Assembly: GCA_017634975.1 (NCBI GenBank)
Contig: JAGBMJ010000039.1
Coordinates: forward strand, 1 to 64,000
Direction of reading: 5' to 3'
Length of the DNA: 64,000 nt
Origin: Lachnospiraceae bacterium
GTDB taxonomy: Bacteria; Bacillota; Clostridia; Lachnospirales; Lachnospiraceae
Positions 1 through 64,000 of this stretch are shown piece after piece. Every line of letters begins with the position of its first letter. Position 1 is the first letter of the stretch. The notes under the pieces were generated by a model. The model searched no databases. It had not been told where the DNA came from and worked only from the letters and a program-made list of their open reading frames with translations. Position numbers and translations under genes: made by a program.

Positions 1-18
1 CTGGCCAAATCCGCCGTG

Positions 19-97
19 CGATAGTCTGTAGGCAATGAAGAGGAAGGAGTCGTAGCGGGCTACGGCGACTGACGATGAAGCAGCATACGGGCTATCG
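19..97. other. Imperfect nested inverted repeat, possible structured RNA or element end
   Basis: Arms at 19-33 and 83-97 are near-complementary (about 12 of 15 positions, more if G-U pairs count). An inner hairpin at 48-70 pairs AGTC with GACT and GTAG with CTAC around a CGGG loop. No convincing ORF covers this stretch. The two nested stems could be a structured RNA or the end of a dispersed element continuing left of the window. I cannot assign a family. Confidence 0.35.
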
Positions 98-175
98 AAC
101 AAGGATATGGCTAGTTAATTAATGTTCGATGTACTAGTATAGCTTTGACTTGCACAATGCTTGCACTTTGAGTCA

Positions 176-181
176 TATAAT
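176..181 (+). promoter_or_regulatory. Putative -10 box upstream of the repeat protein gene
   Basis: A perfect TATAAT lies 63 bases before the start codon at 244. No ideal -35 is present: TTGCAC at 150-155 would leave a 20-bp spacer. TTGCAC recurs at 161-166, exactly 11 bp later, which could be a direct-repeat activator site in place of a -35. The assignment is inferred from position and the -10 match only. Confidence 0.4.
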
Positions 182-243
182 CGTTTCAGAAGCAAAGAAC
201 AGATCATTCGCGAAAGCGACCAGAGAGCGAGGAGGATACGAAA

Positions 244-2199
244 ATGCCGAAACCGGGAAATAAACTGAACATAACCGTAACCCAGGAAGAAATGGATGAG
301 GCGGATTTTGATCCCGATATCCAGAAGGCGGGAGACGAGCTTCTGAACGGGCTGGATCTGAACGAGACCATTTATATTGAAAAAGAAGAGCCGGAGAAAG
401 ATCTGAAAGATCTGGAAAATTTGGATATCCAGAAGGCGGGCGATGAGTATCTGAACGGACTGGATCTGAACGAGACCATTTATATTGAAAAAGAGGAGCC
501 GGAGAAAGATCTGAAAGATCTGGAAAATTTGGATATCCAGAAGGCGGGCGATGAGTATCTGAACGGACTGGATCTGAATGAGACCATTTATCCGGATAAA
601 GATCCGCAGGAACGCAATTCCGTACATGAGAACCCGGAGTCTCAGCGGAGTTCGGTGAACAGTTCCCTGGACAGTTCCCAGGACAGTTCCCTGGACAATT
701 CCCATAATGCGCAGGAAAGAAGCAGTTTTGTTGATGACTTTGAGATCGTAGATGAGCTGGAAGGGCTGGAAGAGTTCGAACGTGAAAGAAAAAAGGTACT
801 GAATGAGTACAAGGCACTGGAAGAGGCAGGGGATTACAAGGGGATCGTGGACAAGGCGATCGATATGTTTCACCGCAATGAGATGGATGATGTTACGGAT
901 GCCGAAAGGAAAGGGCAGGAGGATTATATCCGTACTATCTACGGACAGGCAGAGGAGGACTATGGTAATGTTACGAAAATCCCGCCGGAGCGCATGCAGG
1001 TCTTTGAAGAAATCTGCAGGGCTGCCGGTGCAAAAAGAGCGGTACATTCTGTAGCACTTGGCAAGGAAGCCGAAGAGTTGCGGGAAAAAATAAAGAGCGG
1101 TGAGATCAAAGGCGCGGAAAGATGGAAGGACGACGACAAAGCATTGGGCACGATCGCTGCAAGCTATCTCGACAGAACCAGCAGGAATGCATATGAAAGG
1201 GATGCCGTGCCGAACGCGCTACTTCCCTTTGTGATGCAAACGAATCCGGCGGACAGCAAACGGATGGCAGAATGTATGACGGAGGGGGCAAAAGGATATC
1301 CGGCTTCCTTCACGGATGAAAAGGAACGGGAAAAGGCGCAGAAATATTTTGACCTGGGGAGTAAAGCAAGCTACTCCAATGCAGGCAAGTACGGCCTTAC
1401 GGTCAACGAGGGTGGAGGCACGGACAAAAAGACCTTTTTTGTGAATTCCGAGACACAGAAGAAGGTAACCAATCTGACAGATCCGAAGGAACTGGAGCGG
1501 TTTGAAAAACAGAATTCCCTGGATAGCCAGAAGGTAGATGAAACGATGAAGCTGGCACGAAAGATCATCGATGGAGCCCAAAGGGATCTGGCACTGCTGG
1601 AAAAAATGCAGAAAGCGGGGCATACCAACGGAAAAGAGTATAACAGGATGCATGATGCCCTGAAGGAGCTGGCAAATCTTGATCTGGAGAAAGCCACTTC
1701 GATGTCGGGACTTACATCGAAGCTGGAAACGCTGGAAAAAACGGCCGGCGAATATGAAAAGTCGCATGATAAATGGTATAAGGCAGGCAAAGGGTACGGT
1801 GCGGATCGTCTGGAGATGTCGAAGCACTTAAAGGAAATGGCATCCGGTGCAGGAAAATTGCTGCCGGATCTGCCGAAGGAATACCGGTCCAGAACCCTAT
1901 CGGGGCTTCAAACGGAACTGCAGCAGAACCAGGCGGTGATCGACCGGGCATGGCAGGATCGCGGTGGCAAAGAAAATGCATTGATGCTGGCAGTGGCAGA
2001 AAAGGCGGATGCTCCGAAGGAGCAGCGCCGCAAACTGGAAATGAACGAAGTGCAGGAATTGCTGAAGGGTGATGCGCCGAAGCACGAGGGACGCAGGAGC
2101 GTTCACGAGCCTGCGAAGCGCCCGGAACTGGAGAAAAATACCGAAGTAAAGCATGGCGTCAATGATGTGATGCAGAGCAACAGAGTATTAAAGAAGTAA
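244..2199 (+). CDS. Hypothetical protein with N-terminal 36-residue tandem repeats
   Basis: This is a 651-residue, highly charged protein that I do not recognise. Residues about 25-116 hold two full and one partial copy of a 36-residue unit beginning DIQKAGDE and containing NGLDLNETIY. The DNA period is exactly 108 bp (starts 316, 424, 532). A Ser/Asp-rich linker (residues about 134-156) with short SSLD-type repeats follows, then a long helical Glu/Lys-rich body without membrane spans or a signal peptide. The start is supported by AGGAGG at 230-235. The near-identical DNA of the repeats points to recent duplication. It may be a cytosolic or non-classically exported scaffold, but no function can be assigned. 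The next feature downstream is a decayed response regulator. Confidence 0.8.
   Translation: MPKPGNKLNITVTQEEMDEADFDPDIQKAGDELLNGLDLNETIYIEKEEPEKDLKDLENLDIQKAGDEYLNGLDLNETIYIEKEEPEKDLKDLENLDIQKAGDEYLNGLDLNETIYPDKDPQERNSVHENPESQRSSVNSSLDSSQDSSLDNSHNAQERSSFVDDFEIVDELEGLEEFERERKKVLNEYKALEEAGDYKGIVDKAIDMFHRNEMDDVTDAERKGQEDYIRTIYGQAEEDYGNVTKIPPERMQVFEEICRAAGAKRAVHSVALGKEAEELREKIKSGEIKGAERWKDDDKALGTIAASYLDRTSRNAYERDAVPNALLPFVMQTNPADSKRMAECMTEGAKGYPASFTDEKEREKAQKYFDLGSKASYSNAGKYGLTVNEGGGTDKKTFFVNSETQKKVTNLTDPKELERFEKQNSLDSQKVDETMKLARKIIDGAQRDLALLEKMQKAGHTNGKEYNRMHDALKELANLDLEKATSMSGLTSKLETLEKTAGEYEKSHDKWYKAGKGYGADRLEMSKHLKEMASGAGKLLPDLPKEYRSRTLSGLQTELQQNQAVIDRAWQDRGGKENALMLAVAEKADAPKEQRRKLEMNEVQELLKGDAPKHEGRRSVHEPAKRPELEKNTEVKHGVNDVMQSNRVLKK
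316..591 (+). repeat. Tandem 108-bp coding repeats (2.6 copies)
   Basis: Units start at 316, 424 and 532. The third ends after the ETIY codons near 591. The copies differ at only a few bases, including Leu/Tyr at residue 9 of the unit and a synonymous GAA/GAG change. This is a typical slippage or unequal-exchange substrate, so copy number may vary between strains. Confidence 0.9.
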
Positions 2200-2217
2200 A
2201 CATACGGAGATAAATAG

Positions 2218-2733
2218 GATCTGATCCTTTTGGATCTGATGCTTCCCGGACTGCCGGGAGAAAAAGTGCTCCCCAGGATCAAGGGAATTCCTAAGATCGT
2301 AATGAGCGCAAAAGCAGACATTGATACCAAAGTAAAGCTCCTTTACGAAGGGGCTTTTGATTATATCACAAAACCATTTGTTGTATCGGAGCTGCTCGCC
2401 AGATGTGCGGTGCATTTGCGGATGCATGCAGGGGCGAAGAATGCATCGGAAGATCCTGCAGATCCGCTGATCCGCGCGGGAAGGGTTGCTTTGGATCCGG
2501 AACTGATGATCGCAGCAGTAACTCTTTTAGCATTGATCATTATTACCTGCCTGCCTTCAAATAGGGTCCCCGGGAAATGGTTGATCCTGATCGCCGGTAT
2601 TGTTCTTATTAGTTTTGTCCCTCAAGTCTATGAAAGGATTGGCGGTGGAGTTATGGGGGGGATTCGCGATGCATACTTTAATCTTTTTATGATCCCTCAG
2701 GAAGTATTTAGACTGACCCATATGCCGTTTTAG
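2218..2733 (+). pseudogene. Truncated response-regulator fragment joined to a hydrophobic tail
   Basis: The open frame begins just after an in-frame stop (2215-2217) with DLILLDLMLPG. It matches the receiver encoded at 3908-4594 at 47 of 64 residues by eye, from the phospho-Asp strand through the TKPF switch Lys and SELLARCA. The N-terminal 49 residues of the receiver, with the acidic pocket, are missing. Similarity ends at LDPEL (near 2505), where a winged helix should start. The frame instead runs into about 75 residues with two hydrophobic segments. There is no good start codon or ribosome site (only a TTG at 2230). I read it as a decayed duplicate of the neighbouring regulator recombined with a piece of an unrelated membrane gene. 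Confidence 0.75.
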
Positions 2734-2843
2734 AAAATGAGTTACCTATCACTGTGAACGAAGAGACCGGATAGATGTTATCGTAACGATGCCTGTATCT
2801 ATCTGAATAAAAAGAGCGGGTAAGATGGCACTGTCATTTTATA

Positions 2844-2884
2844 GTTAAGGAACAGTTAAGGATTATACAGGTTTCGGTTAAAGA
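2844..2884 (+). promoter_or_regulatory. 11-bp-phased direct repeats (GTTAAGGA) upstream of CPBP gene
   Basis: GTTAAGGA occurs at 2844-2851 and 2855-2862, and GTTAAAGA at 2877-2884, so starts are 11 and 22 bp apart. A TATACT at 2904-2909 follows. The last repeat sits where a -35 would be, the layout expected of an activator site for an OmpR/PhoB-family regulator binding as tandem subunits. The regulator at 3908 is the obvious candidate, by inference. Confidence 0.5.
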
Positions 2885-2955
2885 TTCTGAAAAGAAACAG
2901 AGATATACTATGTGTTGTTTATAACAGCATTTTTTTTTATCCGGAGGAGAATTAC

Positions 2956-3819
2956 ATGAAAAAGGTTTTAAGCAATGCGGGAAAGAACATCGGAGTAATC
3001 CTACTTTCTATCGTTGTTCTTGCTATTGGGCAGATAGTGCAGGGACTGGCTTATATGTTATTCTCGCAATATTATCTGCAGTTAATCATTTCGTCCACGA
3101 TAGGGATCGTGACAACAGTAGTTCTGGCGTGGCTTGTTTCCTCCAAACTGCTGAAGATGGATGCGAAGGAGTTGGGGCTTAAGACAGGAAAAATAGAGAT
3201 CAAATATATGCTCATTTCTGTTGGATTACCTGTTTTCGTTCTTGTTTTTTACGCATACATTCTTCCGGGAAAAGCATACATTGCGAAACCGGGGGAATTT
3301 GTAAAGTCTCTGATCACAGCCTTTTTTAGTGTTGGCATCACGGCCGGAATCTGTGAAGAAGTGATCTTCCGGGGAATGATCTTCCGCTATATGAAGAAAA
3401 CGTTAGGCACAAAGGCGGCGATCATTGTACCGTCCGTATTATTTGCCTGTGTGCACATTATGAATATGGAGACCTTTGATGTTGTTGATCTGCTCATTTT
3501 GATCCTGGCAGGCTCCTCCGTGGCAGTGATGTTTACCATGTTTACCTATGTGTCGGATTCGCTCCTTCCCGGAGCGTTGACACATACATTTTGGAACACC
3601 CTTATCATTGGCGGCTTTTTCGGGATCGGTGAGATTGTTAACGGTACAGCGAATGAATCGTATATTATTATTCCGATTATGTCCTCAAGCAAATTCCTTA
3701 CCGGTGGAAATTTTGGCGTCGAGGCTGCAATCCCGGCAAGCTTTGGGTATATATTGGCGACGGTATTGATCATAATCATTTCAAAGAAACATACTGCAAA
3801 AGAAAAGATCGGGAAATAA
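2956..3819 (+). CDS. CPBP (CAAX/Abi) family intramembrane metalloprotease
   Basis: This 287-residue polytopic membrane protein has about eight hydrophobic segments. The family motif EExxxR is seen as E134-E135-R139 (EEVIFR), and a second conserved histidine as H167 (FACVH); both are needed for the glutamyl-type protease core. Family members process prenylated or peptide substrates in the membrane, and in Firmicutes many are linked to bacteriocin immunity or production. The start follows GGAGGA at 2943-2948. Its promoter carries phased direct repeats, and the next gene encodes a response regulator, so membrane-stress control is plausible. The actual substrate is unknown. Confidence 0.85.
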   Translation: MKKVLSNAGKNIGVILLSIVVLAIGQIVQGLAYMLFSQYYLQLIISSTIGIVTTVVLAWLVSSKLLKMDAKELGLKTGKIEIKYMLISVGLPVFVLVFYAYILPGKAYIAKPGEFVKSLITAFFSVGITAGICEEVIFRGMIFRYMKKTLGTKAAIIVPSVLFACVHIMNMETFDVVDLLILILAGSSVAVMFTMFTYVSDSLLPGALTHTFWNTLIIGGFFGIGEIVNGTANESYIIIPIMSSSKFLTGGNFGVEAAIPASFGYILATVLIIIISKKHTAKEKIGK

Positions 3820-3907
3820 GGATTCTCTCACAGCTGTCCCGCGGTTTTTGATGATGACAAGTGCATTATTCATGTGATACCATAGGCGGGAAGAGGGAGA
3901 TTCTACG

Positions 3908-4594
3908 ATGGCAGAGAAATATACGATCCTTATTGTGGATGACGATGTGAATATCGGGGATATGCTAACGGATGCCCTGACAGGCGAAGGATATGCGGTG
4001 CGAAGGGCATATTCCGGAACGGAAGCAGTAATGCTGCTCGGACGTGAACGCCCGGACCTGATCCTTCTGGATCTGATGCTTCCGGGAATGACGGGAGAAG
4101 AAGTGCTGGCACAGATCCGTGACATCCCGACGATTGTCCTGAGCGCCCGTGCAGATGTAGAAACTAAAGTAAAACTTCTGTATGATGGTGCCTGCGATTA
4201 TATGACCAAGCCCTTTGCAATTTCGGAACTGCTCGCCAGGTGCGCGATACAGATCAGAAAAACAGAAAAAGCATCAGGGGATCCTTCGGGAGCTTCGGAT
4301 CATCGGATACAGGTAGGAGGGATCGTTCTGGATCCGGAACTCTTTATGGTTACGATCGGGAGAGAAGAGATTTTGCTGACCCGTACCGAAACCGCGATCC
4401 TGGAGATTCTGATGAGAAATCCGGGCCATCCGCTTGGGCGCAGTTTCATATTGGATCGAATTGCAGACAACACACCGGACTGTACAGAGCGGTCGCTAAA
4501 ACAGCACATCAGCAATATCCGAAAGAAACTGCAGGCTGTCGATGGGATTGATCATATTGAGGCGATCTACGGAATCGGGTTTAAGTTTTCATGA
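3908..4594 (+). CDS. OmpR-family response regulator
   Basis: This is a 228-residue cytoplasmic DNA-binding regulator. The receiver covers residues about 5-118 with acidic pocket D11-D12, phospho-acceptor D55 (LLDLMLPG) and switch lysine K101 (TKPF). A winged-helix output domain covers about 130-228 (ILLTRTETAILE, then RSLKQHISNIRKKL). The sensor kinase at 8767 is the likely partner, since the ABC transporter and esterase genes lie between them on the same strand. Direct repeats with 11-bp spacing occur just downstream (4716-4757) and upstream of the CPBP gene. The start is supported by GGGAGA upstream. A degenerate copy of this gene lies at 2218-2505. Confidence 0.92.
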   Translation: MAEKYTILIVDDDVNIGDMLTDALTGEGYAVRRAYSGTEAVMLLGRERPDLILLDLMLPGMTGEEVLAQIRDIPTIVLSARADVETKVKLLYDGACDYMTKPFAISELLARCAIQIRKTEKASGDPSGASDHRIQVGGIVLDPELFMVTIGREEILLTRTETAILEILMRNPGHPLGRSFILDRIADNTPDCTERSLKQHISNIRKKLQAVDGIDHIEAIYGIGFKFS

Positions 4595-4670
4595 ACAATT
4601 ATATAACAGCTCGGATGAAAGTCCGACGAACAGGAGCCTGTCAAAAGACCGGCTCTGTTTTATTTATGCA

Positions 4671-4713
4671 TTTATACACAATAACGAAAATGATTTTCGT
4701 TATTGTGTATAAA
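4671..4713. repeat. Perfect 21-bp inverted repeat with one-base centre
   Basis: Arms 4671-4691 and 4693-4713 are exact reverse complements around G4692. It lies after the regulator gene (ends 4594) and directly before the direct-repeat array of the ABC operon. The AT-rich symmetry lacks a T-tract, so it is not a classical terminator. It could be a cruciform, an operator for a dimeric regulator, or a transcript-end hairpin. Confidence 0.8.
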
Positions 4714-4715
4714 TC

Positions 4716-4757
4716 TTGACGATTTCTTGACGATCTTTTGGCCGATTTCTTGACAAC
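4716..4757 (+). promoter_or_regulatory. Direct-repeat operator/promoter of the ABC transporter operon
   Basis: TTGACGAT starts at 4716 and 4727. A diverged copy TTGGCCGAT starts at 4738, and TTGACAAC at 4750, giving an 11-11-12 bp rhythm. The last unit supplies a TTGACA -35-like box (4750-4755). Possible -10 boxes (TGTAAT at 4776-4781) are weak and too distant, which fits an activated promoter. The phasing is typical of OmpR-family binding arrays. The regulator at 3908 is the likely ligand, by inference. Confidence 0.55.
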
Positions 4758-4805
4758 AAAATGATAAGATTCTTCTGTAATGAATCAAGGAATGAGGAGA
4801 AATGT

Positions 4806-5720
4806 ATGGAAACCATTTTTTCGTGTGAACATTTAAGAAAGAAATACGGTGTGTTTACTGCGCTGGATGATCTGTCGATGCAGATTGAAAAGGGAGCGAT
4901 CTATGGCTTTGTCGGAAAGAACGGTGCCGGGAAGACGACGCTGATCCGCCTGCTGTGCGGATTGCAGAGACCGACCGGCGGACATTTTACACTTTTCGGA
5001 GCAGATTCCGAGACCTCGGATCTGAGTGAGCAGCGCCGCAGACTGGGAGCAGTGGTGGAATCTCCGGCTTTCTTAAAAGATATGACGGCGAGGGACAACC
5101 TGATCCAGCAATATCTGCTGCTTGGACTGCCGGATTTTAAGGGGATCGATGAACTGCTTTCACTGGTTGGTCTGGCGGATACCGGTAAGAAAAAAGCCGG
5201 AAAGTTTTCCCTTGGGATGAAACAGCGGCTGGGGATTGCGATGGCACTGTGCGGGGATCCAGATTTTATTATCCTGGATGAGCCGACCAATGGTCTGGAT
5301 CCACAGGGCATCATAGAGATCCGTGAACTGATCCTGAGACTGAACCGGGAAAAGGGGATCACGTTTCTGATCTCCAGTCATATTCTGGATGAATTATCCA
5401 GACTGGCGACACATTACGGATTTATAGATAAAGGACATATGGTCCGGCAGATGAGTGCCGAAGAACTGCGAAAGGAATGCCGCAAGTCCATCCGTATGAA
5501 AGTAAGTGATACCAAAGTGCTGGCAACGATCATGGAACAAAAAGGGATCGAGTATAAGGTACTGGACGATCAGACCGCGGATGTGTATGCCGAGATGAAC
5601 TTTTCGGAAATGGCGGAACTCTTTGCCAGAGAAAATGCTTCGATCCTTACGATGGAAGAGCATGACGAGAGCCTGGAAGCATTCTATCTGGCGCTGTTGG
5701 GAGGGGAAGAACATGCTTAG
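4806..5720 (+). CDS. ABC transporter ATP-binding protein, bacitracin/lantibiotic-resistance type
   Basis: This 305-residue ATPase energises the two permeases that follow. It has Walker A (GKNGAGKTT, about residues 39-47), the signature FSLGMKQRL typical of BcrA/lantibiotic-immunity ATPases, Walker B with ILDEPTNGLDP, and a switch His in ISSHILDE. The C-terminal 90 residues form the DUF4162-like accessory region of this group. The start at 4806 is chosen because GAGGAG (4794-4799) precedes it at normal spacing. An upstream in-frame ATG at 4761 has no such site and lies in the promoter. The stop overlaps the next gene by 8 bp. Export of, or protection against, a cationic peptide is likely but not shown. 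Confidence 0.9.
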   Translation: METIFSCEHLRKKYGVFTALDDLSMQIEKGAIYGFVGKNGAGKTTLIRLLCGLQRPTGGHFTLFGADSETSDLSEQRRRLGAVVESPAFLKDMTARDNLIQQYLLLGLPDFKGIDELLSLVGLADTGKKKAGKFSLGMKQRLGIAMALCGDPDFIILDEPTNGLDPQGIIEIRELILRLNREKGITFLISSHILDELSRLATHYGFIDKGHMVRQMSAEELRKECRKSIRMKVSDTKVLATIMEQKGIEYKVLDDQTADVYAEMNFSEMAELFARENASILTMEEHDESLEAFYLALLGGEEHA

Positions 5721-6483
5721 GGTCTTTTATGCAGATCTGCGCAATACGCTGCATAACCGTGGTTTTCTCGGATGCTGTTTTGTTATGGCCGGTTATATGC
5801 TGTTTTCTGCAATCCTGCTGTGGGTTGTGCTGCATATCTTTTTAAAAGACGGTGCGCTGAATGGTGAGGATATGCTGGATTCCTATGACAGCCTTGCGGG
5901 CTTTGTGATCACCGGAGCAAGCCTGGCGGTATTCAGCGGAGATTATACCGGCGGCATCGTTCGGAACAAAATTATCAGCGGGGCAAAGCGCAGAAACATC
6001 GCAATTTCGGCCATTACCTGCGGGGCGTTGATAGGAGCACTCCTGTGCATCATCTATGTGATCACGGGAGTTGTGCTGGTTCCGTTTTTTACAGAAGGCT
6101 TAAGGATCCTGCGGGTTTCGGAAGCTGCCGATGCATTTCTCGTTTTTACACTGGCTTCTATGGCAGTCGGCGCGTTCAGCACCATGCAGGTACTGGTGCT
6201 TGGCGGCAGCAAGGTATCCTATGTGGTCGGGCTGCTGACAGCATTCTTTTTGAAAATCGCCAATATCGAGGTGTGTGAAAAACTGTACCCGGAGAAAGGG
6301 CTTTGTACATTGCAGGGAGCAAAACTGTTTCTGTATCGTGCCTTTGACCGCTTTGTGCCTTATTCGCATTTTTCATTGATGACCAGGTGGAAATTCACGG
6401 ATTATCTGATCGGGAGCCTGAGTCTTATCGTGATCTCTTATATCATAGGCATTGTATTGTTTCAGAAAAAAGAGATAAAGTAA
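5713..6483 (+). CDS. ABC-2 type permease subunit
   Basis: This 256-residue membrane protein has about six predicted spans. It starts with a cytoplasmic helix (LRVFYADLRNTL) and then alternating hydrophobic stretches, including LFSAILLWVVLHIF. The sequence SGDYTGGIVRNKIISG matches the conserved coupling region of ABC-2 permeases of the lantibiotic-immunity type. The start at 5713 overlaps the ATPase stop and is preceded by GAGGGGA (5701-5707). Longer in-frame starts lie inside the ATPase gene and lack a ribosome site. It probably forms a heterodimer with the product of 6508-7248. Confidence 0.85.
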   Translation: MLRVFYADLRNTLHNRGFLGCCFVMAGYMLFSAILLWVVLHIFLKDGALNGEDMLDSYDSLAGFVITGASLAVFSGDYTGGIVRNKIISGAKRRNIAISAITCGALIGALLCIIYVITGVVLVPFFTEGLRILRVSEAADAFLVFTLASMAVGAFSTMQVLVLGGSKVSYVVGLLTAFFLKIANIEVCEKLYPEKGLCTLQGAKLFLYRAFDRFVPYSHFSLMTRWKFTDYLIGSLSLIVISYIIGIVLFQKKEIK

Positions 6484-6507
6484 ATGTTCAGTTTTTGGGA
6501 GGTTAGA

Positions 6508-7248
6508 ATGATACATTTATATAAATCACTGATGTTTCGTACAGTGAAAAATCTATATTACCGGATCGGGTGTCTGATCGCGCTGGTGGTAACCGCTGCA
6601 GTAAGTATGGGAATCATTGAACTTTCATTGCCGGGACTTAAGACCGCGGCTGACCGGATGTTTTTTGTCAGTGCCGCCATGATATTGTACTTTACAGTTT
6701 TTACGCCGCTGTTTTTGAATGCGGAATATACAGATGGCAATATCCGTAACCGCATCATAGCAGGCTATTCCCAGAGGCAGATCTTTACCGGATATGTTTT
6801 GTCACAAATGAGCGCGGCTGTGCTGATGTACGTGCTTTATCTGATCGGCGGGCTGATCGGAGGAGCCGGATTTGACGGTAATGTCATCTGTGCACTGCTG
6901 GTAATGCTTTTCGCACTGTTAGCCTATACCGCAGTGGTATCGGCAATTGCTTTCCGCTGCCGGAATACGGTGGTGCTGATGGTGATTTCAATCATGCTCT
7001 TTAATATGTGCTTCAACTGCGTAATGTTCGGTAATGCCATCATGATGCTGCTGGATGGGAAACCTGCGGCAAAAGTGGGAGCAATCCTTTACAACATCAA
7101 TGCCCTTGGACAGTGGTTCTGCCTGACCGGTCTGGCGGATGATTTTGTGAATCCCGGAGCTTCGATGCAGATCTTATTATCCCTGGCGGTGACTGCAGCG
7201 GCATACATCTTTTCAAATCTCGGCCTCTCCAAAAGAGATCTTCAATAA
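6508..7248 (+). CDS. ABC-2 type permease subunit, second
   Basis: This 246-residue, six-span membrane protein is similar in layout to the preceding permease. It has the same ADGNIRN-type motif (YTDGNIRNRIIAGYSQ) after the second span, marking it as a paralogous half of an exporter. I chose the ATG at 6508 because GGGAGG (6497-6502) fits it. The ATG at 6484, directly on the previous stop codon, would add eight residues and has no Shine-Dalgarno. Translational coupling to the upstream gene is likely. A dispersed repeat and the esterase gene follow. Confidence 0.85.
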   Translation: MIHLYKSLMFRTVKNLYYRIGCLIALVVTAAVSMGIIELSLPGLKTAADRMFFVSAAMILYFTVFTPLFLNAEYTDGNIRNRIIAGYSQRQIFTGYVLSQMSAAVLMYVLYLIGGLIGGAGFDGNVICALLVMLFALLAYTAVVSAIAFRCRNTVVLMVISIMLFNMCFNCVMFGNAIMMLLDGKPAAKVGAILYNINALGQWFCLTGLADDFVNPGASMQILLSLAVTAAAYIFSNLGLSKRDLQ

Positions 7249-7288
7249 CCCTCGCCTTCCACTAGAGGGGGCTGCTACAAGATTCGTG

Positions 7289-7332
7289 CCTTCCCCTTGA
7301 GGAAAAGGTGGCGCGTAGCGCCGGATGAGGTG
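7289..7332 (+). repeat. Dispersed REP-like repeat, copy 1
   Basis: The element runs GCCTTCCCCTTGAGG, then GGTGGCGC, ending GGATGAGGTG. It contains two short hairpins (CCTT/AAGG and GGCGC/GCGCC). Related copies lie at 13321-13363 and, inverted, at 42722-42756. All are intergenic. The sharing of the CTTGAGG block and the GATGAGGTG end identifies a repeated family; its size in the genome cannot be judged here. Confidence 0.7.
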
Positions 7333-7384
7333 TTACGCCGGGAAGTAAACTATAGGAACAAATTTCACCGGGAGTAAAAAAATC

Positions 7385-8704
7385 ATGAAACAATACGCAA
7401 AAACAATAAAATTTCTATCCGTATTTCTGGTAATCTACTTCATTTCCCTGATCACGATCAAAGCCGGTGCTATTGATTCGCCGGAGCATCGCATACCTGG
7501 CATTGAGGAAGCGGGCTGTACCTTTGATGAATTTTTGATTCCGACCGATGTGCAGGTTGTCGGAATCGGGGAAGCTACACATGGCAATCGTGAATTCCAG
7601 CAGGTAAAGCTGTGGGTATTGCAGAAGATGGTAGATAACGGTACCTGTCATTCGATTGCCTTTGAGATGAGCCCCGGGGAAGCGGCCGGCTATAACGATG
7701 CGATCCATCAGGCAGATGGCGACCTTGCGGAGCTTCTGGGCAGAACCAATTATCCGATCTATGATACCGAAGAGATGACACAGCTGCTGGAGTGGATGCG
7801 GGAATACAATCTGACGCATTCCGCAGAAGAATCGCTGGTGTTTTACGGTGTGGATATGCAGGGGGAGGAAAAGGAACTTGCTTATCTGGATGCGTTCTGC
7901 CACGAATATCCGGAACTGTTTACCGAAGAAGAACTGATGCAGATTGCGGAGCTTGGCGAGGCGGTAGCTGATCCGCAGGTCAATTTTGATGCCACACCCT
8001 ATCGGGATTTTCTCGCCGGAATGCAGCAGAAACTGATGACGGTTGGAGAAGGTACCGCAGCACGCGCAGGCTATGGTGATCAGAGATTTCGTATCGCAGC
8101 AGAGATTGCGGGAACTATCGTGCAATGGATCGATGCGCCGTCCTTTGAGGAGGATCCGAACGGATACGGACAATACCGGGATGACTGTATGGCGGCAAAT
8201 CTGAAATACTATTATGAAACGGAGGTCGATCGCGGGTATCCGCAGATCCTGATCACTGCGCATAACGGACACAGCATGAAAGGCAATGCCCAGGGGTACG
8301 GAGACTATACCATGGGGAATAAGATCAATGAACTGTTTGCGGGAAGTTATTATTCGATCGGTACCGAGTTTTACAACAGCTGTGTCAATATCCATACCGC
8401 CGGTACCTATGATGAAGAATATGTAAGAGAAGATCATTTTTACTGCTCCTCCGATCCGCTGGCATATCAGGCAAAGTTTTTTGAAGGGGGGATCTATTGC
8501 CTGGATTTTGCGCAGATCACCGATACAGACAGCATTGTTTTCCGGCTGCTTCATACACCGGGCTTTACGGGATGTGCGGGAGAAGGGTATAATGCGTATA
8601 CGGACTTTTATCGCAGCTACCGGAGCAAGATGGTTGTTGCCGATCATTATGATGCGATGATCTATTTCTACGAAACGACGCCGATCAGGGCGATGCACTA
8701 TTGA
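7385..8704 (+). CDS. Erythromycin-esterase family protein, membrane-anchored
   Basis: This 439-residue protein carries one N-terminal hydrophobic segment (residues about 10-28), which is either a signal peptide or an anchor. The erythromycin-esterase hallmark GEATHG is present with E63 and H66. Further conserved points are AFEMSPGEA (about 95-103) and TAHNGH with H293. Family members hydrolyse macrolide lactone rings, but most chromosomal homologues, especially exported ones, have unknown substrates. Its position between an ABC exporter and a sensor kinase suggests an envelope-protection role. A macrolide-resistance phenotype is not established. Confidence 0.85.
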   Translation: MKQYAKTIKFLSVFLVIYFISLITIKAGAIDSPEHRIPGIEEAGCTFDEFLIPTDVQVVGIGEATHGNREFQQVKLWVLQKMVDNGTCHSIAFEMSPGEAAGYNDAIHQADGDLAELLGRTNYPIYDTEEMTQLLEWMREYNLTHSAEESLVFYGVDMQGEEKELAYLDAFCHEYPELFTEEELMQIAELGEAVADPQVNFDATPYRDFLAGMQQKLMTVGEGTAARAGYGDQRFRIAAEIAGTIVQWIDAPSFEEDPNGYGQYRDDCMAANLKYYYETEVDRGYPQILITAHNGHSMKGNAQGYGDYTMGNKINELFAGSYYSIGTEFYNSCVNIHTAGTYDEEYVREDHFYCSSDPLAYQAKFFEGGIYCLDFAQITDTDSIVFRLLHTPGFTGCAGEGYNAYTDFYRSYRSKMVVADHYDAMIYFYETTPIRAMHY

Positions 8705-8766
8705 GGGATGCTGCCTGCCCTTTCGGACTGCGATGATAAATCATTCCGCCCCATAGGAGACAAGAA

Positions 8767-9645
8767 ATGAAATATGTCCTTTTGATCAGTGTGATCTGCA
8801 ATCTGCTGTTTCTTGGCAAGATTCTGGCGATGCGTCTTTCGTTAAGGGAACTTGGAATTGAATTTGCAAAACGCAGTTCGCTGGATACCAACACAAGAAT
8901 CGGTATCTCGAGCAGGGATCCGGAATTGCGAAAACTTGCTTCCCGGATCAATGAGACACTTGCCTCGTTGCGGCAGTCCTATCATCGTTACCGGCAGGGG
9001 GATGCGGAAGTAAGGAATGCCATTACCAATATCGCGCATGATCTGCGCACCCCGCTGACGGCCATCTGCGGTTATATCGAACTGGCGCAGAAGAAAAAGG
9101 ATATCGCGGAAACTGAAAAATACCTTGCGATCATAGCGGAGCGAGCGGACTATATGCGAAAGCTGACGGAGGAACTGTTCGAATACTCGGTAGCCACCGG
9201 AGGAGAGATCCGGGAAGAGAAAAAGGATGTGAATCTGGGACATGTTCTGGAAGAATGTATCATGCAGTATTATCCTGTATTACAGGAGAGAGGGATCGAA
9301 CCGGAGGTGGAGATCACGGAACAATCCGTGATACGCAAATTATATCCGTCATGTGTAGAGCGGATCTTTTCCAATCTGATCAGTAATGCTTTAAAATACA
9401 GTGACGGAGATCTGCAGATCACACTAAAGGAAGATGGGGTACTGCGGATCGCCAATACGGCTTCTGCATTGTCTTCTGTGGAAGTCGGAAAACTCTTTGA
9501 CCGCTTCTTTACGGTAGAGACTGCCAGGAGCGGAGGATCACATGGACTGGGCCTTTCTATAGTAAAGACCTTTGCGGAACGGATGGGGTGTCCCATACAG
9601 GCCATATATGAAAACGGGATGCTGGTGATCGAGATCCGGTTTTGA
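8767..9645 (+). CDS. Sensor histidine kinase, short type
   Basis: This is a 292-residue kinase with a single N-terminal membrane helix (residues about 1-22) and no extracellular sensor loop. Its dimerisation/phosphoacceptor motif is HDLRTPLTA with H91. The ATPase has an N box (NLISNALKYS, near residue 205) and a G2 box (GGSHGLGLSIV). Short intramembrane-type kinases of this kind usually sense through a partner transporter. The ABC genes just upstream are candidates, and the regulator at 3908 is the likely phosphate acceptor. A weak promoter or terminator separates it from the following peptide transporter. Confidence 0.9.
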   Translation: MKYVLLISVICNLLFLGKILAMRLSLRELGIEFAKRSSLDTNTRIGISSRDPELRKLASRINETLASLRQSYHRYRQGDAEVRNAITNIAHDLRTPLTAICGYIELAQKKKDIAETEKYLAIIAERADYMRKLTEELFEYSVATGGEIREEKKDVNLGHVLEECIMQYYPVLQERGIEPEVEITEQSVIRKLYPSCVERIFSNLISNALKYSDGDLQITLKEDGVLRIANTASALSSVEVGKLFDRFFTVETARSGGSHGLGLSIVKTFAERMGCPIQAIYENGMLVIEIRF

Positions 9646-9691
9646 ACAGGTTCTTGTAAATTATCCTTGCATTTTGTCCGATAATATAATA

Positions 9692-9764
9692 GAATGCAAA
9701 TGTTGCGTAGGGTACCGCGGGAGACGGACCAAAACGCAATAGGCATTCCGGGGAATAATTCCCC
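9692..9764 (+). promoter_or_regulatory. Structured 5' leader of the peptide-binding protein gene
   Basis: A TATAAT at 9685-9690 precedes nested pairings. GAATGC (9692-9697) pairs with GCATTC (9743-9748), TTGCG (9703-9707) with CGCAA (9735-9739), and GGT-CCG (9711-9717) with CGG-ACC (9725-9730). A separate hairpin has arms GGGGAAT (9750-9756) and ATTCCCC (9758-9764), followed by a T-rich run. The loop contains TACCGCGG, which resembles a T-box core, but specifier stems are absent. The layout suggests a cis-regulatory RNA or attenuator of unknown class. Confidence 0.45.
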
Positions 9765-9807
9765 ATTGTTCTTTACAATTTCATATCCAAAAAGGAGGAA
9801 GGAAGCA

Positions 9808-11376
9808 ATGAAAAAAGGAGTAAGATTTTTACTCGCAGGATTGCTGACGACGATGGCTGTTGCACTCAGCGGATGCGGAGGTGACAAGACAGGAGGGACT
9901 TCTTCTGGTCAGATCACAACAGGCACTTCGGGGCAGGAACAAACGACAGCGGTGGCCGGAACAACCGGATCCATCACGATCGGTATTCCGCAGGATCTGG
10001 AGGACGGACTTGACCCGCACAAGGTAACCGGGGCAGGTACCAGAGAGATCTTGTTCAACATTTACGAAGGTCTTGTGAAGTACGATGAGAATGGTGATCT
10101 GAAAGCAGCCGTGGCCGAAAGCTACGAGATCAGCGATGATGGTCTGGTCTACACGTTTACCTTAAGAGATGGAGTAAAATTCCATGATGGCAGCAATGTC
10201 ACGGCAGAGGATGTGATCTATTCAATCAACCGTTGCAAAGAGGGCGATGCACCTCTCGAGCCGGAATTTTCCTACATCGATACAATTGAAAAGCAGGATG
10301 ACCAAACGATCGTCATCACTCTGAAGGAAGCAGATGCTCAGTTTCTGGCTGCCTGCACAGCTGCTGTATTACCGCAGTCCAATGCAGATCCGGAACACAA
10401 TGTGATCGGTACCGGTCCGTACAAGTATGTATCCCGCGTACCGCAGGAATCCATTACGCTGACTGCTTTTGATGAGTACTGGGGCGAAAAGGCACACATT
10501 AAAGATATCACCCTGAAAGTGCTGGCAAATCCGGATGCACTGGTCATGGAGCTGAAGGGTGGTTCCGTGGATATGATCGCGCGTATCACCGATACCCAGG
10601 CGGCAGAGCTGGCAGGCAGCGATTTTGAGGTGCTGGAAGGTGCGATGAACCTGGTACAGGCTCTTTACCTGAACAATGCTGTGGAGCCGTTTAATGATGT
10701 ACGTGTTCGTCAGGCACTGTGCTATGCGGCAGATCCGCAGGAGATCATGGACTTTGTTTCCGGCGGTAAGGGATTTGAGATCGGATCCAGCATGTTCCCG
10801 ACGTTTGGTAAGTATTATGACGAGAGCTTAAATCATGTTTACGATACCGATCTGGAGAAGGCAAAGGCACTTCTTGCAGAAGCCGGTTACCCGGATGGTT
10901 TTACTTTCAGCATTACGGTACCATCCAACTATCAGCAGCACGTAGCTACCGCAGAAGTGCTGGTCGAACAGTTCAAGAAGATTGGCGTAACGGCACAGAT
11001 CAATCTGGTAGAATGGAACACATGGCTGGAAGATGTTTATAAGGGCAGAAACTTTGACTCCACCGTGATCGGTGTGGATGCGTCTGTATTGACGGCACCG
11101 GCACTGCTGTCCAGATTTACATCGGATGCACACAACAACTTCATCAACTTCAGCTCTGCTGACTACGATGCAAAGTATGCAGAAGCTGTAGCAAGCACCG
11201 ATGATGCAAAGGCAACCGCACTTTATAAGGATTGCCTGAAGATTCTGGCGGATGATGCGGCAAACGTTTACATTCAGGACCTGCCGACGTTTGTAGCACT
11301 GAACAAGAAATATGCGGGATATAAGTTCTACCCGCTGTATGTACAGGATTTTGCTTCTCTGTACATTGTTGAGTAA
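9808..11376 (+). CDS. ABC transporter substrate-binding lipoprotein, SBP_bac_5 family
   Basis: This 522-residue lipoprotein has a Lys-rich signal sequence and lipobox LSGC near residue 22, followed by a Ser/Thr/Gly linker. The mature part has family-5 features: DLEDGLDPHK near the start, GLVYTFTLRDGVKFHDGS, VIGTGPYKY and NDVRVRQALCYAAD. It captures peptides, nickel chelates or related ligands outside the membrane and hands them to the permeases at 11523 and 12492. I chose the ATG at 9808 because AAAGGAGGAAGG precedes it; the longer frame from 9694 starts within the structured leader. The exact ligand is not predictable from sequence alone. Confidence 0.9.
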   Translation: MKKGVRFLLAGLLTTMAVALSGCGGDKTGGTSSGQITTGTSGQEQTTAVAGTTGSITIGIPQDLEDGLDPHKVTGAGTREILFNIYEGLVKYDENGDLKAAVAESYEISDDGLVYTFTLRDGVKFHDGSNVTAEDVIYSINRCKEGDAPLEPEFSYIDTIEKQDDQTIVITLKEADAQFLAACTAAVLPQSNADPEHNVIGTGPYKYVSRVPQESITLTAFDEYWGEKAHIKDITLKVLANPDALVMELKGGSVDMIARITDTQAAELAGSDFEVLEGAMNLVQALYLNNAVEPFNDVRVRQALCYAADPQEIMDFVSGGKGFEIGSSMFPTFGKYYDESLNHVYDTDLEKAKALLAEAGYPDGFTFSITVPSNYQQHVATAEVLVEQFKKIGVTAQINLVEWNTWLEDVYKGRNFDSTVIGVDASVLTAPALLSRFTSDAHNNFINFSSADYDAKYAEAVASTDDAKATALYKDCLKILADDAANVYIQDLPTFVALNKKYAGYKFYPLYVQDFASLYIVE

Positions 11377-11392
11377 GTAGGTTATAATCATG

Positions 11393-11420
11393 CCCGGGTG
11401 CGGTTTTTCCCGTATCCGGG
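11393..11420 (+). terminator. Intercistronic stem-loop after the binding-protein gene
   Basis: Arms 11393-11403 and 11410-11420 pair over 11 positions including two G-U pairs, with a six-base loop TTTTTC. No U-tract follows, only TATTCTTATAT. Such hairpins often stabilise the abundant binding-protein mRNA and partly reduce read-through into permease genes. Confidence 0.55.
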
Positions 11421-11480
11421 TATTCTTATATAGCCATCCGGGATGTACCCGTGAGGAAATTGTTGCTATCGCGCTCGGCG

Positions 11481-11504
11481 CGTGCGTTCTGCAAGCAGAA
11501 CACG
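11481..11504. repeat. Short inverted repeat before permease gene
   Basis: GTTCTGC (11486-11492) and GCAGAAC (11495-11501) form a perfect 7-bp stem, extended by CGT/ACG after a small bulge. It lies 19 bases before the permease start. It may be an mRNA structure or a fragment of a dispersed palindromic element. Confidence 0.5.
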
Positions 11505-11522
11505 ATTTATAAGAGGGTATTT

Positions 11523-12464
11523 ATGAAACATTACGGCAAAAAACTGATCTCAATGCTGCTCACCGTTCTCGGGGTGACTTTTTTGGTATTTGCCGCATTT
11601 GAGATCATACCCGGTGATCCTGCATTATCCAAACTGGGAGACAATGTGACACCGGAAGCATACGCTGCCCTGCGCGCGGAAATGGGGCTGGACCGTCCGT
11701 TTCTGGTGCGCTATTTTGAATGGCTGCTGGACTGCCTGCGGGGGAATCTCGGGGAATCCTACAGTTATCATATGCCGGTGGCCCAGATGATCGGAGACAA
11801 GCTGCCGATCACACTGACCATGACGATCATGTCAATGATCCTCACTCTTGTGATCTCGGTTCCTGTGGGACTGTTACTTTCCAAATATGCATACAGCAAA
11901 CTTGACCGTGCCGGATATGTGGTAAATCAGTTTATGATGGCGATCCCGTCGTTCTTCCTCGGAATCCTGCTGACATGGTTTTTCGGGCTGATCCTCAAAT
12001 GGTTCACGCCCGGCGGGTTTGTTTCCTATAAAAAAGATTTCGGTGCCTTTCTGGGCTATCTGATCCTGCCGTCCATTGCCATTGCGATACCCAAATGCGC
12101 AATGTCGATCAAACTGCTCCGCAGTGCGATCCTGACCGAGGCGGATAAGGATTATGTCCGTACGGCATACAGCCGCGGTAATTCTACGATGGAGGTGCTG
12201 TACCGGCATGTATTGAAAAATGCCCTAATCCCCCTGGTTACCTTCTGGGGCATGGCGGTAGCGGATACCATTGCCGGCAGTATTGTGATCGAGCAGGTGT
12301 TTAATATCCCGGGGCTGGGGCGCATCCTGCTTACTTCCATATCACGGCGGGATTATCCGGTGGTGGAAGCGGTGATCCTGCTGATCGCTTTTGTTGTGGT
12401 ATTGATGAATTTTATTGTGGATATGCTGTATCGTATACTGGATCCACGGATGCGGAAAGCCTGA
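11523..12464 (+). CDS. Peptide/nickel ABC transporter permease (DppB/OppB type)
   Basis: This is a 313-residue permease with about six spans. The N-terminal LGVTFLVFAAFEIIPGDP is the conserved DppB opening (typically FxxxxxxPGDP). The coupling motif is KDYVRTAYSRGNSTMEVLYRHVLKNA, the EAA loop contacting the ATPases. The ATG at 11523 follows GAGGG and is preferred over the frame-opening codon at 11451, which would add 24 residues from the inverted repeat. It pairs with the DppC-type permease that follows. Confidence 0.92.
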   Translation: MKHYGKKLISMLLTVLGVTFLVFAAFEIIPGDPALSKLGDNVTPEAYAALRAEMGLDRPFLVRYFEWLLDCLRGNLGESYSYHMPVAQMIGDKLPITLTMTIMSMILTLVISVPVGLLLSKYAYSKLDRAGYVVNQFMMAIPSFFLGILLTWFFGLILKWFTPGGFVSYKKDFGAFLGYLILPSIAIAIPKCAMSIKLLRSAILTEADKDYVRTAYSRGNSTMEVLYRHVLKNALIPLVTFWGMAVADTIAGSIVIEQVFNIPGLGRILLTSISRRDYPVVEAVILLIAFVVVLMNFIVDMLYRILDPRMRKA

Positions 12465-12491
12465 ACGAGCAGTAATAACGAAAGATAAAAG

Positions 12492-13310
12492 ATGATGAAG
12501 ACAATCCGGGAATGGATCAAAAAACATAAAAACTTTAACCTGATCGCAGGTGCGGTGATCACGGGGGTGATCCTGCTGATTGCTGTGATCGGCGTATTCT
12601 ATACACCGTACGAAACCACGGCAATGAATGCGGCGCTGAAGAATACGGCGCCCACGCTTAAGCATATCATGGGATGTGACAATTACGGGCGCGATATCTT
12701 CAGCCGTGTGATGGAAGGAATACGGAATACCTTTTTTATCTCCCTGGCAACGGTTGCCATCGGTACGTTTGCTGGGATCCTGATCGGCAGTATCTGCGGG
12801 TATTTCGGCGGGCTGCTGGATGATATCCTGATGCGTGTGAATGATGCGTTATTTGCCTTTCCAAGCATTCTGCTCGCGCTGGTCATCATCAGTCTGTTGG
12901 GGACCGGCACACAGAATGTGGTACTGGCACTGGGCATCGCCTTTATCCCGAGTTTTGCGCGTATCGTGCGTTCGGAATACAAAAAGCAGGTATCACTGGA
13001 TTATGTACAGAGTGCCCGGCTGATGGGGGCGGGACATATGCGGCTGATCTTTGTCCACATTCTGCCAAACATCATACCGGTACTTTTGAGCTCCGTGATG
13101 ATCGGGTTTAACAATGCGGTACTTGCGGAAGCGGGCTTAAGCTACCTTGGGATCGGTGTGCAGCCGCCGGAGGCCTCTCTCGGACGGATGCTTTCGGAAG
13201 CACAGTCATTTTTGTTTACGGCACCCTGGTATGCACTGTTCCCCGGTCTGGTGATCGTATTTATGGTACTTGGATTTGCACTGCTGGCCGAGGGCATGAC
13301 AGAAGAATAG
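12492..13310 (+). CDS. Peptide/nickel ABC transporter permease (DppC/OppC type)
   Basis: This is a 272-residue permease. The N-terminal cytosolic stretch and first span lead into HIMGCDNYGRDIFSRVMEGIRNT, the conserved DppC motif normally written G(T)DxxGRDxxSRxxxG. Its EAA loop is QSARLMGAGHMRLIFVHILPN. Around five to six spans follow. The ribosome site is weak (GAAAG), and initiation could be at either of two consecutive ATGs (12492 or 12495). Translation is probably coupled to the upstream permease 27 bp away. A dispersed repeat separates it from ATPase D. Confidence 0.92.
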   Translation: MMKTIREWIKKHKNFNLIAGAVITGVILLIAVIGVFYTPYETTAMNAALKNTAPTLKHIMGCDNYGRDIFSRVMEGIRNTFFISLATVAIGTFAGILIGSICGYFGGLLDDILMRVNDALFAFPSILLALVIISLLGTGTQNVVLALGIAFIPSFARIVRSEYKKQVSLDYVQSARLMGAGHMRLIFVHILPNIIPVLLSSVMIGFNNAVLAEAGLSYLGIGVQPPEASLGRMLSEAQSFLFTAPWYALFPGLVIVFMVLGFALLAEGMTEE

Positions 13311-13320
13311 TTTTTAATAT

Positions 13321-13363
13321 GCCTTCCCTTTGATGGGAAGGTGCCCGAAGACCGGATGAGGTG
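13321..13363 (+). repeat. Dispersed REP-like repeat, copy 2
   Basis: The element begins GCCTTCCCTTTGATGGG and ends CCGGATGAGGTG, matching copy 1 at 7289-7332 in order and in its end sequence. It sits within the transporter operon between permease C and ATPase D. The perfect CCTTCCC/GGGAAGG arms can form a hairpin that may affect message processing or read-through. Confidence 0.7.
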
Positions 13364-13405
13364 GAAGCTTCGGATAGCGATTTTGGAATCAAACGAGGAC
13401 ATAAC

Positions 13406-14203
13406 ATGGCAGAGACCATTTTGGAAGTAAAAGACTTTGGTATAGAATTTCATGACCATGACAAGCCGGAGCGTGTTGTGGAACACGTCAGTTTTTCCCT
13501 GAAAAAAGGGGAAATCCTGGGAATCGTGGGGGAATCCGGCTCCGGAAAGTCCATGTCGGCATTGGCCATCGCAGGACTGCTCCCGCGTAAGAAGCTTAAA
13601 AAAGAAGGACAGATCCTGTTTCTCGGCGAGGATCTCATGACCATGGAGAGAAAAAAACTCCGTGGACTGCAGGGGGATGAGATCTCTATGATCTTTCAGG
13701 AACCGATGACAGCGCTCAATCCGACTATGAAGATCGGATTGCAGGTGGAGGAAGCACTGCGCATCCATCATCCGGAAGTATCGGCAGAAGAGCGGAAAAA
13801 GCGTGCACTTACCTGGCTTAAAAATGTTGAGATGGATGACCCGGAGCGGGTCTACGAATCCTATCCGCATGAACTCTCAGGCGGTATGCGGCAGCGTGTG
13901 ATGATCGCCGCTGCCATGGTGGGTAATCCGCAGCTTCTGATCGCAGATGAATGTACAACCGCCCTGGATGTCACGGTCCAGGCGCAGATCATAAGACTCT
14001 TACTTGAGATTAATAAAAAAGAGCAGGTTTCCGTGCTCTTTATCTCCCATGACCTGTCTTTGATCCGGCAGATCTCTCATCGCGTGATCGTCATGCAGCT
14101 CGGGCATATCGTTGAACAGGGCGAAGTCGAGCAGATCTTTAGTCATCCCAAAGAAGAATACACCAAAAAACTGATCGCAGCCATCCCGCAGGTAGAATTG
14201 TAA
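13406..14203 (+). CDS. Peptide/nickel ABC transporter ATP-binding protein (DppD/OppD type)
   Basis: This 265-residue ATPase has Walker A GESGSGKS (about residues 42-49), Q-loop MIFQEPM, signature LSGGMRQR, Walker B LLIADECTTALD and the switch ISHDLSL. The Walker B follow-on has Cys where Pro is usual (ADEP), a minor deviation that need not abolish activity. The protein is shorter than typical DppD (about 320 residues) because the C-terminal oligopeptide/dipeptide extension with its Cys cluster is absent. The start at 13406 has CGAGGA nearby. Its usual partner ATPase is not adjacent but is found at 18114. Confidence 0.9.
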   Translation: MAETILEVKDFGIEFHDHDKPERVVEHVSFSLKKGEILGIVGESGSGKSMSALAIAGLLPRKKLKKEGQILFLGEDLMTMERKKLRGLQGDEISMIFQEPMTALNPTMKIGLQVEEALRIHHPEVSAEERKKRALTWLKNVEMDDPERVYESYPHELSGGMRQRVMIAAAMVGNPQLLIADECTTALDVTVQAQIIRLLLEINKKEQVSVLFISHDLSLIRQISHRVIVMQLGHIVEQGEVEQIFSHPKEEYTKKLIAAIPQVEL

Positions 14204-14210
14204 TCTGTTT

Positions 14211-14235
14211 GCAACCGGGATGTTATTCCGGTTGC
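14211..14235 (+). terminator. Hairpin after ATPase D gene
   Basis: GCAACCGG (14211-14218) pairs perfectly with CCGGTTGC (14228-14235), seven bases after the stop codon. The following GGAATTTCC has no clean T-run, so termination may be partial. It marks the left edge of the segment interrupting the transporter operon. Confidence 0.5.
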
Positions 14236-14325
14236 GGAATTTCCAATTCGGATTGGTGGTATCATGGAATCAGGTTTTATAAAATATCATTGTAACTATC
14301 AAGAGCTTTTTATATGTGAGGCCAT

Positions 14326-14578
14326 ATGAGAATAATAGCAATAACAGTAATAGTTTTGATGTCCATAATTAATTCATCATCTGATGACTATACAAAAAAA
14401 CTATCCGCCACGTATTGAGTATTCTGCTGTAAAAGGTATAGCCTATGTGTCTGTTTATGAGAAAAATTATGGCAGATCCGGTGGACCATCCGGCTACAAA
14501 AGATATACGTTTATTCTTAACGGGAAAGGGAAATGGAGATATAAGAGTGAAAAGATAATATTGTATATTTTGATTTAA
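14326..14578 (+). pseudogene. Frameshifted, truncated paralogue of the following membrane protein
   Basis: An ATG at 14326 opens 30 codons (hydrophobic helix, then SSSDDYTKK) before a stop at 14416. The next frame continues with PPRIEYSAVKGIAYVSVYEK and GKGKWRYK. These match PPIVEFPVKGGGLAFVSLYK and IKGKWKRD of the gene at 14624. The switch between frames falls at the A7 run 14394-14400. Only the first span and the short extracellular-like region remain before a stop at 14578. It is probably a remnant of a tandem duplication. A sequencing indel would repair the frame but not the missing C-terminal 350 residues. Confidence 0.7.
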
Positions 14579-14623
14579 AGAGGTTTAAGGAAAGCTGTTT
14601 GGATTAATTTATCGGAGAAGATT

Positions 14624-15889
14624 ATGTCGGAGCAAATTTCGGGTGTGTGTATTTTTTTAATTGTACTATTTATTGTGATTTCTATTACCATTTTTATATA
14701 CAGACATATAATTCATCCTCCGATTGTTGAATTTCCTGTAAAGGGTGGAGGGTTGGCTTTTGTTTCTCTGTACAAGGGAGACAAAGGGTATGATAAATTT
14801 AAATTTATCAGAATAAAAGGTAAATGGAAACGTGATTTTGAAGATGCAGAAGAGTTAGTTAAATATTATATATTAGTTATCTTAGCCCTTCCAATATTTC
14901 TAATCATTAATTTTGGACTGGCGGATGTTTTACTGATATTAAAAATATCATTTTTTATTGATGCATTTACGGCAGTCCTTCTGTTTGGGCTTCCACCTTT
15001 ATTAACATTGGAAGCTTATATAGTTTTGATGCTGTATATAAGAAAACAACGATTACAGAACCTGGATTCCGAAGGCCGGAAAGAATATATATATGAAACT
15101 GCAGAGATAAAAATAAAGTTTATTTTAAAAGTATTCGTTTTCGTTATGTGGTTTGGGATTCTGTTGTCAATCTTGTTAGTGATGTCCGGAACGATTCTGT
15201 GTTTGATGAGCATAAAAGAATCGCTGCCCGGCGCTGTTTTTGCGTTGGGCACCTCGGGTGTTACAATCTTTGTGGCCGGAGCACTCCTTTATGGATGGAT
15301 CTGCTTGCGAAGGCCTCTTATGGGAGATTATTCCTGCAATGTTCCGATCGATATTGCCGGAAATCGGAAAAAATATGATCCGCAATATTTACTGGGGCGG
15401 CTTAACGATAAGCGCAGCAATGTGATATTGCTGAAAAATAAACAGGGGCAGGTAAGAATCTACGGAAGCGGAAATGAATATGTATTGGAGATCCGATCCG
15501 CGAAAGAAGAGGGTGAGAGATACTATCATTTAATGCAGCTCGATACCGATTCGGTCGTTCCGGTTTTGGATGATACACCTATTGTGATCGAAAATAAATG
15601 GAATGAGAAATTTCCGGTAAGAAAACAGTGGTTGGTGGATAAGGAAACGATCAGTGCGTTTCTTCAAAAACTCTATTCCTGCAAGGATATTTCGGCTGCT
15701 ATGGATGGTTTTTCATTTGGAGATACGACGGAAGAGGTTAATAAGCTGATCGAAGCGGATGCTTATATTGTTCCGGAAATCCCTCTAGACTGGCCTGTGG
15801 GCGGATTACAAAGCAATATGGGACAGGCATGGTTTAGACGTAAAGAGGTTCGGTTACAGCGTGCACTGAAGATTTTCGAGAGAGGATAA
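14624..15889 (+). CDS. Hypothetical multi-span membrane protein
   Basis: I do not recognise this 421-residue protein. It has an N-terminal anchor (residues about 7-27) and a soluble stretch with the motif PPIVEFPVKGGGLAFVSLYK. Two pairs of membrane helices follow (about 85-150 and 165-225), then a soluble domain of about 190 residues ending in positively charged helices. The first 600 bp are clearly more AT-rich than the flanking transporter genes, suggesting separate ancestry. A decayed paralogue lies immediately upstream. It is the first intact gene in the insertion between the two importer ATPases. GGAG at 14612-14615 supports the start. Confidence 0.75.
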   Translation: MSEQISGVCIFLIVLFIVISITIFIYRHIIHPPIVEFPVKGGGLAFVSLYKGDKGYDKFKFIRIKGKWKRDFEDAEELVKYYILVILALPIFLIINFGLADVLLILKISFFIDAFTAVLLFGLPPLLTLEAYIVLMLYIRKQRLQNLDSEGRKEYIYETAEIKIKFILKVFVFVMWFGILLSILLVMSGTILCLMSIKESLPGAVFALGTSGVTIFVAGALLYGWICLRRPLMGDYSCNVPIDIAGNRKKYDPQYLLGRLNDKRSNVILLKNKQGQVRIYGSGNEYVLEIRSAKEEGERYYHLMQLDTDSVVPVLDDTPIVIENKWNEKFPVRKQWLVDKETISAFLQKLYSCKDISAAMDGFSFGDTTEEVNKLIEADAYIVPEIPLDWPVGGLQSNMGQAWFRRKEVRLQRALKIFERG

Positions 15890-15934
15890 AATAGTATCGG
15901 ATTAAAATATTTTATTTTGGAGAAGGCTTTTTGA

Positions 15935-16912
15935 ATGAAAAAGAAAAGTATAACAGTAGTATTGTTTGCTGTATCATGGATCTTCCTTTTTGGATGTGGT
16001 AACAATACCGGTCATTCGGATAAGGATGTTCACGGGCCCGAAGGTGGTGAAGTATCTGTGGTTGAGCTGACTATTCCCGGCTCTGATATCACGGTATCCG
16101 AAGACATTCTTTCAGCAGGCAATGGTTCTGCAGATGAAAACGGATCTGATAAAGAGGCGGATACCGTCGAAGTTTTGCGATTTGTAGACGCTTTTGGTGA
16201 AGAATATGAAACAGAGATTCTTGAAGCTATCCCAAAACACGAATATCATCGGGATAGTTTTTTGAAGGATGGCAACCTGCTAAAGTATCAGGATGAAGCA
16301 TACACATCACGGATCGGAATCGATGTATCAAAGTATCAGAGTGGTATCGACTGGGATCAGGTAAAGGCGCAGGGAATCGATTTTGTTTTTATACGGATCG
16401 GATTTCGGGGATACGGTGAAGCAGGAACGATCAATGCGGATCCGAGCTTTGAAGAACATATCAAGGGGGCTCAGGCGGCAGGACTTGATGTGGGCGTTTA
16501 TTTCTTCTCGCAGGCCGTAAATGAAGAGGAAGCTGTGGAAGAAGCAGAATTCGTGATTGCTCGGTTAAAAGACTATGAACTGCAGATGCCGGTAGTCTAT
16601 GATCCCGAAACGATAAAGGATGCAGCAGCCCGTACGGATGATGTCTCCGGCGAGCAGTTTACGGCTAATACGATCGCATTTTGCAATACGATACGAGAGA
16701 ACGGCTATGAACCGATGGTATACAGCAATATGCTATGGGAAGCCTTCGAGCTGGATCTGAGCAGAATGCCGGAGATCCCTATCTGGTATGCGGATTATGA
16801 ACCATATCCGCAAACACCGTATCATTTTGAGATCTGGCAATACAGTGAAAAAGGACAGATCGACGGGATCGAAGGGGCGGTAGATCTGAACCTTCAGCTG
16901 TGTCCGAGGTAA
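15935..16912 (+). CDS. GH25-family lysozyme, lipoprotein
   Basis: This 325-residue exported enzyme is predicted to cut peptidoglycan N-acetylmuramyl bonds. It has a signal sequence with lipobox LFGC (about residues 18-21), an acidic low-complexity linker, then the GH25 barrel from about residue 125. The opening motif IGIDVSKYQ has D130, and the catalytic pair occurs in VYDPE as D223 and E225. Further family markers are FVFIRIGFRGYG and a terminal IWQYSE. Lipid anchoring on the outer membrane face suggests local wall remodelling rather than defence. GGAGAAGG precedes the start. It lies in the insertion within the importer operon. Confidence 0.88.
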   Translation: MKKKSITVVLFAVSWIFLFGCGNNTGHSDKDVHGPEGGEVSVVELTIPGSDITVSEDILSAGNGSADENGSDKEADTVEVLRFVDAFGEEYETEILEAIPKHEYHRDSFLKDGNLLKYQDEAYTSRIGIDVSKYQSGIDWDQVKAQGIDFVFIRIGFRGYGEAGTINADPSFEEHIKGAQAAGLDVGVYFFSQAVNEEEAVEEAEFVIARLKDYELQMPVVYDPETIKDAAARTDDVSGEQFTANTIAFCNTIRENGYEPMVYSNMLWEAFELDLSRMPEIPIWYADYEPYPQTPYHFEIWQYSEKGQIDGIEGAVDLNLQLCPR

Positions 16913-17020
16913 TAGCAACGGGATAAAAATTGTAAAAAAGCCATAAAATGGATCTACAGTACACGTAACTGAATTGAATGCCAAAAAAAACGGTTCATCA
17001 AACAGAGGGAGGAAGTTTAC

Positions 17021-17953
17021 ATGAATGAGTATATGCCGGATGAAAATTATCGGGCCGCGGAGAGATCCGATGCATTATTGCAGGAACTGAAGAAAAAGAC
17101 AGAGACCGGAAACATTATACGAAGTATAGGCATTGGTGTGGTCACAGTACTTGGCGTGGGCAGTCTGGTGATTCAGGCGCAGAGTATGAATAACATTGAC
17201 CAGTCTATGGGAGAACTCAATCGAAGGGTTCAGGAAATCCAGGCAACGACAGACAATATTGCGGGGGATGTTTATGACATACTGGAACAGGGATGCGATG
17301 GGAGTTCATCGGCAACTCCTGTGATCCGGCCGATCGTACCGGGAGACGGCGATGCTGTAATGAAACCGGTCATCTATCTGTATGACGATGAACCGGGGCG
17401 GGAAGTACATACCGGCTTAAAACTGCATGATTCCGAAATGCTGTATATGTGGCCGGAAGCCGGAATGACAGAAGGACAGGAATATGGTTGGGATATGACC
17501 ACCTCCGAAGACGGAACGCTTTATGATGAGGACGGAAATGAGTATTCCTATATCTTCTGGGAGGCTTCTGATTATGGGGATCATTCTTTTGAACAGGGCT
17601 TCTGTGTGAAAGGCAGTGATACTGCAGAATTCCTGCGGGAAAAGCTAAAAGAGATAGGACTTACACCACATGAATACAATGAATTTATCGTCTTCTGGCT
17701 ACCGAAAATGCAGGATAATGCCTACAACATCATTCGATTCGAGGGGCTGGATCCGAAGGATGCTTATAATCAGCATTTTGAACTGAGCGTTACGGATGGT
17801 GAGAATGAATTAGCGGACAGTATGCTGAGAGTATTCATGGTATGGCAGGCATCGGATAAGTATCAGGAGATTGAGCCGCAGGAATTCCAAGGATTTGAAA
17901 GAAACGGATTTACCGTCGTTGAATGGGGCGGTACGGAAGTGAGTGCACAATAG
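17021..17953 (+). CDS. Conserved hypothetical protein of the KPVIYLY family, membrane-anchored
   Basis: This 310-residue protein has one membrane span (residues about 33-53), a short coiled-coil (SMGELNRRVQEIQAT) and a C-terminal domain of about 200 residues. That domain opens with KPVIYLYDDEPG, contains YSYIFWEA, and closes with FERNGFTVVEWGG. I know this combination as a widespread conserved domain of undetermined biochemical role found in many bacteria and some eukaryotes. Orientation is probably N-in with the domain outside. GGGAGG precedes the start. A good terminator follows, separating it from the second importer ATPase. Confidence 0.75.
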   Translation: MNEYMPDENYRAAERSDALLQELKKKTETGNIIRSIGIGVVTVLGVGSLVIQAQSMNNIDQSMGELNRRVQEIQATTDNIAGDVYDILEQGCDGSSSATPVIRPIVPGDGDAVMKPVIYLYDDEPGREVHTGLKLHDSEMLYMWPEAGMTEGQEYGWDMTTSEDGTLYDEDGNEYSYIFWEASDYGDHSFEQGFCVKGSDTAEFLREKLKEIGLTPHEYNEFIVFWLPKMQDNAYNIIRFEGLDPKDAYNQHFELSVTDGENELADSMLRVFMVWQASDKYQEIEPQEFQGFERNGFTVVEWGGTEVSAQ

Positions 17954-17979
17954 TTTCGATTGTCCGTTCAGAACCCGAC

Positions 17980-18013
17980 AGGGATGATTTTCGGATCATC
18001 CCTTATTCTTTTT
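17980..18013 (+). terminator. Rho-independent terminator
   Basis: Perfect 9-bp arms AGGGATGAT (17980-17988) and ATCATCCCT (17995-18003), loop TTTCGG, then a T-rich tail (TATTCTTTTT). It ends the transcript of the preceding gene. Confidence 0.8.
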
Positions 18014-18029
18014 ACTGCATACGATATTT

Positions 18030-18058
18030 TTGACATTTAGGGCTTGAGGCAGTATGAT
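18030..18058 (+). promoter_or_regulatory. Promoter of the second importer ATPase gene
   Basis: TTGACA (18030-18035) and TATGAT (18053-18058) are separated by exactly 17 bp. Transcription would start near 18065, which excludes the in-frame ATG at 18054 and supports the start at 18114. It gives this ATPase its own expression after the upstream terminator. Confidence 0.75.
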
Positions 18059-18113
18059 TATATATCGTTGCAGACAGAAAAATATGTTATTTATAAATCG
18101 GAGGCGCTGGATC

Positions 18114-18869
18114 ATGGAAAGATCCGATACCCTTGTGGAACTGAAAGATATAGTGGTCAGTTTTGGGAAAAAAGAGAAAAAGAAAACGGTATTGAACGGC
18201 ATCACATTTACGATCGGGCGTGGAGAGATCGTCGGGCTGGCCGGAGAAAGCGGCAGCGGAAAAAGTACGATTGCCAAGGCTATTTTGGGAATGGTGCCTG
18301 TAGAAAGCGGAAATATCACGCTGAATACCAAAGCACCGCAGATGGTCTTTCAGGATCCGTACAGTTCCTTGAATCCTGCAAAGACCATCGGCTGGATCAT
18401 GCAGGAACCGCTGAAACTCGCCCCGAACCGGGATCCGGAGGCAAAAATACCCGATGCCGACACAAGAAAAGCAAAAGTGGCCGAAATGCTGCGGGAAGTG
18501 GGGCTGGACGAAAGCTATATGGCGCATAAGCCCCGGGAACTTTCCGGAGGACAGCGGCAGAGGATCTGCATCGGTACGGCGCTCATGACCGAGCCGGAGC
18601 TGCTGATCGCAGATGAGCCGGTCTCCGCATTGGATGTGACCATTCAGGCCCAGGTGCTTGCACTGATGAAGGAACTGCATGAAAAGAAAAACCTGGCAAT
18701 GCTCTTTATTTCACACGATCTGCGGACAATGTATCATTTCTGCGATCGGATCCTGATCCTGAATAAAGGGAGGATCGTTGAGGAAGGGGCGCCGGATACG
18801 CTGTATCGTGATCCGAAAGAAGAATATACAAAACTATTACTGAAGAGTGCCGGAATTTCTAAAACATGA
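18114..18869 (+). CDS. Peptide/nickel ABC transporter ATP-binding protein (DppF/OppF type)
   Basis: This 251-residue ATPase has Walker A GESGSGKST, Q-loop MVFQDPYSSLNP (a DppF/OppF hallmark), signature LSGGQRQR, Walker B LLIADEPVSALD and switch FISHDLRT. It would complete the importer formed by the genes at 9808-14203, normally as the gene directly after ATPase D. Here 3.9 kb intervene. It has its own promoter, and GGAGG at 18100-18104 supports the start. It is shorter than typical OppF since the C-terminal extension is missing, as with ATPase D, consistent with co-evolution of the pair. Confidence 0.9.
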   Translation: MERSDTLVELKDIVVSFGKKEKKKTVLNGITFTIGRGEIVGLAGESGSGKSTIAKAILGMVPVESGNITLNTKAPQMVFQDPYSSLNPAKTIGWIMQEPLKLAPNRDPEAKIPDADTRKAKVAEMLREVGLDESYMAHKPRELSGGQRQRICIGTALMTEPELLIADEPVSALDVTIQAQVLALMKELHEKKNLAMLFISHDLRTMYHFCDRILILNKGRIVEEGAPDTLYRDPKEEYTKLLLKSAGISKT

Positions 18870-18931
18870 AATTCCGACATTTCTTTGCGTTTATACTGTT
18901 TAGTCAGGATCAAGTGAGGAGGAGAAAAAGG

Positions 18932-20773
18932 ATGTGTATTCAAAGATTCGAAAGCATTAGAGCAAAAAGGCTCTTGACGCTGGGATGGTGTCTGATCACT
19001 TGCGCCGGATTGGGTGCGTGCAATACGGAGAGAGGCAGGATGCATCCGGATTCTACGGAACAGATGTCGGATGCTACGGCAGAATCGGAAGATGCCGTCG
19101 AAAAATCGGATGCCAGCGGAAAAAAAGAGGATGTTGTGGAAGATGAAACTGAAGTATCAAAGGATTCGGTTGAAAATGCGGAAGAATCGGAACAGATTGA
19201 GCCTGATGATATGAAAGGTGATGCGATCAGCCGACTTATCGGCAGATCTGTGGAATGCAATGAGCCGCAAGAGGATAGTGATTATGCGTTTTTGGCGGAA
19301 AAGCTTGTCGTTTCCTGGCTTAACACGTTACGGACAGAAGAGGGCAGATATGAGCTGAAAGAATTTACGCCCAGTTATACAACAGTGGAAGCCAAAGGCT
19401 ATGTTGGGAATGGAATAGAGTTTTGCGCATCGGTATATTTTGAAACAGACATAGAAGATGATGATTCGGCTTTTTATAGTCAGGACGGTTATGATACTTT
19501 TTATCATTATTATCATGGCCCAATGGTCTATGTTCGCTGCCATTATGAGAATGGGCACTGCGAGGTGGTTGATTATGACGAGGCCTTTCAGGCAGATCTC
19601 ACCGGGGATCTGAACGGAATAACCGCAGATACCAGCACATATCCAACGTTTTGGGAATTTTATGATGACGAGGAAAATCTGGAGAAACTGTTAAGTGAGG
19701 TAAACGAACCGGAGGCTGCGGACTCTGTAGCAGGATCTCCCATTATGCTCTCGGATGGTCAAATAGGCTATGTCTTTATATCGCTCTGGAACGGCACAGC
19801 ATGGGAACAAGGCGGCAAGTCCTACGGGGTATATGGCAATTATTTCTTTAACTCAAAAGAGGCAACCTATTCATCACCTATTGATTACAAGGATGGGGCC
19901 GGGGCCTGCACGGAACAATATAGAGATTCGTTTGATCTTATATGGGACGACTATAATGGTGACGGTAATCCCGAATATGCCATTAAACAGGATGCAGAGG
20001 ATGAGGATGCAGACGGAGCGCGTTATGAAGTGCGCTGTATGTCCAATGACATGACGCCCCGTGACAGCCGTTTTGATTTTTATATGGCCGGCAGGCATGA
20101 AGAATGTATTCATCTGCAAATGACAGAATCAGGAGTTGTGGTTTGGAATCTGGTGAATGGCAATATGACACCAAATCAGAGTATTGATGACTTCAGAATG
20201 TATTCCAGACGGTATTATCTGCCGGGAAACATGAGGGGATATACCGATGAAGATGAGATAAAGTGCTTTTTTTGGAATAATACGGGCAGAGATATATATA
20301 CCGGAAACACCTACTATATAGAGCAGCTGGACGGCAATAACTGGGTTAAAATATCGGAAGAACGACAGATAAACAGCGTAAAATGCCCTGCTTACAGAGA
20401 TGTGACGCTTACTTTTGATATTTCAGGTATCCCGCGCACTAGCGGCGAATATCGCATTGTGCTCGGAGATGAGTGGGTTTGCGGCGGTTTTTATATACGT
20501 GGAGACAGGCTCAGTGCCCGGATCCTTCAGGATGATACCTCTATAACCATTATAAACGACGGCACGGCATCTCTTAGAATCAATGAACTGTGTTGGATAA
20601 AAGACGGAGAAGTGGCGGGTAATATCGAAAATGACGGGAAAAGAGATTTTGGCATCGTTCCGGCCGGGGATGCAAAAAGGATAGAGATCAATCCCCTGCC
20701 TTCTTTTGATGGAATGTATTCTGTCAGGGCAGATGTTGGCATGATCATCGAAAGTGATCCGGTGGAATACTGA
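18932..20773 (+). CDS. Large lipoprotein of unknown function
   Basis: This is a 613-residue exported protein with Arg/Lys-rich start, hydrophobic segment and lipobox LGAC near residue 30. An acidic Ser/Glu/Asp linker follows to about residue 105. A middle region contains DDYNGDGNPEY, a calcium-loop-like DxNxDG motif. A C-terminal part near 430-520 looks like an immunoglobulin-like beta domain (GNTYYIEQLDGNNWVKI, then SGEYRIVLGDEW). I cannot name the family. The ATG at 18932 follows GAGGAGG (18916-18922). A longer frame from 18866 overlaps the ATPase stop and would bury the signal sequence. Probably co-transcribed with the ATPase. Confidence 0.75.
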   Translation: MCIQRFESIRAKRLLTLGWCLITCAGLGACNTERGRMHPDSTEQMSDATAESEDAVEKSDASGKKEDVVEDETEVSKDSVENAEESEQIEPDDMKGDAISRLIGRSVECNEPQEDSDYAFLAEKLVVSWLNTLRTEEGRYELKEFTPSYTTVEAKGYVGNGIEFCASVYFETDIEDDDSAFYSQDGYDTFYHYYHGPMVYVRCHYENGHCEVVDYDEAFQADLTGDLNGITADTSTYPTFWEFYDDEENLEKLLSEVNEPEAADSVAGSPIMLSDGQIGYVFISLWNGTAWEQGGKSYGVYGNYFFNSKEATYSSPIDYKDGAGACTEQYRDSFDLIWDDYNGDGNPEYAIKQDAEDEDADGARYEVRCMSNDMTPRDSRFDFYMAGRHEECIHLQMTESGVVVWNLVNGNMTPNQSIDDFRMYSRRYYLPGNMRGYTDEDEIKCFFWNNTGRDIYTGNTYYIEQLDGNNWVKISEERQINSVKCPAYRDVTLTFDISGIPRTSGEYRIVLGDEWVCGGFYIRGDRLSARILQDDTSITIINDGTASLRINELCWIKDGEVAGNIENDGKRDFGIVPAGDAKRIEINPLPSFDGMYSVRADVGMIIESDPVEY

Positions 20774-20827
20774 TCTGTGCCGGAGGACAATTATAAATTT
20801 TCTGTAGCACGAAGATGAAAAACATAG

Positions 20828-20833
20828 TATAAT
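20828..20833 (+). promoter_or_regulatory. Putative -10 box immediately before yqeG
   Basis: A perfect TATAAT ends eight bases before the ATG at 20841, with no Shine-Dalgarno between. If used, the transcript would be leaderless or nearly so. The -35 region is poor. Confidence 0.45.
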
Positions 20834-20840
20834 CTCATCT

Positions 20841-21395
20841 ATGAGCATATTTAAGAGATTTTATCCGAATTTGTATACGAAAACAACCTATAACATTGAC
20901 TTTGTCAAGCTGTTTGACCATGGGTATCGCGGTATCATCTTTGATATCGATAATACCCTTGTGCCGCATGATGCACCGGCCGATATCCGGGCGACGATGC
21001 TCTTTCGTAAACTGCGGGCGATGGGATTTCAGACCATGATTGTATCCAACAACAAAGAGCCGCGGGTTAAGAGCTTTGCGGACGTGGTGGAGAGCGACTA
21101 TGTTTTTCTGGCGGACAAGCCGGGGACGAAGGGGTATCTGCAGGCAGTCGAAAAGATGGGACTGGAGAAATCGCAGGTGATCGTGATCGGGGATCAGTTT
21201 TTTACGGATATCTGGGGAGCGAACCGCAGCGGGCTACATTCCGTGATGGTGGGGCGTATCAGTCCGAAGGAGCCGCCGCATATCCATCTGAAGCGTATGC
21301 TGGAGCAACCCATCCGACAGGCCTATTTTCGTAAGAGGCGAAAAGCACGTGCTGCAGGGGAAGATGTCTGGCAGGAGATCAAAACGACTGACTGA
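20841..21395 (+). CDS. yqeG: YqeG family HAD IIIA-type phosphatase
   Basis: This is a 184-residue cytoplasmic HAD phosphatase. Motif I is FDIDNTLV (nucleophile and acid Asp), motif II IVSNN, the lysine region ADKPGTKG, and motif III VIGDQFFTDIWGANR. YqeG proteins are widespread in Firmicutes, often close to aroE and yqeH, and their substrate is uncertain. The start matches the usual N-terminus of the family (short FxRFYPxxY lead), although no ribosome site precedes it. aroE follows after 47 bp. Confidence 0.9.
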   Translation: MSIFKRFYPNLYTKTTYNIDFVKLFDHGYRGIIFDIDNTLVPHDAPADIRATMLFRKLRAMGFQTMIVSNNKEPRVKSFADVVESDYVFLADKPGTKGYLQAVEKMGLEKSQVIVIGDQFFTDIWGANRSGLHSVMVGRISPKEPPHIHLKRMLEQPIRQAYFRKRRKARAAGEDVWQEIKTTD

Positions 21396-21442
21396 TTTAG
21401 TCAATATATAATACAGATTAATAGGAAAGGCATTATTGATAT

Positions 21443-22330
21443 ATGAGCTTTGAGATCAACGCGCGTACGGAGCTGCTGGGCCTTTTGGGACATCCGGTTG
21501 CTCATTCCGTTTCGCCGGCTTTACAGAACAGTCTGGCTGAGGCCTGTGGATTGAACCAGCGCTATCTGGCGTTTGATATTGCGGATGAAGAGGCGCTGGA
21601 AGACGCAGTCTGGGGCGGACATGCCATGGGAGTCCGGGGTTTTAACGTTACGGTACCTTACAAAAAAGCCGTTATGGAATACCTGGAAGAGATCGATCCG
21701 ATTGCGAAAAAGATCGGCGCGGTCAATACCCTGAAATGGGAAGAAAACGGTTGGCATGGCTATAATACGGATATGCCGGGACTGCTTCGTGCGCTTGCCT
21801 ATGACGGTGTAGAGATCCAAGGCAAAAATGTAGTTTTGATCGGTGCCGGAGGTGCTGCAAATGCTGCCTTGTGCGCTGCGCTGGAAGGAGGAGCATCGAA
21901 GATACTGATCCTGAACCGGACCGTCAGCAGAGCAGAGGAACTGGCAGAACATTTTAACAAGGAATACCCGTTTATTCCGATCCGCTGTATAGGTCTTTCG
22001 GAGGATTATGTATCTTATATGAAGGAAAGCGGAAAGGAATGGATTGCTCTGCAGACCACCAGCGTGGGGATGCACCCGGATGTGAACGGTCTGCCGGTAG
22101 CGGGAGAGGCATTCTACGGTCTTTTGTCGGTGGGCTATGACATCATCTTTAATCCCGAGGAAACGGCCTTTATGAAACAGGTAAAAAGCCATGGCGGCCG
22201 TGCATTTAACGGTCTGCGTATGCTGCTGTTCCAGGGGATCCGTTCCTATGAGATCTGGAATGAAGTGAGCATTACCGATACCGTGGCACGGGATATCCTT
22301 GTGAAAATGGAGGCAGCATTAAGGCGATGA
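21443..22330 (+). CDS. aroE: Shikimate dehydrogenase (NADP+)
   Basis: This 295-residue enzyme reduces 3-dehydroshikimate to shikimate. The substrate-binding opening GLLGHPVAHSVSPALQN, the conserved NVTVPYK with catalytic Lys, and the Rossmann loop GAGGAANA are all visible. The latter part contains FNPEETAF and the closing LRMLLFQG, as expected. Length is slightly above the family norm. It overlaps the next small membrane protein by 4 bp (ATGA) and lies near aroQ and aroK, forming a loose shikimate cluster. Confidence 0.96.
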   Translation: MSFEINARTELLGLLGHPVAHSVSPALQNSLAEACGLNQRYLAFDIADEEALEDAVWGGHAMGVRGFNVTVPYKKAVMEYLEEIDPIAKKIGAVNTLKWEENGWHGYNTDMPGLLRALAYDGVEIQGKNVVLIGAGGAANAALCAALEGGASKILILNRTVSRAEELAEHFNKEYPFIPIRCIGLSEDYVSYMKESGKEWIALQTTSVGMHPDVNGLPVAGEAFYGLLSVGYDIIFNPEETAFMKQVKSHGGRAFNGLRMLLFQGIRSYEIWNEVSITDTVARDILVKMEAALRR

Positions 22331-22653
22331 AGAATAAATCAAATATTGCCAGTATCATCGGATTTGTTTTTTCGGTGATCCTTGTGATCCCGGTTGTTTG
22401 CGCTGCTTTTTTTGCTATGCTCCGTCTTCATAATGTCTCTTTTTACCGAATGGCTATGAAGCTGGCCATGGGAGCGGTTTTCGTGGGATTTATTGCTTCC
22501 CTGACCGGCGTGATCACAGCACGAAAAAATAATGGAAACGGAAAAAAACTCGGTGTGATCGGTCTGAGTTTCTCAATACTGGAAATCATTGTTTTTATCG
22601 CTTTTCTTGCGATCGTATTCTGGATCGGAAGCGGCGTACAAATGTCAAATTAA
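22327..22653 (+). CDS. Small membrane protein, DUF4190-like
   Basis: This 108-residue protein has about three hydrophobic segments (residues 7-30, 43-65 and 78-103) and the loop TARKNNGNGKKLGVIGL between the second and third. This layout resembles DUF4190-type small membrane proteins. The function is unknown. Its start overlaps the aroE stop, so translation is probably coupled. Confidence 0.7.
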   Translation: MKNKSNIASIIGFVFSVILVIPVVCAAFFAMLRLHNVSFYRMAMKLAMGAVFVGFIASLTGVITARKNNGNGKKLGVIGLSFSILEIIVFIAFLAIVFWIGSGVQMSN

Positions 22654-22668
22654 GGAGAGGGTAATAGT

Positions 22669-23088
22669 ATGAAAGACAACAACTGCGGCTATTGTATGAG
22701 AGGGGAACTGCTGGATAAGTTCGGGATCTTTATCTGCGACCTGAAGGTTTCGAGTCTGATTCTCTTTAAGGAACAGACCAAACCGGGCAGATGTATCGTG
22801 GCGTATAAGAACCATGTGAGCGAGATCGTGGATATTTCCGAAGAAGAAATGCATCTGTTTATGGATGATGTAGCGCATGCAGCACGGGCGATCCATGCAG
22901 CGTTTCATCCGGATAAGGTGAATTACGGTGCTTACGGAGATACCGGCTGCCATCTGCATATGCATCTGTGCCCGAAGTATAAGGACGGAGATGAATGGGG
23001 CGGTGTATTCCAGATGAATCCGCAGAAGACCTTCCTCACGGATGCCGAATATGCGGAAATGATCGAAAAGATCAAGGCAAATCTGTAA
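22669..23088 (+). CDS. HIT family protein
   Basis: This is a 139-residue histidine-triad nucleotide hydrolase or transferase. The defining motif HLHMHL occurs near residue 98 (GCHLHMHLCPK). The N-terminus has CGYC, as seen in clostridial HIT proteins. Members cleave nucleoside phosphoramidates or dinucleoside polyphosphates, and the true substrate here is unknown. GGAGAGG precedes the start. It sits between shikimate genes without known pathway relevance. Confidence 0.9.
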   Translation: MKDNNCGYCMRGELLDKFGIFICDLKVSSLILFKEQTKPGRCIVAYKNHVSEIVDISEEEMHLFMDDVAHAARAIHAAFHPDKVNYGAYGDTGCHLHMHLCPKYKDGDEWGGVFQMNPQKTFLTDAEYAEMIEKIKANL

Positions 23089-23103
23089 GACCTGGAGGCA
23101 TTT

Positions 23104-23553
23104 ATGAAACTACTGATCATCAATGGGCCGAACATCAATTTTCTGGGGATCCGGGAAAAGGCGGTATACGGCACACAGAATTATGATGCATTGCTGAAAA
23201 TGATCGAAGAAAAGTCCAAAGAACTGGATGTGAAAGTGGAAGTGTTCCAGTCGAATCATGAAGGTGCGATCATTGACCGGATCCAGGATGCATATTTTGA
23301 CGGTACGGAAGGGATCGTGATCAATCCGGGTGCGTATACCCATTACAGCTATGCGATCCGGGATGCACTGGCAAGCATACAGATCCCCAAGATTGAGATC
23401 CATATCTCGGACATTATGCAACGGGAAGCGTTCCGGCATGTATCCGTGACCGCGGAGGTCTGCGATGAGCAGATCAAAGGGCTGGGACTGGACGGCTATC
23501 TGGTAGCGATGGAACATTGCAAGGAGATGGTACTTAAGAAAGCAGCGGATTAA
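23104..23553 (+). CDS. aroQ: Type II 3-dehydroquinate dehydratase
   Basis: This 149-residue, dodecamer-forming enzyme converts 3-dehydroquinate to 3-dehydroshikimate. Key features are INGPNINFLG, the mobile-lid Tyr in KAVYGTQNY, SNHEGAIID, INPGAYTHYSYAIRDAL, and EIHISDI with REAFRHVS carrying the catalytic histidine region. Length is exactly that of the family. CTGGAGG precedes the start. A hairpin follows before the shikimate kinase gene. Confidence 0.95.
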   Translation: MKLLIINGPNINFLGIREKAVYGTQNYDALLKMIEEKSKELDVKVEVFQSNHEGAIIDRIQDAYFDGTEGIVINPGAYTHYSYAIRDALASIQIPKIEIHISDIMQREAFRHVSVTAEVCDEQIKGLGLDGYLVAMEHCKEMVLKKAAD

Positions 23554-23641
23554 CTTGAATATTCGCGTCTCTGCTTTACCGATATCAGCCTCAGAAAGCC
23601 TTGATATAGTTTAGGGAAACAAAAACTGATATGAATGCTCA

Positions 23642-23692
23642 AATGCCCGGAGAGATCGATACCGATCGGTAAACGGGCATTTTCAATATTTT
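23642..23692 (+). terminator. Terminator or attenuator between aroQ and aroK
   Basis: Outer arms AATGCCCG (23642-23649) and CGGGCATT (23674-23681) are perfect. An inner GATCG/CGATC pairing extends the structure. A T-rich tail (TTCAATATTTT) follows. It lies 20-70 bases before the aroK start, so it could act as a terminator of aroQ transcripts or as a leader attenuator. Confidence 0.65.
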
Positions 23693-23709
23693 ATAACGGA
23701 GATAATAAG

Positions 23710-24240
23710 GTGGAAAATACAGAAAATATCATATTGACCGGCTATATGGGATCCGGTAAGACCAGTGTGTCCAGAGCACTTGAAGGGATCACAGAGCTTA
23801 CGTTTCTGGATACGGATGCTGAAATTGAGAGGCGTGCCGGGAAAACGATCAGCAGGATCTTTGCAGAAGACGGTGAAGAAGCATTTCGCATGCTGGAAAC
23901 CGGACTACTGGAAGAATACCTGCAAAATGGATGGAAGGGTATCCTCTCCACAGGCGGTGGCATGCCGGTCAGGGAAGAAAACCGGAAATTGCTCCGAAAA
24001 CTCGGGAAAGTAATTTACCTGCAGACAAGCGCAGAGACGATCTGCGACCGACTCAGCGGAGATTCCACACGTCCGTTGCTCACCGGACTGGCGGATCGGG
24101 AAGCCAAACTGTCAAAGATCCGGGAAATGCTAAGCATCCGGGAGCCGTATTATCTGGAGACAGCCCATATCACAGTTGAGACCGATGGGCTGGCACCGGG
24201 AGCAATCGCGGAGAAGATACTGCAAAATCTTGACCGATAA
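23710..24240 (+). CDS. aroK: Shikimate kinase
   Basis: This 176-residue kinase phosphorylates shikimate with ATP. It has Walker A GYMGSGKTS, DTDAEIERRAG with the shikimate-binding Asp/Arg region, and STGGGMPV, the conserved GGG loop. The lid arginine lies in GDSTRPLL. I chose the GTG at 23710 because GGAG sits eight bases upstream and the protein then begins just before the P-loop strand. An upstream in-frame ATG at 23635 falls in the terminator hairpin. Completes steps 3-5 with aroQ and aroE; aroB is at 61551. Confidence 0.92.
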   Translation: MENTENIILTGYMGSGKTSVSRALEGITELTFLDTDAEIERRAGKTISRIFAEDGEEAFRMLETGLLEEYLQNGWKGILSTGGGMPVREENRKLLRKLGKVIYLQTSAETICDRLSGDSTRPLLTGLADREAKLSKIREMLSIREPYYLETAHITVETDGLAPGAIAEKILQNLDR

Positions 24241-24280
24241 ACATGAATTTAGCGTAAAACTGCGGTGTTAAGTTTGCAAC

Positions 24281-24309
24281 TTGCATAAATCAGGTAAATG
24301 CTATATACT
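24281..24309 (+). promoter_or_regulatory. Promoter of the NUDIX-gerW operon
   Basis: TTGCAT (24281-24286) and TATACT (24304-24309) are separated by 17 bp, 40 bases before the NUDIX start. Confidence 0.65.
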
Positions 24310-24348
24310 GTGTTATAAGCGTGTGCACATCGTCAGGAGGACAGAGTT

Positions 24349-24792
24349 ATGATAGAAGCAGTCAGTTGCGGCGGTGTGGTAATTTTTCGAGGAAAGATCC
24401 TGTTGCTCTATAAGAATTACAGGAACCGGTATGAAGGCTGGGTGCTTCCGAAGGGAACCGTAGAAGACGGGGAGGAGTATCCGCAGACCGCATTACGTGA
24501 AGTGCGGGAAGAGACCGGCGCCAGGGCACAGATCGTCAAGTATATCGGCAAGAGCGATTATACTTTCAATGTACCGGAGGACGTTGTCGAAAAAGAGGTC
24601 CACTGGTATCTTATGAAGGCGGGCAGTTACTACAGCAAACCGCAGCGCGAAGAGTTTTTTTGTGATTCCGGGTATTACAAATTTCATGAGGCATATCATC
24701 TGCTGAAATTTGCGAATGAGAAACAGATGCTGGAGAAAGCGTACAGCGAATACCAGCTGCTTTATCGGGCGAGGTTGTGGAATCAGGGATAG
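24349..24792 (+). CDS. NUDIX hydrolase
   Basis: This is a 147-residue nucleoside-diphosphate-linked hydrolase. The NUDIX box G-x5-E-x7-REUxEExGU is complete (GTVEDGEEYPQTALREVREE, then TGA). The sequence around it (SCGGVVIF, GWVLPKG) resembles the diadenosine polyphosphate hydrolase-like subgroup. Substrate not predictable further. CAGGAGG precedes the start. It leads an operon with a small unknown protein, DUF2953, gerW and a J-domain protein. Confidence 0.92.
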   Translation: MIEAVSCGGVVIFRGKILLLYKNYRNRYEGWVLPKGTVEDGEEYPQTALREVREETGARAQIVKYIGKSDYTFNVPEDVVEKEVHWYLMKAGSYYSKPQREEFFCDSGYYKFHEAYHLLKFANEKQMLEKAYSEYQLLYRARLWNQG

Positions 24793-24818
24793 AGACTCCT
24801 GTTTATTGAGGTATTGAT

Positions 24819-25091
24819 TTGCTTGTCTTTGAACCGGGATTGTATGTGAGCAGTGATCTGCGGGATCAGAAAAGACAGCTCTGTGAGAATATCATGCGGG
24901 GCAGTGTTCCGAAAGATCTGTTCATTATCTACAAAAGTGAATACAGCGGAAAACCGGAATTTATGCGTTCGAAAGATCTGCTGCAGAAATATTTTGAAGA
25001 TCGTACCGTACGTGTAGTCGGTATTACAAAAGACTATCAGACCGCTTTGGAATATCTGGCGTGTGAAGCATACAACAGATTGGAAGGATAA
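24819..25091 (+). CDS. Small hypothetical protein
   Basis: This 90-residue soluble protein of mixed charge is unrecognised. It contains VSSDLRDQKRQLCENIMRG and ends LEYLACEAYNRLEG. The best start is the TTG at 24819, with GAGG at 24808-24811. A downstream ATG (codon about 26) would remove the conserved-looking LRDQ segment. It is packed tightly between NUDIX (26 bp) and DUF2953 (3 bp), so it is probably expressed in the same operon. Confidence 0.6.
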   Translation: MLVFEPGLYVSSDLRDQKRQLCENIMRGSVPKDLFIIYKSEYSGKPEFMRSKDLLQKYFEDRTVRVVGITKDYQTALEYLACEAYNRLEG

Positions 25092-25094
25092 GCG

Positions 25095-26171
25095 ATGACA
25101 GTCTTTCTTACCGTGTTAAAAATCATCGGCATCGTTCTTCTGTCCATACTTGGCTTTTTGCTGGTATTGGTGCTGCTCCTTCTGTTCTGGCCTTTTTTCT
25201 ACAGTGTGGAAGCAGCCAAAACCGAAGAGATCACTGCAAAAGCGAAAGTGTCCTGGCTTTTACATATCGTCGTGGTGGAAGTGATCTGGCAGAACGGTCT
25301 GAATAAACGGCTGAAACTGTTTGGAATACCGGTTTATGACCAGAAGCGTAAGGAAGCAAAAGCCGCAGCTAAAGCCGAAAAGGAAAAAAAGAAAGCAGAA
25401 GCTGCAAAAGCCAAAGAAGATAAGAAAAAAACAGATGCCCCGCAGGAAATAAAGGAAGATCTGTCTGCGGACAAAGAGGAAACGCCTCCGGCAGACGGGC
25501 ATACCGATACGGAGCAGCCGGAACTGCCGGAGGCAAAAGAGAACGAAAGCGAAGTGGCCGGATCGTCTCCGGAAGAGGAGAATGCGACTCCGGATGAAAA
25601 GGATACTCCGGAAACGATTGCGGAAAAGGATGCCGCAAAAGGGAAAAAGAAGAAACCGAAGTCGTTTGATGGCTTTCTGGATTGGCTGGAAAAGAAATGG
25701 GATCAGTTCATGGACTTTCTGGACCGGGCACCGGATAAACTGGCGGACTGGCTGGAGTATCTTCCGGATAAGGCGGAGGAATTGATCGGTACCATCGAAT
25801 ACTATGACCGCCTGTTGAACAGCGAAGGTACGGAATGGGTGATCAACTATGTGAAGGATCACGGTGGCAAGCTGCTGCTACATGTACTTCCGTATCGTAC
25901 GGACGGAACACTGGATTATTGCGATGATGATCCGGGAAATGTAGCCAGGATCTATGAATATCAGGCGCTTGCTCTTCCGCTGATTGATAAGATCTGCGGC
26001 AGGCGCGGACAGTTTGATATACTGGCTTTGCAGGATGAAAAGAAAGTACATCTGACTGTAAAGACGAAGGGACGGCTGTTTTTGATCTATCTTGCATGGC
26101 ATGGCGGCTGTCTTGTATTGAACAAAAAGGTGAAAGCCTTTTTGAAAAGGCTGAAACGGGAAGAAGAATAA
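25095..26171 (+). CDS. DUF2953 domain protein
   Basis: This 358-residue protein has an N-terminal membrane segment (residues about 7-35), a DUF2953-like opening (AKVSWLLHIVVVEV) and a long Lys/Ala/Glu linker (about 85-190). A C-terminal domain contains DYCDDDPGN and ends in GRLFLIYLAWHGGCLVLN. DUF2953 proteins often neighbour gerW in sporeformers, as here. No biochemical role is established. The charged linker is variable in such proteins. Confidence 0.85.
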   Translation: MTVFLTVLKIIGIVLLSILGFLLVLVLLLLFWPFFYSVEAAKTEEITAKAKVSWLLHIVVVEVIWQNGLNKRLKLFGIPVYDQKRKEAKAAAKAEKEKKKAEAAKAKEDKKKTDAPQEIKEDLSADKEETPPADGHTDTEQPELPEAKENESEVAGSSPEEENATPDEKDTPETIAEKDAAKGKKKKPKSFDGFLDWLEKKWDQFMDFLDRAPDKLADWLEYLPDKAEELIGTIEYYDRLLNSEGTEWVINYVKDHGGKLLLHVLPYRTDGTLDYCDDDPGNVARIYEYQALALPLIDKICGRRGQFDILALQDEKKVHLTVKTKGRLFLIYLAWHGGCLVLNKKVKAFLKRLKREEE

Positions 26172-26226
26172 AATCAACTGCGAATTATAAAGTTATAAAA
26201 TCCAAGGATATAACAGGAGGAAGGCA

Positions 26227-26697
26227 ATGGCAGAACAGGTTACAAAGAACGGAAATGGTTCTGTAAAGAATGAAAATACCATTACCAAAGTGATGGATTC
26301 GATGCTGGGAAACATGGAGCATCTGGTAGGTTCCAAGACGGTGATCGGGGAACCGACGATCGTAGGAGATGCCACCATCATACCGCTGGTAGACGTATCG
26401 TTCGGGATCGCCGCCGGTGCCAGCCAGAGAGACTGCAAGAAAAACGGAGGAATGGGCGGCATGAACGCAAAGCTGTCTCCTTCCGCGATCCTCCTGATCC
26501 AGGGCGGACATGCCAGACTGATCAACGTAAAGGAAACCGGCAGCGTTTCCAAGATCGTAGACATGGTACCGGAGATCATCGAGAAGCTGAAAGCACGCAA
26601 AGCTGTCACTGTAGATGAGGAAGAAGCAAAAGAAAGCGCTTTTCCGGAAGGAAAAGATGTATCGGTATCCGACGCGTTTGACAAGAAAGAAGACTGA
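26227..26697 (+). CDS. gerW: GerW family sporulation protein (YtfJ)
   Basis: This 156-residue protein has the family core GEPTIVGDATIIPLVDVSFGIAAGA after a short N-terminal VMDSMLGNMEHLVGSKTVIG. GerW (YtfJ) is made in the forespore in Bacillus and is needed for full spore germination. The gene is kept in many clostridia, including non-sporulating ones. AGGAGG precedes the start. A variable acidic C-terminus follows the conserved domain. Its presence does not prove the strain sporulates. Confidence 0.9.
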   Translation: MAEQVTKNGNGSVKNENTITKVMDSMLGNMEHLVGSKTVIGEPTIVGDATIIPLVDVSFGIAAGASQRDCKKNGGMGGMNAKLSPSAILLIQGGHARLINVKETGSVSKIVDMVPEIIEKLKARKAVTVDEEEAKESAFPEGKDVSVSDAFDKKED

Positions 26698-26722
26698 TCA
26701 GGTCTGACAGAGGATCTTCTGT

Positions 26723-27316
26723 ATGGCGATATTTGCAGCATTGGAAGACAATCAGAAAACAAAAGCGGAACTGGAAGAGCTGAAACATCAGTTGTTTCGG
26801 GAAAATGTGCGCATTCAGGCGGAACGTGTACAGCTGGAGAAGGATTATGATGATCTGCATCGCGAAAGAAAAGAGATCCTGAACGAGCGGCGACAGCTGC
26901 AGCGTGAAAAACGTCAGCTGTCCATTGAAATGAACCAGCTGCGGGAAACGGTGGAATATGAACGCAAACGTCTGAAGGATGATGAGCGTCTGCTGGATAA
27001 GAAGCAGAAGATCATCGAGCGGTCGTATTCTCTCTTTGAAACGGATCGCAAACAGCTGAAAGACGAACTGGCAAAAGTTGAGCAGGAAAAGATCCGGCTT
27101 CGTAAAGCAACGGCGACGGCCCGAAAAGAAGTGTATGCGACCGGGCTGTTCTTCCGCGGGGTGAATAATGTGGTTGCTCTCAAAAAGCGTTATAAGGATC
27201 TTATGAAGATCTATCATCCGGATAACAGCTGCGGTGACCAGGAGATCCTGATCAAGATCAATGAAGAATACGAAGAATTAAAGAGCCGGTTTGACTATGT
27301 CGGAAGACAGGCATAA
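26723..27316 (+). CDS. Coiled-coil protein with C-terminal J domain
   Basis: This is a 197-residue cytoplasmic protein. Residues about 10-130 form a continuous coiled coil (heavy Glu/Lys/Arg/Gln heptads such as DDLHRERKEILNERRQL). The C-terminus is a J-domain with helices LKKRYKDLMKIYH, the canonical HPD motif (YHPDNS), and INEEYEELKSRFD. J domains usually sit at the N-terminus, so the C-terminal position is atypical. It probably recruits DnaK to a coiled-coil-bound client. It is last in the gerW operon. Confidence 0.8.
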   Translation: MAIFAALEDNQKTKAELEELKHQLFRENVRIQAERVQLEKDYDDLHRERKEILNERRQLQREKRQLSIEMNQLRETVEYERKRLKDDERLLDKKQKIIERSYSLFETDRKQLKDELAKVEQEKIRLRKATATARKEVYATGLFFRGVNNVVALKKRYKDLMKIYHPDNSCGDQEILIKINEEYEELKSRFDYVGRQA

Positions 27317-27345
27317 GTAAAAATATAAAAAAGTAAAAATAATGC

Positions 27346-27413
27346 TTGCATTATTGTAAACAATCTGATAATATAAGACCGTTGTGGATACGGCAGGTGG
27401 TAATAACGTATCC
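27346..27413 (+). promoter_or_regulatory. rpmB promoter and leader hairpin
   Basis: TTGCAT (27346-27351), 17-bp spacer, TAATAT (27369-27374). In the leader, GGATACG (27386-27392) pairs with CGTATCC (27407-27413), 30 bases before the start. The hairpin may contribute to autogenous control of L28, which is not shown. Confidence 0.6.
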
Positions 27414-27443
27414 GAGGGTTTGATAAAGAAGGAGGTGTCGAAG

Positions 27444-27629
27444 ATGGCAAGGTGTGATGTTTGCGGAAAGGGTGCTCACTTTGGTAACAATGTCAGCCAC
27501 TCTCACAGAAGATCGAATCATGTTTGGAATGCAAATATAAAGAACGTGAAATGCACGGTAAACGGTACTCCGAAGAGACTGCATGTCTGCACGACCTGCT
27601 TAAAGTCCGGTGCTGTAGAGCGCGCATAA
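27444..27629 (+). CDS. rpmB: 50S ribosomal protein L28
   Basis: This is a 61-residue protein of the large subunit. The zinc-type form is shown by CDVC at residues 4-7 and CTTC near the C-terminus. The central NVSHSHRRSNHVW is typical of L28. AAGGAGGTG precedes the ATG at 27444, which is preferred over the frame-opening codon at 27384 in the leader. A strong terminator follows. Confidence 0.97.
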   Translation: MARCDVCGKGAHFGNNVSHSHRRSNHVWNANIKNVKCTVNGTPKRLHVCTTCLKSGAVERA

Positions 27630-27634
27630 GTTTG

Positions 27635-27685
27635 ATTTTTTGAATCGATTCAAAAAAAACCACTTGTTATAGGTGGTTTTTTTAT
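27635..27685 (+). terminator. Double terminator after rpmB
   Basis: Two adjacent structures lie here: a palindrome TTTTTTGAATC/GATTCAAAAAA (27635-27656), and AAACCAC (27657-27663) pairing with GTGGTTT (27673-27679), followed by T-tract. The second is a clean Rho-independent terminator. Confidence 0.85.
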
Positions 27686-27767
27686 ATATAATAGGTATGT
27701 TGTTTTGCATTGTATCAATTTGTGACGATTCAGAACAGTTACCATAAATCTTAATGGAGGGCATCCT

Positions 27768-28124
27768 ATGAAGAGTTCAGTAGATACACATATGGGAAGC
27801 ATTCAGATCGATAAATCTGTGATCGCTCAGTATGCCGGTACGGTTGCGAACGAGTGCTTCGGCATTGTCGGCATGGCCAGCGTTAATGCAAAAGAAGGTC
27901 TGGTACGCATTCTGAAAAAGGAAAGCGTTGATCACGGTATCAATATCAAAAACCAGAATGGCAAGCTGATCCTGGACTTTCATGTGATCGTTGCCTACGG
28001 TGTGAGCATTCTTGCTGTTACGGAAAATCTGATCAGCAATGTGAAGTATAAAGTGGAAAGTTATACGGGGCTGGAAGTGGAAAAGATCAACATCTATGTT
28101 GAAGGCGTCCGTGTGATCGATTAA
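27768..28124 (+). CDS. Asp23/Gls24 family protein (YloU-type)
   Basis: This 118-residue protein has Asp23/Gls24 markers: SVIAQYAGTVANECFGIVGMAS near residue 18, LDFHVIVAYGVSILAV, and VEKINIYVEGVRV at the C-terminus. The family is envelope-associated, and the small one-domain YloU form almost always precedes the fatty-acid kinase gene, as here (14 bp spacing). Its function is unclear but it is linked to alkaline shock and wall homeostasis. GGAGGG precedes the start. Confidence 0.92.
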   Translation: MKSSVDTHMGSIQIDKSVIAQYAGTVANECFGIVGMASVNAKEGLVRILKKESVDHGINIKNQNGKLILDFHVIVAYGVSILAVTENLISNVKYKVESYTGLEVEKINIYVEGVRVID

Positions 28125-28138
28125 GGAGGATTGAAGAA

Positions 28139-29806
28139 GTGGCAGTGAATACGTTAGATGCAAAGCAGCTCGCAAAAATGTTCCTTGCGGGAGCGAAGAA
28201 TCTGGAAGCGCAGAAGGAACACATCAACGAACTGAACGTTTTCCCTGTGCCGGATGGAGATACCGGTACGAATATGACGCTGACGATCATGTCTGCTGCT
28301 AAGGATGTTTATTCCTTAAGCGATCCGGACATGGCAACGCTTTGCAAAAGCATTTCTTCCGGTTCTCTGCGTGGCGCACGCGGTAATTCCGGTGTGATCT
28401 TAAGCCAGTTGTTCCGTGGCTTTACCAAGGTCGTCAAAACGTATGATGAAATCGATGTAGCCGTGATCTCTGCCGGCTGCGATAAGGCAGTGGAATCTGC
28501 CTATAAAGCGGTGATGCAGCCGAAGGAAGGTACGATCCTGACGGTTGCCAAAGGCATTGCGGAAAAGGCCAATCAGGTCTTCGAGAGCGGCGAGACCGAT
28601 CTGGAAGTACTCTTACAGCAGGTGATCGAGCACGCAAAGAAAGTGCTGGATGAGACACCAGAGATGCTGCCTGTCCTGAAGGAAGCGGGCGTCGTTGATT
28701 CCGGTGGTGCCGGCCTTGTAGCGGTCCTGGAAGGCGCTTATGACGGATTTCTGGGCAAAGGCATCGAGTTTACCATGGATGAAGAAACCTCCCAGGAAGC
28801 CGGCGAGATCCGTCATTTTTCTACCGAAGAGCCGAAAAAGAAAGAATTCAAACATCTTTATCATACCACACTTTCCCTGGAGCTGGACAAGCAGTTCAAT
28901 ATGCAGGGTGAGCATGAAGTGCGAAAATATCTGGAATTGGTCGGAGATGAGGTAGCGATCGCCGTAGACGAGAGCATCGTTAATGTGAGCGTAAATACCA
29001 ATGATCCGGGTATGGTATTGCAGAAAGCTTTGAAATACGGTGAATTGATCGATGTACAGATCATCAACCGCAAGCATGCCGAGAAAAAGGATGCAGTACC
29101 GGCCGAAGCAATACCTGCAAAAGCTGCAGAACCGGAGATGCCGAAGAAAGAGATCGGATTTATCGCGGTATCTGCCGGTGAAGGTATCGGTGAGATCTTT
29201 AAGAACCTTGGGGTAGATCATCTGATCCAGGGCGGGCAGACGATGAATCCGAGCACGGAAGATATGCTCAATGCGATCGCTAAGGTAAATGCTAATCATA
29301 TCTTTATCTTCCCGAATAATAAAAACATCATCCTGGCGGCAAATCAGGCTCGTGATATGACAAAGGATAAGGATATCATCGTGATGCCCTCCAAGACGGT
29401 ACCGCAGTGTATCTCCGCGATGATCGCCTATATGCCGGACAGCTCCGTAAAAGAAAACGAAGCGGCTATGACAGAGGCGCTGTCCAACGTAAAGACCGGT
29501 TCAGTGACCTATGCGGTACGCGATACCTCGATCGATGGTGTAGAGATCCATCAGGATGATTATATGGGAATCGGTGATAAGGGCATTCTTTCCAACGGCA
29601 AAGACATCGAAGAAGTGATCCTGACAATGCTGGATAAGATGACCGACGAAAGTTCTTCTCTCATCAGCATTTATTACGGATCCGATGTAGAGGAAGCCAC
29701 AGCGGAAAGTATCCGCTCAAAGATCGCCGAGAAGTATTCTTCTCTGGATGTGGAAATGCAGAAGGGCGGACAGCCGGTATACTACTATATTCTGTCCGTA
29801 GAATAA
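28139..29806 (+). CDS. fakA: DAK2 domain fatty acid kinase subunit FakA (YloV)
   Basis: This 555-residue cytoplasmic kinase phosphorylates FakB-bound fatty acids to acyl-phosphates for phospholipid synthesis. The N-terminal DAK2 domain shows FPVPDGDTGTNMTLT and GARGNSGVILSQL, then DSGGAGL. A middle linker rich in Lys/Glu precedes the conserved C-terminal FakB-interacting domain (GEGIGEIFKNLG, FPNNKNIILAA). The GTG start at 28139 follows AAGGAGGATTG. It overlaps no gene and ends in a terminator. FakB is not in this window. Confidence 0.93.
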   Translation: MAVNTLDAKQLAKMFLAGAKNLEAQKEHINELNVFPVPDGDTGTNMTLTIMSAAKDVYSLSDPDMATLCKSISSGSLRGARGNSGVILSQLFRGFTKVVKTYDEIDVAVISAGCDKAVESAYKAVMQPKEGTILTVAKGIAEKANQVFESGETDLEVLLQQVIEHAKKVLDETPEMLPVLKEAGVVDSGGAGLVAVLEGAYDGFLGKGIEFTMDEETSQEAGEIRHFSTEEPKKKEFKHLYHTTLSLELDKQFNMQGEHEVRKYLELVGDEVAIAVDESIVNVSVNTNDPGMVLQKALKYGELIDVQIINRKHAEKKDAVPAEAIPAKAAEPEMPKKEIGFIAVSAGEGIGEIFKNLGVDHLIQGGQTMNPSTEDMLNAIAKVNANHIFIFPNNKNIILAANQARDMTKDKDIIVMPSKTVPQCISAMIAYMPDSSVKENEAAMTEALSNVKTGSVTYAVRDTSIDGVEIHQDDYMGIGDKGILSNGKDIEEVILTMLDKMTDESSSLISIYYGSDVEEATAESIRSKIAEKYSSLDVEMQKGGQPVYYYILSVE

Positions 29807-29833
29807 GTTTTGGGCGATAACAGGATGAAGAGG

Positions 29834-29867
29834 AAGCGGCAGAGCTTATGAAGATCTGCCGCTTTTT
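29834..29867 (+). terminator. Terminator after fakA
   Basis: Perfect 10-bp arms AAGCGGCAGA (29834-29843) and TCTGCCGCTT (29855-29864), 11-base loop, then TTT. It overlaps a spurious in-frame start at 29848 of the next gene and thus supports the 29893 start. Confidence 0.8.
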
Positions 29868-29892
29868 GTCTTCTGCTTTTGAGGATTTGAAA

Positions 29893-31983
29893 ATGAACCT
29901 GAAGGATGATATTACAAAGATCCGCGGGATCGGCGAGAAAAGTGCAGAGGCGTTTTATGCAGCAGGGATCTATACCGTAAACGGTCTGCTGCATTATTTC
30001 CCGAGAAACTATTCTTCCATGCCGGAGGCGGTTAAGATCAAAGACATCACCAAAGAAGGCAGGCGCACGGTGTATGGCAAGATCATGAACACACCGGCGA
30101 TGTTCGGACGGGGCGGCAGGACGATCCTGTCTTTTCTGATCAGCGACGGAACGGGGCGTATCAAGGTCAACCTCTTTAATATGCCTTATATGCGTAAATC
30201 CATTCAGCCGGGCCGGCAATGCTATTTCTCAGGGCTGTGTACGTTGAAAGGCACGGAAATACTGATGAGTCAGCCAAAATTTCTGACGGAGGAACAATAC
30301 GAAGAATCCTGCGGCAGACTGAGTCCGGTATATCCGTTACGAAAAGACCTGACGAATACAAAACTGCAGAAGGCATTGAAAGAGGTGCTGCCGTTATGTA
30401 CTGAGATCAAAGAATACCTTCCGTCGGAGATCCTCGCCGGGGAAGATCTGCTCCCGATCCCGCAGGCCATACGTCAGATGCATTTTCCGGAAAACATGGA
30501 AGATGTATACGCAGCCAGAAAACGCCTTGCTTTTGATGAATTTTTTCTTTTTCTGGCCAGAATGGAGCTTTTGAAACAAGGACCGGAAAAGCGGGAGAGC
30601 CTATACGTCTGCGCCGAAGAATGTTCAAAATCAGCAGCGGAACAACTGCTCTCCAAACTGCCTTATGAACTGACCGGTGCCCAGAAGCGAACGATCCTGG
30701 AGATCCAAAAAGATCTGGCTTCCGGCTATTGCATGAACCGGCTGGTGCAGGGGGATGTCGGATCCGGTAAGACGGTTGTCGCTTTTGCGGCAGCGCTTGC
30801 AGTGGTGGCTGCAGGCTCTCAGGCAGCTCTGATGGCACCTACCGAAGTGCTGGCAGCACAGCATTATAAAGATATCTGCAAAATGAGTGCTGACTATGAT
30901 CTGCCGTTTAAACCGGCATTACTGACCGGCTCGGTCAAGGCTTCCGAGAAGAGACAGATTAAAGAAAAAATTGCGGCCGGTGAGATCAATTTTATGATCG
31001 GCACGCAGGCGCTGATCCAGGAGGACGTGGAAGCAAAGGACCTGGCACTGATCATCACAGACGAACAGCATCGCTTTGGCGTGCGGCAGCGTATGGATCT
31101 GGCAGGAAAAGGCCGTGAACCACATGTGCTCGTGATGTCTGCTACCCCCATTCCGCGTACACTCGGACTGATCCTGTACGGAGATCTGGATGTCTCTCTG
31201 ATCGATGAGCTTCCTGCCAAACGCCTGCCCATCAAAAATACCGTGGTGGACGGATCCTACCGGACCAAATTGTACCAGTTTATCCTTAAACGCATCAGCG
31301 AAGGCAGACAGGCCTATATTATCTGTCCTATGGTGGAATCCGGCGAAGACGAATGTGAAGCTACGGAAGGGCTTGCCAACGTTGTCGATTACTCCGAGGA
31401 ACTGCGCAAAAAGTTTCCGCCCGAAGTGACAGTAGATATGCTGCATGGTCGTATGAAACCGGCTGAAAAAAATGAAGTGATGCGGCGATTTGCCTGCGGG
31501 GAAACCAAAGTGCTGGTATCTACAACGGTTGTGGAGGTCGGTGTCAATGTACCGAATGCAACGGTGATGATGGTCGAGAATGCCGAGCGTTTCGGTCTGG
31601 CACAGCTGCATCAGCTGCGCGGACGAGTCGGACGCGGTGAGTGGCAGTCTTATTGCATCTTTGTATCCGGAGGAGAGGACGGGGAGATGAGCAAACGGAC
31701 GCAGGAGCGCCTGCACATCCTGTCTGAGACCAACGACGGTTTTAAGATCGCGGAGGAAGATCTGAAACAACGTGGCCCCGGAGACTTTTTCGGCTTAAGA
31801 CAGTCGGGACTTCCGTATTTTAAGATCGCGGACATCTATACCGATGCGGATCTGCTCAAACGTGTCAAGCCGATCGTGCAGAAGATCTGCAGGGAGGACT
31901 CCGAAAGTCTTCGCAATCTCCGGGCGGCTTTGATCGAGAAAGAAGAGATGGATTATATTGATTTCCATGGTATTTGTCTTTGA
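29893..31983 (+). CDS. recG: ATP-dependent DNA helicase RecG
   Basis: This 696-residue helicase remodels stalled forks and Holliday junctions. It has an N-terminal wedge/OB domain (GEKSAEAFYAAGIYTV, VNGLLHYFPRNY), Walker A GDVGSGKT, DEQH box, motif III SATPIPRTL and motif VI QLRGRVGRG. The length fits the family. GAGGA at 29881-29885 supports the start at 29893. The stop is followed within a few bases by a promoter of the next, unrelated signalling locus. Confidence 0.96.
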   Translation: MNLKDDITKIRGIGEKSAEAFYAAGIYTVNGLLHYFPRNYSSMPEAVKIKDITKEGRRTVYGKIMNTPAMFGRGGRTILSFLISDGTGRIKVNLFNMPYMRKSIQPGRQCYFSGLCTLKGTEILMSQPKFLTEEQYEESCGRLSPVYPLRKDLTNTKLQKALKEVLPLCTEIKEYLPSEILAGEDLLPIPQAIRQMHFPENMEDVYAARKRLAFDEFFLFLARMELLKQGPEKRESLYVCAEECSKSAAEQLLSKLPYELTGAQKRTILEIQKDLASGYCMNRLVQGDVGSGKTVVAFAAALAVVAAGSQAALMAPTEVLAAQHYKDICKMSADYDLPFKPALLTGSVKASEKRQIKEKIAAGEINFMIGTQALIQEDVEAKDLALIITDEQHRFGVRQRMDLAGKGREPHVLVMSATPIPRTLGLILYGDLDVSLIDELPAKRLPIKNTVVDGSYRTKLYQFILKRISEGRQAYIICPMVESGEDECEATEGLANVVDYSEELRKKFPPEVTVDMLHGRMKPAEKNEVMRRFACGETKVLVSTTVVEVGVNVPNATVMMVENAERFGLAQLHQLRGRVGRGEWQSYCIFVSGGEDGEMSKRTQERLHILSETNDGFKIAEEDLKQRGPGDFFGLRQSGLPYFKIADIYTDADLLKRVKPIVQKICREDSESLRNLRAALIEKEEMDYIDFHGICL

Positions 31984-31987
31984 TCTG

Positions 31988-31996
31988 TGATATAAT
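31988..31996 (+). promoter_or_regulatory. Extended -10 promoter of the EAL hybrid locus
   Basis: TGATATAAT forms an extended -10 (TGn plus perfect TATAAT), overlapping the end of recG. A -35 is not obvious, as is usual for this promoter type. It lies 37 bases before the TTG start of the first paralogue. Confidence 0.55.
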
Positions 31997-32032
31997 AAAA
32001 AAGCAGGCGGTATTCACATTTAGGGGGTACAT

Positions 32033-35000
32033 TTGGGGGATTATCTTGGAGTACTGTTTGATTCTTCTTTTTATATCACAGGCTTTCTGATCTGCCTGTG
32101 TTGTTTGATTTACACCCGCATTCAGGGGCATGTCGGCCGTACCCACAATCATTTCTTTATATTTCTGCTGCTCGATGTTATGGTGAATGCACTGGCTTGT
32201 ACCATCAATGACTTTACCACACCGCTGGCGGGAACAGATACCGTTGCCGCTTTTTTCCAGGATACGGCAGCGTTTCTTTACTTTTTTACGCATTCTGCTC
32301 TGGGGCCGATGTTTTATGTCTATCTGGTCTATACCACCGGTTCCATCTATATCCACCGTCGCAAAAAAAGACGATTTGCCATGATCATGGTGCCGTTTCT
32401 TTTGATGGAACTTGCTGTGATCGCTAATTTCCGTAATCATTGGCTCTATTATCTGGATGCCGACCGTATCTATCATCGGCAGAACGGGATGTATTTTATC
32501 TATATTTTCTCTGCTTACTATTTTCTGCTGGCGATCATCGAAAGCCTGCGGTATTGGCGCTCCGAAACCAGACGGCGCCGCAGCGGCATGATGTATATGC
32601 TTGTGATCACGATGATTGGCGTACTGGTCCAGATGATCTGGCCACAGCTGGAGGTGGAGATATTTGCGGAGAGCCTGGCTCTGCTTGGTGTGATGCTTTT
32701 TATTGAAGATGAAGATGATCGCATTGATGCGACCTGTCATCTTTATAATCGTGTAGCCCTGATCCAGGATCTGAACGGTATGTTTATGATGAAACAGTCC
32801 TTCGATCTGATCGTGGTACACATCTATAATCCGGAAATGCTCAACAAGGTAACCGGAAATGTCACAACGGATGAATTGCCCAATACCGTCGGCGATTATC
32901 TGAAAAATCTAAACCGTCATTATGAAGTGTATCGCATCTCACTGAATTCCTTTGCGTTAAAAAATGTGCGGGCCGATGAGGCGAAAAATGCCGAGATGCC
33001 GGAACTCATCCAAAAACGTTTTGCAACGCCATGGGAATACGAAGGGGTGGAGATCCGCTTAAATGCGCTGGTGATGCAGGCCTCGTATCCCGGAGAGATC
33101 CATTCGGTGGAAGATGTCTATCGCATGACCGATGCCTCGCCCGGTGTGATCCCCGAAACAAAAATACTTCGTGGACATGAGCTGGATTATCTGTCCAGGG
33201 AAGCCGAGATCTCACTTGCCCTGCGGCGGGGATTTCAGGAGCACTCCTACGAAGTGGTATACCAGCCGGTTTATTTTCTCGAAAATATGAGTATCCATGC
33301 TGCGGAAGCACTGATCCGTCTGCACGATGAAAAACTTGGCGATATCCCGCCGGCTGAGTTTATACCGATCGCAGAACGTGACGGCATCATAGACGAGGTC
33401 GGAAAATTTGTGCTTGAAGAAGCCTGTATGTTTCTCAGCAGTGGTCTTCCGGGACAGATGGGGATCGAATACATCAGTGTCAACCTGTCGGTAGTGCAGT
33501 GTATGCGAAGCGGATTTGCTGCCTTTGCCAAGGATCTGGCAGCACGTTACGATATCGCGCCGTCTCTGGTCAGTTTTGAGATCAAGGAATCTACGGCGGT
33601 CGGGGACCAGCCGATCCTGTTAAATGCGATCCGTTCCCTTCGCAATTACGGTTTCCGCTTCTCCATGGACAGCTACGGGACCGGTTTTTCGGATATGCAT
33701 GCCCTGTATGCATTGGATTTTGACCTGATCAAGATCGACCGGAGTATCTTAAACCGGGCGGAAGACAGTGTGGGGCGCATTGTGTTGGAGAGCTGCATTC
33801 GTATGATACGTGAGATGAAACGCCGTATCCTGGTGGAAGGTGTCGAGACCAAAGAACAGATCGAAATGCTCAAAAAACTGGAGGTAGATTATGTACAGGG
33901 GTATTACTCCTCGAGACCGATCACCAAGAATGAGCTTCTCGGCATCCTGCGTGTGACCGAACTGGCGCGTATGGAAGAGCAGCGTGCCAATGCGGCCAGT
34001 GAGGCAAAATCCAGTTTTCTGGCCAATATGTCCCATGAAATCCGCACGCCCATCAATGCCGTGCTCGGTATGAACGAGATGATCCAAAGGGAATGTGATG
34101 AACCGGCGATCATGGAGTATGCAAAAGAGATCGAAACCGCCGGCCGCAACCTGCTCTCCCTGGTCAATAATATTCTGGATTATTCCAAGATCGAAGCCGG
34201 TGAGATGGAGATCGTAGAAGCGGAATATGATCTCAAAAAAGCGCTTGGAGATGTGATCCGTTCCACGTATCGTAAAACGCAGCAGAAACAGTTATCCTTT
34301 CGCGTAAATATTTCCGAAGAATTGCCGGCCAGACTGTACGGCGATGAGTTTCGACTCAAGCAGATCCTGACAAATCTGTTGAATAATGCGGTCAAATATA
34401 CCAAAGAGGGCGGCGTGCGGCTTTCCGTTGAAGGACAATGGTATTCGGACGATGAGATCCTGATGAATGTCGCCGTGGAAGATACCGGCTGCGGTATCCG
34501 GGAAGAAGATCAGGATAAGCTTTACGAGATGTTCCAGCGGCTGGATATGGAACGCAACCGTACGATCGAAGGAAGCGGCCTGGGGCTGGCCATCAGCTAT
34601 CATCTGCTGCAGATGATGCAGGGAGAGATCTCTGTGGAAAGTATATACGGATCCGGGACGACGTTTCATGTCAGCCTGCTCCAGAAAGCGACCACAAAGA
34701 CCAGGATCCGTCCCTTCAAGGCAGATGAAATCAAAGCGATCTTTCGGGATGCCGGCGGTACCAGACGTTTTGAGGCGCCGGATGCGAAGCTGCTGATCGT
34801 AGATGATACGCCTTTGAACCATACGGTTATCAAGGAGCTGCTCAGGACAAGCAAAATACAGATCGATTCGGCATTTTCCGGAGAGGAAGGTCTTGCGTTG
34901 GCGGAGGTAAAATACTACGACATCATCTTTCTTGACAAAAAGATGCCGGGAAAGAGCGGGGCTGAGACACTGGCAGAACTGCGGGAAAACAAGACCAGCG

Positions 35001-35170
35001 CGAGCCGCCGGTCACCGGTCATCTCCTTAAGCGCCGACAACACGCCGGGGATCGTGGATCCGGAACATAAGGGCGGATACGATGATTATCTCGGAAAACC
35101 GGTAGAAAGCGAGAAACTGACAGAGACGATCCTGCGATTTCTGCCGGAAAGCAAGGTATTTTATATTTAG
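32033..35170 (+). CDS. Membrane EAL / histidine kinase / receiver hybrid, paralogue 1
   Basis: This is a 1045-residue membrane protein. Residues about 10-230 hold 6-7 spans of a sensor region. A relic GGDEF domain follows (LYNRVALIQDL, but SLNSF where GGDEF would be). The EAL domain covers about 400-650 with AEALIRL, SVNLS, FEIKES, VEGVET and QGYY, but DSYG replaces DDFG (D546 kept, Ser at 547), so c-di-GMP hydrolysis is doubtful. A HisKA/HATPase kinase follows with H668 (MSHEIRTP), N box NLLNNAVKY and GSGLGLAI. The C-terminal receiver has D968 (FLDKKMPG). It starts with TTG at 32033 after AGGGGG. It leads a tandem of three paralogues. Confidence 0.88.
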   Translation: MGDYLGVLFDSSFYITGFLICLCCLIYTRIQGHVGRTHNHFFIFLLLDVMVNALACTINDFTTPLAGTDTVAAFFQDTAAFLYFFTHSALGPMFYVYLVYTTGSIYIHRRKKRRFAMIMVPFLLMELAVIANFRNHWLYYLDADRIYHRQNGMYFIYIFSAYYFLLAIIESLRYWRSETRRRRSGMMYMLVITMIGVLVQMIWPQLEVEIFAESLALLGVMLFIEDEDDRIDATCHLYNRVALIQDLNGMFMMKQSFDLIVVHIYNPEMLNKVTGNVTTDELPNTVGDYLKNLNRHYEVYRISLNSFALKNVRADEAKNAEMPELIQKRFATPWEYEGVEIRLNALVMQASYPGEIHSVEDVYRMTDASPGVIPETKILRGHELDYLSREAEISLALRRGFQEHSYEVVYQPVYFLENMSIHAAEALIRLHDEKLGDIPPAEFIPIAERDGIIDEVGKFVLEEACMFLSSGLPGQMGIEYISVNLSVVQCMRSGFAAFAKDLAARYDIAPSLVSFEIKESTAVGDQPILLNAIRSLRNYGFRFSMDSYGTGFSDMHALYALDFDLIKIDRSILNRAEDSVGRIVLESCIRMIREMKRRILVEGVETKEQIEMLKKLEVDYVQGYYSSRPITKNELLGILRVTELARMEEQRANAASEAKSSFLANMSHEIRTPINAVLGMNEMIQRECDEPAIMEYAKEIETAGRNLLSLVNNILDYSKIEAGEMEIVEAEYDLKKALGDVIRSTYRKTQQKQLSFRVNISEELPARLYGDEFRLKQILTNLLNNAVKYTKEGGVRLSVEGQWYSDDEILMNVAVEDTGCGIREEDQDKLYEMFQRLDMERNRTIEGSGLGLAISYHLLQMMQGEISVESIYGSGTTFHVSLLQKATTKTRIRPFKADEIKAIFRDAGGTRRFEAPDAKLLIVDDTPLNHTVIKELLRTSKIQIDSAFSGEEGLALAEVKYYDIIFLDKKMPGKSGAETLAELRENKTSASRRSPVISLSADNTPGIVDPEHKGGYDDYLGKPVESEKLTETILRFLPESKVFYI

Positions 35171-35210
35171 GACATCCCATCATTTTAAGAAAGGATATGC
35201 AGGGTAAGTA

Positions 35211-37130
35211 ATGACGATCGGGTTATTCAATCAAACCGCTATGCTTTTGGGTGCTGCACTGTTATCGATCACGATACTGGTCTACAGCATGATCCAAAAC
35301 CGGGTCAGCCGTCAGCAGAACCGGCTGTTTTTGGCGATGGTCCTGAATGTTCTGATCGCTTCGGTGGCCAATCTCATTCGTTTCTATGCTTCCCCGTATG
35401 CAACCACGTCCGGGATCGCCAATATCGCTGTCAGAGCCTCACAGCTTTGTTATTATGCATTGCACAATACCCTTGCCATGATCTTCGGCATCTATGTGAC
35501 CAAAGTAAATTCTTCATGGGTACGGATGAAGGTGTGGATGTATTATCTATACGTAGTCCCCTGCATGATCCTGGAATTCCTGATCCTGACCAATCCATGG
35601 CATGAGATGTTCTTCTACTTTGATGCACAGATGAATATCCACCGGAATTTTATGGTATTACCGATGTATGCCGTATCCCTGGGGTATATCCTGTTTGCAC
35701 TTTCCAATCTGCTGTTCCACTGGAATGCGATCACAGGCAAGAGACAGATGGCGCTGGTATTTTATTTCGGGCTGGTCTTTGCCGGAATGATCATCCAGAT
35801 GCTCAACAGCAGTATCAAGAGCGAATTGCTCACGGAAGCCCTTGCCCTGATCGGTGTCATGCTTTTTATCGAAAAGGAAGATGACCGCATCGACCTGACG
35901 TGCGGCGTATATAACCGCGGAGCTATGATCGCGGATCTGCGAAACTATTTCCGCATGGGGCAGCGTACCCAGATCATCGGTATCCGTCTGACCAATGATG
36001 ACCTGATCCTGCGTCTTGCCGGGGAAAGCAGTCTGGATACTTTGAACCGTACGGTCACCGATGTTCTGAAGGAATGCTGTCCATGGTATGAGATCTATCG
36101 TGCCACACCAAGCGGTTTTATGATCATCAATACCGGTACACCGGAAAGTGCAGTTACCCTTTCGGAAAAGATCTATGTACGCTTTTTGGACGGGATCTAT
36201 ATGCCCGGTGCCGATACGCCGATCACAGCCACACTGCTCCGTGCCTCCATACCGGAGGATATGCTCTCGGTTTCGGACGTGCTGCTGATGTGCGATGCCT
36301 CCCTGCCGGAGAAAAAGCAGAAAGGCATCATCCATGGAAAACATCTTGCCTATCTGAAACGTAATACGGAGATCGAAGATGCATTGAACCGCGGACTGGC
36401 CGAACGAAATTTTAAGATCTTCTACCAGACCGTACACCGCAGCGACGATCTGAAACCGTTTGCAGTCAAGGCACTGGTACGTCTGAAGGATCCCGAACTC
36501 GGAGAAGTGATGCCGGGCGAATTTATTCCCCAGGCGGAGCGTACCGGCCAGATCCATCCGCTCGGCTGTCTGATCCTCGAAGAAGTCTGCGATTTTATAC
36601 GCAGCGGGGTACCGGCCAGACTGGGACTGGAATTGATCAATGTCAACCTGTCATTTGTGCAATGCTTGCAGCCGGGTTTTGCCGAGCGGATCACGAGTAT
36701 CGTGGAAAGCTATCAGGTACGGCCATCCATGCTGAATTTTGAGATCACCAAGCCGGTGAACAAAGATGATTACGAGATCCTGAACCGCATCATAAAAGAT
36801 CTGAAAAACAGAGGCTTTCTGTTCTCGATGGAAGATTTCGGAGCAGGGTATTCCAATATCCAGTCGATCCTGGCACTGGATTTTGATGTGGTAAAAGTCG
36901 ACAAATCCATTCTGTGGGCGGCTACGGAATCGGAGATGGGACGTATCGTATTGCGGAGTTCCATACGCATGATCCGGGATCTGAACCGCAAGATCCTGGT
37001 GGAAGGCGTGGAAAACGAGGAGCAGATCAAACTGTTAAAAGAACTCGGTGCGGATTATCTGCAGGGATATTATTTTTCCAGACCGGTTTCGGGAGAACAG
37101 CTGGAAGCAAACATGGTTTCGATGAGATAA
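35211..37130 (+). CDS. Membrane protein with degenerate GGDEF and EAL domains, paralogue 2
   Basis: This 639-residue paralogue of the flanking genes ends after the EAL domain, so it has no kinase. About six spans lie at residues 10-225. The relic GGDEF has ATPSGF in place of the motif. In the EAL domain the signature is KALVRL with Lys at residue 420 instead of the metal-binding Glu, and DDFG reads EDFG (Glu 541). VEGVEN and QGYY remain. Catalysis is therefore very unlikely; it may bind c-di-GMP or partners. It starts at an ATG 40 bp after paralogue 1 and 9 bp before paralogue 3, and is probably co-expressed. Confidence 0.88.
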   Translation: MTIGLFNQTAMLLGAALLSITILVYSMIQNRVSRQQNRLFLAMVLNVLIASVANLIRFYASPYATTSGIANIAVRASQLCYYALHNTLAMIFGIYVTKVNSSWVRMKVWMYYLYVVPCMILEFLILTNPWHEMFFYFDAQMNIHRNFMVLPMYAVSLGYILFALSNLLFHWNAITGKRQMALVFYFGLVFAGMIIQMLNSSIKSELLTEALALIGVMLFIEKEDDRIDLTCGVYNRGAMIADLRNYFRMGQRTQIIGIRLTNDDLILRLAGESSLDTLNRTVTDVLKECCPWYEIYRATPSGFMIINTGTPESAVTLSEKIYVRFLDGIYMPGADTPITATLLRASIPEDMLSVSDVLLMCDASLPEKKQKGIIHGKHLAYLKRNTEIEDALNRGLAERNFKIFYQTVHRSDDLKPFAVKALVRLKDPELGEVMPGEFIPQAERTGQIHPLGCLILEEVCDFIRSGVPARLGLELINVNLSFVQCLQPGFAERITSIVESYQVRPSMLNFEITKPVNKDDYEILNRIIKDLKNRGFLFSMEDFGAGYSNIQSILALDFDVVKVDKSILWAATESEMGRIVLRSSIRMIRDLNRKILVEGVENEEQIKLLKELGADYLQGYYFSRPVSGEQLEANMVSMR

Positions 37131-37139
37131 GGGGCATTT

Positions 37140-40100
37140 ATGGCAGACTACATCTCACAATTGCATGAAACGGGAATACTGATCGCTGCATTCCTTGTAG
37201 CGTTCTGCAGCCTGACCTATACGCTGTTCCAGAAGCGGACGACCAAGGTGCAGAACCGTCTCTTCGTGTGGCTTCTGCTGATCATCATGATGAACAGTGC
37301 CTGCGAAGTGTGTACGGTATTCCAGACACCCTATTGCAGAGAATATCTGTATGCCCGGGTATTGGTGGAAGTATCCATGTTCCTGTATTTCCTTATGCAT
37401 ACGATGCTCTGTCCTCTGATGTTCTTTTATGCACTGTTTGCCGGCGGTGTCATGATCCAGCGGCGTTCGCTCGGGAAGGGGTACCATCCGGTGTTCTTTA
37501 TCCCGTTTGTTTTTTCGGAATTATTGGTGGTCATGAACCCGTTTACCGGATGGGTATGGTCCTTTTCCACAGACTATGAATATCATCGAAACGGCGGCAT
37601 CTGGGTCATCTATGCGTGCGCCGGGATCTATTTTGTACTTGCGGCCGTGACGATGATCATGCGCCGGAAAGCGATCGGGAGAAACAAACGCTTTGCCCTG
37701 CTGATCTTCTTTATCGTCAATGTGATCGGGCTGCTGCTGCAGCTGGTGAATGGACAGCTGCATACGGAACTTTTTGTACAGGCTCTTGCGCTTAGCGGCG
37801 TCATGCTCACGATCGAGAACGAAGACGAACGGATGGATCTGTCGACCAAAGTCTATAACCGCGGAGCCCTGATGACGGATCTCAACACTTACCTGCGGCT
37901 GCGCAATCCGTTTTTTGTAATCTGTATCCGGATCACCAATTCCGACATGCTGCATCGTCTGCTCGGGGCGATCGATTCCGATCTGCTGCTGCAGAAAGTG
38001 GCAGAGTTTCTGAAGTCCATACATCCGGGATATTATATCTATCGACCGACCGTGGATACCTTCCTGTTGATCGTATTGGAACCGGATGCGCGCGTACACG
38101 ATCTGGCAGAACAGATCCGGAAACGTTTTGACGAGAGCTTTATGTTCCAGGGGGCAGAACTGATGCTGCAATCCACACTGATGCTGGCGCGTATACCGGG
38201 AGCTTTTTCCACACCGGAAGATATCCTGCTTTTGTGCGACGGACCGCTGCCGGCCAGAAATGCCGGGCCGATTTTGGAAGGAAAAGACCTGAACTATCTG
38301 CTGCGCCGTGCCGAAGTCGAAAGTGCGCTTCACCGCGGGCTTTCCGAAGGCGGATTTGAAGTGTATTATCAGCCGATCTACCGTATGCAGGGCATGTCGA
38401 TCTACTCGGCAGAGGCGTTGCTGCGTCTCAAGGACAGCCGGATTGGCAATATCATGCCCGATGAGTTTATTCCCATTGCCGAGCAGAATGGTCTGATCGA
38501 CCGTCTGGGCGATTATGTTCTGGAAGAAGTATGCATATTCTTATCCAGCGGTATCCCCACCGAAATGGGTCTGGAATGCATCAGTGTCAATCTGTCGGTA
38601 TTGCAGTGCCTGCAGCCGGATTTTGTAAAGCGTGTCATGGCGATCACCAAAAAATATGAGGTGAATTCGAGATATATAAATTTTGAAATCACAGAATCTG
38701 CAGCGGCAAGTGATTATGAGGTGCTCTCCGACGTGCTCCGGGAACTGAGGCGGTGCGGCTTCCTGTTCTCTCTGGATGATTACGGCATCGGCTACTCCAA
38801 TGTGCGTTCCATATTCTCGCTGGATTTTGATGTGATCAAAATCGACAAATCCATTCTCTGGGAAGTGCAGAGTGAAAATGAAAAGGAAACAAATAATGGC
38901 CAGATCATCCTGGAAAATTCGGTGCGGATGCTGCGGGAAATGAAGCTGAAGATCCTGGTGGAAGGTGTGGAAACCGCAGATCATCTGGAACTGCTGGAGC
39001 AGCTGCAGGTGGATTATCTGCAGGGATTCTACTTTTCCAGACCGGTCAGCAAGAACGAACTTCTCGGTATTCTGCGCGTGACGGAGCTGACCCGCATGGA
39101 AGAGCAGAGAGCGCGTGCGGCCAGCGAAGCCAAATCCAGCTTTCTGGCCAATATGTCCCATGAGATCCGCACCCCGATCAATGCCGTGCTGGGGATGAAT
39201 GAGATGATCCTGCGCGAGAGCAAAAACAAGCGCATTCTGGATTATGCGCACAATATCGAGGGGGCCGGGCGCACACTTGTGTCCCTGATCAATGATATCC
39301 TGGACTTTTCCAAGATCGAATCCGGCAGTATGGAGATCGTGGAAACGGAATACGACCTGAGTTCCGTGATCAATGATGTAGTCAATATGATCAATATCAA
39401 AGTCAGAGAAAAAGGGCTGGAGTTTAAGATCAAGGTGGATCCGGATCTGCCGGATGCCCTGTTTGGGGACGGTATGCGTTTCCGTCAGATCATGGTCAAC
39501 ATCCTGAACAATGCCGTGAAATATACCCCTCATGGCAGCATCACCCTGGAACTGACCGGCAGACTGCAGGAAAAAGACCGAGTATTGCTCAAAGCGGTGG
39601 TCACAGATACCGGCATCGGTATCAAAGAAGAAGATCTCGGCAAACTCTTCCGCAAATTCCAGCGTTTGGATATGACACAGAACAAGAGCATTGAAGGCAG
39701 CGGGCTGGGGCTGGCGATCACATACAACCTGCTGCAGATCATGCATGGGGAGATCGAGGCACGCTCAACCTACGGAAAGGGCTCTACCTTTACCGTGACA
39801 CTGCCGCAGAAGATACAGCGCTTCGACGCGATCGGTGATTTCCACAGGCGCTATCAGATGAATGTGAAGGAACAGCAGGCGGCTTACCATGAGAGCTTCC
39901 GGGCGCCGGATGCGCGGATCCTCGTGGTGGACGACACGCCGGTCAATCATACCGTGCTGAAAGAGCTGCTGAAGAAGACGAAGATTCTTATTGACTGCGC
40001 CTATTCCGGCAAGGAATGCATCGAAATGGTACAGCATGAGAAGTACGATCTGATCTTTCTGGATTACCGGATGCCGGAGATGGACGGTATCGAAACACTG

Positions 40101-40961
40101 CACTTTATGAAAGCTCTCGAAAACTATCCGAACCGGATGACTCCGGTAGTGGCACTGACGGCCAATGCCGTGGCCGGTGCGCGTGAAAACTTCCTGCGGG
40201 AAGGATTTGACGATTATATGATCAAACCGGTGGAGAGCCAGCGGCTGGAAGAAATGCTGATCCATTATCTGCCGTCCGAGAAAGTGCATCTGGTATCACA
40301 GCAGGAGGAGGAAGAAGAGCAGGAATCTGTCCGGACAGACGACTGGATCAACCGGCTGGGGGATCTGGATACCGAAACGGCGCTCAAAAACTGCGGTTCC
40401 GAAGACGGCTACCGGAGTGTGCTCAAGATCTATTATGACGGTCTGGAAACCAAGGCCGAGGATATCCGGAAGTATTATGATGCGCAGGACTGGGAGAATT
40501 ATACGATCCAGGTACATTCCCTGAAAAGCTCTTCCCGTGTGATCGGAGCAACTCAGCTCGGAGAAATGGCTGCGGAGCTGGAAAAAGCCGGAAACGAACA
40601 CGATATCGAACGGATCGCGGAAAAAACAGCGCCAATGCTTGAGAAATTCCGTGCTCTGGGGCTTGTCCTGAGTGAGATTTTTGAGGCAGATGCCGGGGAT
40701 GTCATTGAAAATGCGGCACATGCGAGTGAATATACCGTCGAAAAGGAAGAAATTTCGCCTTCGATGCTAAAAGATGCCTACGAAATGATGAAAGATTTTG
40801 CAAAATTGTACGATTATGATAATATGTTATACATACTGGATTCGCTGAAAGAATATAAACTGCCGCCCGAAGATGAAGAACGCGTCCGGGAAATCCGAAA
40901 GAAGACAGAGGAATTCAAATGGGAAATGATATTGGATTTACTGAAGAAGACCAGCTGCTGA
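37140..40961 (+). CDS. Membrane EAL / histidine kinase / receiver / HPt hybrid, paralogue 3
   Basis: This 1273-residue protein is the most complete of the three. It has a 6-7 span sensor, then a relic GGDEF (PTVDTF). The EAL domain is intact: AEALLRL with E425, SVNLS, FEITES, DDYGIGYS, IKIDKS, VEGVET and QGFY. The kinase follows with H674 (MSHEIRTP) and GSGLGLAI, then a receiver with D975 (FLDYRMPEMDG) and SALTAN-like ALTANAV. The HPt domain has H1126 (VHSLKSS), followed by a charged helical tail. It is predicted to hydrolyse c-di-GMP and run a phosphorelay. AAGGGG sits before the ATG. It overlaps the next gene by 43 bp. Confidence 0.9.
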   Translation: MADYISQLHETGILIAAFLVAFCSLTYTLFQKRTTKVQNRLFVWLLLIIMMNSACEVCTVFQTPYCREYLYARVLVEVSMFLYFLMHTMLCPLMFFYALFAGGVMIQRRSLGKGYHPVFFIPFVFSELLVVMNPFTGWVWSFSTDYEYHRNGGIWVIYACAGIYFVLAAVTMIMRRKAIGRNKRFALLIFFIVNVIGLLLQLVNGQLHTELFVQALALSGVMLTIENEDERMDLSTKVYNRGALMTDLNTYLRLRNPFFVICIRITNSDMLHRLLGAIDSDLLLQKVAEFLKSIHPGYYIYRPTVDTFLLIVLEPDARVHDLAEQIRKRFDESFMFQGAELMLQSTLMLARIPGAFSTPEDILLLCDGPLPARNAGPILEGKDLNYLLRRAEVESALHRGLSEGGFEVYYQPIYRMQGMSIYSAEALLRLKDSRIGNIMPDEFIPIAEQNGLIDRLGDYVLEEVCIFLSSGIPTEMGLECISVNLSVLQCLQPDFVKRVMAITKKYEVNSRYINFEITESAAASDYEVLSDVLRELRRCGFLFSLDDYGIGYSNVRSIFSLDFDVIKIDKSILWEVQSENEKETNNGQIILENSVRMLREMKLKILVEGVETADHLELLEQLQVDYLQGFYFSRPVSKNELLGILRVTELTRMEEQRARAASEAKSSFLANMSHEIRTPINAVLGMNEMILRESKNKRILDYAHNIEGAGRTLVSLINDILDFSKIESGSMEIVETEYDLSSVINDVVNMINIKVREKGLEFKIKVDPDLPDALFGDGMRFRQIMVNILNNAVKYTPHGSITLELTGRLQEKDRVLLKAVVTDTGIGIKEEDLGKLFRKFQRLDMTQNKSIEGSGLGLAITYNLLQIMHGEIEARSTYGKGSTFTVTLPQKIQRFDAIGDFHRRYQMNVKEQQAAYHESFRAPDARILVVDDTPVNHTVLKELLKKTKILIDCAYSGKECIEMVQHEKYDLIFLDYRMPEMDGIETLHFMKALENYPNRMTPVVALTANAVAGARENFLREGFDDYMIKPVESQRLEEMLIHYLPSEKVHLVSQQEEEEEQESVRTDDWINRLGDLDTETALKNCGSEDGYRSVLKIYYDGLETKAEDIRKYYDAQDWENYTIQVHSLKSSSRVIGATQLGEMAAELEKAGNEHDIERIAEKTAPMLEKFRALGLVLSEIFEADAGDVIENAAHASEYTVEKEEISPSMLKDAYEMMKDFAKLYDYDNMLYILDSLKEYKLPPEDEERVREIRKKTEEFKWEMILDLLKKTSC

Positions 40962-41770
40962 TGGGGCTTCTGAAGGAGATCGATGAAAAAGAAGAAAAAA
41001 AACAGGTCTATAATAAGGTGCTCCTGATCCGTAAGGAAGAAACCTTCCTGGTCAATACCATCAAGAATAACCTGGATAAGAACGGCTTTTTGTTTGTGGA
41101 AACCGCCATGAGCGTCCGGGAACTGAACGAAAAGAAGGATTCGGCCGAACTGATGCTTATGTATGTGGACGATACCATTGACGAAGCACGGGATGTTCTG
41201 GTTTTTGTAAAGGATCTGCTTCTGGAAGAAGGCAAGGAGCTGGTTCTCCTCGGGGATCGTAATGAAGTGGTCTCCGTCGAAAAAGTCATTCCGAAAGAAC
41301 TGATCGCCGGTATATTTGAACGGCCTTTTGATATGCGTGCCATTATGGACCGCGTCGGAGATTTTCTGATCCAGCAGAGGATGCAGCAGAATAAGAAGAT
41401 GATCCTGATCGTCGATGACGATCCGACCTATCTGAAACTGATCAAGGAATGGCTGAAAGACGACTATCGCGTCAGTATGGCCAATTCCGGTATGCAGGCG
41501 ATCACCTGGCTTGCAAACAACTGTGCGGATCTGGTCCTCCTGGACTATGAGATGCCCACGATCAAGGGCTCCAAAGTGCTGGAAATGCTGCGCTCCGATG
41601 CGCAGATCGCCGACACTCCGGTCATGTTTCTGACCGGCAAGAGCGATAAGCAGAGCATCATCGATGTGCTTGCTCTGAAACCGGCCGGTTATCTGCTCAA
41701 GAGCATTGACCGGAAAACACTTTTGGAAACGCTGAATAAATTTTTTGTGGAACAGAGGTATAAAAAGTAG
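40919..41770 (+). CDS. Receiver protein with degenerate first and functional second receiver
   Basis: This 283-residue cytoplasmic protein has two receiver-like halves. The N-terminal half (about residues 28-150) has the receiver fold pattern but lacks the acidic pocket and a phospho-Asp. The C-terminal half is complete: ILIVDDDPTY, D209 in LVLLDYEMP, and a lysine in YLLKSID. There is no DNA-binding or enzymatic output. It could be the terminal or shuttle acceptor for the HPt domain upstream. GAGGAA at 40908-40913 supports the ATG at 40919, giving a 43-bp overlap. An alternative in-frame ATG at 40961 would overlap by one base but has no ribosome site. Confidence 0.85.
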   Translation: MGNDIGFTEEDQLLMGLLKEIDEKEEKKQVYNKVLLIRKEETFLVNTIKNNLDKNGFLFVETAMSVRELNEKKDSAELMLMYVDDTIDEARDVLVFVKDLLLEEGKELVLLGDRNEVVSVEKVIPKELIAGIFERPFDMRAIMDRVGDFLIQQRMQQNKKMILIVDDDPTYLKLIKEWLKDDYRVSMANSGMQAITWLANNCADLVLLDYEMPTIKGSKVLEMLRSDAQIADTPVMFLTGKSDKQSIIDVLALKPAGYLLKSIDRKTLLETLNKFFVEQRYKK

Positions 41771-41775
41771 GCATT

Positions 41776-42720
41776 ATGAATAAATTTCTGAATAAACTGG
41801 AACTCAAGTGGGGCAAGTATGCGATCGAGCGCCTGCCCATGTATATGTTGATCTTATATGCGATCGGCTTCGTCATGCAGATCGTGAACCCGAATATTAT
41901 TGATGTGATTTCATTAAACCCGTATGCCATCCTGCACGGACAGGTATGGAGGCTGTTCAGCTGGCTGTTGATCCCGCCCAGAGTCCTTTCCGATCCGGGT
42001 TCGTTGTTTTTTGGCCTCATTGCTTTGTATTTTTATTATTCGATTGGCATGTCGCTGGAACGCACATGGGGAGCTTTCAATTTTAATTTATATATTTTTT
42101 CGGGCATTCTTTTTACCGTTTTGGGAGCCTTTATCATGTTTTGCTATATCGAACTGAGCGGAAACGGGCTGACCGCGGTCACAGATGCACGATTAACGGC
42201 ACTCAACGGGGAACTGCCTGCGATCTACGGCGGCAGCTATGTCTATCTGTCTCTGGCCGCATTCTTTTCGACCTATTATATCAATATGTCGATCTTTTTG
42301 GCGTTTGCGGCGACTTATCCGGATATGCAGGTGCTGCTGATGTTCTTTATCCCGATCAAAGTGAAATTTCTCGGAGTGGTCTATCTGATCATCCTGATCG
42401 CTGAAGCAGCCCAGATGTGGCCGTATGGTCTGTTTGTGATCGGCGCATCACTTTTAAACTTTTTTATATTTTTTATCGCAAACCGGCATCGTACACTTGG
42501 CACGCCGCAGATGCGTGCGCGGCAGAAGCAGTTTCGCAGACATATGCGTGAAGCAACCGTACGGCAGAATGTGATCGCCAAGCACAAATGTGCGATCTGC
42601 GGACGGACCAGCGACGAATATCCGGATCTGGAATTCCGTTTCTGTTCCAAATGTGCCGGCAATTACGAATACTGCCAGGATCATCTGTACACACACAGGC
42701 ATATCGAAAAGAATGGGTAA
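41776..42720 (+). CDS. Rhomboid-like membrane protein without catalytic residues, zinc-ribbon tail
   Basis: This 314-residue protein has six spans. The order of motifs is rhomboid-like: an HGQVWRLFSW block at the first loop and SLERTWGAFNFN after the second or third span. The GxSG serine and catalytic histidine are not seen, so it is probably a pseudoprotease. The cytoplasmic C-terminus (about residues 270-310) carries CAICGRT, FCSKCAGNYEYC and HLYTHRH, a probable zinc site. The function is unknown. It begins 5 bp after the receiver gene, implying co-expression with the signalling locus. A dispersed repeat follows. Confidence 0.75.
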   Translation: MNKFLNKLELKWGKYAIERLPMYMLILYAIGFVMQIVNPNIIDVISLNPYAILHGQVWRLFSWLLIPPRVLSDPGSLFFGLIALYFYYSIGMSLERTWGAFNFNLYIFSGILFTVLGAFIMFCYIELSGNGLTAVTDARLTALNGELPAIYGGSYVYLSLAAFFSTYYINMSIFLAFAATYPDMQVLLMFFIPIKVKFLGVVYLIILIAEAAQMWPYGLFVIGASLLNFFIFFIANRHRTLGTPQMRARQKQFRRHMREATVRQNVIAKHKCAICGRTSDEYPDLEFRFCSKCAGNYEYCQDHLYTHRHIEKNG

Positions 42721-42721
42721 A

Positions 42722-42756
42722 CACCTCATCAGTCAGCTTCCCCTCAAGCGGAGGCC
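42722..42756 (-). repeat. Dispersed REP-like repeat, copy 3 (inverted)
   Basis: The reverse complement reads GGCCTCCGCTTGAGGGGAAG and ends GATGAGGTG, matching the ends of the copies at 7289-7332 and 13321-13363. It starts two bases after the stop of the rhomboid-like gene. Confidence 0.6.
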
Positions 42757-42788
42757 AATAAAATACATTTTGGGAGAGAAGAATAAAA

Positions 42789-43529
42789 ATGGCACAGCCT
42801 ACGGAACAGGAATTTATACAGAAGATCAGTGAACTGAAGGAAACCGGGATCCTGCAGGGCGGATATCTTACGGAGGAGCAGATCGAGGAGGTCTTTCCGG
42901 CACTGACACAGGAGCAGCGAAGCCTGCTTCTGGATTATTTCAAAGAAAACAAGATCGGGATCGGGGAGGCACTTCCGGATTCCGAGATCTTAAACGAGGA
43001 GCAGCAGTCACATTTTCATATGTATCTGGAAGAGCTGGAAGAGATGGAGACCATCGACAATGACCTGCGCCGCGTATTGATCATGAATGCGTTAAACGGA
43101 GACCGTGACGCGAAGGAACGCCTCACCAATTCCTATCTGCGTACCGTCATCGATATCGCAAAGCTCTATACCGGACAGGGCGCGGATCTGCCGGATCTGG
43201 TCGGAGAAGGTAATGTAGCGCTGGCCATGGCGATCGCCGGACTGGACAGCATCGAAAAGCCGGAAGACTGCGATGAGATGGTGAGCCGCAGCATCATGAA
43301 TGCGATGGAAGAACTGATCGGCGCAGAAAACGACCAGCTCGAAGCCCTGCAGGAGATGGTGGAGATCATCGGCAAAGTATTGAATATCGCAAAACCTCTG
43401 TCGGAGGAACTGCGCCGTAAAGTGACGATCACAGAACTGACACAGGAGAGTGAACTCACTGAAGAAGAGATCAAAGATGCGATCCGTTTTTCCGGCGACT
43501 TAAGAGAATATATCGCGGAGGAGTCATGA
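42789..43529 (+). CDS. Sigma-70 region 2-like protein
   Basis: This is a 246-residue soluble acidic protein. Residues about 97-145 resemble sigma factor regions 1.2-2: DRDAKERLTNSYLRTVIDIA and DLPDLVGEGNVALAMAIAGLD, where true sigma-70 proteins have DLIQEGNIGLMKAV. A later segment (RRKVTITELTQESELTEEEIKDAI) looks like region 3. No region 4 helix-turn-helix is apparent and the N-terminal 90 residues are unassigned. It may be a divergent sigma factor or a sigma-derived regulator. It overlaps the next gene by 4 bp and lies close to the hybrid kinase locus. Confidence 0.7.
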   Translation: MAQPTEQEFIQKISELKETGILQGGYLTEEQIEEVFPALTQEQRSLLLDYFKENKIGIGEALPDSEILNEEQQSHFHMYLEELEEMETIDNDLRRVLIMNALNGDRDAKERLTNSYLRTVIDIAKLYTGQGADLPDLVGEGNVALAMAIAGLDSIEKPEDCDEMVSRSIMNAMEELIGAENDQLEALQEMVEIIGKVLNIAKPLSEELRRKVTITELTQESELTEEEIKDAIRFSGDLREYIAEES

Positions 43530-43936
43530 GCAGTCTTTACCAATACGGGGCACCGGATCAGGATTTTAAATACATTCTGCAGGACCTGTCCAAAACGATG
43601 ATCGGTGCGCGCTTTACCTACAGCGAACTGATGGAACATGAACGCGTGCCGTTTAAATTTCAGACGATCATCGACCGCCTGATCATGCCGATCCTGAACG
43701 AAGATATGGAGATCGGCGCCCATATCCTGCAGCTGACCAAGGAAGATAAGAATTACCGGATCTATGAAAACCTTAAGGTAAAGATCCGGTACTATGCCCC
43801 GAAAAAGAGCGGCGGATTTGAATCGAAGACCGTAACGCTGGCCGAACTGGTCAAAGAAGCAGAACATTGGGATGAGCGTGCGGTCCTGCATGAGATCATC
43901 CTGTCCAATCTGGCGCTGATGTCGTTTAAAATGTGA
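43526..43936 (+). CDS. Hypothetical protein coupled to the sigma-like gene
   Basis: This 136-residue soluble protein is unrecognised. It contains LYQYGAPDQDFKYILQDLSK near the start and TVTLAELVKEAEHWDERAVLHE near the end. The ATGA overlap with the sigma-like gene indicates coupled translation, so the two products may form a complex, possibly as sigma-like protein and partner. No membrane segments or known motifs. Confidence 0.7.
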   Translation: MSSLYQYGAPDQDFKYILQDLSKTMIGARFTYSELMEHERVPFKFQTIIDRLIMPILNEDMEIGAHILQLTKEDKNYRIYENLKVKIRYYAPKKSGGFESKTVTLAELVKEAEHWDERAVLHEIILSNLALMSFKM

Positions 43937-43968
43937 GCAAGAAGAATATATATAACCGGAGGAACACT

Positions 43969-46890
43969 ATGAACTTAGAAAATGTAAAAAGCTATCAACT
44001 GATCGAGCATCACTATTCCGAAGATCTGAAATCGGAAGCCTGGCTATTGGAGCACAAAAAAAGCGGTGCTCGAATCACGGTTCTGGAAAACGAAGATGAG
44101 AATAAAGTATTCTATATCGGTTTTCGCACACCACCGAAGGATTCGACCGGTGTCGCGCATATCCTGGAGCACAGTGTATTGTGCGGATCCGAAAAATACC
44201 CGTTGAAAGACCCGTTTGTCGAACTGGTAAAAGGATCCTTAAATACGTTCTTAAATGCAATGACTTATCCGGATAAAACGGTATATCCGGTGGCTTCCTG
44301 CAACGATCAGGATTTTAAAAACCTGATGAGCGTATATATGGATGCGGTGCTGCATCCGAACATTTATAAAGAAAAAAAGATCTTCCTGCAGGAAGGCTGG
44401 CATTACGAACTGGAAGATAAGGATGCAGACCTCAAGATCAACGGCGTCGTCTACAATGAAATGAAGGGTGCTTTTTCCGCTCCGGATGATGTGCTTGCCC
44501 GCGAAACCTTTAATTCCCTGTTCCCGGATACGGCATACGGGGTAGAGAGCGGCGGCGATCCCGATGTGATCCCGGAACTGACCTATGAAGATTTTCTTGC
44601 CTTCCACGGCAGGTATTATCATCCGTCCAATTCCTACCTCTACCTGTACGGCAATGCAGATATGGAAGAGCGCTTAAACTGGCTGGACGAAGCCTATCTG
44701 TCTGCGTACGACCGGATCGAGGTGGATTCCTTCCCGGGAGTACAGGAGAGCTTCTCGGCACGCAAACGGATCTATCGTCAGTATCCGATCACGGAGGACG
44801 AAAAAGAAGAGAACAATACCTATCTGACCTACAATTCCGTGGTGAGCAATGTACTTGACCGCAAGCTGTACCTGGCGTTCCAGATGGTGGATTATGCCCT
44901 GATCGCGGCAGACGGCACACCTCTGTGGAAAGCGCTGATGGAAGCCGGCATCGGCACGGAGATCTATTCCACGTTTGAAAACGGGATCTATCAGCCGTTC
45001 TACAGCATTGTGGCCAAGAATGCCAACAAGGAGGACGAAGAAGAATTTGTTCGCATTATCGAAGAAGTCTGCCGCAAGGTTGTAAAAGAAGGCTTCGATA
45101 AGAATGCTCTGCTGGCCTGCTTGAATTCCCTGGAATTCCGCTTCCGGGAAGGGGATACCGGCACCTATCCGAAGGGACTGCTCTACGGTCTTAAGGCTCT
45201 GGACAGCTGGCTGTACGACAAGGATGCACCGTTCATTCATCTGGAGGAGCTGGATACCTTCGCTGAACTGCGCAAAGAGATCGATACCGGCTATTTTGAA
45301 AACCTGGTACAGAAATATATCCTGGACAACAACCACAAGAGTGTCCTGATCCTCTCTCCGAAGAAGGGACTGACATCGCAAAAGGACAAGGCACTGGCGG
45401 ACAAACTGGCTGCACGAAAGGCGACGATGAGCGATGCCGAACTGGAGCAGATGATCCGCGCTACCGCAGAACTCAAAGAATATCAGGGTACACCGGATCC
45501 GAAGGAGGCCTATGAATGTCTCCCTACCCTGAAACTCTCGGATATCAAAAAAGAGGCAGAGCCGCTGACCACGGAAGAGACCGAAGTGGACGGCATCTTT
45601 ACGCTCTTCCATGAGATCGAGACCAACGGCATCCTGTATTTCAATATGCTCTTTGATTTGAAGGATGTGCCGGTACGTCTGTATCCGTATCTGGGACTTT
45701 TGCAGGGCGTGCTGCGCTGTGTGGATACGGAACATTACAGCTACGAACAGCTGGGCTACGAGATCGACAAGCAGCTGGGCAACCTGTCAGCGAGCGTGTT
45801 GACGGCCGTACCGGGACGCAAGGTAGAGAATTATACCCAGTATTTCAATGTGTCCATGAGCGCACTGCAATCACAGGCTGCTAAGGGACTCGAACTGATC
45901 CGTGAGATCCTGCATACCTCCAGGATTACGGATACCAAGCGTTTACGCGAGATCGTCATGGAAGGCCGTTCTCGTATGCAGGGCTTTATGATGTCCGCCG
46001 GTCATACGGTGGCAGCTTCCCATGCTCTGTCCTACACCTCGGAATTTGATCTGGCCAAGGAGATCATCACCGGTATGCAGTTCTATTATTTCCTGGCGGA
46101 TCTGGAAGAGCACTTCGATGAGAAGAAAGATGAAGTAGCTGCACATCTGGAAGAAGTGTCCAAATGGATCTTCCGGAAAGACCGCCTGATGCTGGATGTG
46201 ATCGGTACCAAAAAGGAACTGGATGCACTGCGCGGCCATATCACACCGATCCTGGAAGGCTTTTCCGGGGAGGCACTGACAGAGGAACGCGGCAGTCTTA
46301 CGGTTTCCAAAAAGAACGAAGCCTTCACCAATTCCGCACAGGTACAGTATGTATGCCGTGCCGGAAATTATGCAAAACATGGTCTGGAGTATAACGGGGC
46401 TTTGAATGTCTTAAAGACGATCCTCGGATATCAGTATCTGTGGACGGAAGTCCGTGTCAAGGGCGGTGCCTACGGCTGTATGAGCAGTTTCCAGCCTTAC
46501 GGAGACGCATACTTTGTATCCTACCGTGATCCGAATCTGGAGAATACGCTGGACATCTTTGAGAAAGCAGCCGATTATATCCGCAGCTTTGAGGCAGACG
46601 AAAAAGAGATGACCAAATATATCATCGGCACCGTGAGCAACCTGGATATCCCTCTGACACCGCGGATCCGCGGGATCCGATCCCGTACGGCCTATCTGGA
46701 AGGTACGACCTACGAGATGCTGCAGAAAGCCAGAGACCAGGTGCTGGGGGCAAAAGCGGAAGACATCCGTGCACTGGCTGCTTATATCGATGCCTTTATG
46801 TCGGATGAGAATGTCTGCGTCGTCGGTAACGAAGACCGGTTAAAGGCAGCGAAGGAACACTTTATGGAAGTAAAACCGCTGTTTTCATAA
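43969..46890 (+). CDS. M16C family metallopeptidase (presequence-protease type)
   Basis: This 973-residue zinc peptidase has four M16 repeats forming a closed chamber that degrades peptides up to about 70 residues. The inverted zinc motif HxxEH is H64-I-L-E67-H68 (AHILEHSVLCG), followed by the downstream glutamate in NEMKGAFS. C-terminal halves contain typical non-catalytic repeats (RVKGGAYGCMSSF). Bacterial members are cytoplasmic and recycle peptides. GGAGGA at 43958-43963 fits the ATG at 43969, which is preferred over an in-frame codon at 43933. Length is normal. Confidence 0.94.
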   Translation: MNLENVKSYQLIEHHYSEDLKSEAWLLEHKKSGARITVLENEDENKVFYIGFRTPPKDSTGVAHILEHSVLCGSEKYPLKDPFVELVKGSLNTFLNAMTYPDKTVYPVASCNDQDFKNLMSVYMDAVLHPNIYKEKKIFLQEGWHYELEDKDADLKINGVVYNEMKGAFSAPDDVLARETFNSLFPDTAYGVESGGDPDVIPELTYEDFLAFHGRYYHPSNSYLYLYGNADMEERLNWLDEAYLSAYDRIEVDSFPGVQESFSARKRIYRQYPITEDEKEENNTYLTYNSVVSNVLDRKLYLAFQMVDYALIAADGTPLWKALMEAGIGTEIYSTFENGIYQPFYSIVAKNANKEDEEEFVRIIEEVCRKVVKEGFDKNALLACLNSLEFRFREGDTGTYPKGLLYGLKALDSWLYDKDAPFIHLEELDTFAELRKEIDTGYFENLVQKYILDNNHKSVLILSPKKGLTSQKDKALADKLAARKATMSDAELEQMIRATAELKEYQGTPDPKEAYECLPTLKLSDIKKEAEPLTTEETEVDGIFTLFHEIETNGILYFNMLFDLKDVPVRLYPYLGLLQGVLRCVDTEHYSYEQLGYEIDKQLGNLSASVLTAVPGRKVENYTQYFNVSMSALQSQAAKGLELIREILHTSRITDTKRLREIVMEGRSRMQGFMMSAGHTVAASHALSYTSEFDLAKEIITGMQFYYFLADLEEHFDEKKDEVAAHLEEVSKWIFRKDRLMLDVIGTKKELDALRGHITPILEGFSGEALTEERGSLTVSKKNEAFTNSAQVQYVCRAGNYAKHGLEYNGALNVLKTILGYQYLWTEVRVKGGAYGCMSSFQPYGDAYFVSYRDPNLENTLDIFEKAADYIRSFEADEKEMTKYIIGTVSNLDIPLTPRIRGIRSRTAYLEGTTYEMLQKARDQVLGAKAEDIRALAAYIDAFMSDENVCVVGNEDRLKAAKEHFMEVKPLFS

Positions 46891-46916
46891 GATAAAAAAG
46901 GAAACCAACAAAAATC

Positions 46917-47831
46917 ATGGAACAAAATGAGAAAAAATCCGGATTTGCCGCATTGATCGGACGGCCGAACGTCGGCAAATCCACGTTGATGAACCGGCTC
47001 ATCGGGCAGAAAGTGGCGATCACCTCTCCCAGGCCACAGACGACGCGCAACCGTATTCAGACCGTTTATACCGACGAACGCGGACAGATCGTATTTGTGG
47101 ATACGCCGGGGATCCACAAAGCCAAAAACCGGCTGGGCGACTATATGCTCTCCGTAGCAAAAAAATCCTTAAAGGATGCGGATGTAGTACTCTGGCTGGT
47201 GGAACCCAAATCCAATATCCCGACCGGAGATATGGAGATCGCCAAACAGTTAAAACAGCTGAAAAATCCGGTTTTTCTGATCATCAACAAAGTGGATATC
47301 GTTGCAAAACCGGAAATCCTGACTGTGATCGATACCTATAAGGCTTTGTGTGATTTTGCCGAGATCATCCCGTTGTCGGCCCTGAAGGGGGATAATACGG
47401 ATGACCTGCTCAATACGATCTATCAGTATCTGCCGGAAGGCCCATATTATTTTGATGAGGATGAAGTGACCGACCAGCCAATGCGCGCGATCTGCGCCGA
47501 ACTGATACGGGAAAAAGCCCTGCGTCTTCTGGATAAAGAGATCCCGCACGGTGTGGCGGTTTTGATCGACCGTATGGAATATCGTAAAAACGCGAAAGGC
47601 GGTATCTATGATATCGATGCCACGATCGTCTGTGAACGAGCTTCCCACAAAGGGATCATCATCGGCAAAGGCGGCAGTATGCTCAAGCAGATCGGCTCGC
47701 AGGCGCGTCCTGAGATGGAAAGGATGCTGGAGTGTGCCGTAAATCTGCAGCTTTGGGTCAAGGTAAAAGACAACTGGCGCGACAGCGATTCCCTGATTGC
47801 CAATTTCGGCTACCGGAAAGACGAGGACTGA
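46917..47831 (+). CDS. era: GTPase Era
   Basis: This 304-residue GTPase assists 16S rRNA maturation and 30S assembly. Motifs are G1 GRPNVGKST, G2 PQTTRN, G3 DTPGIHK and G4 NKVD. The C-terminal KH domain is shown by IVCERASHKGIIIGKGGSMLKQIG. The length is standard. It is followed closely (6 bp) by recO, as in many Firmicutes. The upstream ribosome site is weak (AAAAGGAAACC). Confidence 0.97.
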   Translation: MEQNEKKSGFAALIGRPNVGKSTLMNRLIGQKVAITSPRPQTTRNRIQTVYTDERGQIVFVDTPGIHKAKNRLGDYMLSVAKKSLKDADVVLWLVEPKSNIPTGDMEIAKQLKQLKNPVFLIINKVDIVAKPEILTVIDTYKALCDFAEIIPLSALKGDNTDDLLNTIYQYLPEGPYYFDEDEVTDQPMRAICAELIREKALRLLDKEIPHGVAVLIDRMEYRKNAKGGIYDIDATIVCERASHKGIIIGKGGSMLKQIGSQARPEMERMLECAVNLQLWVKVKDNWRDSDSLIANFGYRKDED

Positions 47832-47837
47832 TCGGCG

Positions 47838-48488
47838 ATGCAGGAAGTATTGCATACCGACGGCATGGTACTGCATGTTGCTCCGGCGAACGATTATGAC
47901 AAGCGTGTCGTCATCCTCACGAAAGAATGCGGCAAGATCACCGCATTTGCCAAGGGAGCACGCCGGCAGACCAACCGTCTGATGGCACCGACGGATCTTT
48001 TTGTTTTTGGTGACTTCAAATTGTTCCCGGGGCGGAATGCATATTCCCTGATGGATGTGAACGTCAAGAATTACTTCACGGAGCTGCGGGAGGATTTTCA
48101 GGCAGTGCTTTATGGGATGTATTTTCTCGAAGTGATGGAGTACTGCACCCGGGAAAATAACGATGAACGGGAGATGCTCGCACTTCTGTACCAGGCCTGC
48201 CGTGCTGTCATTCATCCGTCCTATGAAAAGCTTCTGGTGCGTGCGGTTTTTGAGCTGAAGTGCATCATGCTGCAGGGCGTTTTTCACAGAGACAGTTATC
48301 GTGACGGTTATCTGGATACGACCTGCTACGTGCTGGATTTTCTTCTGTCCACACCGCCGGAAAAAGTGTTTTCATTCTCCGTGCGTGAGGAAGTGATCCG
48401 GGAGCTGACGGAGATCGCGGAAAAAGAGAAAAAACTGACGATGAACGGACATCTGTTTAAAAGCGAAGAAATGCTGAAAGTATTATAG
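47838..48488 (+). CDS. recO: DNA repair protein RecO
   Basis: This 216-residue protein mediates RecF-pathway loading of RecA. The N-terminal OB fold is recognisable (VLHTDGMVLHVAPANDYDKRVVIL, ITAFAKGARR and SLMDVNVKNYF). It is about 25-35 residues shorter than common clostridial RecO. The usual CxxC zinc-type motif in the C-terminal helical domain is missing, leaving a shortened C-terminal domain. The gene appears intact with normal coding character, so this is probably a lineage trait. Confidence 0.92.
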   Translation: MQEVLHTDGMVLHVAPANDYDKRVVILTKECGKITAFAKGARRQTNRLMAPTDLFVFGDFKLFPGRNAYSLMDVNVKNYFTELREDFQAVLYGMYFLEVMEYCTRENNDEREMLALLYQACRAVIHPSYEKLLVRAVFELKCIMLQGVFHRDSYRDGYLDTTCYVLDFLLSTPPEKVFSFSVREEVIRELTEIAEKEKKLTMNGHLFKSEEMLKVL

Positions 48489-48530
48489 GTTTTCCGACTT
48501 CTTTTCGTTGTTTTTTTGCACAAGTTTTTA

Positions 48531-48558
48531 TTGAAAAAATAGGTAGATATGCTAGAAT
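48531..48558 (+). promoter_or_regulatory. Promoter of lipoprotein gene
   Basis: TTGAAA (48531-48536), 16-bp spacer, TAGAAT (48553-48558), 65 bases before the start at 48623. Confidence 0.65.
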
Positions 48559-48622
48559 AATAAATTGTATAAACAGGAAAAGAAGGAAAGTAAGTGCAAT
48601 AAGCACCGGAAAGAAGACGAAA

Positions 48623-49222
48623 ATGATACTTTCGCGGAGAACGGGCACAGTAATCTGCCTGATACTGTGCGTGATGCTGACTTTGTCAGGCTGCGCAGAA
48701 TACGATGAAGCAACAAACAGTAAGAACAGCATAGTGATACATGCGGATCAGAGTCTGGATGCCACGATGCTTCGTACGTTTGATCAGGCTTATTATAACG
48801 AAAATGAGCTTGTATCCATGGTAGAAGAAGAGCTGACCAAATATAACGGGGAGCATGGAGCGGATGCCATCTCCTTAAAATCCCACAGCCAGTCGGGACA
48901 GCAGGTTACCCTGACACTGCATTTTCACAACTGGCAGGATTATAACAACTATATGCTCGACCGCATCTACGTCGGCAACGTACAGGGCGCCTATGATGAG
49001 CGTTACGATTTTAACCAGGCGCTGTCACGGGCATCCAAAAAGGAATCTACGATCGGAAAAAATGATCTGATGAATATGGCGGATCAAAAGATCGTCGTTT
49101 TTGAAGGGGATCACTGCATCGAAGTACCGGAAAAGATAAGGTACTATACACAGGGTATGAAACTGACCGGTGCCAAAAGCGCAGAGTCCGTACAGGAAGG
49201 AATCTATTTTATTATTTATTAA
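48623..49222 (+). CDS. Hypothetical lipoprotein
   Basis: This 199-residue exported protein has a signal sequence with lipobox LSGC (about residues 21-24). A small soluble domain follows (ADAISLKSHSQSGQQVTLTLHF) and is otherwise unrecognised. Homologues in Lachnospiraceae are expected but cannot be checked here. It has its own promoter and ends 15 bp before glyQS. The ribosome site is weak. Confidence 0.75.
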   Translation: MILSRRTGTVICLILCVMLTLSGCAEYDEATNSKNSIVIHADQSLDATMLRTFDQAYYNENELVSMVEEELTKYNGEHGADAISLKSHSQSGQQVTLTLHFHNWQDYNNYMLDRIYVGNVQGAYDERYDFNQALSRASKKESTIGKNDLMNMADQKIVVFEGDHCIEVPEKIRYYTQGMKLTGAKSAESVQEGIYFIIY

Positions 49223-49237
49223 TAAGGAGTATCAACT

Positions 49238-50638
49238 ATGGAAAAGACATTGGACAAGATCAAAAATCTCTGCAAAGGACGCGGTTTTATCTATCCGGGA
49301 TCCGAGATCTACGGAGGCCTGGCGAATACCTGGGATTACGGCAACCTCGGTGTAGAGCTGAAGAATAATGTAAAGAAAGCATGGTGGCAGAAGTTCGTAC
49401 AGGAGAATCCGTACAATGTCGGTGTGGACTGTGCGATCCTGATGAATCCCCAGACCTGGGTTGCTTCCGGGCATCTTGGAAGCTTTTCCGATCCGCTGAT
49501 GGACTGTAAGGAATGCCATGAGCGTTTTCGTGCCGACAAAGTGATCGAAGACTGGGCACACGAGAATAATGTAACACTGGAGAGCAGCGTAGACGGCTGG
49601 AGCGGGGAAAAGATGATGGATTTCATCAAGGAAAAGAGCATTCCCTGTCCTTCCTGCGGCAAACACAATTTTACCGATATCCGTCAGTTCAACCTGATGT
49701 TCAAGACGTTTCAGGGCGTGACCGAAGATGCATCGTCTACCGTATATCTTCGCCCGGAAACCGCACAGGGTATCTTCGTAAACTTCAAGAATGTGGCACG
49801 TACCTCCCGCAAGAAGATCCCGTTTGGTATCGGTCAGATCGGTAAATCCTTCCGAAATGAGATCACGCCGGGTAACTTTACATTCCGTACCCGTGAATTT
49901 GAGCAGATGGAACTGGAGTTTTTCTGCGAACCGGGAACGGATCTGGAGTGGTATGAGTACTGGAAAAAATTCTGCAAGGATTGGCTGCTGTCTCTTGGCA
50001 TGAAGGAAGAGGAACTGCGATTCCGTGAGCATGATCCGGAGGAACTGGCCTTCTATTCCAAGGGTACCCAGGATATCGAATATCTTTTCCCGACCATCGG
50101 CTGGGGAGAACTGTGGGGTATCGCAGACCGTACCGATTACGACCTGACACAGCATCAGAACGTATCCAAGCAGGATATGACCTATTTTGACGAGAATAAG
50201 AATGAGAAATATATCCCGTACGTTATTGAACCGTCACTTGGCGCAGACCGTATGGTGCTGGCTTTCCTTTGTGCTGCTTACGATGAAGAAAATCTGGGCA
50301 CCGAGGAAGCTCCGGATATCCGTGTGGTGATGCATTTCCATCCGGCAATCGCTCCGGTGAAGATTGGCGTGCTGCCACTGTCTAAGAAACTGAACGAAGG
50401 CGCAGAGAAGATCTTTGCACAGTTGTCCAAGAAGTATAACTGTGAATTTGATGACCGTGGTGCGATCGGAAAACGTTACCGCCGTCAGGACGAAATCGGT
50501 ACTCCTTTCTGTGTTACCTATGATTTCGATTCCGAAGAAGACCACAAGGTAACCGTACGTTTCCGTGATTCCATGGAACAGGAACGAGTAGCGATCGATG
50601 AACTGGAAGCATTCTTTGCGGATAAGTTTACTTTTTGA
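49238..50638 (+). CDS. glyQS: Glycyl-tRNA synthetase, dimeric type
   Basis: This is a 466-residue class II synthetase attaching glycine to tRNA-Gly. Class II motif 2 is [21 protein letters not shown], and motif 3 is [22 protein letters not shown] is the glycine-specific block. Two cysteine pairs ([16 protein letters not shown]) suggest a structural zinc. It is the single-chain alpha2 type rather than alpha2-beta2. AAGGAG precedes the start. Confidence 0.96.
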
Positions 50639-50693
50639 TCATTCACGTTAACAGAACTTTTGACATCCAAAAGATAATCAGGAGGATACGAAC

Positions 50694-50990
50694 ATGACCA
50701 TTACCAAAGAGAAAAACGGAACCGCACTTACCATCTTTCTTTCCGGAAGACTGGATACCACAACCGCTCCCGAGCTGGAGAGTGAGATCCGGCAATGTCT
50801 GGAAGGTATCAAGGAACTGACTTTTCACTTCGGCAATCTGGAATATATCTCCAGTGCCGGCCTGCGCGTGATCATGGCGGCGCAGAAGATCATGTCCAAG
50901 CAGGGCAGCATGATAGTGACCAATGCTTCGGAAGAAGTCAAGGAGATCTTTGAAGTGACCGGTTTTTCTTCGATCATCGACATTAAATAA
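50694..50990 (+). CDS. STAS domain anti-sigma factor antagonist
   Basis: This 98-residue STAS domain protein of the RsbV/SpoIIAA type has SGRLDTTTAPEL and the phosphorylation-region motif YISSAGLRV, with candidate serines 53/54. Such proteins release a bound sigma or other target from a HATPase kinase when unphosphorylated. A HATPase partner lies at 51698 with one unknown protein between. CAGGAGG precedes the start. Confidence 0.9.
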   Translation: MTITKEKNGTALTIFLSGRLDTTTAPELESEIRQCLEGIKELTFHFGNLEYISSAGLRVIMAAQKIMSKQGSMIVTNASEEVKEIFEVTGFSSIIDIK

Positions 50991-51034
50991 ACGAACGGGA
51001 TCCTTTCAGGATATCTCGATCAGGAGGCTGGTAC

Positions 51035-51661
51035 ATGCAGACAGATAAAATAATGGTATACAGTAACGGCACCGGTATGGAAGCGGCGCTTAAAGAAACG
51101 GAGCGTTTTGCAAAATATCAGGAACTGGACCGTAAGAGTGCTATGCGCCTGCGTCTGCTCGCCGAAGAGACGCTTGGTATGGTAAAAGCGATCACCGGGG
51201 CATTCAATGCAAAATTCTGGCTGGAAAAAGAAAGCGGAGAATGCCGCATTCATCTGGAAGCCGATACTTATATGGACGATGAAAAGGAACGGGAGCTCAT
51301 CGCAATATCCACATCGGGAAAAAATGAAGCGAACAAGGGCTTTATGGGCATGATCAAAAATCTGTTCCTGTCCGCTTATAAAGGGCTGGATGAGGCAAAT
51401 CAGACGCATCTGGATTTCGGCGGCAGCACCGTAATGTTCGGAACGCTCGGTATGCGTGAGGTGGACGCACTGTCCAATATGAATTTCGAATGGTCCTATC
51501 TGCAATACAAAGAAGGACTGGAAGAAAACAAAGCGGAAAATGAAGCCGCGGGCGAAGCCTGGGATGAACTGGAAAAATCCATTGTCGGTAATATTGCCGA
51601 CGATGTAAGAGTTTCGGTGAGAGGCGATGTAGTGGAACTGGTGATCGCAAAAACTTTTTGA
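51035..51661 (+). CDS. Hypothetical protein between STAS and HATPase genes
   Basis: This is a 208-residue soluble, acidic protein. Residues about 30-60 (KSAMRLRLLAEETLGMVKAI) resemble the N-box helix region of GHKL ATPases, where an E/N-containing helix precedes a strand. The usual Gly-rich G boxes are not visible, so it may be a degenerate HATPase relative. Positioned with STAS and HATPase genes on both sides (44 and 36 bp), it is probably part of the same switch. AGGAGG precedes the start. Confidence 0.65.
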   Translation: MQTDKIMVYSNGTGMEAALKETERFAKYQELDRKSAMRLRLLAEETLGMVKAITGAFNAKFWLEKESGECRIHLEADTYMDDEKERELIAISTSGKNEANKGFMGMIKNLFLSAYKGLDEANQTHLDFGGSTVMFGTLGMREVDALSNMNFEWSYLQYKEGLEENKAENEAAGEAWDELEKSIVGNIADDVRVSVRGDVVELVIAKTF

Positions 51662-51697
51662 CCGGTATAGTCAGCAATATCCGGAGGAATGTTGCGG

Positions 51698-52108
51698 ATG
51701 AGTGAGTTAAACATAGAAGCAACAGTTGAAAATCTTGATGACGTAATGGCGTTCGTCACCTCTTTTTTGGAAGAGCTCGATTGCCCGGGCAAGTTACAGA
51801 TGACGATCGAGATCGCGGTTGAAGAGATTTTTGTAAATGTTGCACATTATGCTTATACACCCGAAACCGGTATGGTCCGGATCGAATGCAGAAAACTGAA
51901 TAACGATACGGAGATCGAGATCTCTTTTGAAGATGAAGGGATTCCTTTTGATCCTTTGGCAAAGGCAGATCCGGATACCACACTTTCAGCGGAAGATCGC
52001 CCGATCGGTGGTCTTGGCATCTATATGGTGAAGAAGAGTATGGATGATGTTCATTATGAACACAAAGACGGAAAAAATGTTTTCACCATGCGAAAAAAAT
52101 GTCATTGA
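51698..52108 (+). CDS. Anti-sigma regulatory factor-like HATPase (RsbW type)
   Basis: This 136-residue HATPase_c_2 kinase has N box EIAVEEIFVNVAHYAY, G1 FEDEGIPFDP and G2 GGLGIYMVKKSMD. It probably phosphorylates the STAS protein at 50694 and sequesters a partner. No sigma factor or PP2C phosphatase gene is adjacent. GGAGGA (51683-51688) fits the ATG at 51698 with nine-base spacing; an in-frame ATG at 51689 abuts the ribosome site and is less likely. Confidence 0.9.
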   Translation: MSELNIEATVENLDDVMAFVTSFLEELDCPGKLQMTIEIAVEEIFVNVAHYAYTPETGMVRIECRKLNNDTEIEISFEDEGIPFDPLAKADPDTTLSAEDRPIGGLGIYMVKKSMDDVHYEHKDGKNVFTMRKKCH

Positions 52109-52152
52109 TGCAGATTTCTGCAAAAAAAATGCATAATTTTTTTGTATATTGC

Positions 52153-52181
52153 TTGACATAATATACAAAGGATGCTATTAT
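52153..52181 (+). promoter_or_regulatory. Promoter of the rplU-prp-rpmA operon
   Basis: TTGACA (52153-52158) and TATTAT (52176-52181) with 17-bp spacing. An 80-base leader follows and may form structure, but no known L21 leader pairing could be confirmed by eye. Confidence 0.8.
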
Positions 52182-52266
52182 TGCAAGGTATGCCGCATGG
52201 CGAGGTATAAGTATGACGATGTCATCACCACAGGCCAGCGAGATTTGTGATAAGGAGGTGCAGACC

Positions 52267-52572
52267 ATGTACGCAATTATTGCAACAGGTGGAAAGCAGT
52301 ATAAGGTTTCTGAAGGCGATATCATCAAGGTTGAGAAGATCGCAGGCGAAGCCGGAGATACTGTAACTTTTGACCAGGTAGTACTTGTTTCCGATGGTTC
52401 CGTAAAGGTTGGCGCAGATGCTGCTAAGGCAAGCGTATCCGCTACCGTTATGAAGCAGGGCCGTGACCGCAAGGTTATCGTTTACAAGTATAAGCCGAAG
52501 AGCGGTTACCACAAGAAGAACGGTCATCGTCAGGCTTACACACAGGTTAAGATCGATAAGATCAAAGCTTAA
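52267..52572 (+). CDS. rplU: 50S ribosomal protein L21
   Basis: This 101-residue large-subunit protein starts [14 protein letters not shown] and ends [11 protein letters not shown], both diagnostic. AAGGAGGTG precedes the ATG at 52267; the longer frame from 52213 runs into the leader. It overlaps the prp start by one base. Confidence 0.98.
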
Positions 52573-52895
52573 TGATTAAAGTAAAGATCAGAAAAGATGA
52601 AGATCGATACGTTGGGTTTACCTGCGAAGGGCATGCGGGATATGCGGAATACGGCAGTGATATAGTCTGTTCTGCAGTTTCGATGCTGGTGATCAATACC
52701 GTAAACTCGATCGATGCATTAACAGACTGTTGCTTAAAGGCAACAGATGAAGAAAAGAGTGGAAAGATCCAAGTGATTTTTCCGGAAGGTACGGATGAAA
52801 AAGCCGGACTTTTAATGGATGCAATGGTATTGGGGCTTCAAAGTGTTGAAGAACAATACGGTCGGTCTCACATCAGAGTTGAACAGGTGATTTGA
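52572..52895 (+). CDS. prp: Ribosomal-processing cysteine protease Prp
   Basis: This is a 107-residue cysteine protease that removes the N-terminal extension of L27. Catalytic residues are H21 (EGHAGYAE) and C33 (DIVCSAVS). The product is encoded between L21 and L27, as in Firmicutes generally, and L27 here carries the matching extension. ATG shares bases with the rplU stop, so translation is coupled. Confidence 0.95.
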
Positions 52896-52917
52896 TACGA
52901 AGAGTGAGGTGAGAAAG

Positions 52918-53202
52918 ATGTTAAGATTAAACCTTCAGTTCTTTGCGCATAAGAAGGGTGTAGGTTCCACGAAGAACGGTCGTGATTCCGAATCCAAGAG
53001 ATTAGGGGCAAAGCGCGCGGACGGTCAGTTCGTGAAGGCAGGCAACATTCTCTACAGACAGCGCGGCACCAAGATCCATCCGGGTCTGAATGTAGGTCGT
53101 GGCGGAGATGATACCTTGTTTGCTATGGCAGATGGCGTATTACGTTTTGAGCGTCTTGGCCGTGATAAGAAGCAGGCTTGTGTTTATCCGGTAGAGCAGT
53201 AA
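52918..53202 (+). CDS. rpmA: 50S ribosomal protein L27
   Basis: This 94-residue protein has N-terminal extension [14 protein letters not shown], and Prp is expected to cut between F9 and A10. The mature part has the usual [22 protein letters not shown] (52906-52912) fits the ATG at 52918 rather than the GTG at 52909. A terminator follows. Confidence 0.97.
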
Positions 53203-54606
<1,404 letters not shown>

Positions 54607-54683
54607 AGCGTTTCGGTATATATATACAGTCAATAGTTTATTGTCAGCGGGCAATATATGGATATGTTTGAAAGGATGGACCT

Positions 54684-54983
54684 ATGCAGTTAACAAGTAA
54701 ACAAAGAGCGCACTTAAAAAGTCTGGCTGCGAATGAACCGGCATTGTTTCAGCTCGGCAAATCCAATCTGACACCGGAGATCTGTGAAGCGGTAAGCGAG
54801 GCATTTAACAATCGTGAGATCGTAAAGATCTCCATACTGAAAGGGGCTTCCGAGGATCCGATGACTATGGCCGTGGCACTTGCAGACCGGACCAGATCTA
54901 CGCTGGTGCAGTTGATCGGACGCAAGATCGTTCTGTACAAGCCGTTTAAGGATAATCCGAAGATCGTTTTACCGAAGGCTTAA
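54684..54983 (+). CDS. yhbY: YhbY family RNA-binding protein (CRM domain)
   Basis: This is a 99-residue CRM domain protein associated with pre-50S particles. It starts LTSKQRAHLKSLAA and ends with KIVLPKA. The internal GKSNLTPEI and the VQLIGRKIVLYK block match the family. AAGGATGG lies before the start. It is followed directly by yqeK, whereas nadD is normally in between. Confidence 0.95.
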   Translation: MQLTSKQRAHLKSLAANEPALFQLGKSNLTPEICEAVSEAFNNREIVKISILKGASEDPMTMAVALADRTRSTLVQLIGRKIVLYKPFKDNPKIVLPKA

Positions 54984-54996
54984 GGAGCGGGTACCG

Positions 54997-55614
54997 ATGG
55001 ATGTTTTGAGCGAAAAATATACAGAAGAAGAGATCCTGAAGAAACTTCGTAAAAAACTGGATGAGCGTCGTTATATCCATAGTATCGGAGTGGCACATAC
55101 CGCAGTTTCCCTCATGATGGCACACGGACATGCGCAAGTCGCGGAGGACAAGGGCTTAAATGAAATCTGCCTGGCTTACACCGCGGGGCTTTTGCATGAT
55201 TGTGCGAAATGCTTAGAAGATGAGGAACGGGATCGTCTGTGCGAAAAGTACCATGTAGAACTGACACAGATGGAAAAAGACCATTCGTTTCTGATCCACG
55301 CCAAACTGGGAGCAGTATTGGCAAAAGAAAAATACGGAGTTACCGATCCTCAGATCTTAAGCGCAATCCGATATCATACCACCGGTTATCCGAATATGAC
55401 ACTTCTGGAAGCATGTGTATTTGCGGCCGATTTCATCGAGCCGAACCGCAAGATGCTGGATTGCCTGCCGGAAATACGAACAGTGATTTACCGGGATCTG
55501 CCCAAGGCAATCTATTTGATCCTGAAGCAGACTCTTGTACATCTCGAACATCGAAATCAGCCGGTCGACGAAAACTCACTGAAAGCGATCGAGTTTTATA
55601 AACAGTTTGCTTAA
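54997..55614 (+). CDS. yqeK: HD-domain hydrolase YqeK
   Basis: This 205-residue HD phosphohydrolase, of the symmetrical Ap4A hydrolase family, has HSIGVAHTAVSL, the HD pair in LLHDCAKCL, a second metal site HSFLIHAKLGAVLA, and IRYHTTGYPNMT. In most Firmicutes nadD precedes it, but here it follows yhbY by 13 bp. rsfS is next. Confidence 0.95.
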   Translation: MDVLSEKYTEEEILKKLRKKLDERRYIHSIGVAHTAVSLMMAHGHAQVAEDKGLNEICLAYTAGLLHDCAKCLEDEERDRLCEKYHVELTQMEKDHSFLIHAKLGAVLAKEKYGVTDPQILSAIRYHTTGYPNMTLLEACVFAADFIEPNRKMLDCLPEIRTVIYRDLPKAIYLILKQTLVHLEHRNQPVDENSLKAIEFYKQFA

Positions 55615-55680
55615 GAACGATTCCAGCAGAAGAATTTACATAAATATTTTATGTTACCATAATGTACGGAGGATAATTTC

Positions 55681-56028
55681 ATGGGCGCAAGAGAAATGGC
55701 AAAGATCGCCATAGCGGCGATGGAGGAAAAGAAAGCAGAAGATATCCGCGTGATCGATATTGAGGAAGTCTCATCGATCGCTGATTTCTTTATCATAGCA
55801 AACGGTAACAATCCGAGCCAGGTGCATGCGATCGCGGATTTTGTAGAAGAGAAACTTGGCCGTGCCGGAGTAAACCCGAAACAGGTAGAAGGCTATCGCA
55901 ATGCCAACTGGGTTTTGATGGATTACGGTGATGTGATCATCCATATCTTTGACCGGGAAAACCGTCTGTTCTATGATCTGGAGCGTATCTGGAAAGATGG
56001 TAAGAAGATCGATAAAGAAGCGTTATGA
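55681..56028 (+). CDS. rsfS: Ribosomal silencing factor RsfS
   Basis: This 115-residue protein binds L14 and blocks subunit joining in starvation. Core motifs are IDIEEVSSIADFFIIANGNNPSQVHA (first part), EGYRNANWVLMDYGDVIIHIF and YDLERIW. CGGAGGA precedes the start. A bidirectional terminator separates it from lexA on the other strand. Confidence 0.96.
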   Translation: MGAREMAKIAIAAMEEKKAEDIRVIDIEEVSSIADFFIIANGNNPSQVHAIADFVEEKLGRAGVNPKQVEGYRNANWVLMDYGDVIIHIFDRENRLFYDLERIWKDGKKIDKEAL

Positions 56029-56095
56029 TCTGAAAATTGATTTTTCATTCTCAGGATAGTCGGCAAAAAAACATCGAAATAAAAAACAGTGAAAT

Positions 56096-56134
56096 AAAAA
56101 CAGCAGTAACCGTTCCATGTTAACTGCTGTTTTT
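56096..56134. terminator. Bidirectional terminator between rsfS and lexA
   Basis: AAAAACAGCAGT (56096-56107) and ACTGCTGTTTTT (56123-56134) are perfect complements, with A-run and T-run at both ends. It serves the convergent rsfS and lexA transcripts. Confidence 0.85.
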
Positions 56135-56163
56135 GTTTTACCTTATCATGTGCAATATCTGTT

Positions 56164-56790
56164 TTAATGATATAAACGGAACACACCGAATACTTTGCCA
56201 AGGATCGTACATTCCTTTACAATGATCGGCTCCATGGTATCGTTTTCGGGCTGGAGACGGATGTGATCCTTTTCTTTGTAAAAGGTCTTGACCGTAGCAG
56301 AATCATCGATCAAAGCAACTACAATATCTCCGTTATGCGCCGAATTGCAGCTCTGTACGAAGATGCTGTCTCCGGAATGGATACCGGCATTGATCATACT
56401 GTCTCCCTTTACTTTCAGTACAAAGGTTTCCGAATTCGGAACATACTCCACAGGAAGAGGAAAATACCCGCTGATATTCTCTTCCGCGAGGATCGGCTGA
56501 CCTGCAGCGACCTGACCGACAATGGGAATGCTGGTCATTTCCTGACGTACCATCTGGAATCCTTCGTCGATGATCTCGATCGCACGGGGCTTGGTCGGGT
56601 CCCTGCGGATCAGACCGTTTCTCTCCAAAGTGGAAAGATGCGCATGTACGGACGATGTCGACTTCAGATTGACTGCTTCACAGATATCGCGAACCGTGGG
56701 CGGATATCCTTTTTTGATCGTTTCCTCTTTGATATAATCCAGGATCTCCTGCTGCTTGGCAGATAGTTTTTTCTCCTTTTTTTCAGCCAT
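56164..56790 (-). CDS. lexA: LexA repressor
   Basis: This 208-residue SOS repressor has an N-terminal winged helix ([21 protein letters not shown]), cleavage site A96-G97 in QVAAGQP, catalytic S131 (KGDSMINAG) and K168 (SATVKTFYK). It autocleaves when RecA is activated. On this strand GGAGGAGAA lies just before the ATG at 56790; an in-frame ATG at 56826 would add 12 residues and has no such site. LexA-like boxes lie upstream in the region shared with the divergent yneA-like gene, giving autoregulation. Confidence 0.95.
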
Positions 56791-56888
56791 ATTGCTTCTC
56801 CTCCATATATGATTTGGCAACTGCATTCATCAAAAACATTATACCACATATTTTTTTAAAAGCAAACATATTTTCGAAACAAATTTTC

Positions 56889-56973
56889 GAAACATTCGTT
56901 CGAAAAAGTATTGACAAACATTTGTTCCTGTTGTAATATTCTTTCATAAACAAGTGTTCGGTATGTATGTTCG
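56889..56973. promoter_or_regulatory. SOS control region with LexA-like boxes and yneA promoter
   Basis: LexA-like palindromes, compared with CGAACnnnnGTTCG, occur at 56889-56902 (GAAACATTCGTTCG), 56915-56928 (CAAACATTTGTTCC), 56947-56960 (TAAACAAGTGTTCG) and, weaker, 56960-56973. A + strand promoter TTGACA (56911-56916), 17 bp, TAATAT (56934-56939) overlaps the second box, so LexA would block it. Confidence 0.8.
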
Positions 56974-57022
56974 AGATAAATGAATAGCATAAAAATTATC
57001 AGAAAGGGATAGGGGAAAAGAA

Positions 57023-57466
57023 ATGAGAGCATATTCCGCTGCGGCATCTTATCACAGGACCTCAAAATATAGTCTTCCGGATCGGATCATGATCAGTATG
57101 AACAGGAGAGTAAGAATGTTTCGAAAAAAACTGCAGTACCGCTGGTTTCGCACATTGATCGTACAATGGTTTCTGGCCGGGATTGCTGCACTGGTAATTT
57201 CCCTGTTTTTCTTTGGGATGCTCTTTACCGAAAAGGTCAATGCTGAAGAGGACAGCGCAGTATATTATAAGTATTATCAAAACATTGTGATTCAGAGAAA
57301 CGATACGCTTTGGAAGTATGCAGAAGAATACAGAGCACCCGGACAGGATGCACGAAGCTACATTCAGGAAGTTGTATTTATCAATCAGCTGGAAGGAAAA
57401 GGGCTTGTCGCCGGAAAAAGCATAACCTTACCATATTATTCTATGGATTACATATGCACGAGATAA
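57023..57466 (+). CDS. yneA: YneA-like SOS cell-division inhibitor (TM + LysM)
   Basis: This 147-residue protein has an N-terminal charged stretch, one membrane span (about residues 47-70) and an extracellular LysM domain (VIQRNDTLWKYAEEY, then INQLEGKGLVAGKSITLP). YneA of Bacillus has the same layout, sits divergent from lexA and delays division during DNA damage. The LexA-like boxes at its promoter support the assignment. The N-terminus is longer than in Bacillus YneA. AGGGG at 57011-57015 precedes the start. Confidence 0.8.
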   Translation: MRAYSAAASYHRTSKYSLPDRIMISMNRRVRMFRKKLQYRWFRTLIVQWFLAGIAALVISLFFFGMLFTEKVNAEEDSAVYYKYYQNIVIQRNDTLWKYAEEYRAPGQDARSYIQEVVFINQLEGKGLVAGKSITLPYYSMDYICTR

Positions 57467-57521
57467 TATGAGATTTACCAGAAAATACTTTTTAAACGAG
57501 ATGGTTACTTTTTTTACAAGC

Positions 57522-58577
57522 TTATTCGCTGCGTAATTTTACAAATTTCGCCGCTTTCCGTTTCTGCTCATCATCAATGGAAGCGTAGTGTTTCCGGGTT
57601 GTATTGACATCTTTGTGCCCAAGGACCGTAGCAACGAGATAAATATCATTGCTTTCACGATACAAGGTAGTGCCATAAGTGCTGCGAAGTTTATGCGGTG
57701 TGATCTTCTTTAACGTTGTTACCTGAGATGCATATTTCTTTACCAGATTTTCGACTGCACGTACCGTGATCCGGCGGTTCTGGATGGAAAGAAAGAGTGC
57801 CGATTCGTGACCGGGCAGAGTCATGATCTCCCTTCTTTTTGAAAGATACTGACGAAGAGTATCCTCTACCTCTTCGCCGAAGTATACTCTGGCTTCATTA
57901 CCGCCTTTTCGGATGATACGGATCGCTCCGTTATCAAAATCTACATCTTCGATATTTAATCCCACACACTCCGATACACGGATGCCGGTCCCGAGCAGCA
58001 GTGTGAGCAGACAAAGGTCGCGGACAACCGTACGGTCATGAAAATGACGCTGCTGTTTGCTTTCCTGGTCAGAGCCGTTTTCAACGATATCCAGAAGCTT
58101 TGCGACCTCATCCGGATCCAGTCGGATAATATTCTTTTCATGGATCTTCGGAGTATGAATGATCGCTGCAGGATTAGTCTTGATCAGCTCCGATTCAAAG
58201 AAATAGTTGAACAATGATTTGACTGCGGAAAGCTTTCTGGCTTTTCCCCGCTCATCATTGGTATGTTCTACGCCATCCGTACCGGTATAATACGAGAGAT
58301 GGTCCATGAAGTTTTCCAGGTCCAGCTTGCCGATCCGGTCTAACGCATCCAGACGGATATCCGAGATCGTATCATAATGCGGTTCCAGAACATTTTCGTT
58401 CATGTAATGAAAAAAGATCTGCAGATCATAAGCGTAGGCCACCATAGTGCGAGGGGATACGCGATCGGCTATACCACGAAAAAAAACAGTGCAAAAAGAG
58501 GGAAGCTCTTTCTCCATTTGACGTAGTTTTTCGATATTGGCTCGTTTCAGTTTTTCGTGATAATTCAGTTCTGCCAT
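57522..58577 (-). CDS. Site-specific tyrosine recombinase (XerC/D-like)
   Basis: This 351-residue recombinase has an N-terminal SAM-like core-binding domain (residues about 30-130). The catalytic domain has Arg I in GTGIRVSE, Lys in RKGGNEARV, the HxxR box HKLRSTYG, LGHKDVNTTRKH and nucleophile Tyr in KHYASID. No phage genes or attachment repeats accompany it, so a Xer-type or chromosomal role is likelier than a prophage integrase. It follows the AI-2E gene on the same strand by 27 bp, probably co-transcribed. Confidence 0.87.
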   Translation of the reverse strand: MAELNYHEKLKRANIEKLRQMEKELPSFCTVFFRGIADRVSPRTMVAYAYDLQIFFHYMNENVLEPHYDTISDIRLDALDRIGKLDLENFMDHLSYYTGTDGVEHTNDERGKARKLSAVKSLFNYFFESELIKTNPAAIIHTPKIHEKNIIRLDPDEVAKLLDIVENGSDQESKQQRHFHDRTVVRDLCLLTLLLGTGIRVSECVGLNIEDVDFDNGAIRIIRKGGNEARVYFGEEVEDTLRQYLSKRREIMTLPGHESALFLSIQNRRITVRAVENLVKKYASQVTTLKKITPHKLRSTYGTTLYRESNDIYLVATVLGHKDVNTTRKHYASIDDEQKRKAAKFVKLRSE

Positions 58578-58604
58578 AGTTAAAGATTTGTAAATCCGTT
58601 TACT

Positions 58605-60047
58605 TTATTTTTTCTTTTTCTTTGCGGAAGCGTGGGAGGCGGAAGTGCCGTCGTCCTCTTTTTCCAGAAGTACCTGCGCTTCCAGTTCTTTGTTTTCGTC
58701 AACTGTACGTTTTGCCAGAGCTTTAAAAGCCTCCCGGCTCAGGATACGTTTGACTTTCGATTTCGGGAGCTTGACAAATTGGTCATTCTCATCAATAAAA
58801 TCAACGTGAACATATTTTTTGGTATCCAGGGTGAGATTTTTCTCCACCAGTTTTGCATTGATATAGGAGCTGATACCCGTATAGATCACGGCAAAGATCG
58901 GCACACCGATCACCATGCCGGCAAAGTTGAACAGACCTCCGAAGATGGTAATAGCGATGATGACCCACAGACTGGAAAGCCCGGTAGACTGCCCCAGGAT
59001 CTTAGGCCCCAGAACATTGCCGTCAAACTGCTGCAGCAGGATGATCATAATGATAAAGTAGATACATTGTCTAGGATCGACCATCAGGATCAGAATGGCG
59101 GAGGGAACTGCACCGATAAACGGGCCGAAATAGGGGATGATATTGGTAATACCTACCACCACACTAATGAGCAGAGCATAAGGTGTCCCGATAATCTTGG
59201 TCAGTATAAAGCATAAGATACCGATAATAATAGAATCCACGATCTTGCCGCCAAAAAAGTTCAAAAATGTCTTGTGTGTGAACCTGACATTGTGGATAAA
59301 GGAGTTTGCCCGATCCTTGGTCATCAGGGCGTAGATCACCTTTTTGCACTGACCGATCAACAATTCTTTGCTGTTGATCAGATAGATGGAAACCATGATG
59401 CCGACAAAGGTATTCAACAGCAGTTTCAGCACGGAAACGCCGCCGGAGATCACGCCTTTTACCACGCCGCCGGTCGTGGAAAGGATGGCGGTTGTATCTT
59501 CACCGTCTGTTTGCGACAGCCGGTTCATGATCAGTTCTTCGATACCGTTAGTCGAAGCGTTAAGAATATCGTTCACATTATCCTTCAGTTTGGGAAACCG
59601 TACCAGCAATCCGTCCAGCCACTCTTCAAAATTGGCGATATAATCCGGGAAACGGCTGATGATGCTCTGGATGCTGTTTACCAGTTCCGGGATCAGCAGA
59701 TTGAAAAATCCGAACAATGCTACAAATACAAGAATATAGGTCAGAAGGATGGTTAATGCACGAATCCGGCGTTTCACCTTTCCTCTGGCTTCACCGACAG
59801 CACCGAAATATAACCACTTATCCGGCAGGCGATAGATATGCGTTTCCATAAAATTAATAATGGGAGAGAGCAGGTATGCAAAGATCAGCCCCATAAAGAT
59901 CGGTGTAAGGATCTTGGTAACCGTATTAAAGATCCCGGCAATGACATTAAAGTGGTTGACAACGTAAAAAAACAGGATGATCGCGCAACCCGTAACAAAT
60001 GCGGTCAGTCCCTGCGTCAGATGCTTATGTTCATCATTAAAATTCAT
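58605..60047 (-). CDS. AI-2E family transporter
   Basis: This is a 480-residue membrane protein of the AI-2E family, which includes TqsA and several Na+/H+ antiporter-like members. It has about seven to eight spans, an extracytoplasmic region and the conserved motif PYFGPFIGAVPS near the C-terminus (about residue 310). The charged tail (EKEDDGTSASHASAKKKKK) is unusual. The start at 60047 (MNFNDEHKH) has AAGGGG upstream on this strand; a longer frame from 60338 would overlap the divergent promoter. The substrate is unknown. Confidence 0.88.
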   Translation of the reverse strand: MNFNDEHKHLTQGLTAFVTGCAIILFFYVVNHFNVIAGIFNTVTKILTPIFMGLIFAYLLSPIINFMETHIYRLPDKWLYFGAVGEARGKVKRRIRALTILLTYILVFVALFGFFNLLIPELVNSIQSIISRFPDYIANFEEWLDGLLVRFPKLKDNVNDILNASTNGIEELIMNRLSQTDGEDTTAILSTTGGVVKGVISGGVSVLKLLLNTFVGIMVSIYLINSKELLIGQCKKVIYALMTKDRANSFIHNVRFTHKTFLNFFGGKIVDSIIIGILCFILTKIIGTPYALLISVVVGITNIIPYFGPFIGAVPSAILILMVDPRQCIYFIIMIILLQQFDGNVLGPKILGQSTGLSSLWVIIAITIFGGLFNFAGMVIGVPIFAVIYTGISSYINAKLVEKNLTLDTKKYVHVDFIDENDQFVKLPKSKVKRILSREAFKALAKRTVDENKELEAQVLLEKEDDGTSASHASAKKKKK

Positions 60048-60125
60048 GTTTTTGAACCCCTTTTGGAATAATTTTCCGATATTTTTAATATACCATAGAT
60101 TTACATAATTGAAAAGCGTATATTG

Positions 60126-60155
60126 TTGACAATTTCCCTTGTAATGGGCTATAAT
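60126..60155 (+). promoter_or_regulatory. Promoter of the PLP-enzyme gene
   Basis: TTGACA (60126-60131) and TATAAT (60150-60155), 18-bp spacer. Transcription would begin after about 60160, excluding the frame-opening ATG at 60160. Confidence 0.75.
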
Positions 60156-60219
60156 TCTAATGTTTTGCTGTATCATAAGGTTTACGCATAATCCAACAGG
60201 AACAGGACCTGAATTTGAA

Positions 60220-61524
60220 ATGAACAACGATTTATTGGCATTACAGTATAAAAATATGGGACTGGACGACGAAACGATCGGGTTCGGCTTCGAAGTACGC
60301 CATTCTCTGAAAGAACGCTTTGCGCAGATCGATGCCATGGCAGAGGTGAACCAGTTAAAAGTCCTGCATGCAATGCAGAAACACCAGGTGAGTGAAGCAT
60401 GTCTTTTGGGAACGACCGGTTACGGTTATAATGATCTGGGACGTGATACGCTGGAGGCAGTATATGCCGATATTTTCAAGGCAGAAGATGCTCTGGTACG
60501 TCCGCAGATCACCTGCGGCACCCATGCACTGGCATTGGCGCTGATGAGCAATCTGCGTCCGGGGGACGAGCTCTTAAGTCCGGTCGGCAAGCCTTACGAT
60601 ACCCTCGAGGAAGTGATCGGTATCCGAGATAAAGGAAACGGCCACAGCAGCGGTTCCCTGAAAGAATACGGTATCACATATCGTCAGGTAGATCTGTCGC
60701 CGGACGGTGCTTTTGATTTCGACGGGATTCGAGATGCTATTAATGAAAGAACGCATATGGTAACGATCCAGAGATCCAAAGGATATCAGACAAGACCGAC
60801 TTTGTCTGTGGAGCGTATCGGCGAACTGATCCGTTTTATCCGCGGGATCAAGCCGGAGGTTGTGATCCTGGTCGATAACTGCTACGGCGAATTTGTCGAA
60901 GCCATCGAACCGACGGAAGTCGGGGCAGATCTGGTTGCCGGATCTCTCATCAAAAATCCCGGTGGCGGTCTGTGTCCCATTGGTGGTTATCTGGTCGGCA
61001 AAAAAGAATGCGTGGAGAATGCTGCTTACCGGCTGACATCCCCGGGGCTCGGAAAGGAAGTGGGGGCATCCCTCGGGATCCTTCCGGCGTTTTATCAGGG
61101 ATTATTCCTGGCACCGACGGTAACGGCATCTGCGTTAAAAACATCGATCTTTGCAGCGAACCTGTATGAAAAACTGGGCTATTTCGTTTTGCCGAATGCA
61201 ACGGAACCCAGATACGATATCATACAGGCGATCACATTAAATACCCCGGAAGCCTTGTGCGCGTTCTGTGAAGCTGTCCAGGCCGCTGCCCCCGTGGACA
61301 GCCATGTGACCCCGGAGCCATGGGATATGCCTGGCTATGACGATCAGGTCATCATGGCGGCCGGTGCTTTTGTTTCCGGCTCTTCCATCGAATTGAGCGC
61401 AGACGGACCTTTGAAGCCGCCGTATAATGTGTATTTTCAGGGCGGACTGACGTGGCCGCACGGTGCCTATGGTATGCTCAAGACCGTGCAATATCTGAAA
61501 GACCGCGGGATCATAAAGCTCTGA
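60220..61524 (+). CDS. PLP-dependent enzyme of the methionine gamma-lyase/YnbB family
   Basis: This 434-residue protein of the PLP fold type I group was historically called aluminium resistance protein. GTTGYGYNDLGRD is the family N-terminal block, TCGTHALALAL and DNCYGEFVE (cofactor Asp) follow, and the PLP lysine lies in GSLIKNPGGGL. The reaction in most bacteria is unproven; a C-S lyase activity is plausible. I chose the ATG at 60220 since the promoter at 60126-60155 overlaps the longer start. aroB follows, 26 bp on. Confidence 0.9.
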   Translation: MNNDLLALQYKNMGLDDETIGFGFEVRHSLKERFAQIDAMAEVNQLKVLHAMQKHQVSEACLLGTTGYGYNDLGRDTLEAVYADIFKAEDALVRPQITCGTHALALALMSNLRPGDELLSPVGKPYDTLEEVIGIRDKGNGHSSGSLKEYGITYRQVDLSPDGAFDFDGIRDAINERTHMVTIQRSKGYQTRPTLSVERIGELIRFIRGIKPEVVILVDNCYGEFVEAIEPTEVGADLVAGSLIKNPGGGLCPIGGYLVGKKECVENAAYRLTSPGLGKEVGASLGILPAFYQGLFLAPTVTASALKTSIFAANLYEKLGYFVLPNATEPRYDIIQAITLNTPEALCAFCEAVQAAAPVDSHVTPEPWDMPGYDDQVIMAAGAFVSGSSIELSADGPLKPPYNVYFQGGLTWPHGAYGMLKTVQYLKDRGIIKL

Positions 61525-61550
61525 TCCTGTCCAAAAAGGAGATTATAAAT

Positions 61551-62654
61551 ATGTCAAAACTGATCACTGTCAATAGGAACCGCAAACCGATCTACGATAT
61601 CATGATCGAAAATGATTTTTCGCAGCTTGCGGAAAAATTAAAAAGCCTTGGCTACGAAGGCGTGAAAGCAACGATCGTAACAGATAAACTGGTAGGGCCG
61701 ATCTATGCCGATGCGATCAAAGATGCGGTCAAAGACATATTCAGCGATGTTTTTGTTTATGCCTTCGACGCCGGAGAGCAGAACAAAAATATGGATACCG
61801 TACAGGCGATTCTGGCGGATATGGTGGAAAATAAGATGAACCGTCACGACCTGGTGATCGCACTGGGTGGTGGTGTAGTAGGAGATGTGGCAGGTTTCTG
61901 CGCATCGATCTTTATGCGCGGTATCGACGTGATCCAGATCCCGACTTCCCTGCTGGCGCAGGTGGATTCCTCTATCGGCGGCAAGACCGGTGTGGATTTC
62001 CTGCAGTACAAAAATATGGTGGGCGCATTCAAGATGCCGAAACTCGTATATATCAATACCAATACGCTGTCTACCCTGGATGACCGCCAGTTCTACGCAG
62101 GTATGGGAGAGGTGTTAAAATACGGTCTGATCATGGATGCCTCCTTCTATGAATGGCTTCTGTCCAAACTGTATGAGATCCATGATAAAGATGCAGCTAC
62201 CTTGGAAGAAATGATCGAACACTGCTGCATCTGCAAGCAGCGTATCGTAGAACGCGATCCGGAAGAGAAGGGCGACCGTGCTCTGCTGAACTTCGGCCAT
62301 ACCATCGGACACGCGATCGAGAAGTATAAGAATCTCACATTACTGCACGGCGAATGTGTAGCGCTCGGATGTGTTGCTGCCGCATATATTTCCTGGAAGA
62401 AAGAAAAACTGTCGATGGAGGAGTATTACGAGATTCGCGATATGTTCGTGCCTTTCAATCTGCCGATCACCATCGATGACATCGACGATGAAGAGATCCT
62501 GAAACTCACAAAATCCGATAAAAAAGCTGAGCAGAACGGCGTAAAATTTGTACTGCTCAAGAAGGTCGGAAAAGCATATATCGACAAAACGCTGACCGAT
62601 GAAGAAATCTTAAACGGCATCAAAGAGATCCACTTTGTGGAAGACGGAGAATAA
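61551..62654 (+). CDS. aroB: 3-Dehydroquinate synthase
   Basis: This 367-residue NAD- and metal-dependent enzyme makes 3-dehydroquinate, the second step of the shikimate pathway. It shows GGGVVGDVAGF (NAD loop), PTSLLAQVDSSIGGKTGVD, GEVLKYG with the metal Glu, FGHTIGHAIE and LLHGECVALG with metal histidines. AAGGAGA at 61536-61542 supports the ATG at 61551. It is remote from the aroE/Q/K group. It overlaps lspA by one base. Confidence 0.95.
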   Translation: MSKLITVNRNRKPIYDIMIENDFSQLAEKLKSLGYEGVKATIVTDKLVGPIYADAIKDAVKDIFSDVFVYAFDAGEQNKNMDTVQAILADMVENKMNRHDLVIALGGGVVGDVAGFCASIFMRGIDVIQIPTSLLAQVDSSIGGKTGVDFLQYKNMVGAFKMPKLVYINTNTLSTLDDRQFYAGMGEVLKYGLIMDASFYEWLLSKLYEIHDKDAATLEEMIEHCCICKQRIVERDPEEKGDRALLNFGHTIGHAIEKYKNLTLLHGECVALGCVAAAYISWKKEKLSMEEYYEIRDMFVPFNLPITIDDIDDEEILKLTKSDKKAEQNGVKFVLLKKVGKAYIDKTLTDEEILNGIKEIHFVEDGE

Positions 62655-63211
62655 TGGAAACGAAAAAGACGGAAAAAAACAGTGTTAAAATGTTGATCGC
62701 AGATCTTTGTATCTGTGTGGTTGCGATCTTATTTGATCAGCTCACGAAAGTGCGTATCCGTGCAACACTGCCGGTCAGTTCCTCGTTTGATGTGATCCCG
62801 GGGGTTCTGGAAATACTGCACCATGAAAACTCCGGGGCTTCATGGGGCATGATGAAAGGACAGACGACCTTCTTTGTGATCATTGGAGTGATTGTCGCGG
62901 TAGGGCTTATTATAGTTGTACCGCGTATCCCTGATGAAAAAAAATTTCTCCCGCTAAACATTGCTTCGGCTTTTATCATGGCAGGTGACCTCGGTAATAC
63001 GATCGACCGCATCGACAAAAAGACCGTTACGGATTTTATCTATGTTTCATGTATCAATTTTCCAATCTTTAATGTGGCGGATATCTATATTGTTGTAGCA
63101 ACCATCGGGCTGGCCTTTTTGATTCTATATGTTTATAAAGAGGATGATCTGCGTTTTATGGAATTCCATAAAAAATCGAAAGATCCTGATACAAAAGCGG
63201 AGGAGGATTGA
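62654..63211 (+). CDS. lspA: Lipoprotein signal peptidase II
   Basis: This 185-residue, four-span aspartic protease cleaves prolipoproteins at the lipobox Cys, matching the several lipoproteins in this window. Catalytic aspartates lie in GDLGNTIDRI and FNVADIYIV, with NSGASWGMM before them. The C-terminal cytosolic tail is somewhat longer than usual. It overlaps both aroB and the following pseudouridine synthase by one base, indicating coupled translation. Confidence 0.94.
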   Translation: METKKTEKNSVKMLIADLCICVVAILFDQLTKVRIRATLPVSSSFDVIPGVLEILHHENSGASWGMMKGQTTFFVIIGVIVAVGLIIVVPRIPDEKKFLPLNIASAFIMAGDLGNTIDRIDKKTVTDFIYVSCINFPIFNVADIYIVVATIGLAFLILYVYKEDDLRFMEFHKKSKDPDTKAEED

Positions 63212-64000
63212 TGGAATATCAGTTTGTGATCTCCGAGGAACAGGAAGGCGACCGCATCGACCGCTTTGCGGCTTCTCTGCTGGAAGACTGTTCCCGATCC
63301 TATCTTCAGAAACTGATCAAAGACGGTGCTCTTGTCTTAAACGGTTCTGTCGTAAAACCTTCTGCCATCATCAAAACCGGAGACCATGTCCTGATCAGCG
63401 TTCCGGAATCAGTCCTGCCCGACATCAAACCGCAGGATATTCCCATTGATATAGTATATGAGGATCACGATATCGTGATCGTAAATAAGCCAAAGGGGAT
63501 GGTTGTCCATCCGGCTCCCGGCCATTATGAAGGCACGCTGGTGAATGCAATCATGTATCACTGCAAAGACCTGTCGGGGATCAATGGTGTGCTGCGCCCG
63601 GGCATTGTACATCGTATTGACCGCGATACGACCGGACTGCTGGTGATATGCAAAAACGATGACGCTCATCAGAAGATCGCTGCACAGTTCAATACGCACG
63701 ATATCGAGAGAAGCTATCAGGCGATCGCTCTGGGGACAATAAAGCCCTTGCAGAGCAACGCGGATGGTATACAGACGATCCACAGCGTGATCGGGCGTGA
63801 TCCGAAAGACCGCAAGCGTATGACGGTATTGGAAGGTGCTGCAGCGAACCACGGAAAAGATGCGATCACACATTTTTGCGTGCTCAGGCAGTACAGTGAT
63901 ATGGCACATATCGAATGCCGTCTGGAGACCGGACGTACCCATCAGATCCGCGTGCATCTATCCCATATCGGGCATCCGCTTTTGGGGGATGAAATTTACG
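63211..64000 (+). CDS. RluA/RluD-family pseudouridine synthase, 3' end beyond window
   Basis: This open frame from ATG 63211 (after GGAGGAGG at 63199-63206) runs past the window end, so it is partial. An N-terminal S4 RNA-binding domain (SYLQKLIKDGALVLNG) precedes the synthase domain with catalytic Asp in HRIDRDTTGLL and the RTHQIRVH block. RluD-type enzymes modify helix 69 of 23S rRNA or related sites. The S4 domain and the placement directly after lspA are typical of RluD relatives. Confidence 0.93.
   Translation, partial: MEYQFVISEEQEGDRIDRFAASLLEDCSRSYLQKLIKDGALVLNGSVVKPSAIIKTGDHVLISVPESVLPDIKPQDIPIDIVYEDHDIVIVNKPKGMVVHPAPGHYEGTLVNAIMYHCKDLSGINGVLRPGIVHRIDRDTTGLLVICKNDDAHQKIAAQFNTHDIERSYQAIALGTIKPLQSNADGIQTIHSVIGRDPKDRKRMTVLEGAAANHGKDAITHFCVLRQYSDMAHIECRLETGRTHQIRVHLSHIGHPLLGDEIY

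Follow-up and report, generated by a model that had tools for sequence, protein, structure and literature searches.

The four-gene array P1–P4 raises the question of what an EAL domain does when it is built into a histidine kinase. An EAL domain normally destroys the signal molecule c-di-GMP, and the original prediction read the array as c-di-GMP turnover fused to a phosphorelay. Here, we considered whether these domains cut c-di-GMP, sense it, or merely pass on a signal from the membrane. The array was analyzed within a 64-kb window, that is, the whole stretch of DNA under study.

Layout and conservation of the array

P1–P4 are intact, tightly packed genes on the + strand (32033..41770, Table 1). 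Domain matches in intact frames agreed with the predicted architecture: P1, P2, and P3 share the order of sensor, relic GGDEF, and EAL; P1 and P3 continue into a histidine kinase and a receiver; P3 alone among the array members has an HPt domain; and the next gene, P4, encodes a receiver. The predicted packing (40 bp, 9 bp, then a 43-bp overlap) also held. Promoters and terminators were predicted no more often than in shuffled sequence.

Table 1. Positions of the array genes, their domains, substituted EAL residues, and flanking genes in the window.
Feature	Position	Strand	Description
recG-like helicase gene (presumed)	29848..31983	+	left flank; orthologue adjoins P1 in 11 other array genomes
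P1	32033..35170	+	7TM - degenerate GGDEF - degenerate EAL - HisKA - HATPase - REC
P1 GGDEF	32723-33133		
P1 EAL	33218-33919		
P1 counterpart of P3 junction	33638-34204		
P1 Ser547	33671..33673	+	replaces second Asp of EAL DD motif; Ser in 10 of 12 arrays, Arg in one, Gly in one
P1 HisKA	34004-34201		
P1 HATPase	34340-34678		
P1 REC	34793-35131		
P2	35211..37130	+	7TM - GGDEF-like fold (predicted fold) - degenerate EAL; without kinase
P2 EAL	36378-37085		
P2 Lys420	36468..36470	+	replaces Glu of EAL; Lys in 12/12
P2 Lys514	36750..36752	+	replaces conserved Glu; Lys in 11 of 12 arrays, Arg in the other
P2 Glu541	36831..36833	+	replaces first Asp of DD; Glu in 12/12
P3	37140..40961	+	7TM - degenerate GGDEF - EAL with 13/13 scored residues - HisKA - HATPase - REC - HPt
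P3 GGDEF	37833-38174		
P3 EAL	38325-39044		
P3 EAL-to-HisKA junction	38745..39329	+	nearly invariant linker (alignment)
P3 HisKA	39129-39326		
P3 HATPase	39465-39812		
P3 REC	39918-40259		
P3 HPt	40419-40619		
P4	40919..41770	+	conserved N-terminal domain, CheY-like REC
P4 N-terminal domain	~41006-41368		
P4 REC	41402-41734		
Rhomboid-like membrane protein gene (presumed)	41776..42720	+	right flank, conserved

All four genes lie beside recG in 12 of 35 same-genus genomes, uninterrupted by contig ends in 10 of them. Each of P1, P2, and P3 forms one clade (SH-aLRT 100) with an identical split into five and seven species, hence the triplication predates these species. An accidental tandem, the outcome to be expected had the order been absent from close relatives, is ruled out by the kept gene order and the tree. 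A recent foreign island was also rejected: GC is even (0.45–0.52 over 26–48 kb), the window holds no tRNA, and the flanks are conserved. The left-flank gene is one that we take to encode a recG-like helicase; the right-flank gene presumably encodes a rhomboid-like protein, which matched no Pfam or NCBIfam family above cut-off. In G019, where the array is absent, these two genes adjoin. This array-free junction was seen in G019, while in G034, G014, G002, G027, G013, and G011 recG lay outside the stretch examined around the rhomboid-like gene.

EAL residues kept and lost in the three paralogues

We scored 13 EAL residues and found the set complete for P3 in all 12 arrays and for P1 and P2 in none of them. 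P1 and P2 lost completeness through different substitutions (Table 1). The P2 motif reads KALVR, with KAL in place of EAL, and P1 keeps the catalytic Glu, given which weak hydrolysis by P1 is possible. EAL domains without the EGVE Glu are treated as inactive in PMC12900916. The predicted coupling of turnover to a phosphorelay was retained for P3, the one paralogue with turnover residues, but not for P1 and P2, which lack metal-binding acids in 12/12 arrays and are therefore better read as receptors. Even in P3, the loop-6 Thr is replaced by Ile or Val in 12/12, so its predicted activity may be low.

The ligand side of the domain was largely kept. We picked 11 positions from known motifs, some of which also appear among the FimX contacts listed in PMC7288161. 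Ten of them are kept by P1 in 12/12 arrays and one in 11/12; for P2, eight are kept in 12/12 arrays, two in 11/12, and one in 10/12. Only P3 has the full cutting set, and these patterns suggest that P1 and P2 have turned into c-di-GMP sensors. This predicted division of labor, fixed among the three paralogues across the arrays, is new here.

Selection on the EAL domains was compared using dN/dS for G000 against G032, G021, and G006, that is, three of eleven relatives; the ratios are approximate, since dS was close to 1 or higher in most cases. The EAL values were 0.022, 0.022, and 0.050 for P1, and 0.062, 0.094, and 0.115 for P2; P3 gave 0.034 (G032) and 0.037 (G006), the split P3 of G021 being left out. 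For the P1 kinase, the ratios were 0.035, 0.044, and 0.048, hence the P1 EAL fell below the kinase in two of the three comparisons and was no more constrained, with a nearly equal ratio, against G006. On a tree of 42 rows (G021, G029, G031, and G033 left out), the complete/degenerate label needs three changes, of which high-support branches force only one, and the case for separate losses therefore rests on the different residues lost.

Tandem duplicates in slow decay, with the P1 and P2 EAL domains drifting and serving no special function, would also lack catalytic residues as both paralogues do, and frames are indeed interrupted in two draft genomes (P1 of G031, the row left out of one P1 comparison that took 11 of 12, and P3 of G021). 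However, all 12 species carry changes at the same positions, even though full-length P2 is 42–86% identical to the window's copy across the array species, dN/dS is far below 1, and the gene order is fixed. We regard decay as very improbable.

Phosphorelay domains and EAL-kinase fusions elsewhere

Each of the 12 array copies of P3 has the HisKA His, N box, G boxes, REC Asp, and HPt His. P1 has the same kinase and receiver motifs without an HPt, G031's copy being interrupted. For P4, a domain search of its sequence found no output domain. BarA and RcsC models (NCBIfam) align across both halves of P4, and the two halves aligned in register by hhalign with a probability of 1.1%; the N-terminal domain is perhaps a pseudo-receiver. 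Inspection by eye of the genes beside P3-P4 pairs in G237, G060, G169, G293, and G364, a few of them also Pfam-scanned, found no repeated DNA-binding output gene.

The array had been put forward as the best candidate in the window for an undescribed system. We found no description of it within open-licence full-text literature. A kinase-REC-HPt protein paired with a P4-like protein also occurs with other sensors (L154, L155, L069, and L093), so what sets the array apart is the EAL domain as input, the inactivation of that domain, and the triplication.

Outside the array we found at least nine EAL-kinase fusions, a lower bound as the family and class searches scored eight candidates per genome. 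Neither a complete EAL nor the catalytic Glu was kept in any of the nine. Four further loci (L062, L088, L100, and L063), Pfam-scanned from at least 80 listed using kinase patterns, had suggestive tblastn ranges and were rejected, as Pfam found no EAL in their kinases. In another genus (G668 and G788), the fusion and a P4-like gene are followed by a degenerate copy that has no kinase, and on the tree these copies fall together with the fusions found in G293, G668, and G788 (SH-aLRT 100). Judged by this grouping, the fusion is separately duplicated in that genus, and its kinase-less copy repeats the design of P2 independently.

Many catalytic and ligand-side residues are lost in G293, G364, G668, and G788, hence EAL domains of this family can do without c-di-GMP. 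This loss would fit a GGDEF-EAL unit that is a mere transmission module, a folded spacer without nucleotide binding through which three sensors for different outside signals feed one relay. Such a spacer would also fit the relic GGDEF in all three paralogues and the 7TM being their most divergent part (26–31% identity, versus 47–53% for EAL). In the array genus, however, the ligand-side positions are kept in 10–12 of 12 arrays, and the constraint on the P1 EAL relative to its kinase, stronger in two comparisons and similar in the remaining one, likewise argues against a spacer, which we consider rather unlikely.

The window's genome contains 52 GGDEF matches, 25 EAL matches, and five c-di-GMP-I riboswitches. 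In contrast to the nine fusions outside the array, 18 of 21 other EAL ORFs of this genome have the complete EAL set, a count that includes three near-copy pairs and leaves out one short EAL place (C58). Among these matches, the kinase-free 7TM-GGDEF-EAL proteins at L176/L177 have a complete EAL, which would suit a scheme where EAL is the output: the 7TM and phosphorelay would control the P3 phosphodiesterase (plus residual P1 activity) and lower c-di-GMP locally, with P2 as a regulatory subunit. The completeness of P3 in 12/12 arrays and its strong constraint point the same way. Nevertheless, inputs usually sit before the kinase in histidine kinases, and this is where EAL lies in the array; the catalytic Glu is lost in 9/9 fusions outside it, and neither the kinase, REC, and HPt nor P4 has lost its integrity. 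EAL as output is hence improbable in our view.

A proposed c-di-GMP-gated relay and its closest known systems

Domain order, phosphorelay residues, fixed EAL differences, constraint, and gene order are established at the level of sequence. The reading that we prefer, with about an even chance of being correct, is a c-di-GMP-gated membrane phosphorelay in which P1 and P2 would read the signal and P3 would read and probably degrade it. P1 would be a receptor kinase whose EAL lacks hydrolysis and keeps a c-di-GMP-contacting surface for presumed binding, whereas P2, without a kinase and likewise with an EAL that lacks hydrolysis but keeps this surface, would be a LapD-like pseudo-EAL subunit and may form mixed dimers with P1 or P3. 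P3 would act as a c-di-GMP sensor and, through its complete EAL, a probable degrader. Ligand state and the 7TM signal would together set kinase activity via the nearly invariant linker, and phosphate would pass within P1 or P3 from His to Asp, on to the P3 HPt, and finally to the P4 receiver, the putative end point of the relay.

A more elaborate version, conceivable though doubtful, is a membrane c-di-GMP comparator with P1 as receptor kinase lacking the second metal ligand, P2 as metal-free receptor with its lysine substitution, and P3 as hydrolase-kinase-HPt in mixed dimers, where binding versus cutting would set the direction of the relay. If this comparator exists, EAL would be a recurrent histidine kinase input that went from enzyme to receptor several times, with kinase-less partners repeatedly gained. 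On the preferred reading too, a second messenger would be tied directly to a kinase input within one polypeptide. The operon, with one complete form and two forms inactivated by different replacements, all fixed genus-wide, would amount to a natural experiment on the change of EAL from enzyme to receptor.

Several known systems share parts of this design. P3 has the HisKA-HATPase-REC-HPt order and conserved phospho-residues of hybrid kinases of the BarA, TorS, and ArcB type, but differs from them in its EAL-type input domain and separate P4 partner. BarA and TorS are its best NCBIfam models, with scores far below the curated equivalog cut-offs (367.3 of 890 and 338.8 of 676.5, respectively). 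Membrane phosphodiesterases of the 7TM-GGDEF-EAL type correspond to P2 and to the N-terminal half of both P1 and P3. Relatives of this type that have no kinase (L176/L177, G217, and G704) carry the complete catalytic set.

LapD has a periplasmic domain and HAMP, in place of which the array proteins have a 7TM, and P1 and P3 are moreover joined to a kinase. Like the degenerate EAL receptors LapD and FimX, P1 and P2 lack catalytic EAL residues and, as far as their residues indicate, keep the ligand surface. The predicted fold of P2 matches both, and its KALVR has Lys for the EAL Glu as does the KVLSR of LapD, a c-di-GMP receptor (PMC5567048). P2 is nevertheless not a member of the LapD family proper: the NCBIfam equivalog model for LapD has a cut-off of 1020 bits, and P2 reached 66.3.

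Hybrid kinases under c-di-GMP control are also known. SgmT of Myxococcus xanthus is a cytoplasmic hybrid kinase that serves as a c-di-GMP receptor via a degenerate c-di-GMP enzyme domain, a C-terminal GGDEF with an I-site (PMC3509222); by contrast, the array comprises three membrane-bound paralogues with GGDEF preceding EAL and, in P1 and P3, EAL preceding the kinase. In Caulobacter, c-di-GMP controls the hybrid kinase CckA by binding to its HATPase domain, and the passage describing this mentions no EAL (PMC7288161).

Layout and conservation of the array

The original prediction had described a tandem array of three membrane EAL hybrids followed by a receiver protein, and ORF calls and Pfam matches bore out all of its coordinates, domain orders and spacings. 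P1, P2 and P3 are 7TM-GGDEF-EAL paralogues; P1 and P3 are fusions, with EAL and histidine kinase in one protein. Pfam GGDEF matches of P1 and P3 were sub- or near-threshold, and no recognisable GGDEF motif was seen in the GGDEF regions when read by eye. The predicted fold of P2 runs from seven long helices through a GGDEF-like domain to an EAL domain, and the model spanned solved GGDEF-EAL pairs with a high Z and also a high rmsd, because two domains were aligned at once. P1 and P3 have intact kinase and receiver motifs, and P3 also keeps its HPt histidine. Among the 25 best NCBIfam models per protein, none passed its cut-off for P1-P4.

Array genes and other features, in the window or at named loci (L)
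Feature	Sequence	Position	Strand	Call
P1	window	32033-35170	+	ORF; Pfam EAL-HisKA-HATPase-REC
P2	window	35211-37130	+	ORF; Pfam EAL
P3	window	37140-40961	+	ORF; Pfam EAL-HisKA-HATPase-REC-Hpt
P4	window	40919-41770	+	ORF; Pfam REC, C-terminal
246-aa protein	window	42789-43529		sigma-70 regions 2 and 3, weak matches below the Pfam cut-off
Erythromycin-esterase family protein	window	7385-8704		PF05139, 5e-31; family name only
651-aa protein	window	244-2199		no Pfam match at 1e-6
421-aa protein	window	14624-15889		no Pfam match at 1e-6
635-aa protein	window	18866-20773		no Pfam match at 1e-6
Channel-repeat gene	L041	17115-18341		four mechanosensitive-channel TM repeats (PF05552)
P4-like gene	L055	8781-9653		no adjoining kinase
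P4-like gene	L056	9225-10094		no adjoining kinase
P4-like gene	L057	9683-10453		no adjoining kinase
P4-like gene	L058	1513-2283		no adjoining kinase
P4-like row	L093	1242-8498		three genes
Second EAL tandem	L184 (own genome, contig C11)	1685-5555		7TM-type EAL proteins
Rhomboid-like gene	L184	5552-6748

The EAL-to-HisKA junction occurs in 14 of the 35 genomes of the genus, twice (P1 and P3) in 12 and once in G014 and G033. All 12 two-junction genomes carry orthologues of recG, P1, P2, P3 and P4, in a row unbroken by contig ends in ten and split over two contigs in G010 and G032; the identity of their P2 copies to that of the window ranges from 42 to 86%. In the tree, P1, P2 and P3 form one clade each (SH-aLRT 100), and every clade shows the same division of the species, five against seven, so one triplication predates these species. 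A branch with support 96 separates the fused kinases from six other sampled kinases.

In G019 the array is absent and recG lies 1.5 kb from the rhomboid-like gene. The gap right of P4 in G001 contains a gene with mechanosensitive-channel TM repeats, shared by G025 and G031 as judged by its start sequence; the L041 gene occupies the P4-to-rhomboid-like interval and is absent from that interval of the window. Of the 12 non-array genus genomes examined, 10 conserve the 246-aa protein next to the rhomboid-like gene.

The draft genome to which the window belongs, as contig C122, measures 4.36 Mb and has 25 EAL matches, 52 GGDEF matches and five c-di-GMP-I riboswitches. It also has flagellin genes, and flagellin is present in 35/35 genomes of the genus. 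Near-duplicate EAL gene pairs lie across contigs C11/C102, C42/C106 and C118/C137, in line with its estimated contamination of 7.46%.

Division of labour among the EAL domains

We scored 13 EAL positions (EAL Glu, EALxR Arg, N, two Glu, DD, G, K, D, the EGVE pair and QG Gln); as a baseline, 18 of another 21 EAL ORFs in the window's genome have the complete set. P3 has the full set in all 12 arrays, P1 and P2 in none. In P1, the second Asp of DD is Ser (10), Arg (1) or Gly (1), and the other scored residues, including the catalytic Glu, are kept. In P2, EAL Glu is Lys and the first Asp of DD is Glu in 12/12, and a second Glu is Lys in 11 and Arg in one; P2 of G029 and of G031 show one extra change apiece. 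Ligand-side positions are retained in 11-12 of the 12 arrays for P1 and in 10-12 for P2. Such loss of catalytic residues with the ligand side kept is the pattern expected when an enzyme becomes a receptor. LapD, a proven receptor, has KVLSR, and so Lys at the same Glu as P2 (excerpts of PMC5567048).

The dN/dS of the P1 EAL was 0.022, 0.022 and 0.050 in three comparisons (under that of the P1 kinase in two, about equal in one) and that of the P2 EAL was 0.062-0.115, rough values since dS was mostly near or above 1. By these estimates, neither domain looks like decay. The loop-6 Thr of P3 is Ile or Val in 12/12, so its complete residue set is no proof of activity.

At L184, two EAL copies overlap: one of 647 aa, with six of the 13 residues changed, and one of 671 aa, in which the set is complete. 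Like the array, this tandem precedes a rhomboid-like gene.

Fusions and relay modules outside the array

A search covering 397 genomes of the family and 391 of the class, with eight candidates scored in each, gave matches in at least seven and at least five genomes, respectively, the window's own included. At least nine full fusions lie outside the array (G014, G033, G060, G169, G237, G293, G364, G668 and G788), and a P4-like gene adjoins all but that of G364. None of the nine has a complete EAL set or the EGVE Glu, whose loss is treated as inactivating in the excerpts of PMC12900916. The first five form one clade in which this Glu is the sole scored residue missing; the other four have lost many residues, ligand-side ones among them, so that their EAL domains may be unable to bind c-di-GMP at all. 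The searches also brought up four kinase-free relatives with a complete EAL, which are not a systematic sample.

In G668 and G788, the fusion is followed by a P4-like gene and a kinase-less degenerate 7TM-GGDEF-EAL gene. These kinase-less copies cluster with the G293, G668 and G788 fusions (support 100), a separate duplication with a P2-like outcome. In G364 a kinase-less copy follows the fusion, both degenerate. Labelling the tree complete or degenerate needs three changes, of which high-support branches force only one; it is from the differing residues lost that we argue for separate EAL losses.

The P4 REC is CheY-like. The N-terminal half of P4 carries conserved stretches (TFxVNxI, LVYIKDL, ERPxDM), no acid pocket was seen there by eye, and it may tentatively be a pseudo-receiver. 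The kinase-REC-HPt and P4-like module is also paired with other sensors (L154, L155, L069, L093), so the relay itself seems to be a common one, and what seems unusual about the array is its triplicated c-di-GMP-type input. Three genes in a row at L093 encode a P4-like protein, a protein whose end looks HD-GYP-like by eye and a kinase-REC-HPt protein, another meeting of c-di-GMP-type enzymes with this relay.

At L055-L058 the P4-like genes (~46% identical) have flagellar hook-type genes a few genes away, which hints that P4-like proteins may be connected with motility. Flagellin_N matches occur at G034:C6:253985, at the corresponding places in G026 and G027, and near G004's locus.

Putative mechanism and known systems

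EAL occupies the position usual for kinase inputs, and alignment showed that a nearly invariant linker joins it to the kinase. P1 would act as a receptor kinase, P2 as a receptor subunit without a kinase, P3, which carries the array's only HPt, as a sensor and probable phosphodiesterase, and P4 as the phosphate acceptor. The full-text literature searched, in the portions available, yielded no published description of an EAL-kinase-input array. As excerpted, SgmT is a kinase under c-di-GMP control via GGDEF (PMC3509222), CckA is one via its HATPase domain, and LapD and FimX are dead-EAL receptors with no kinase (PMC7288161). None of the four, as so described, has EAL on the kinase input, unlike P1 and P3.
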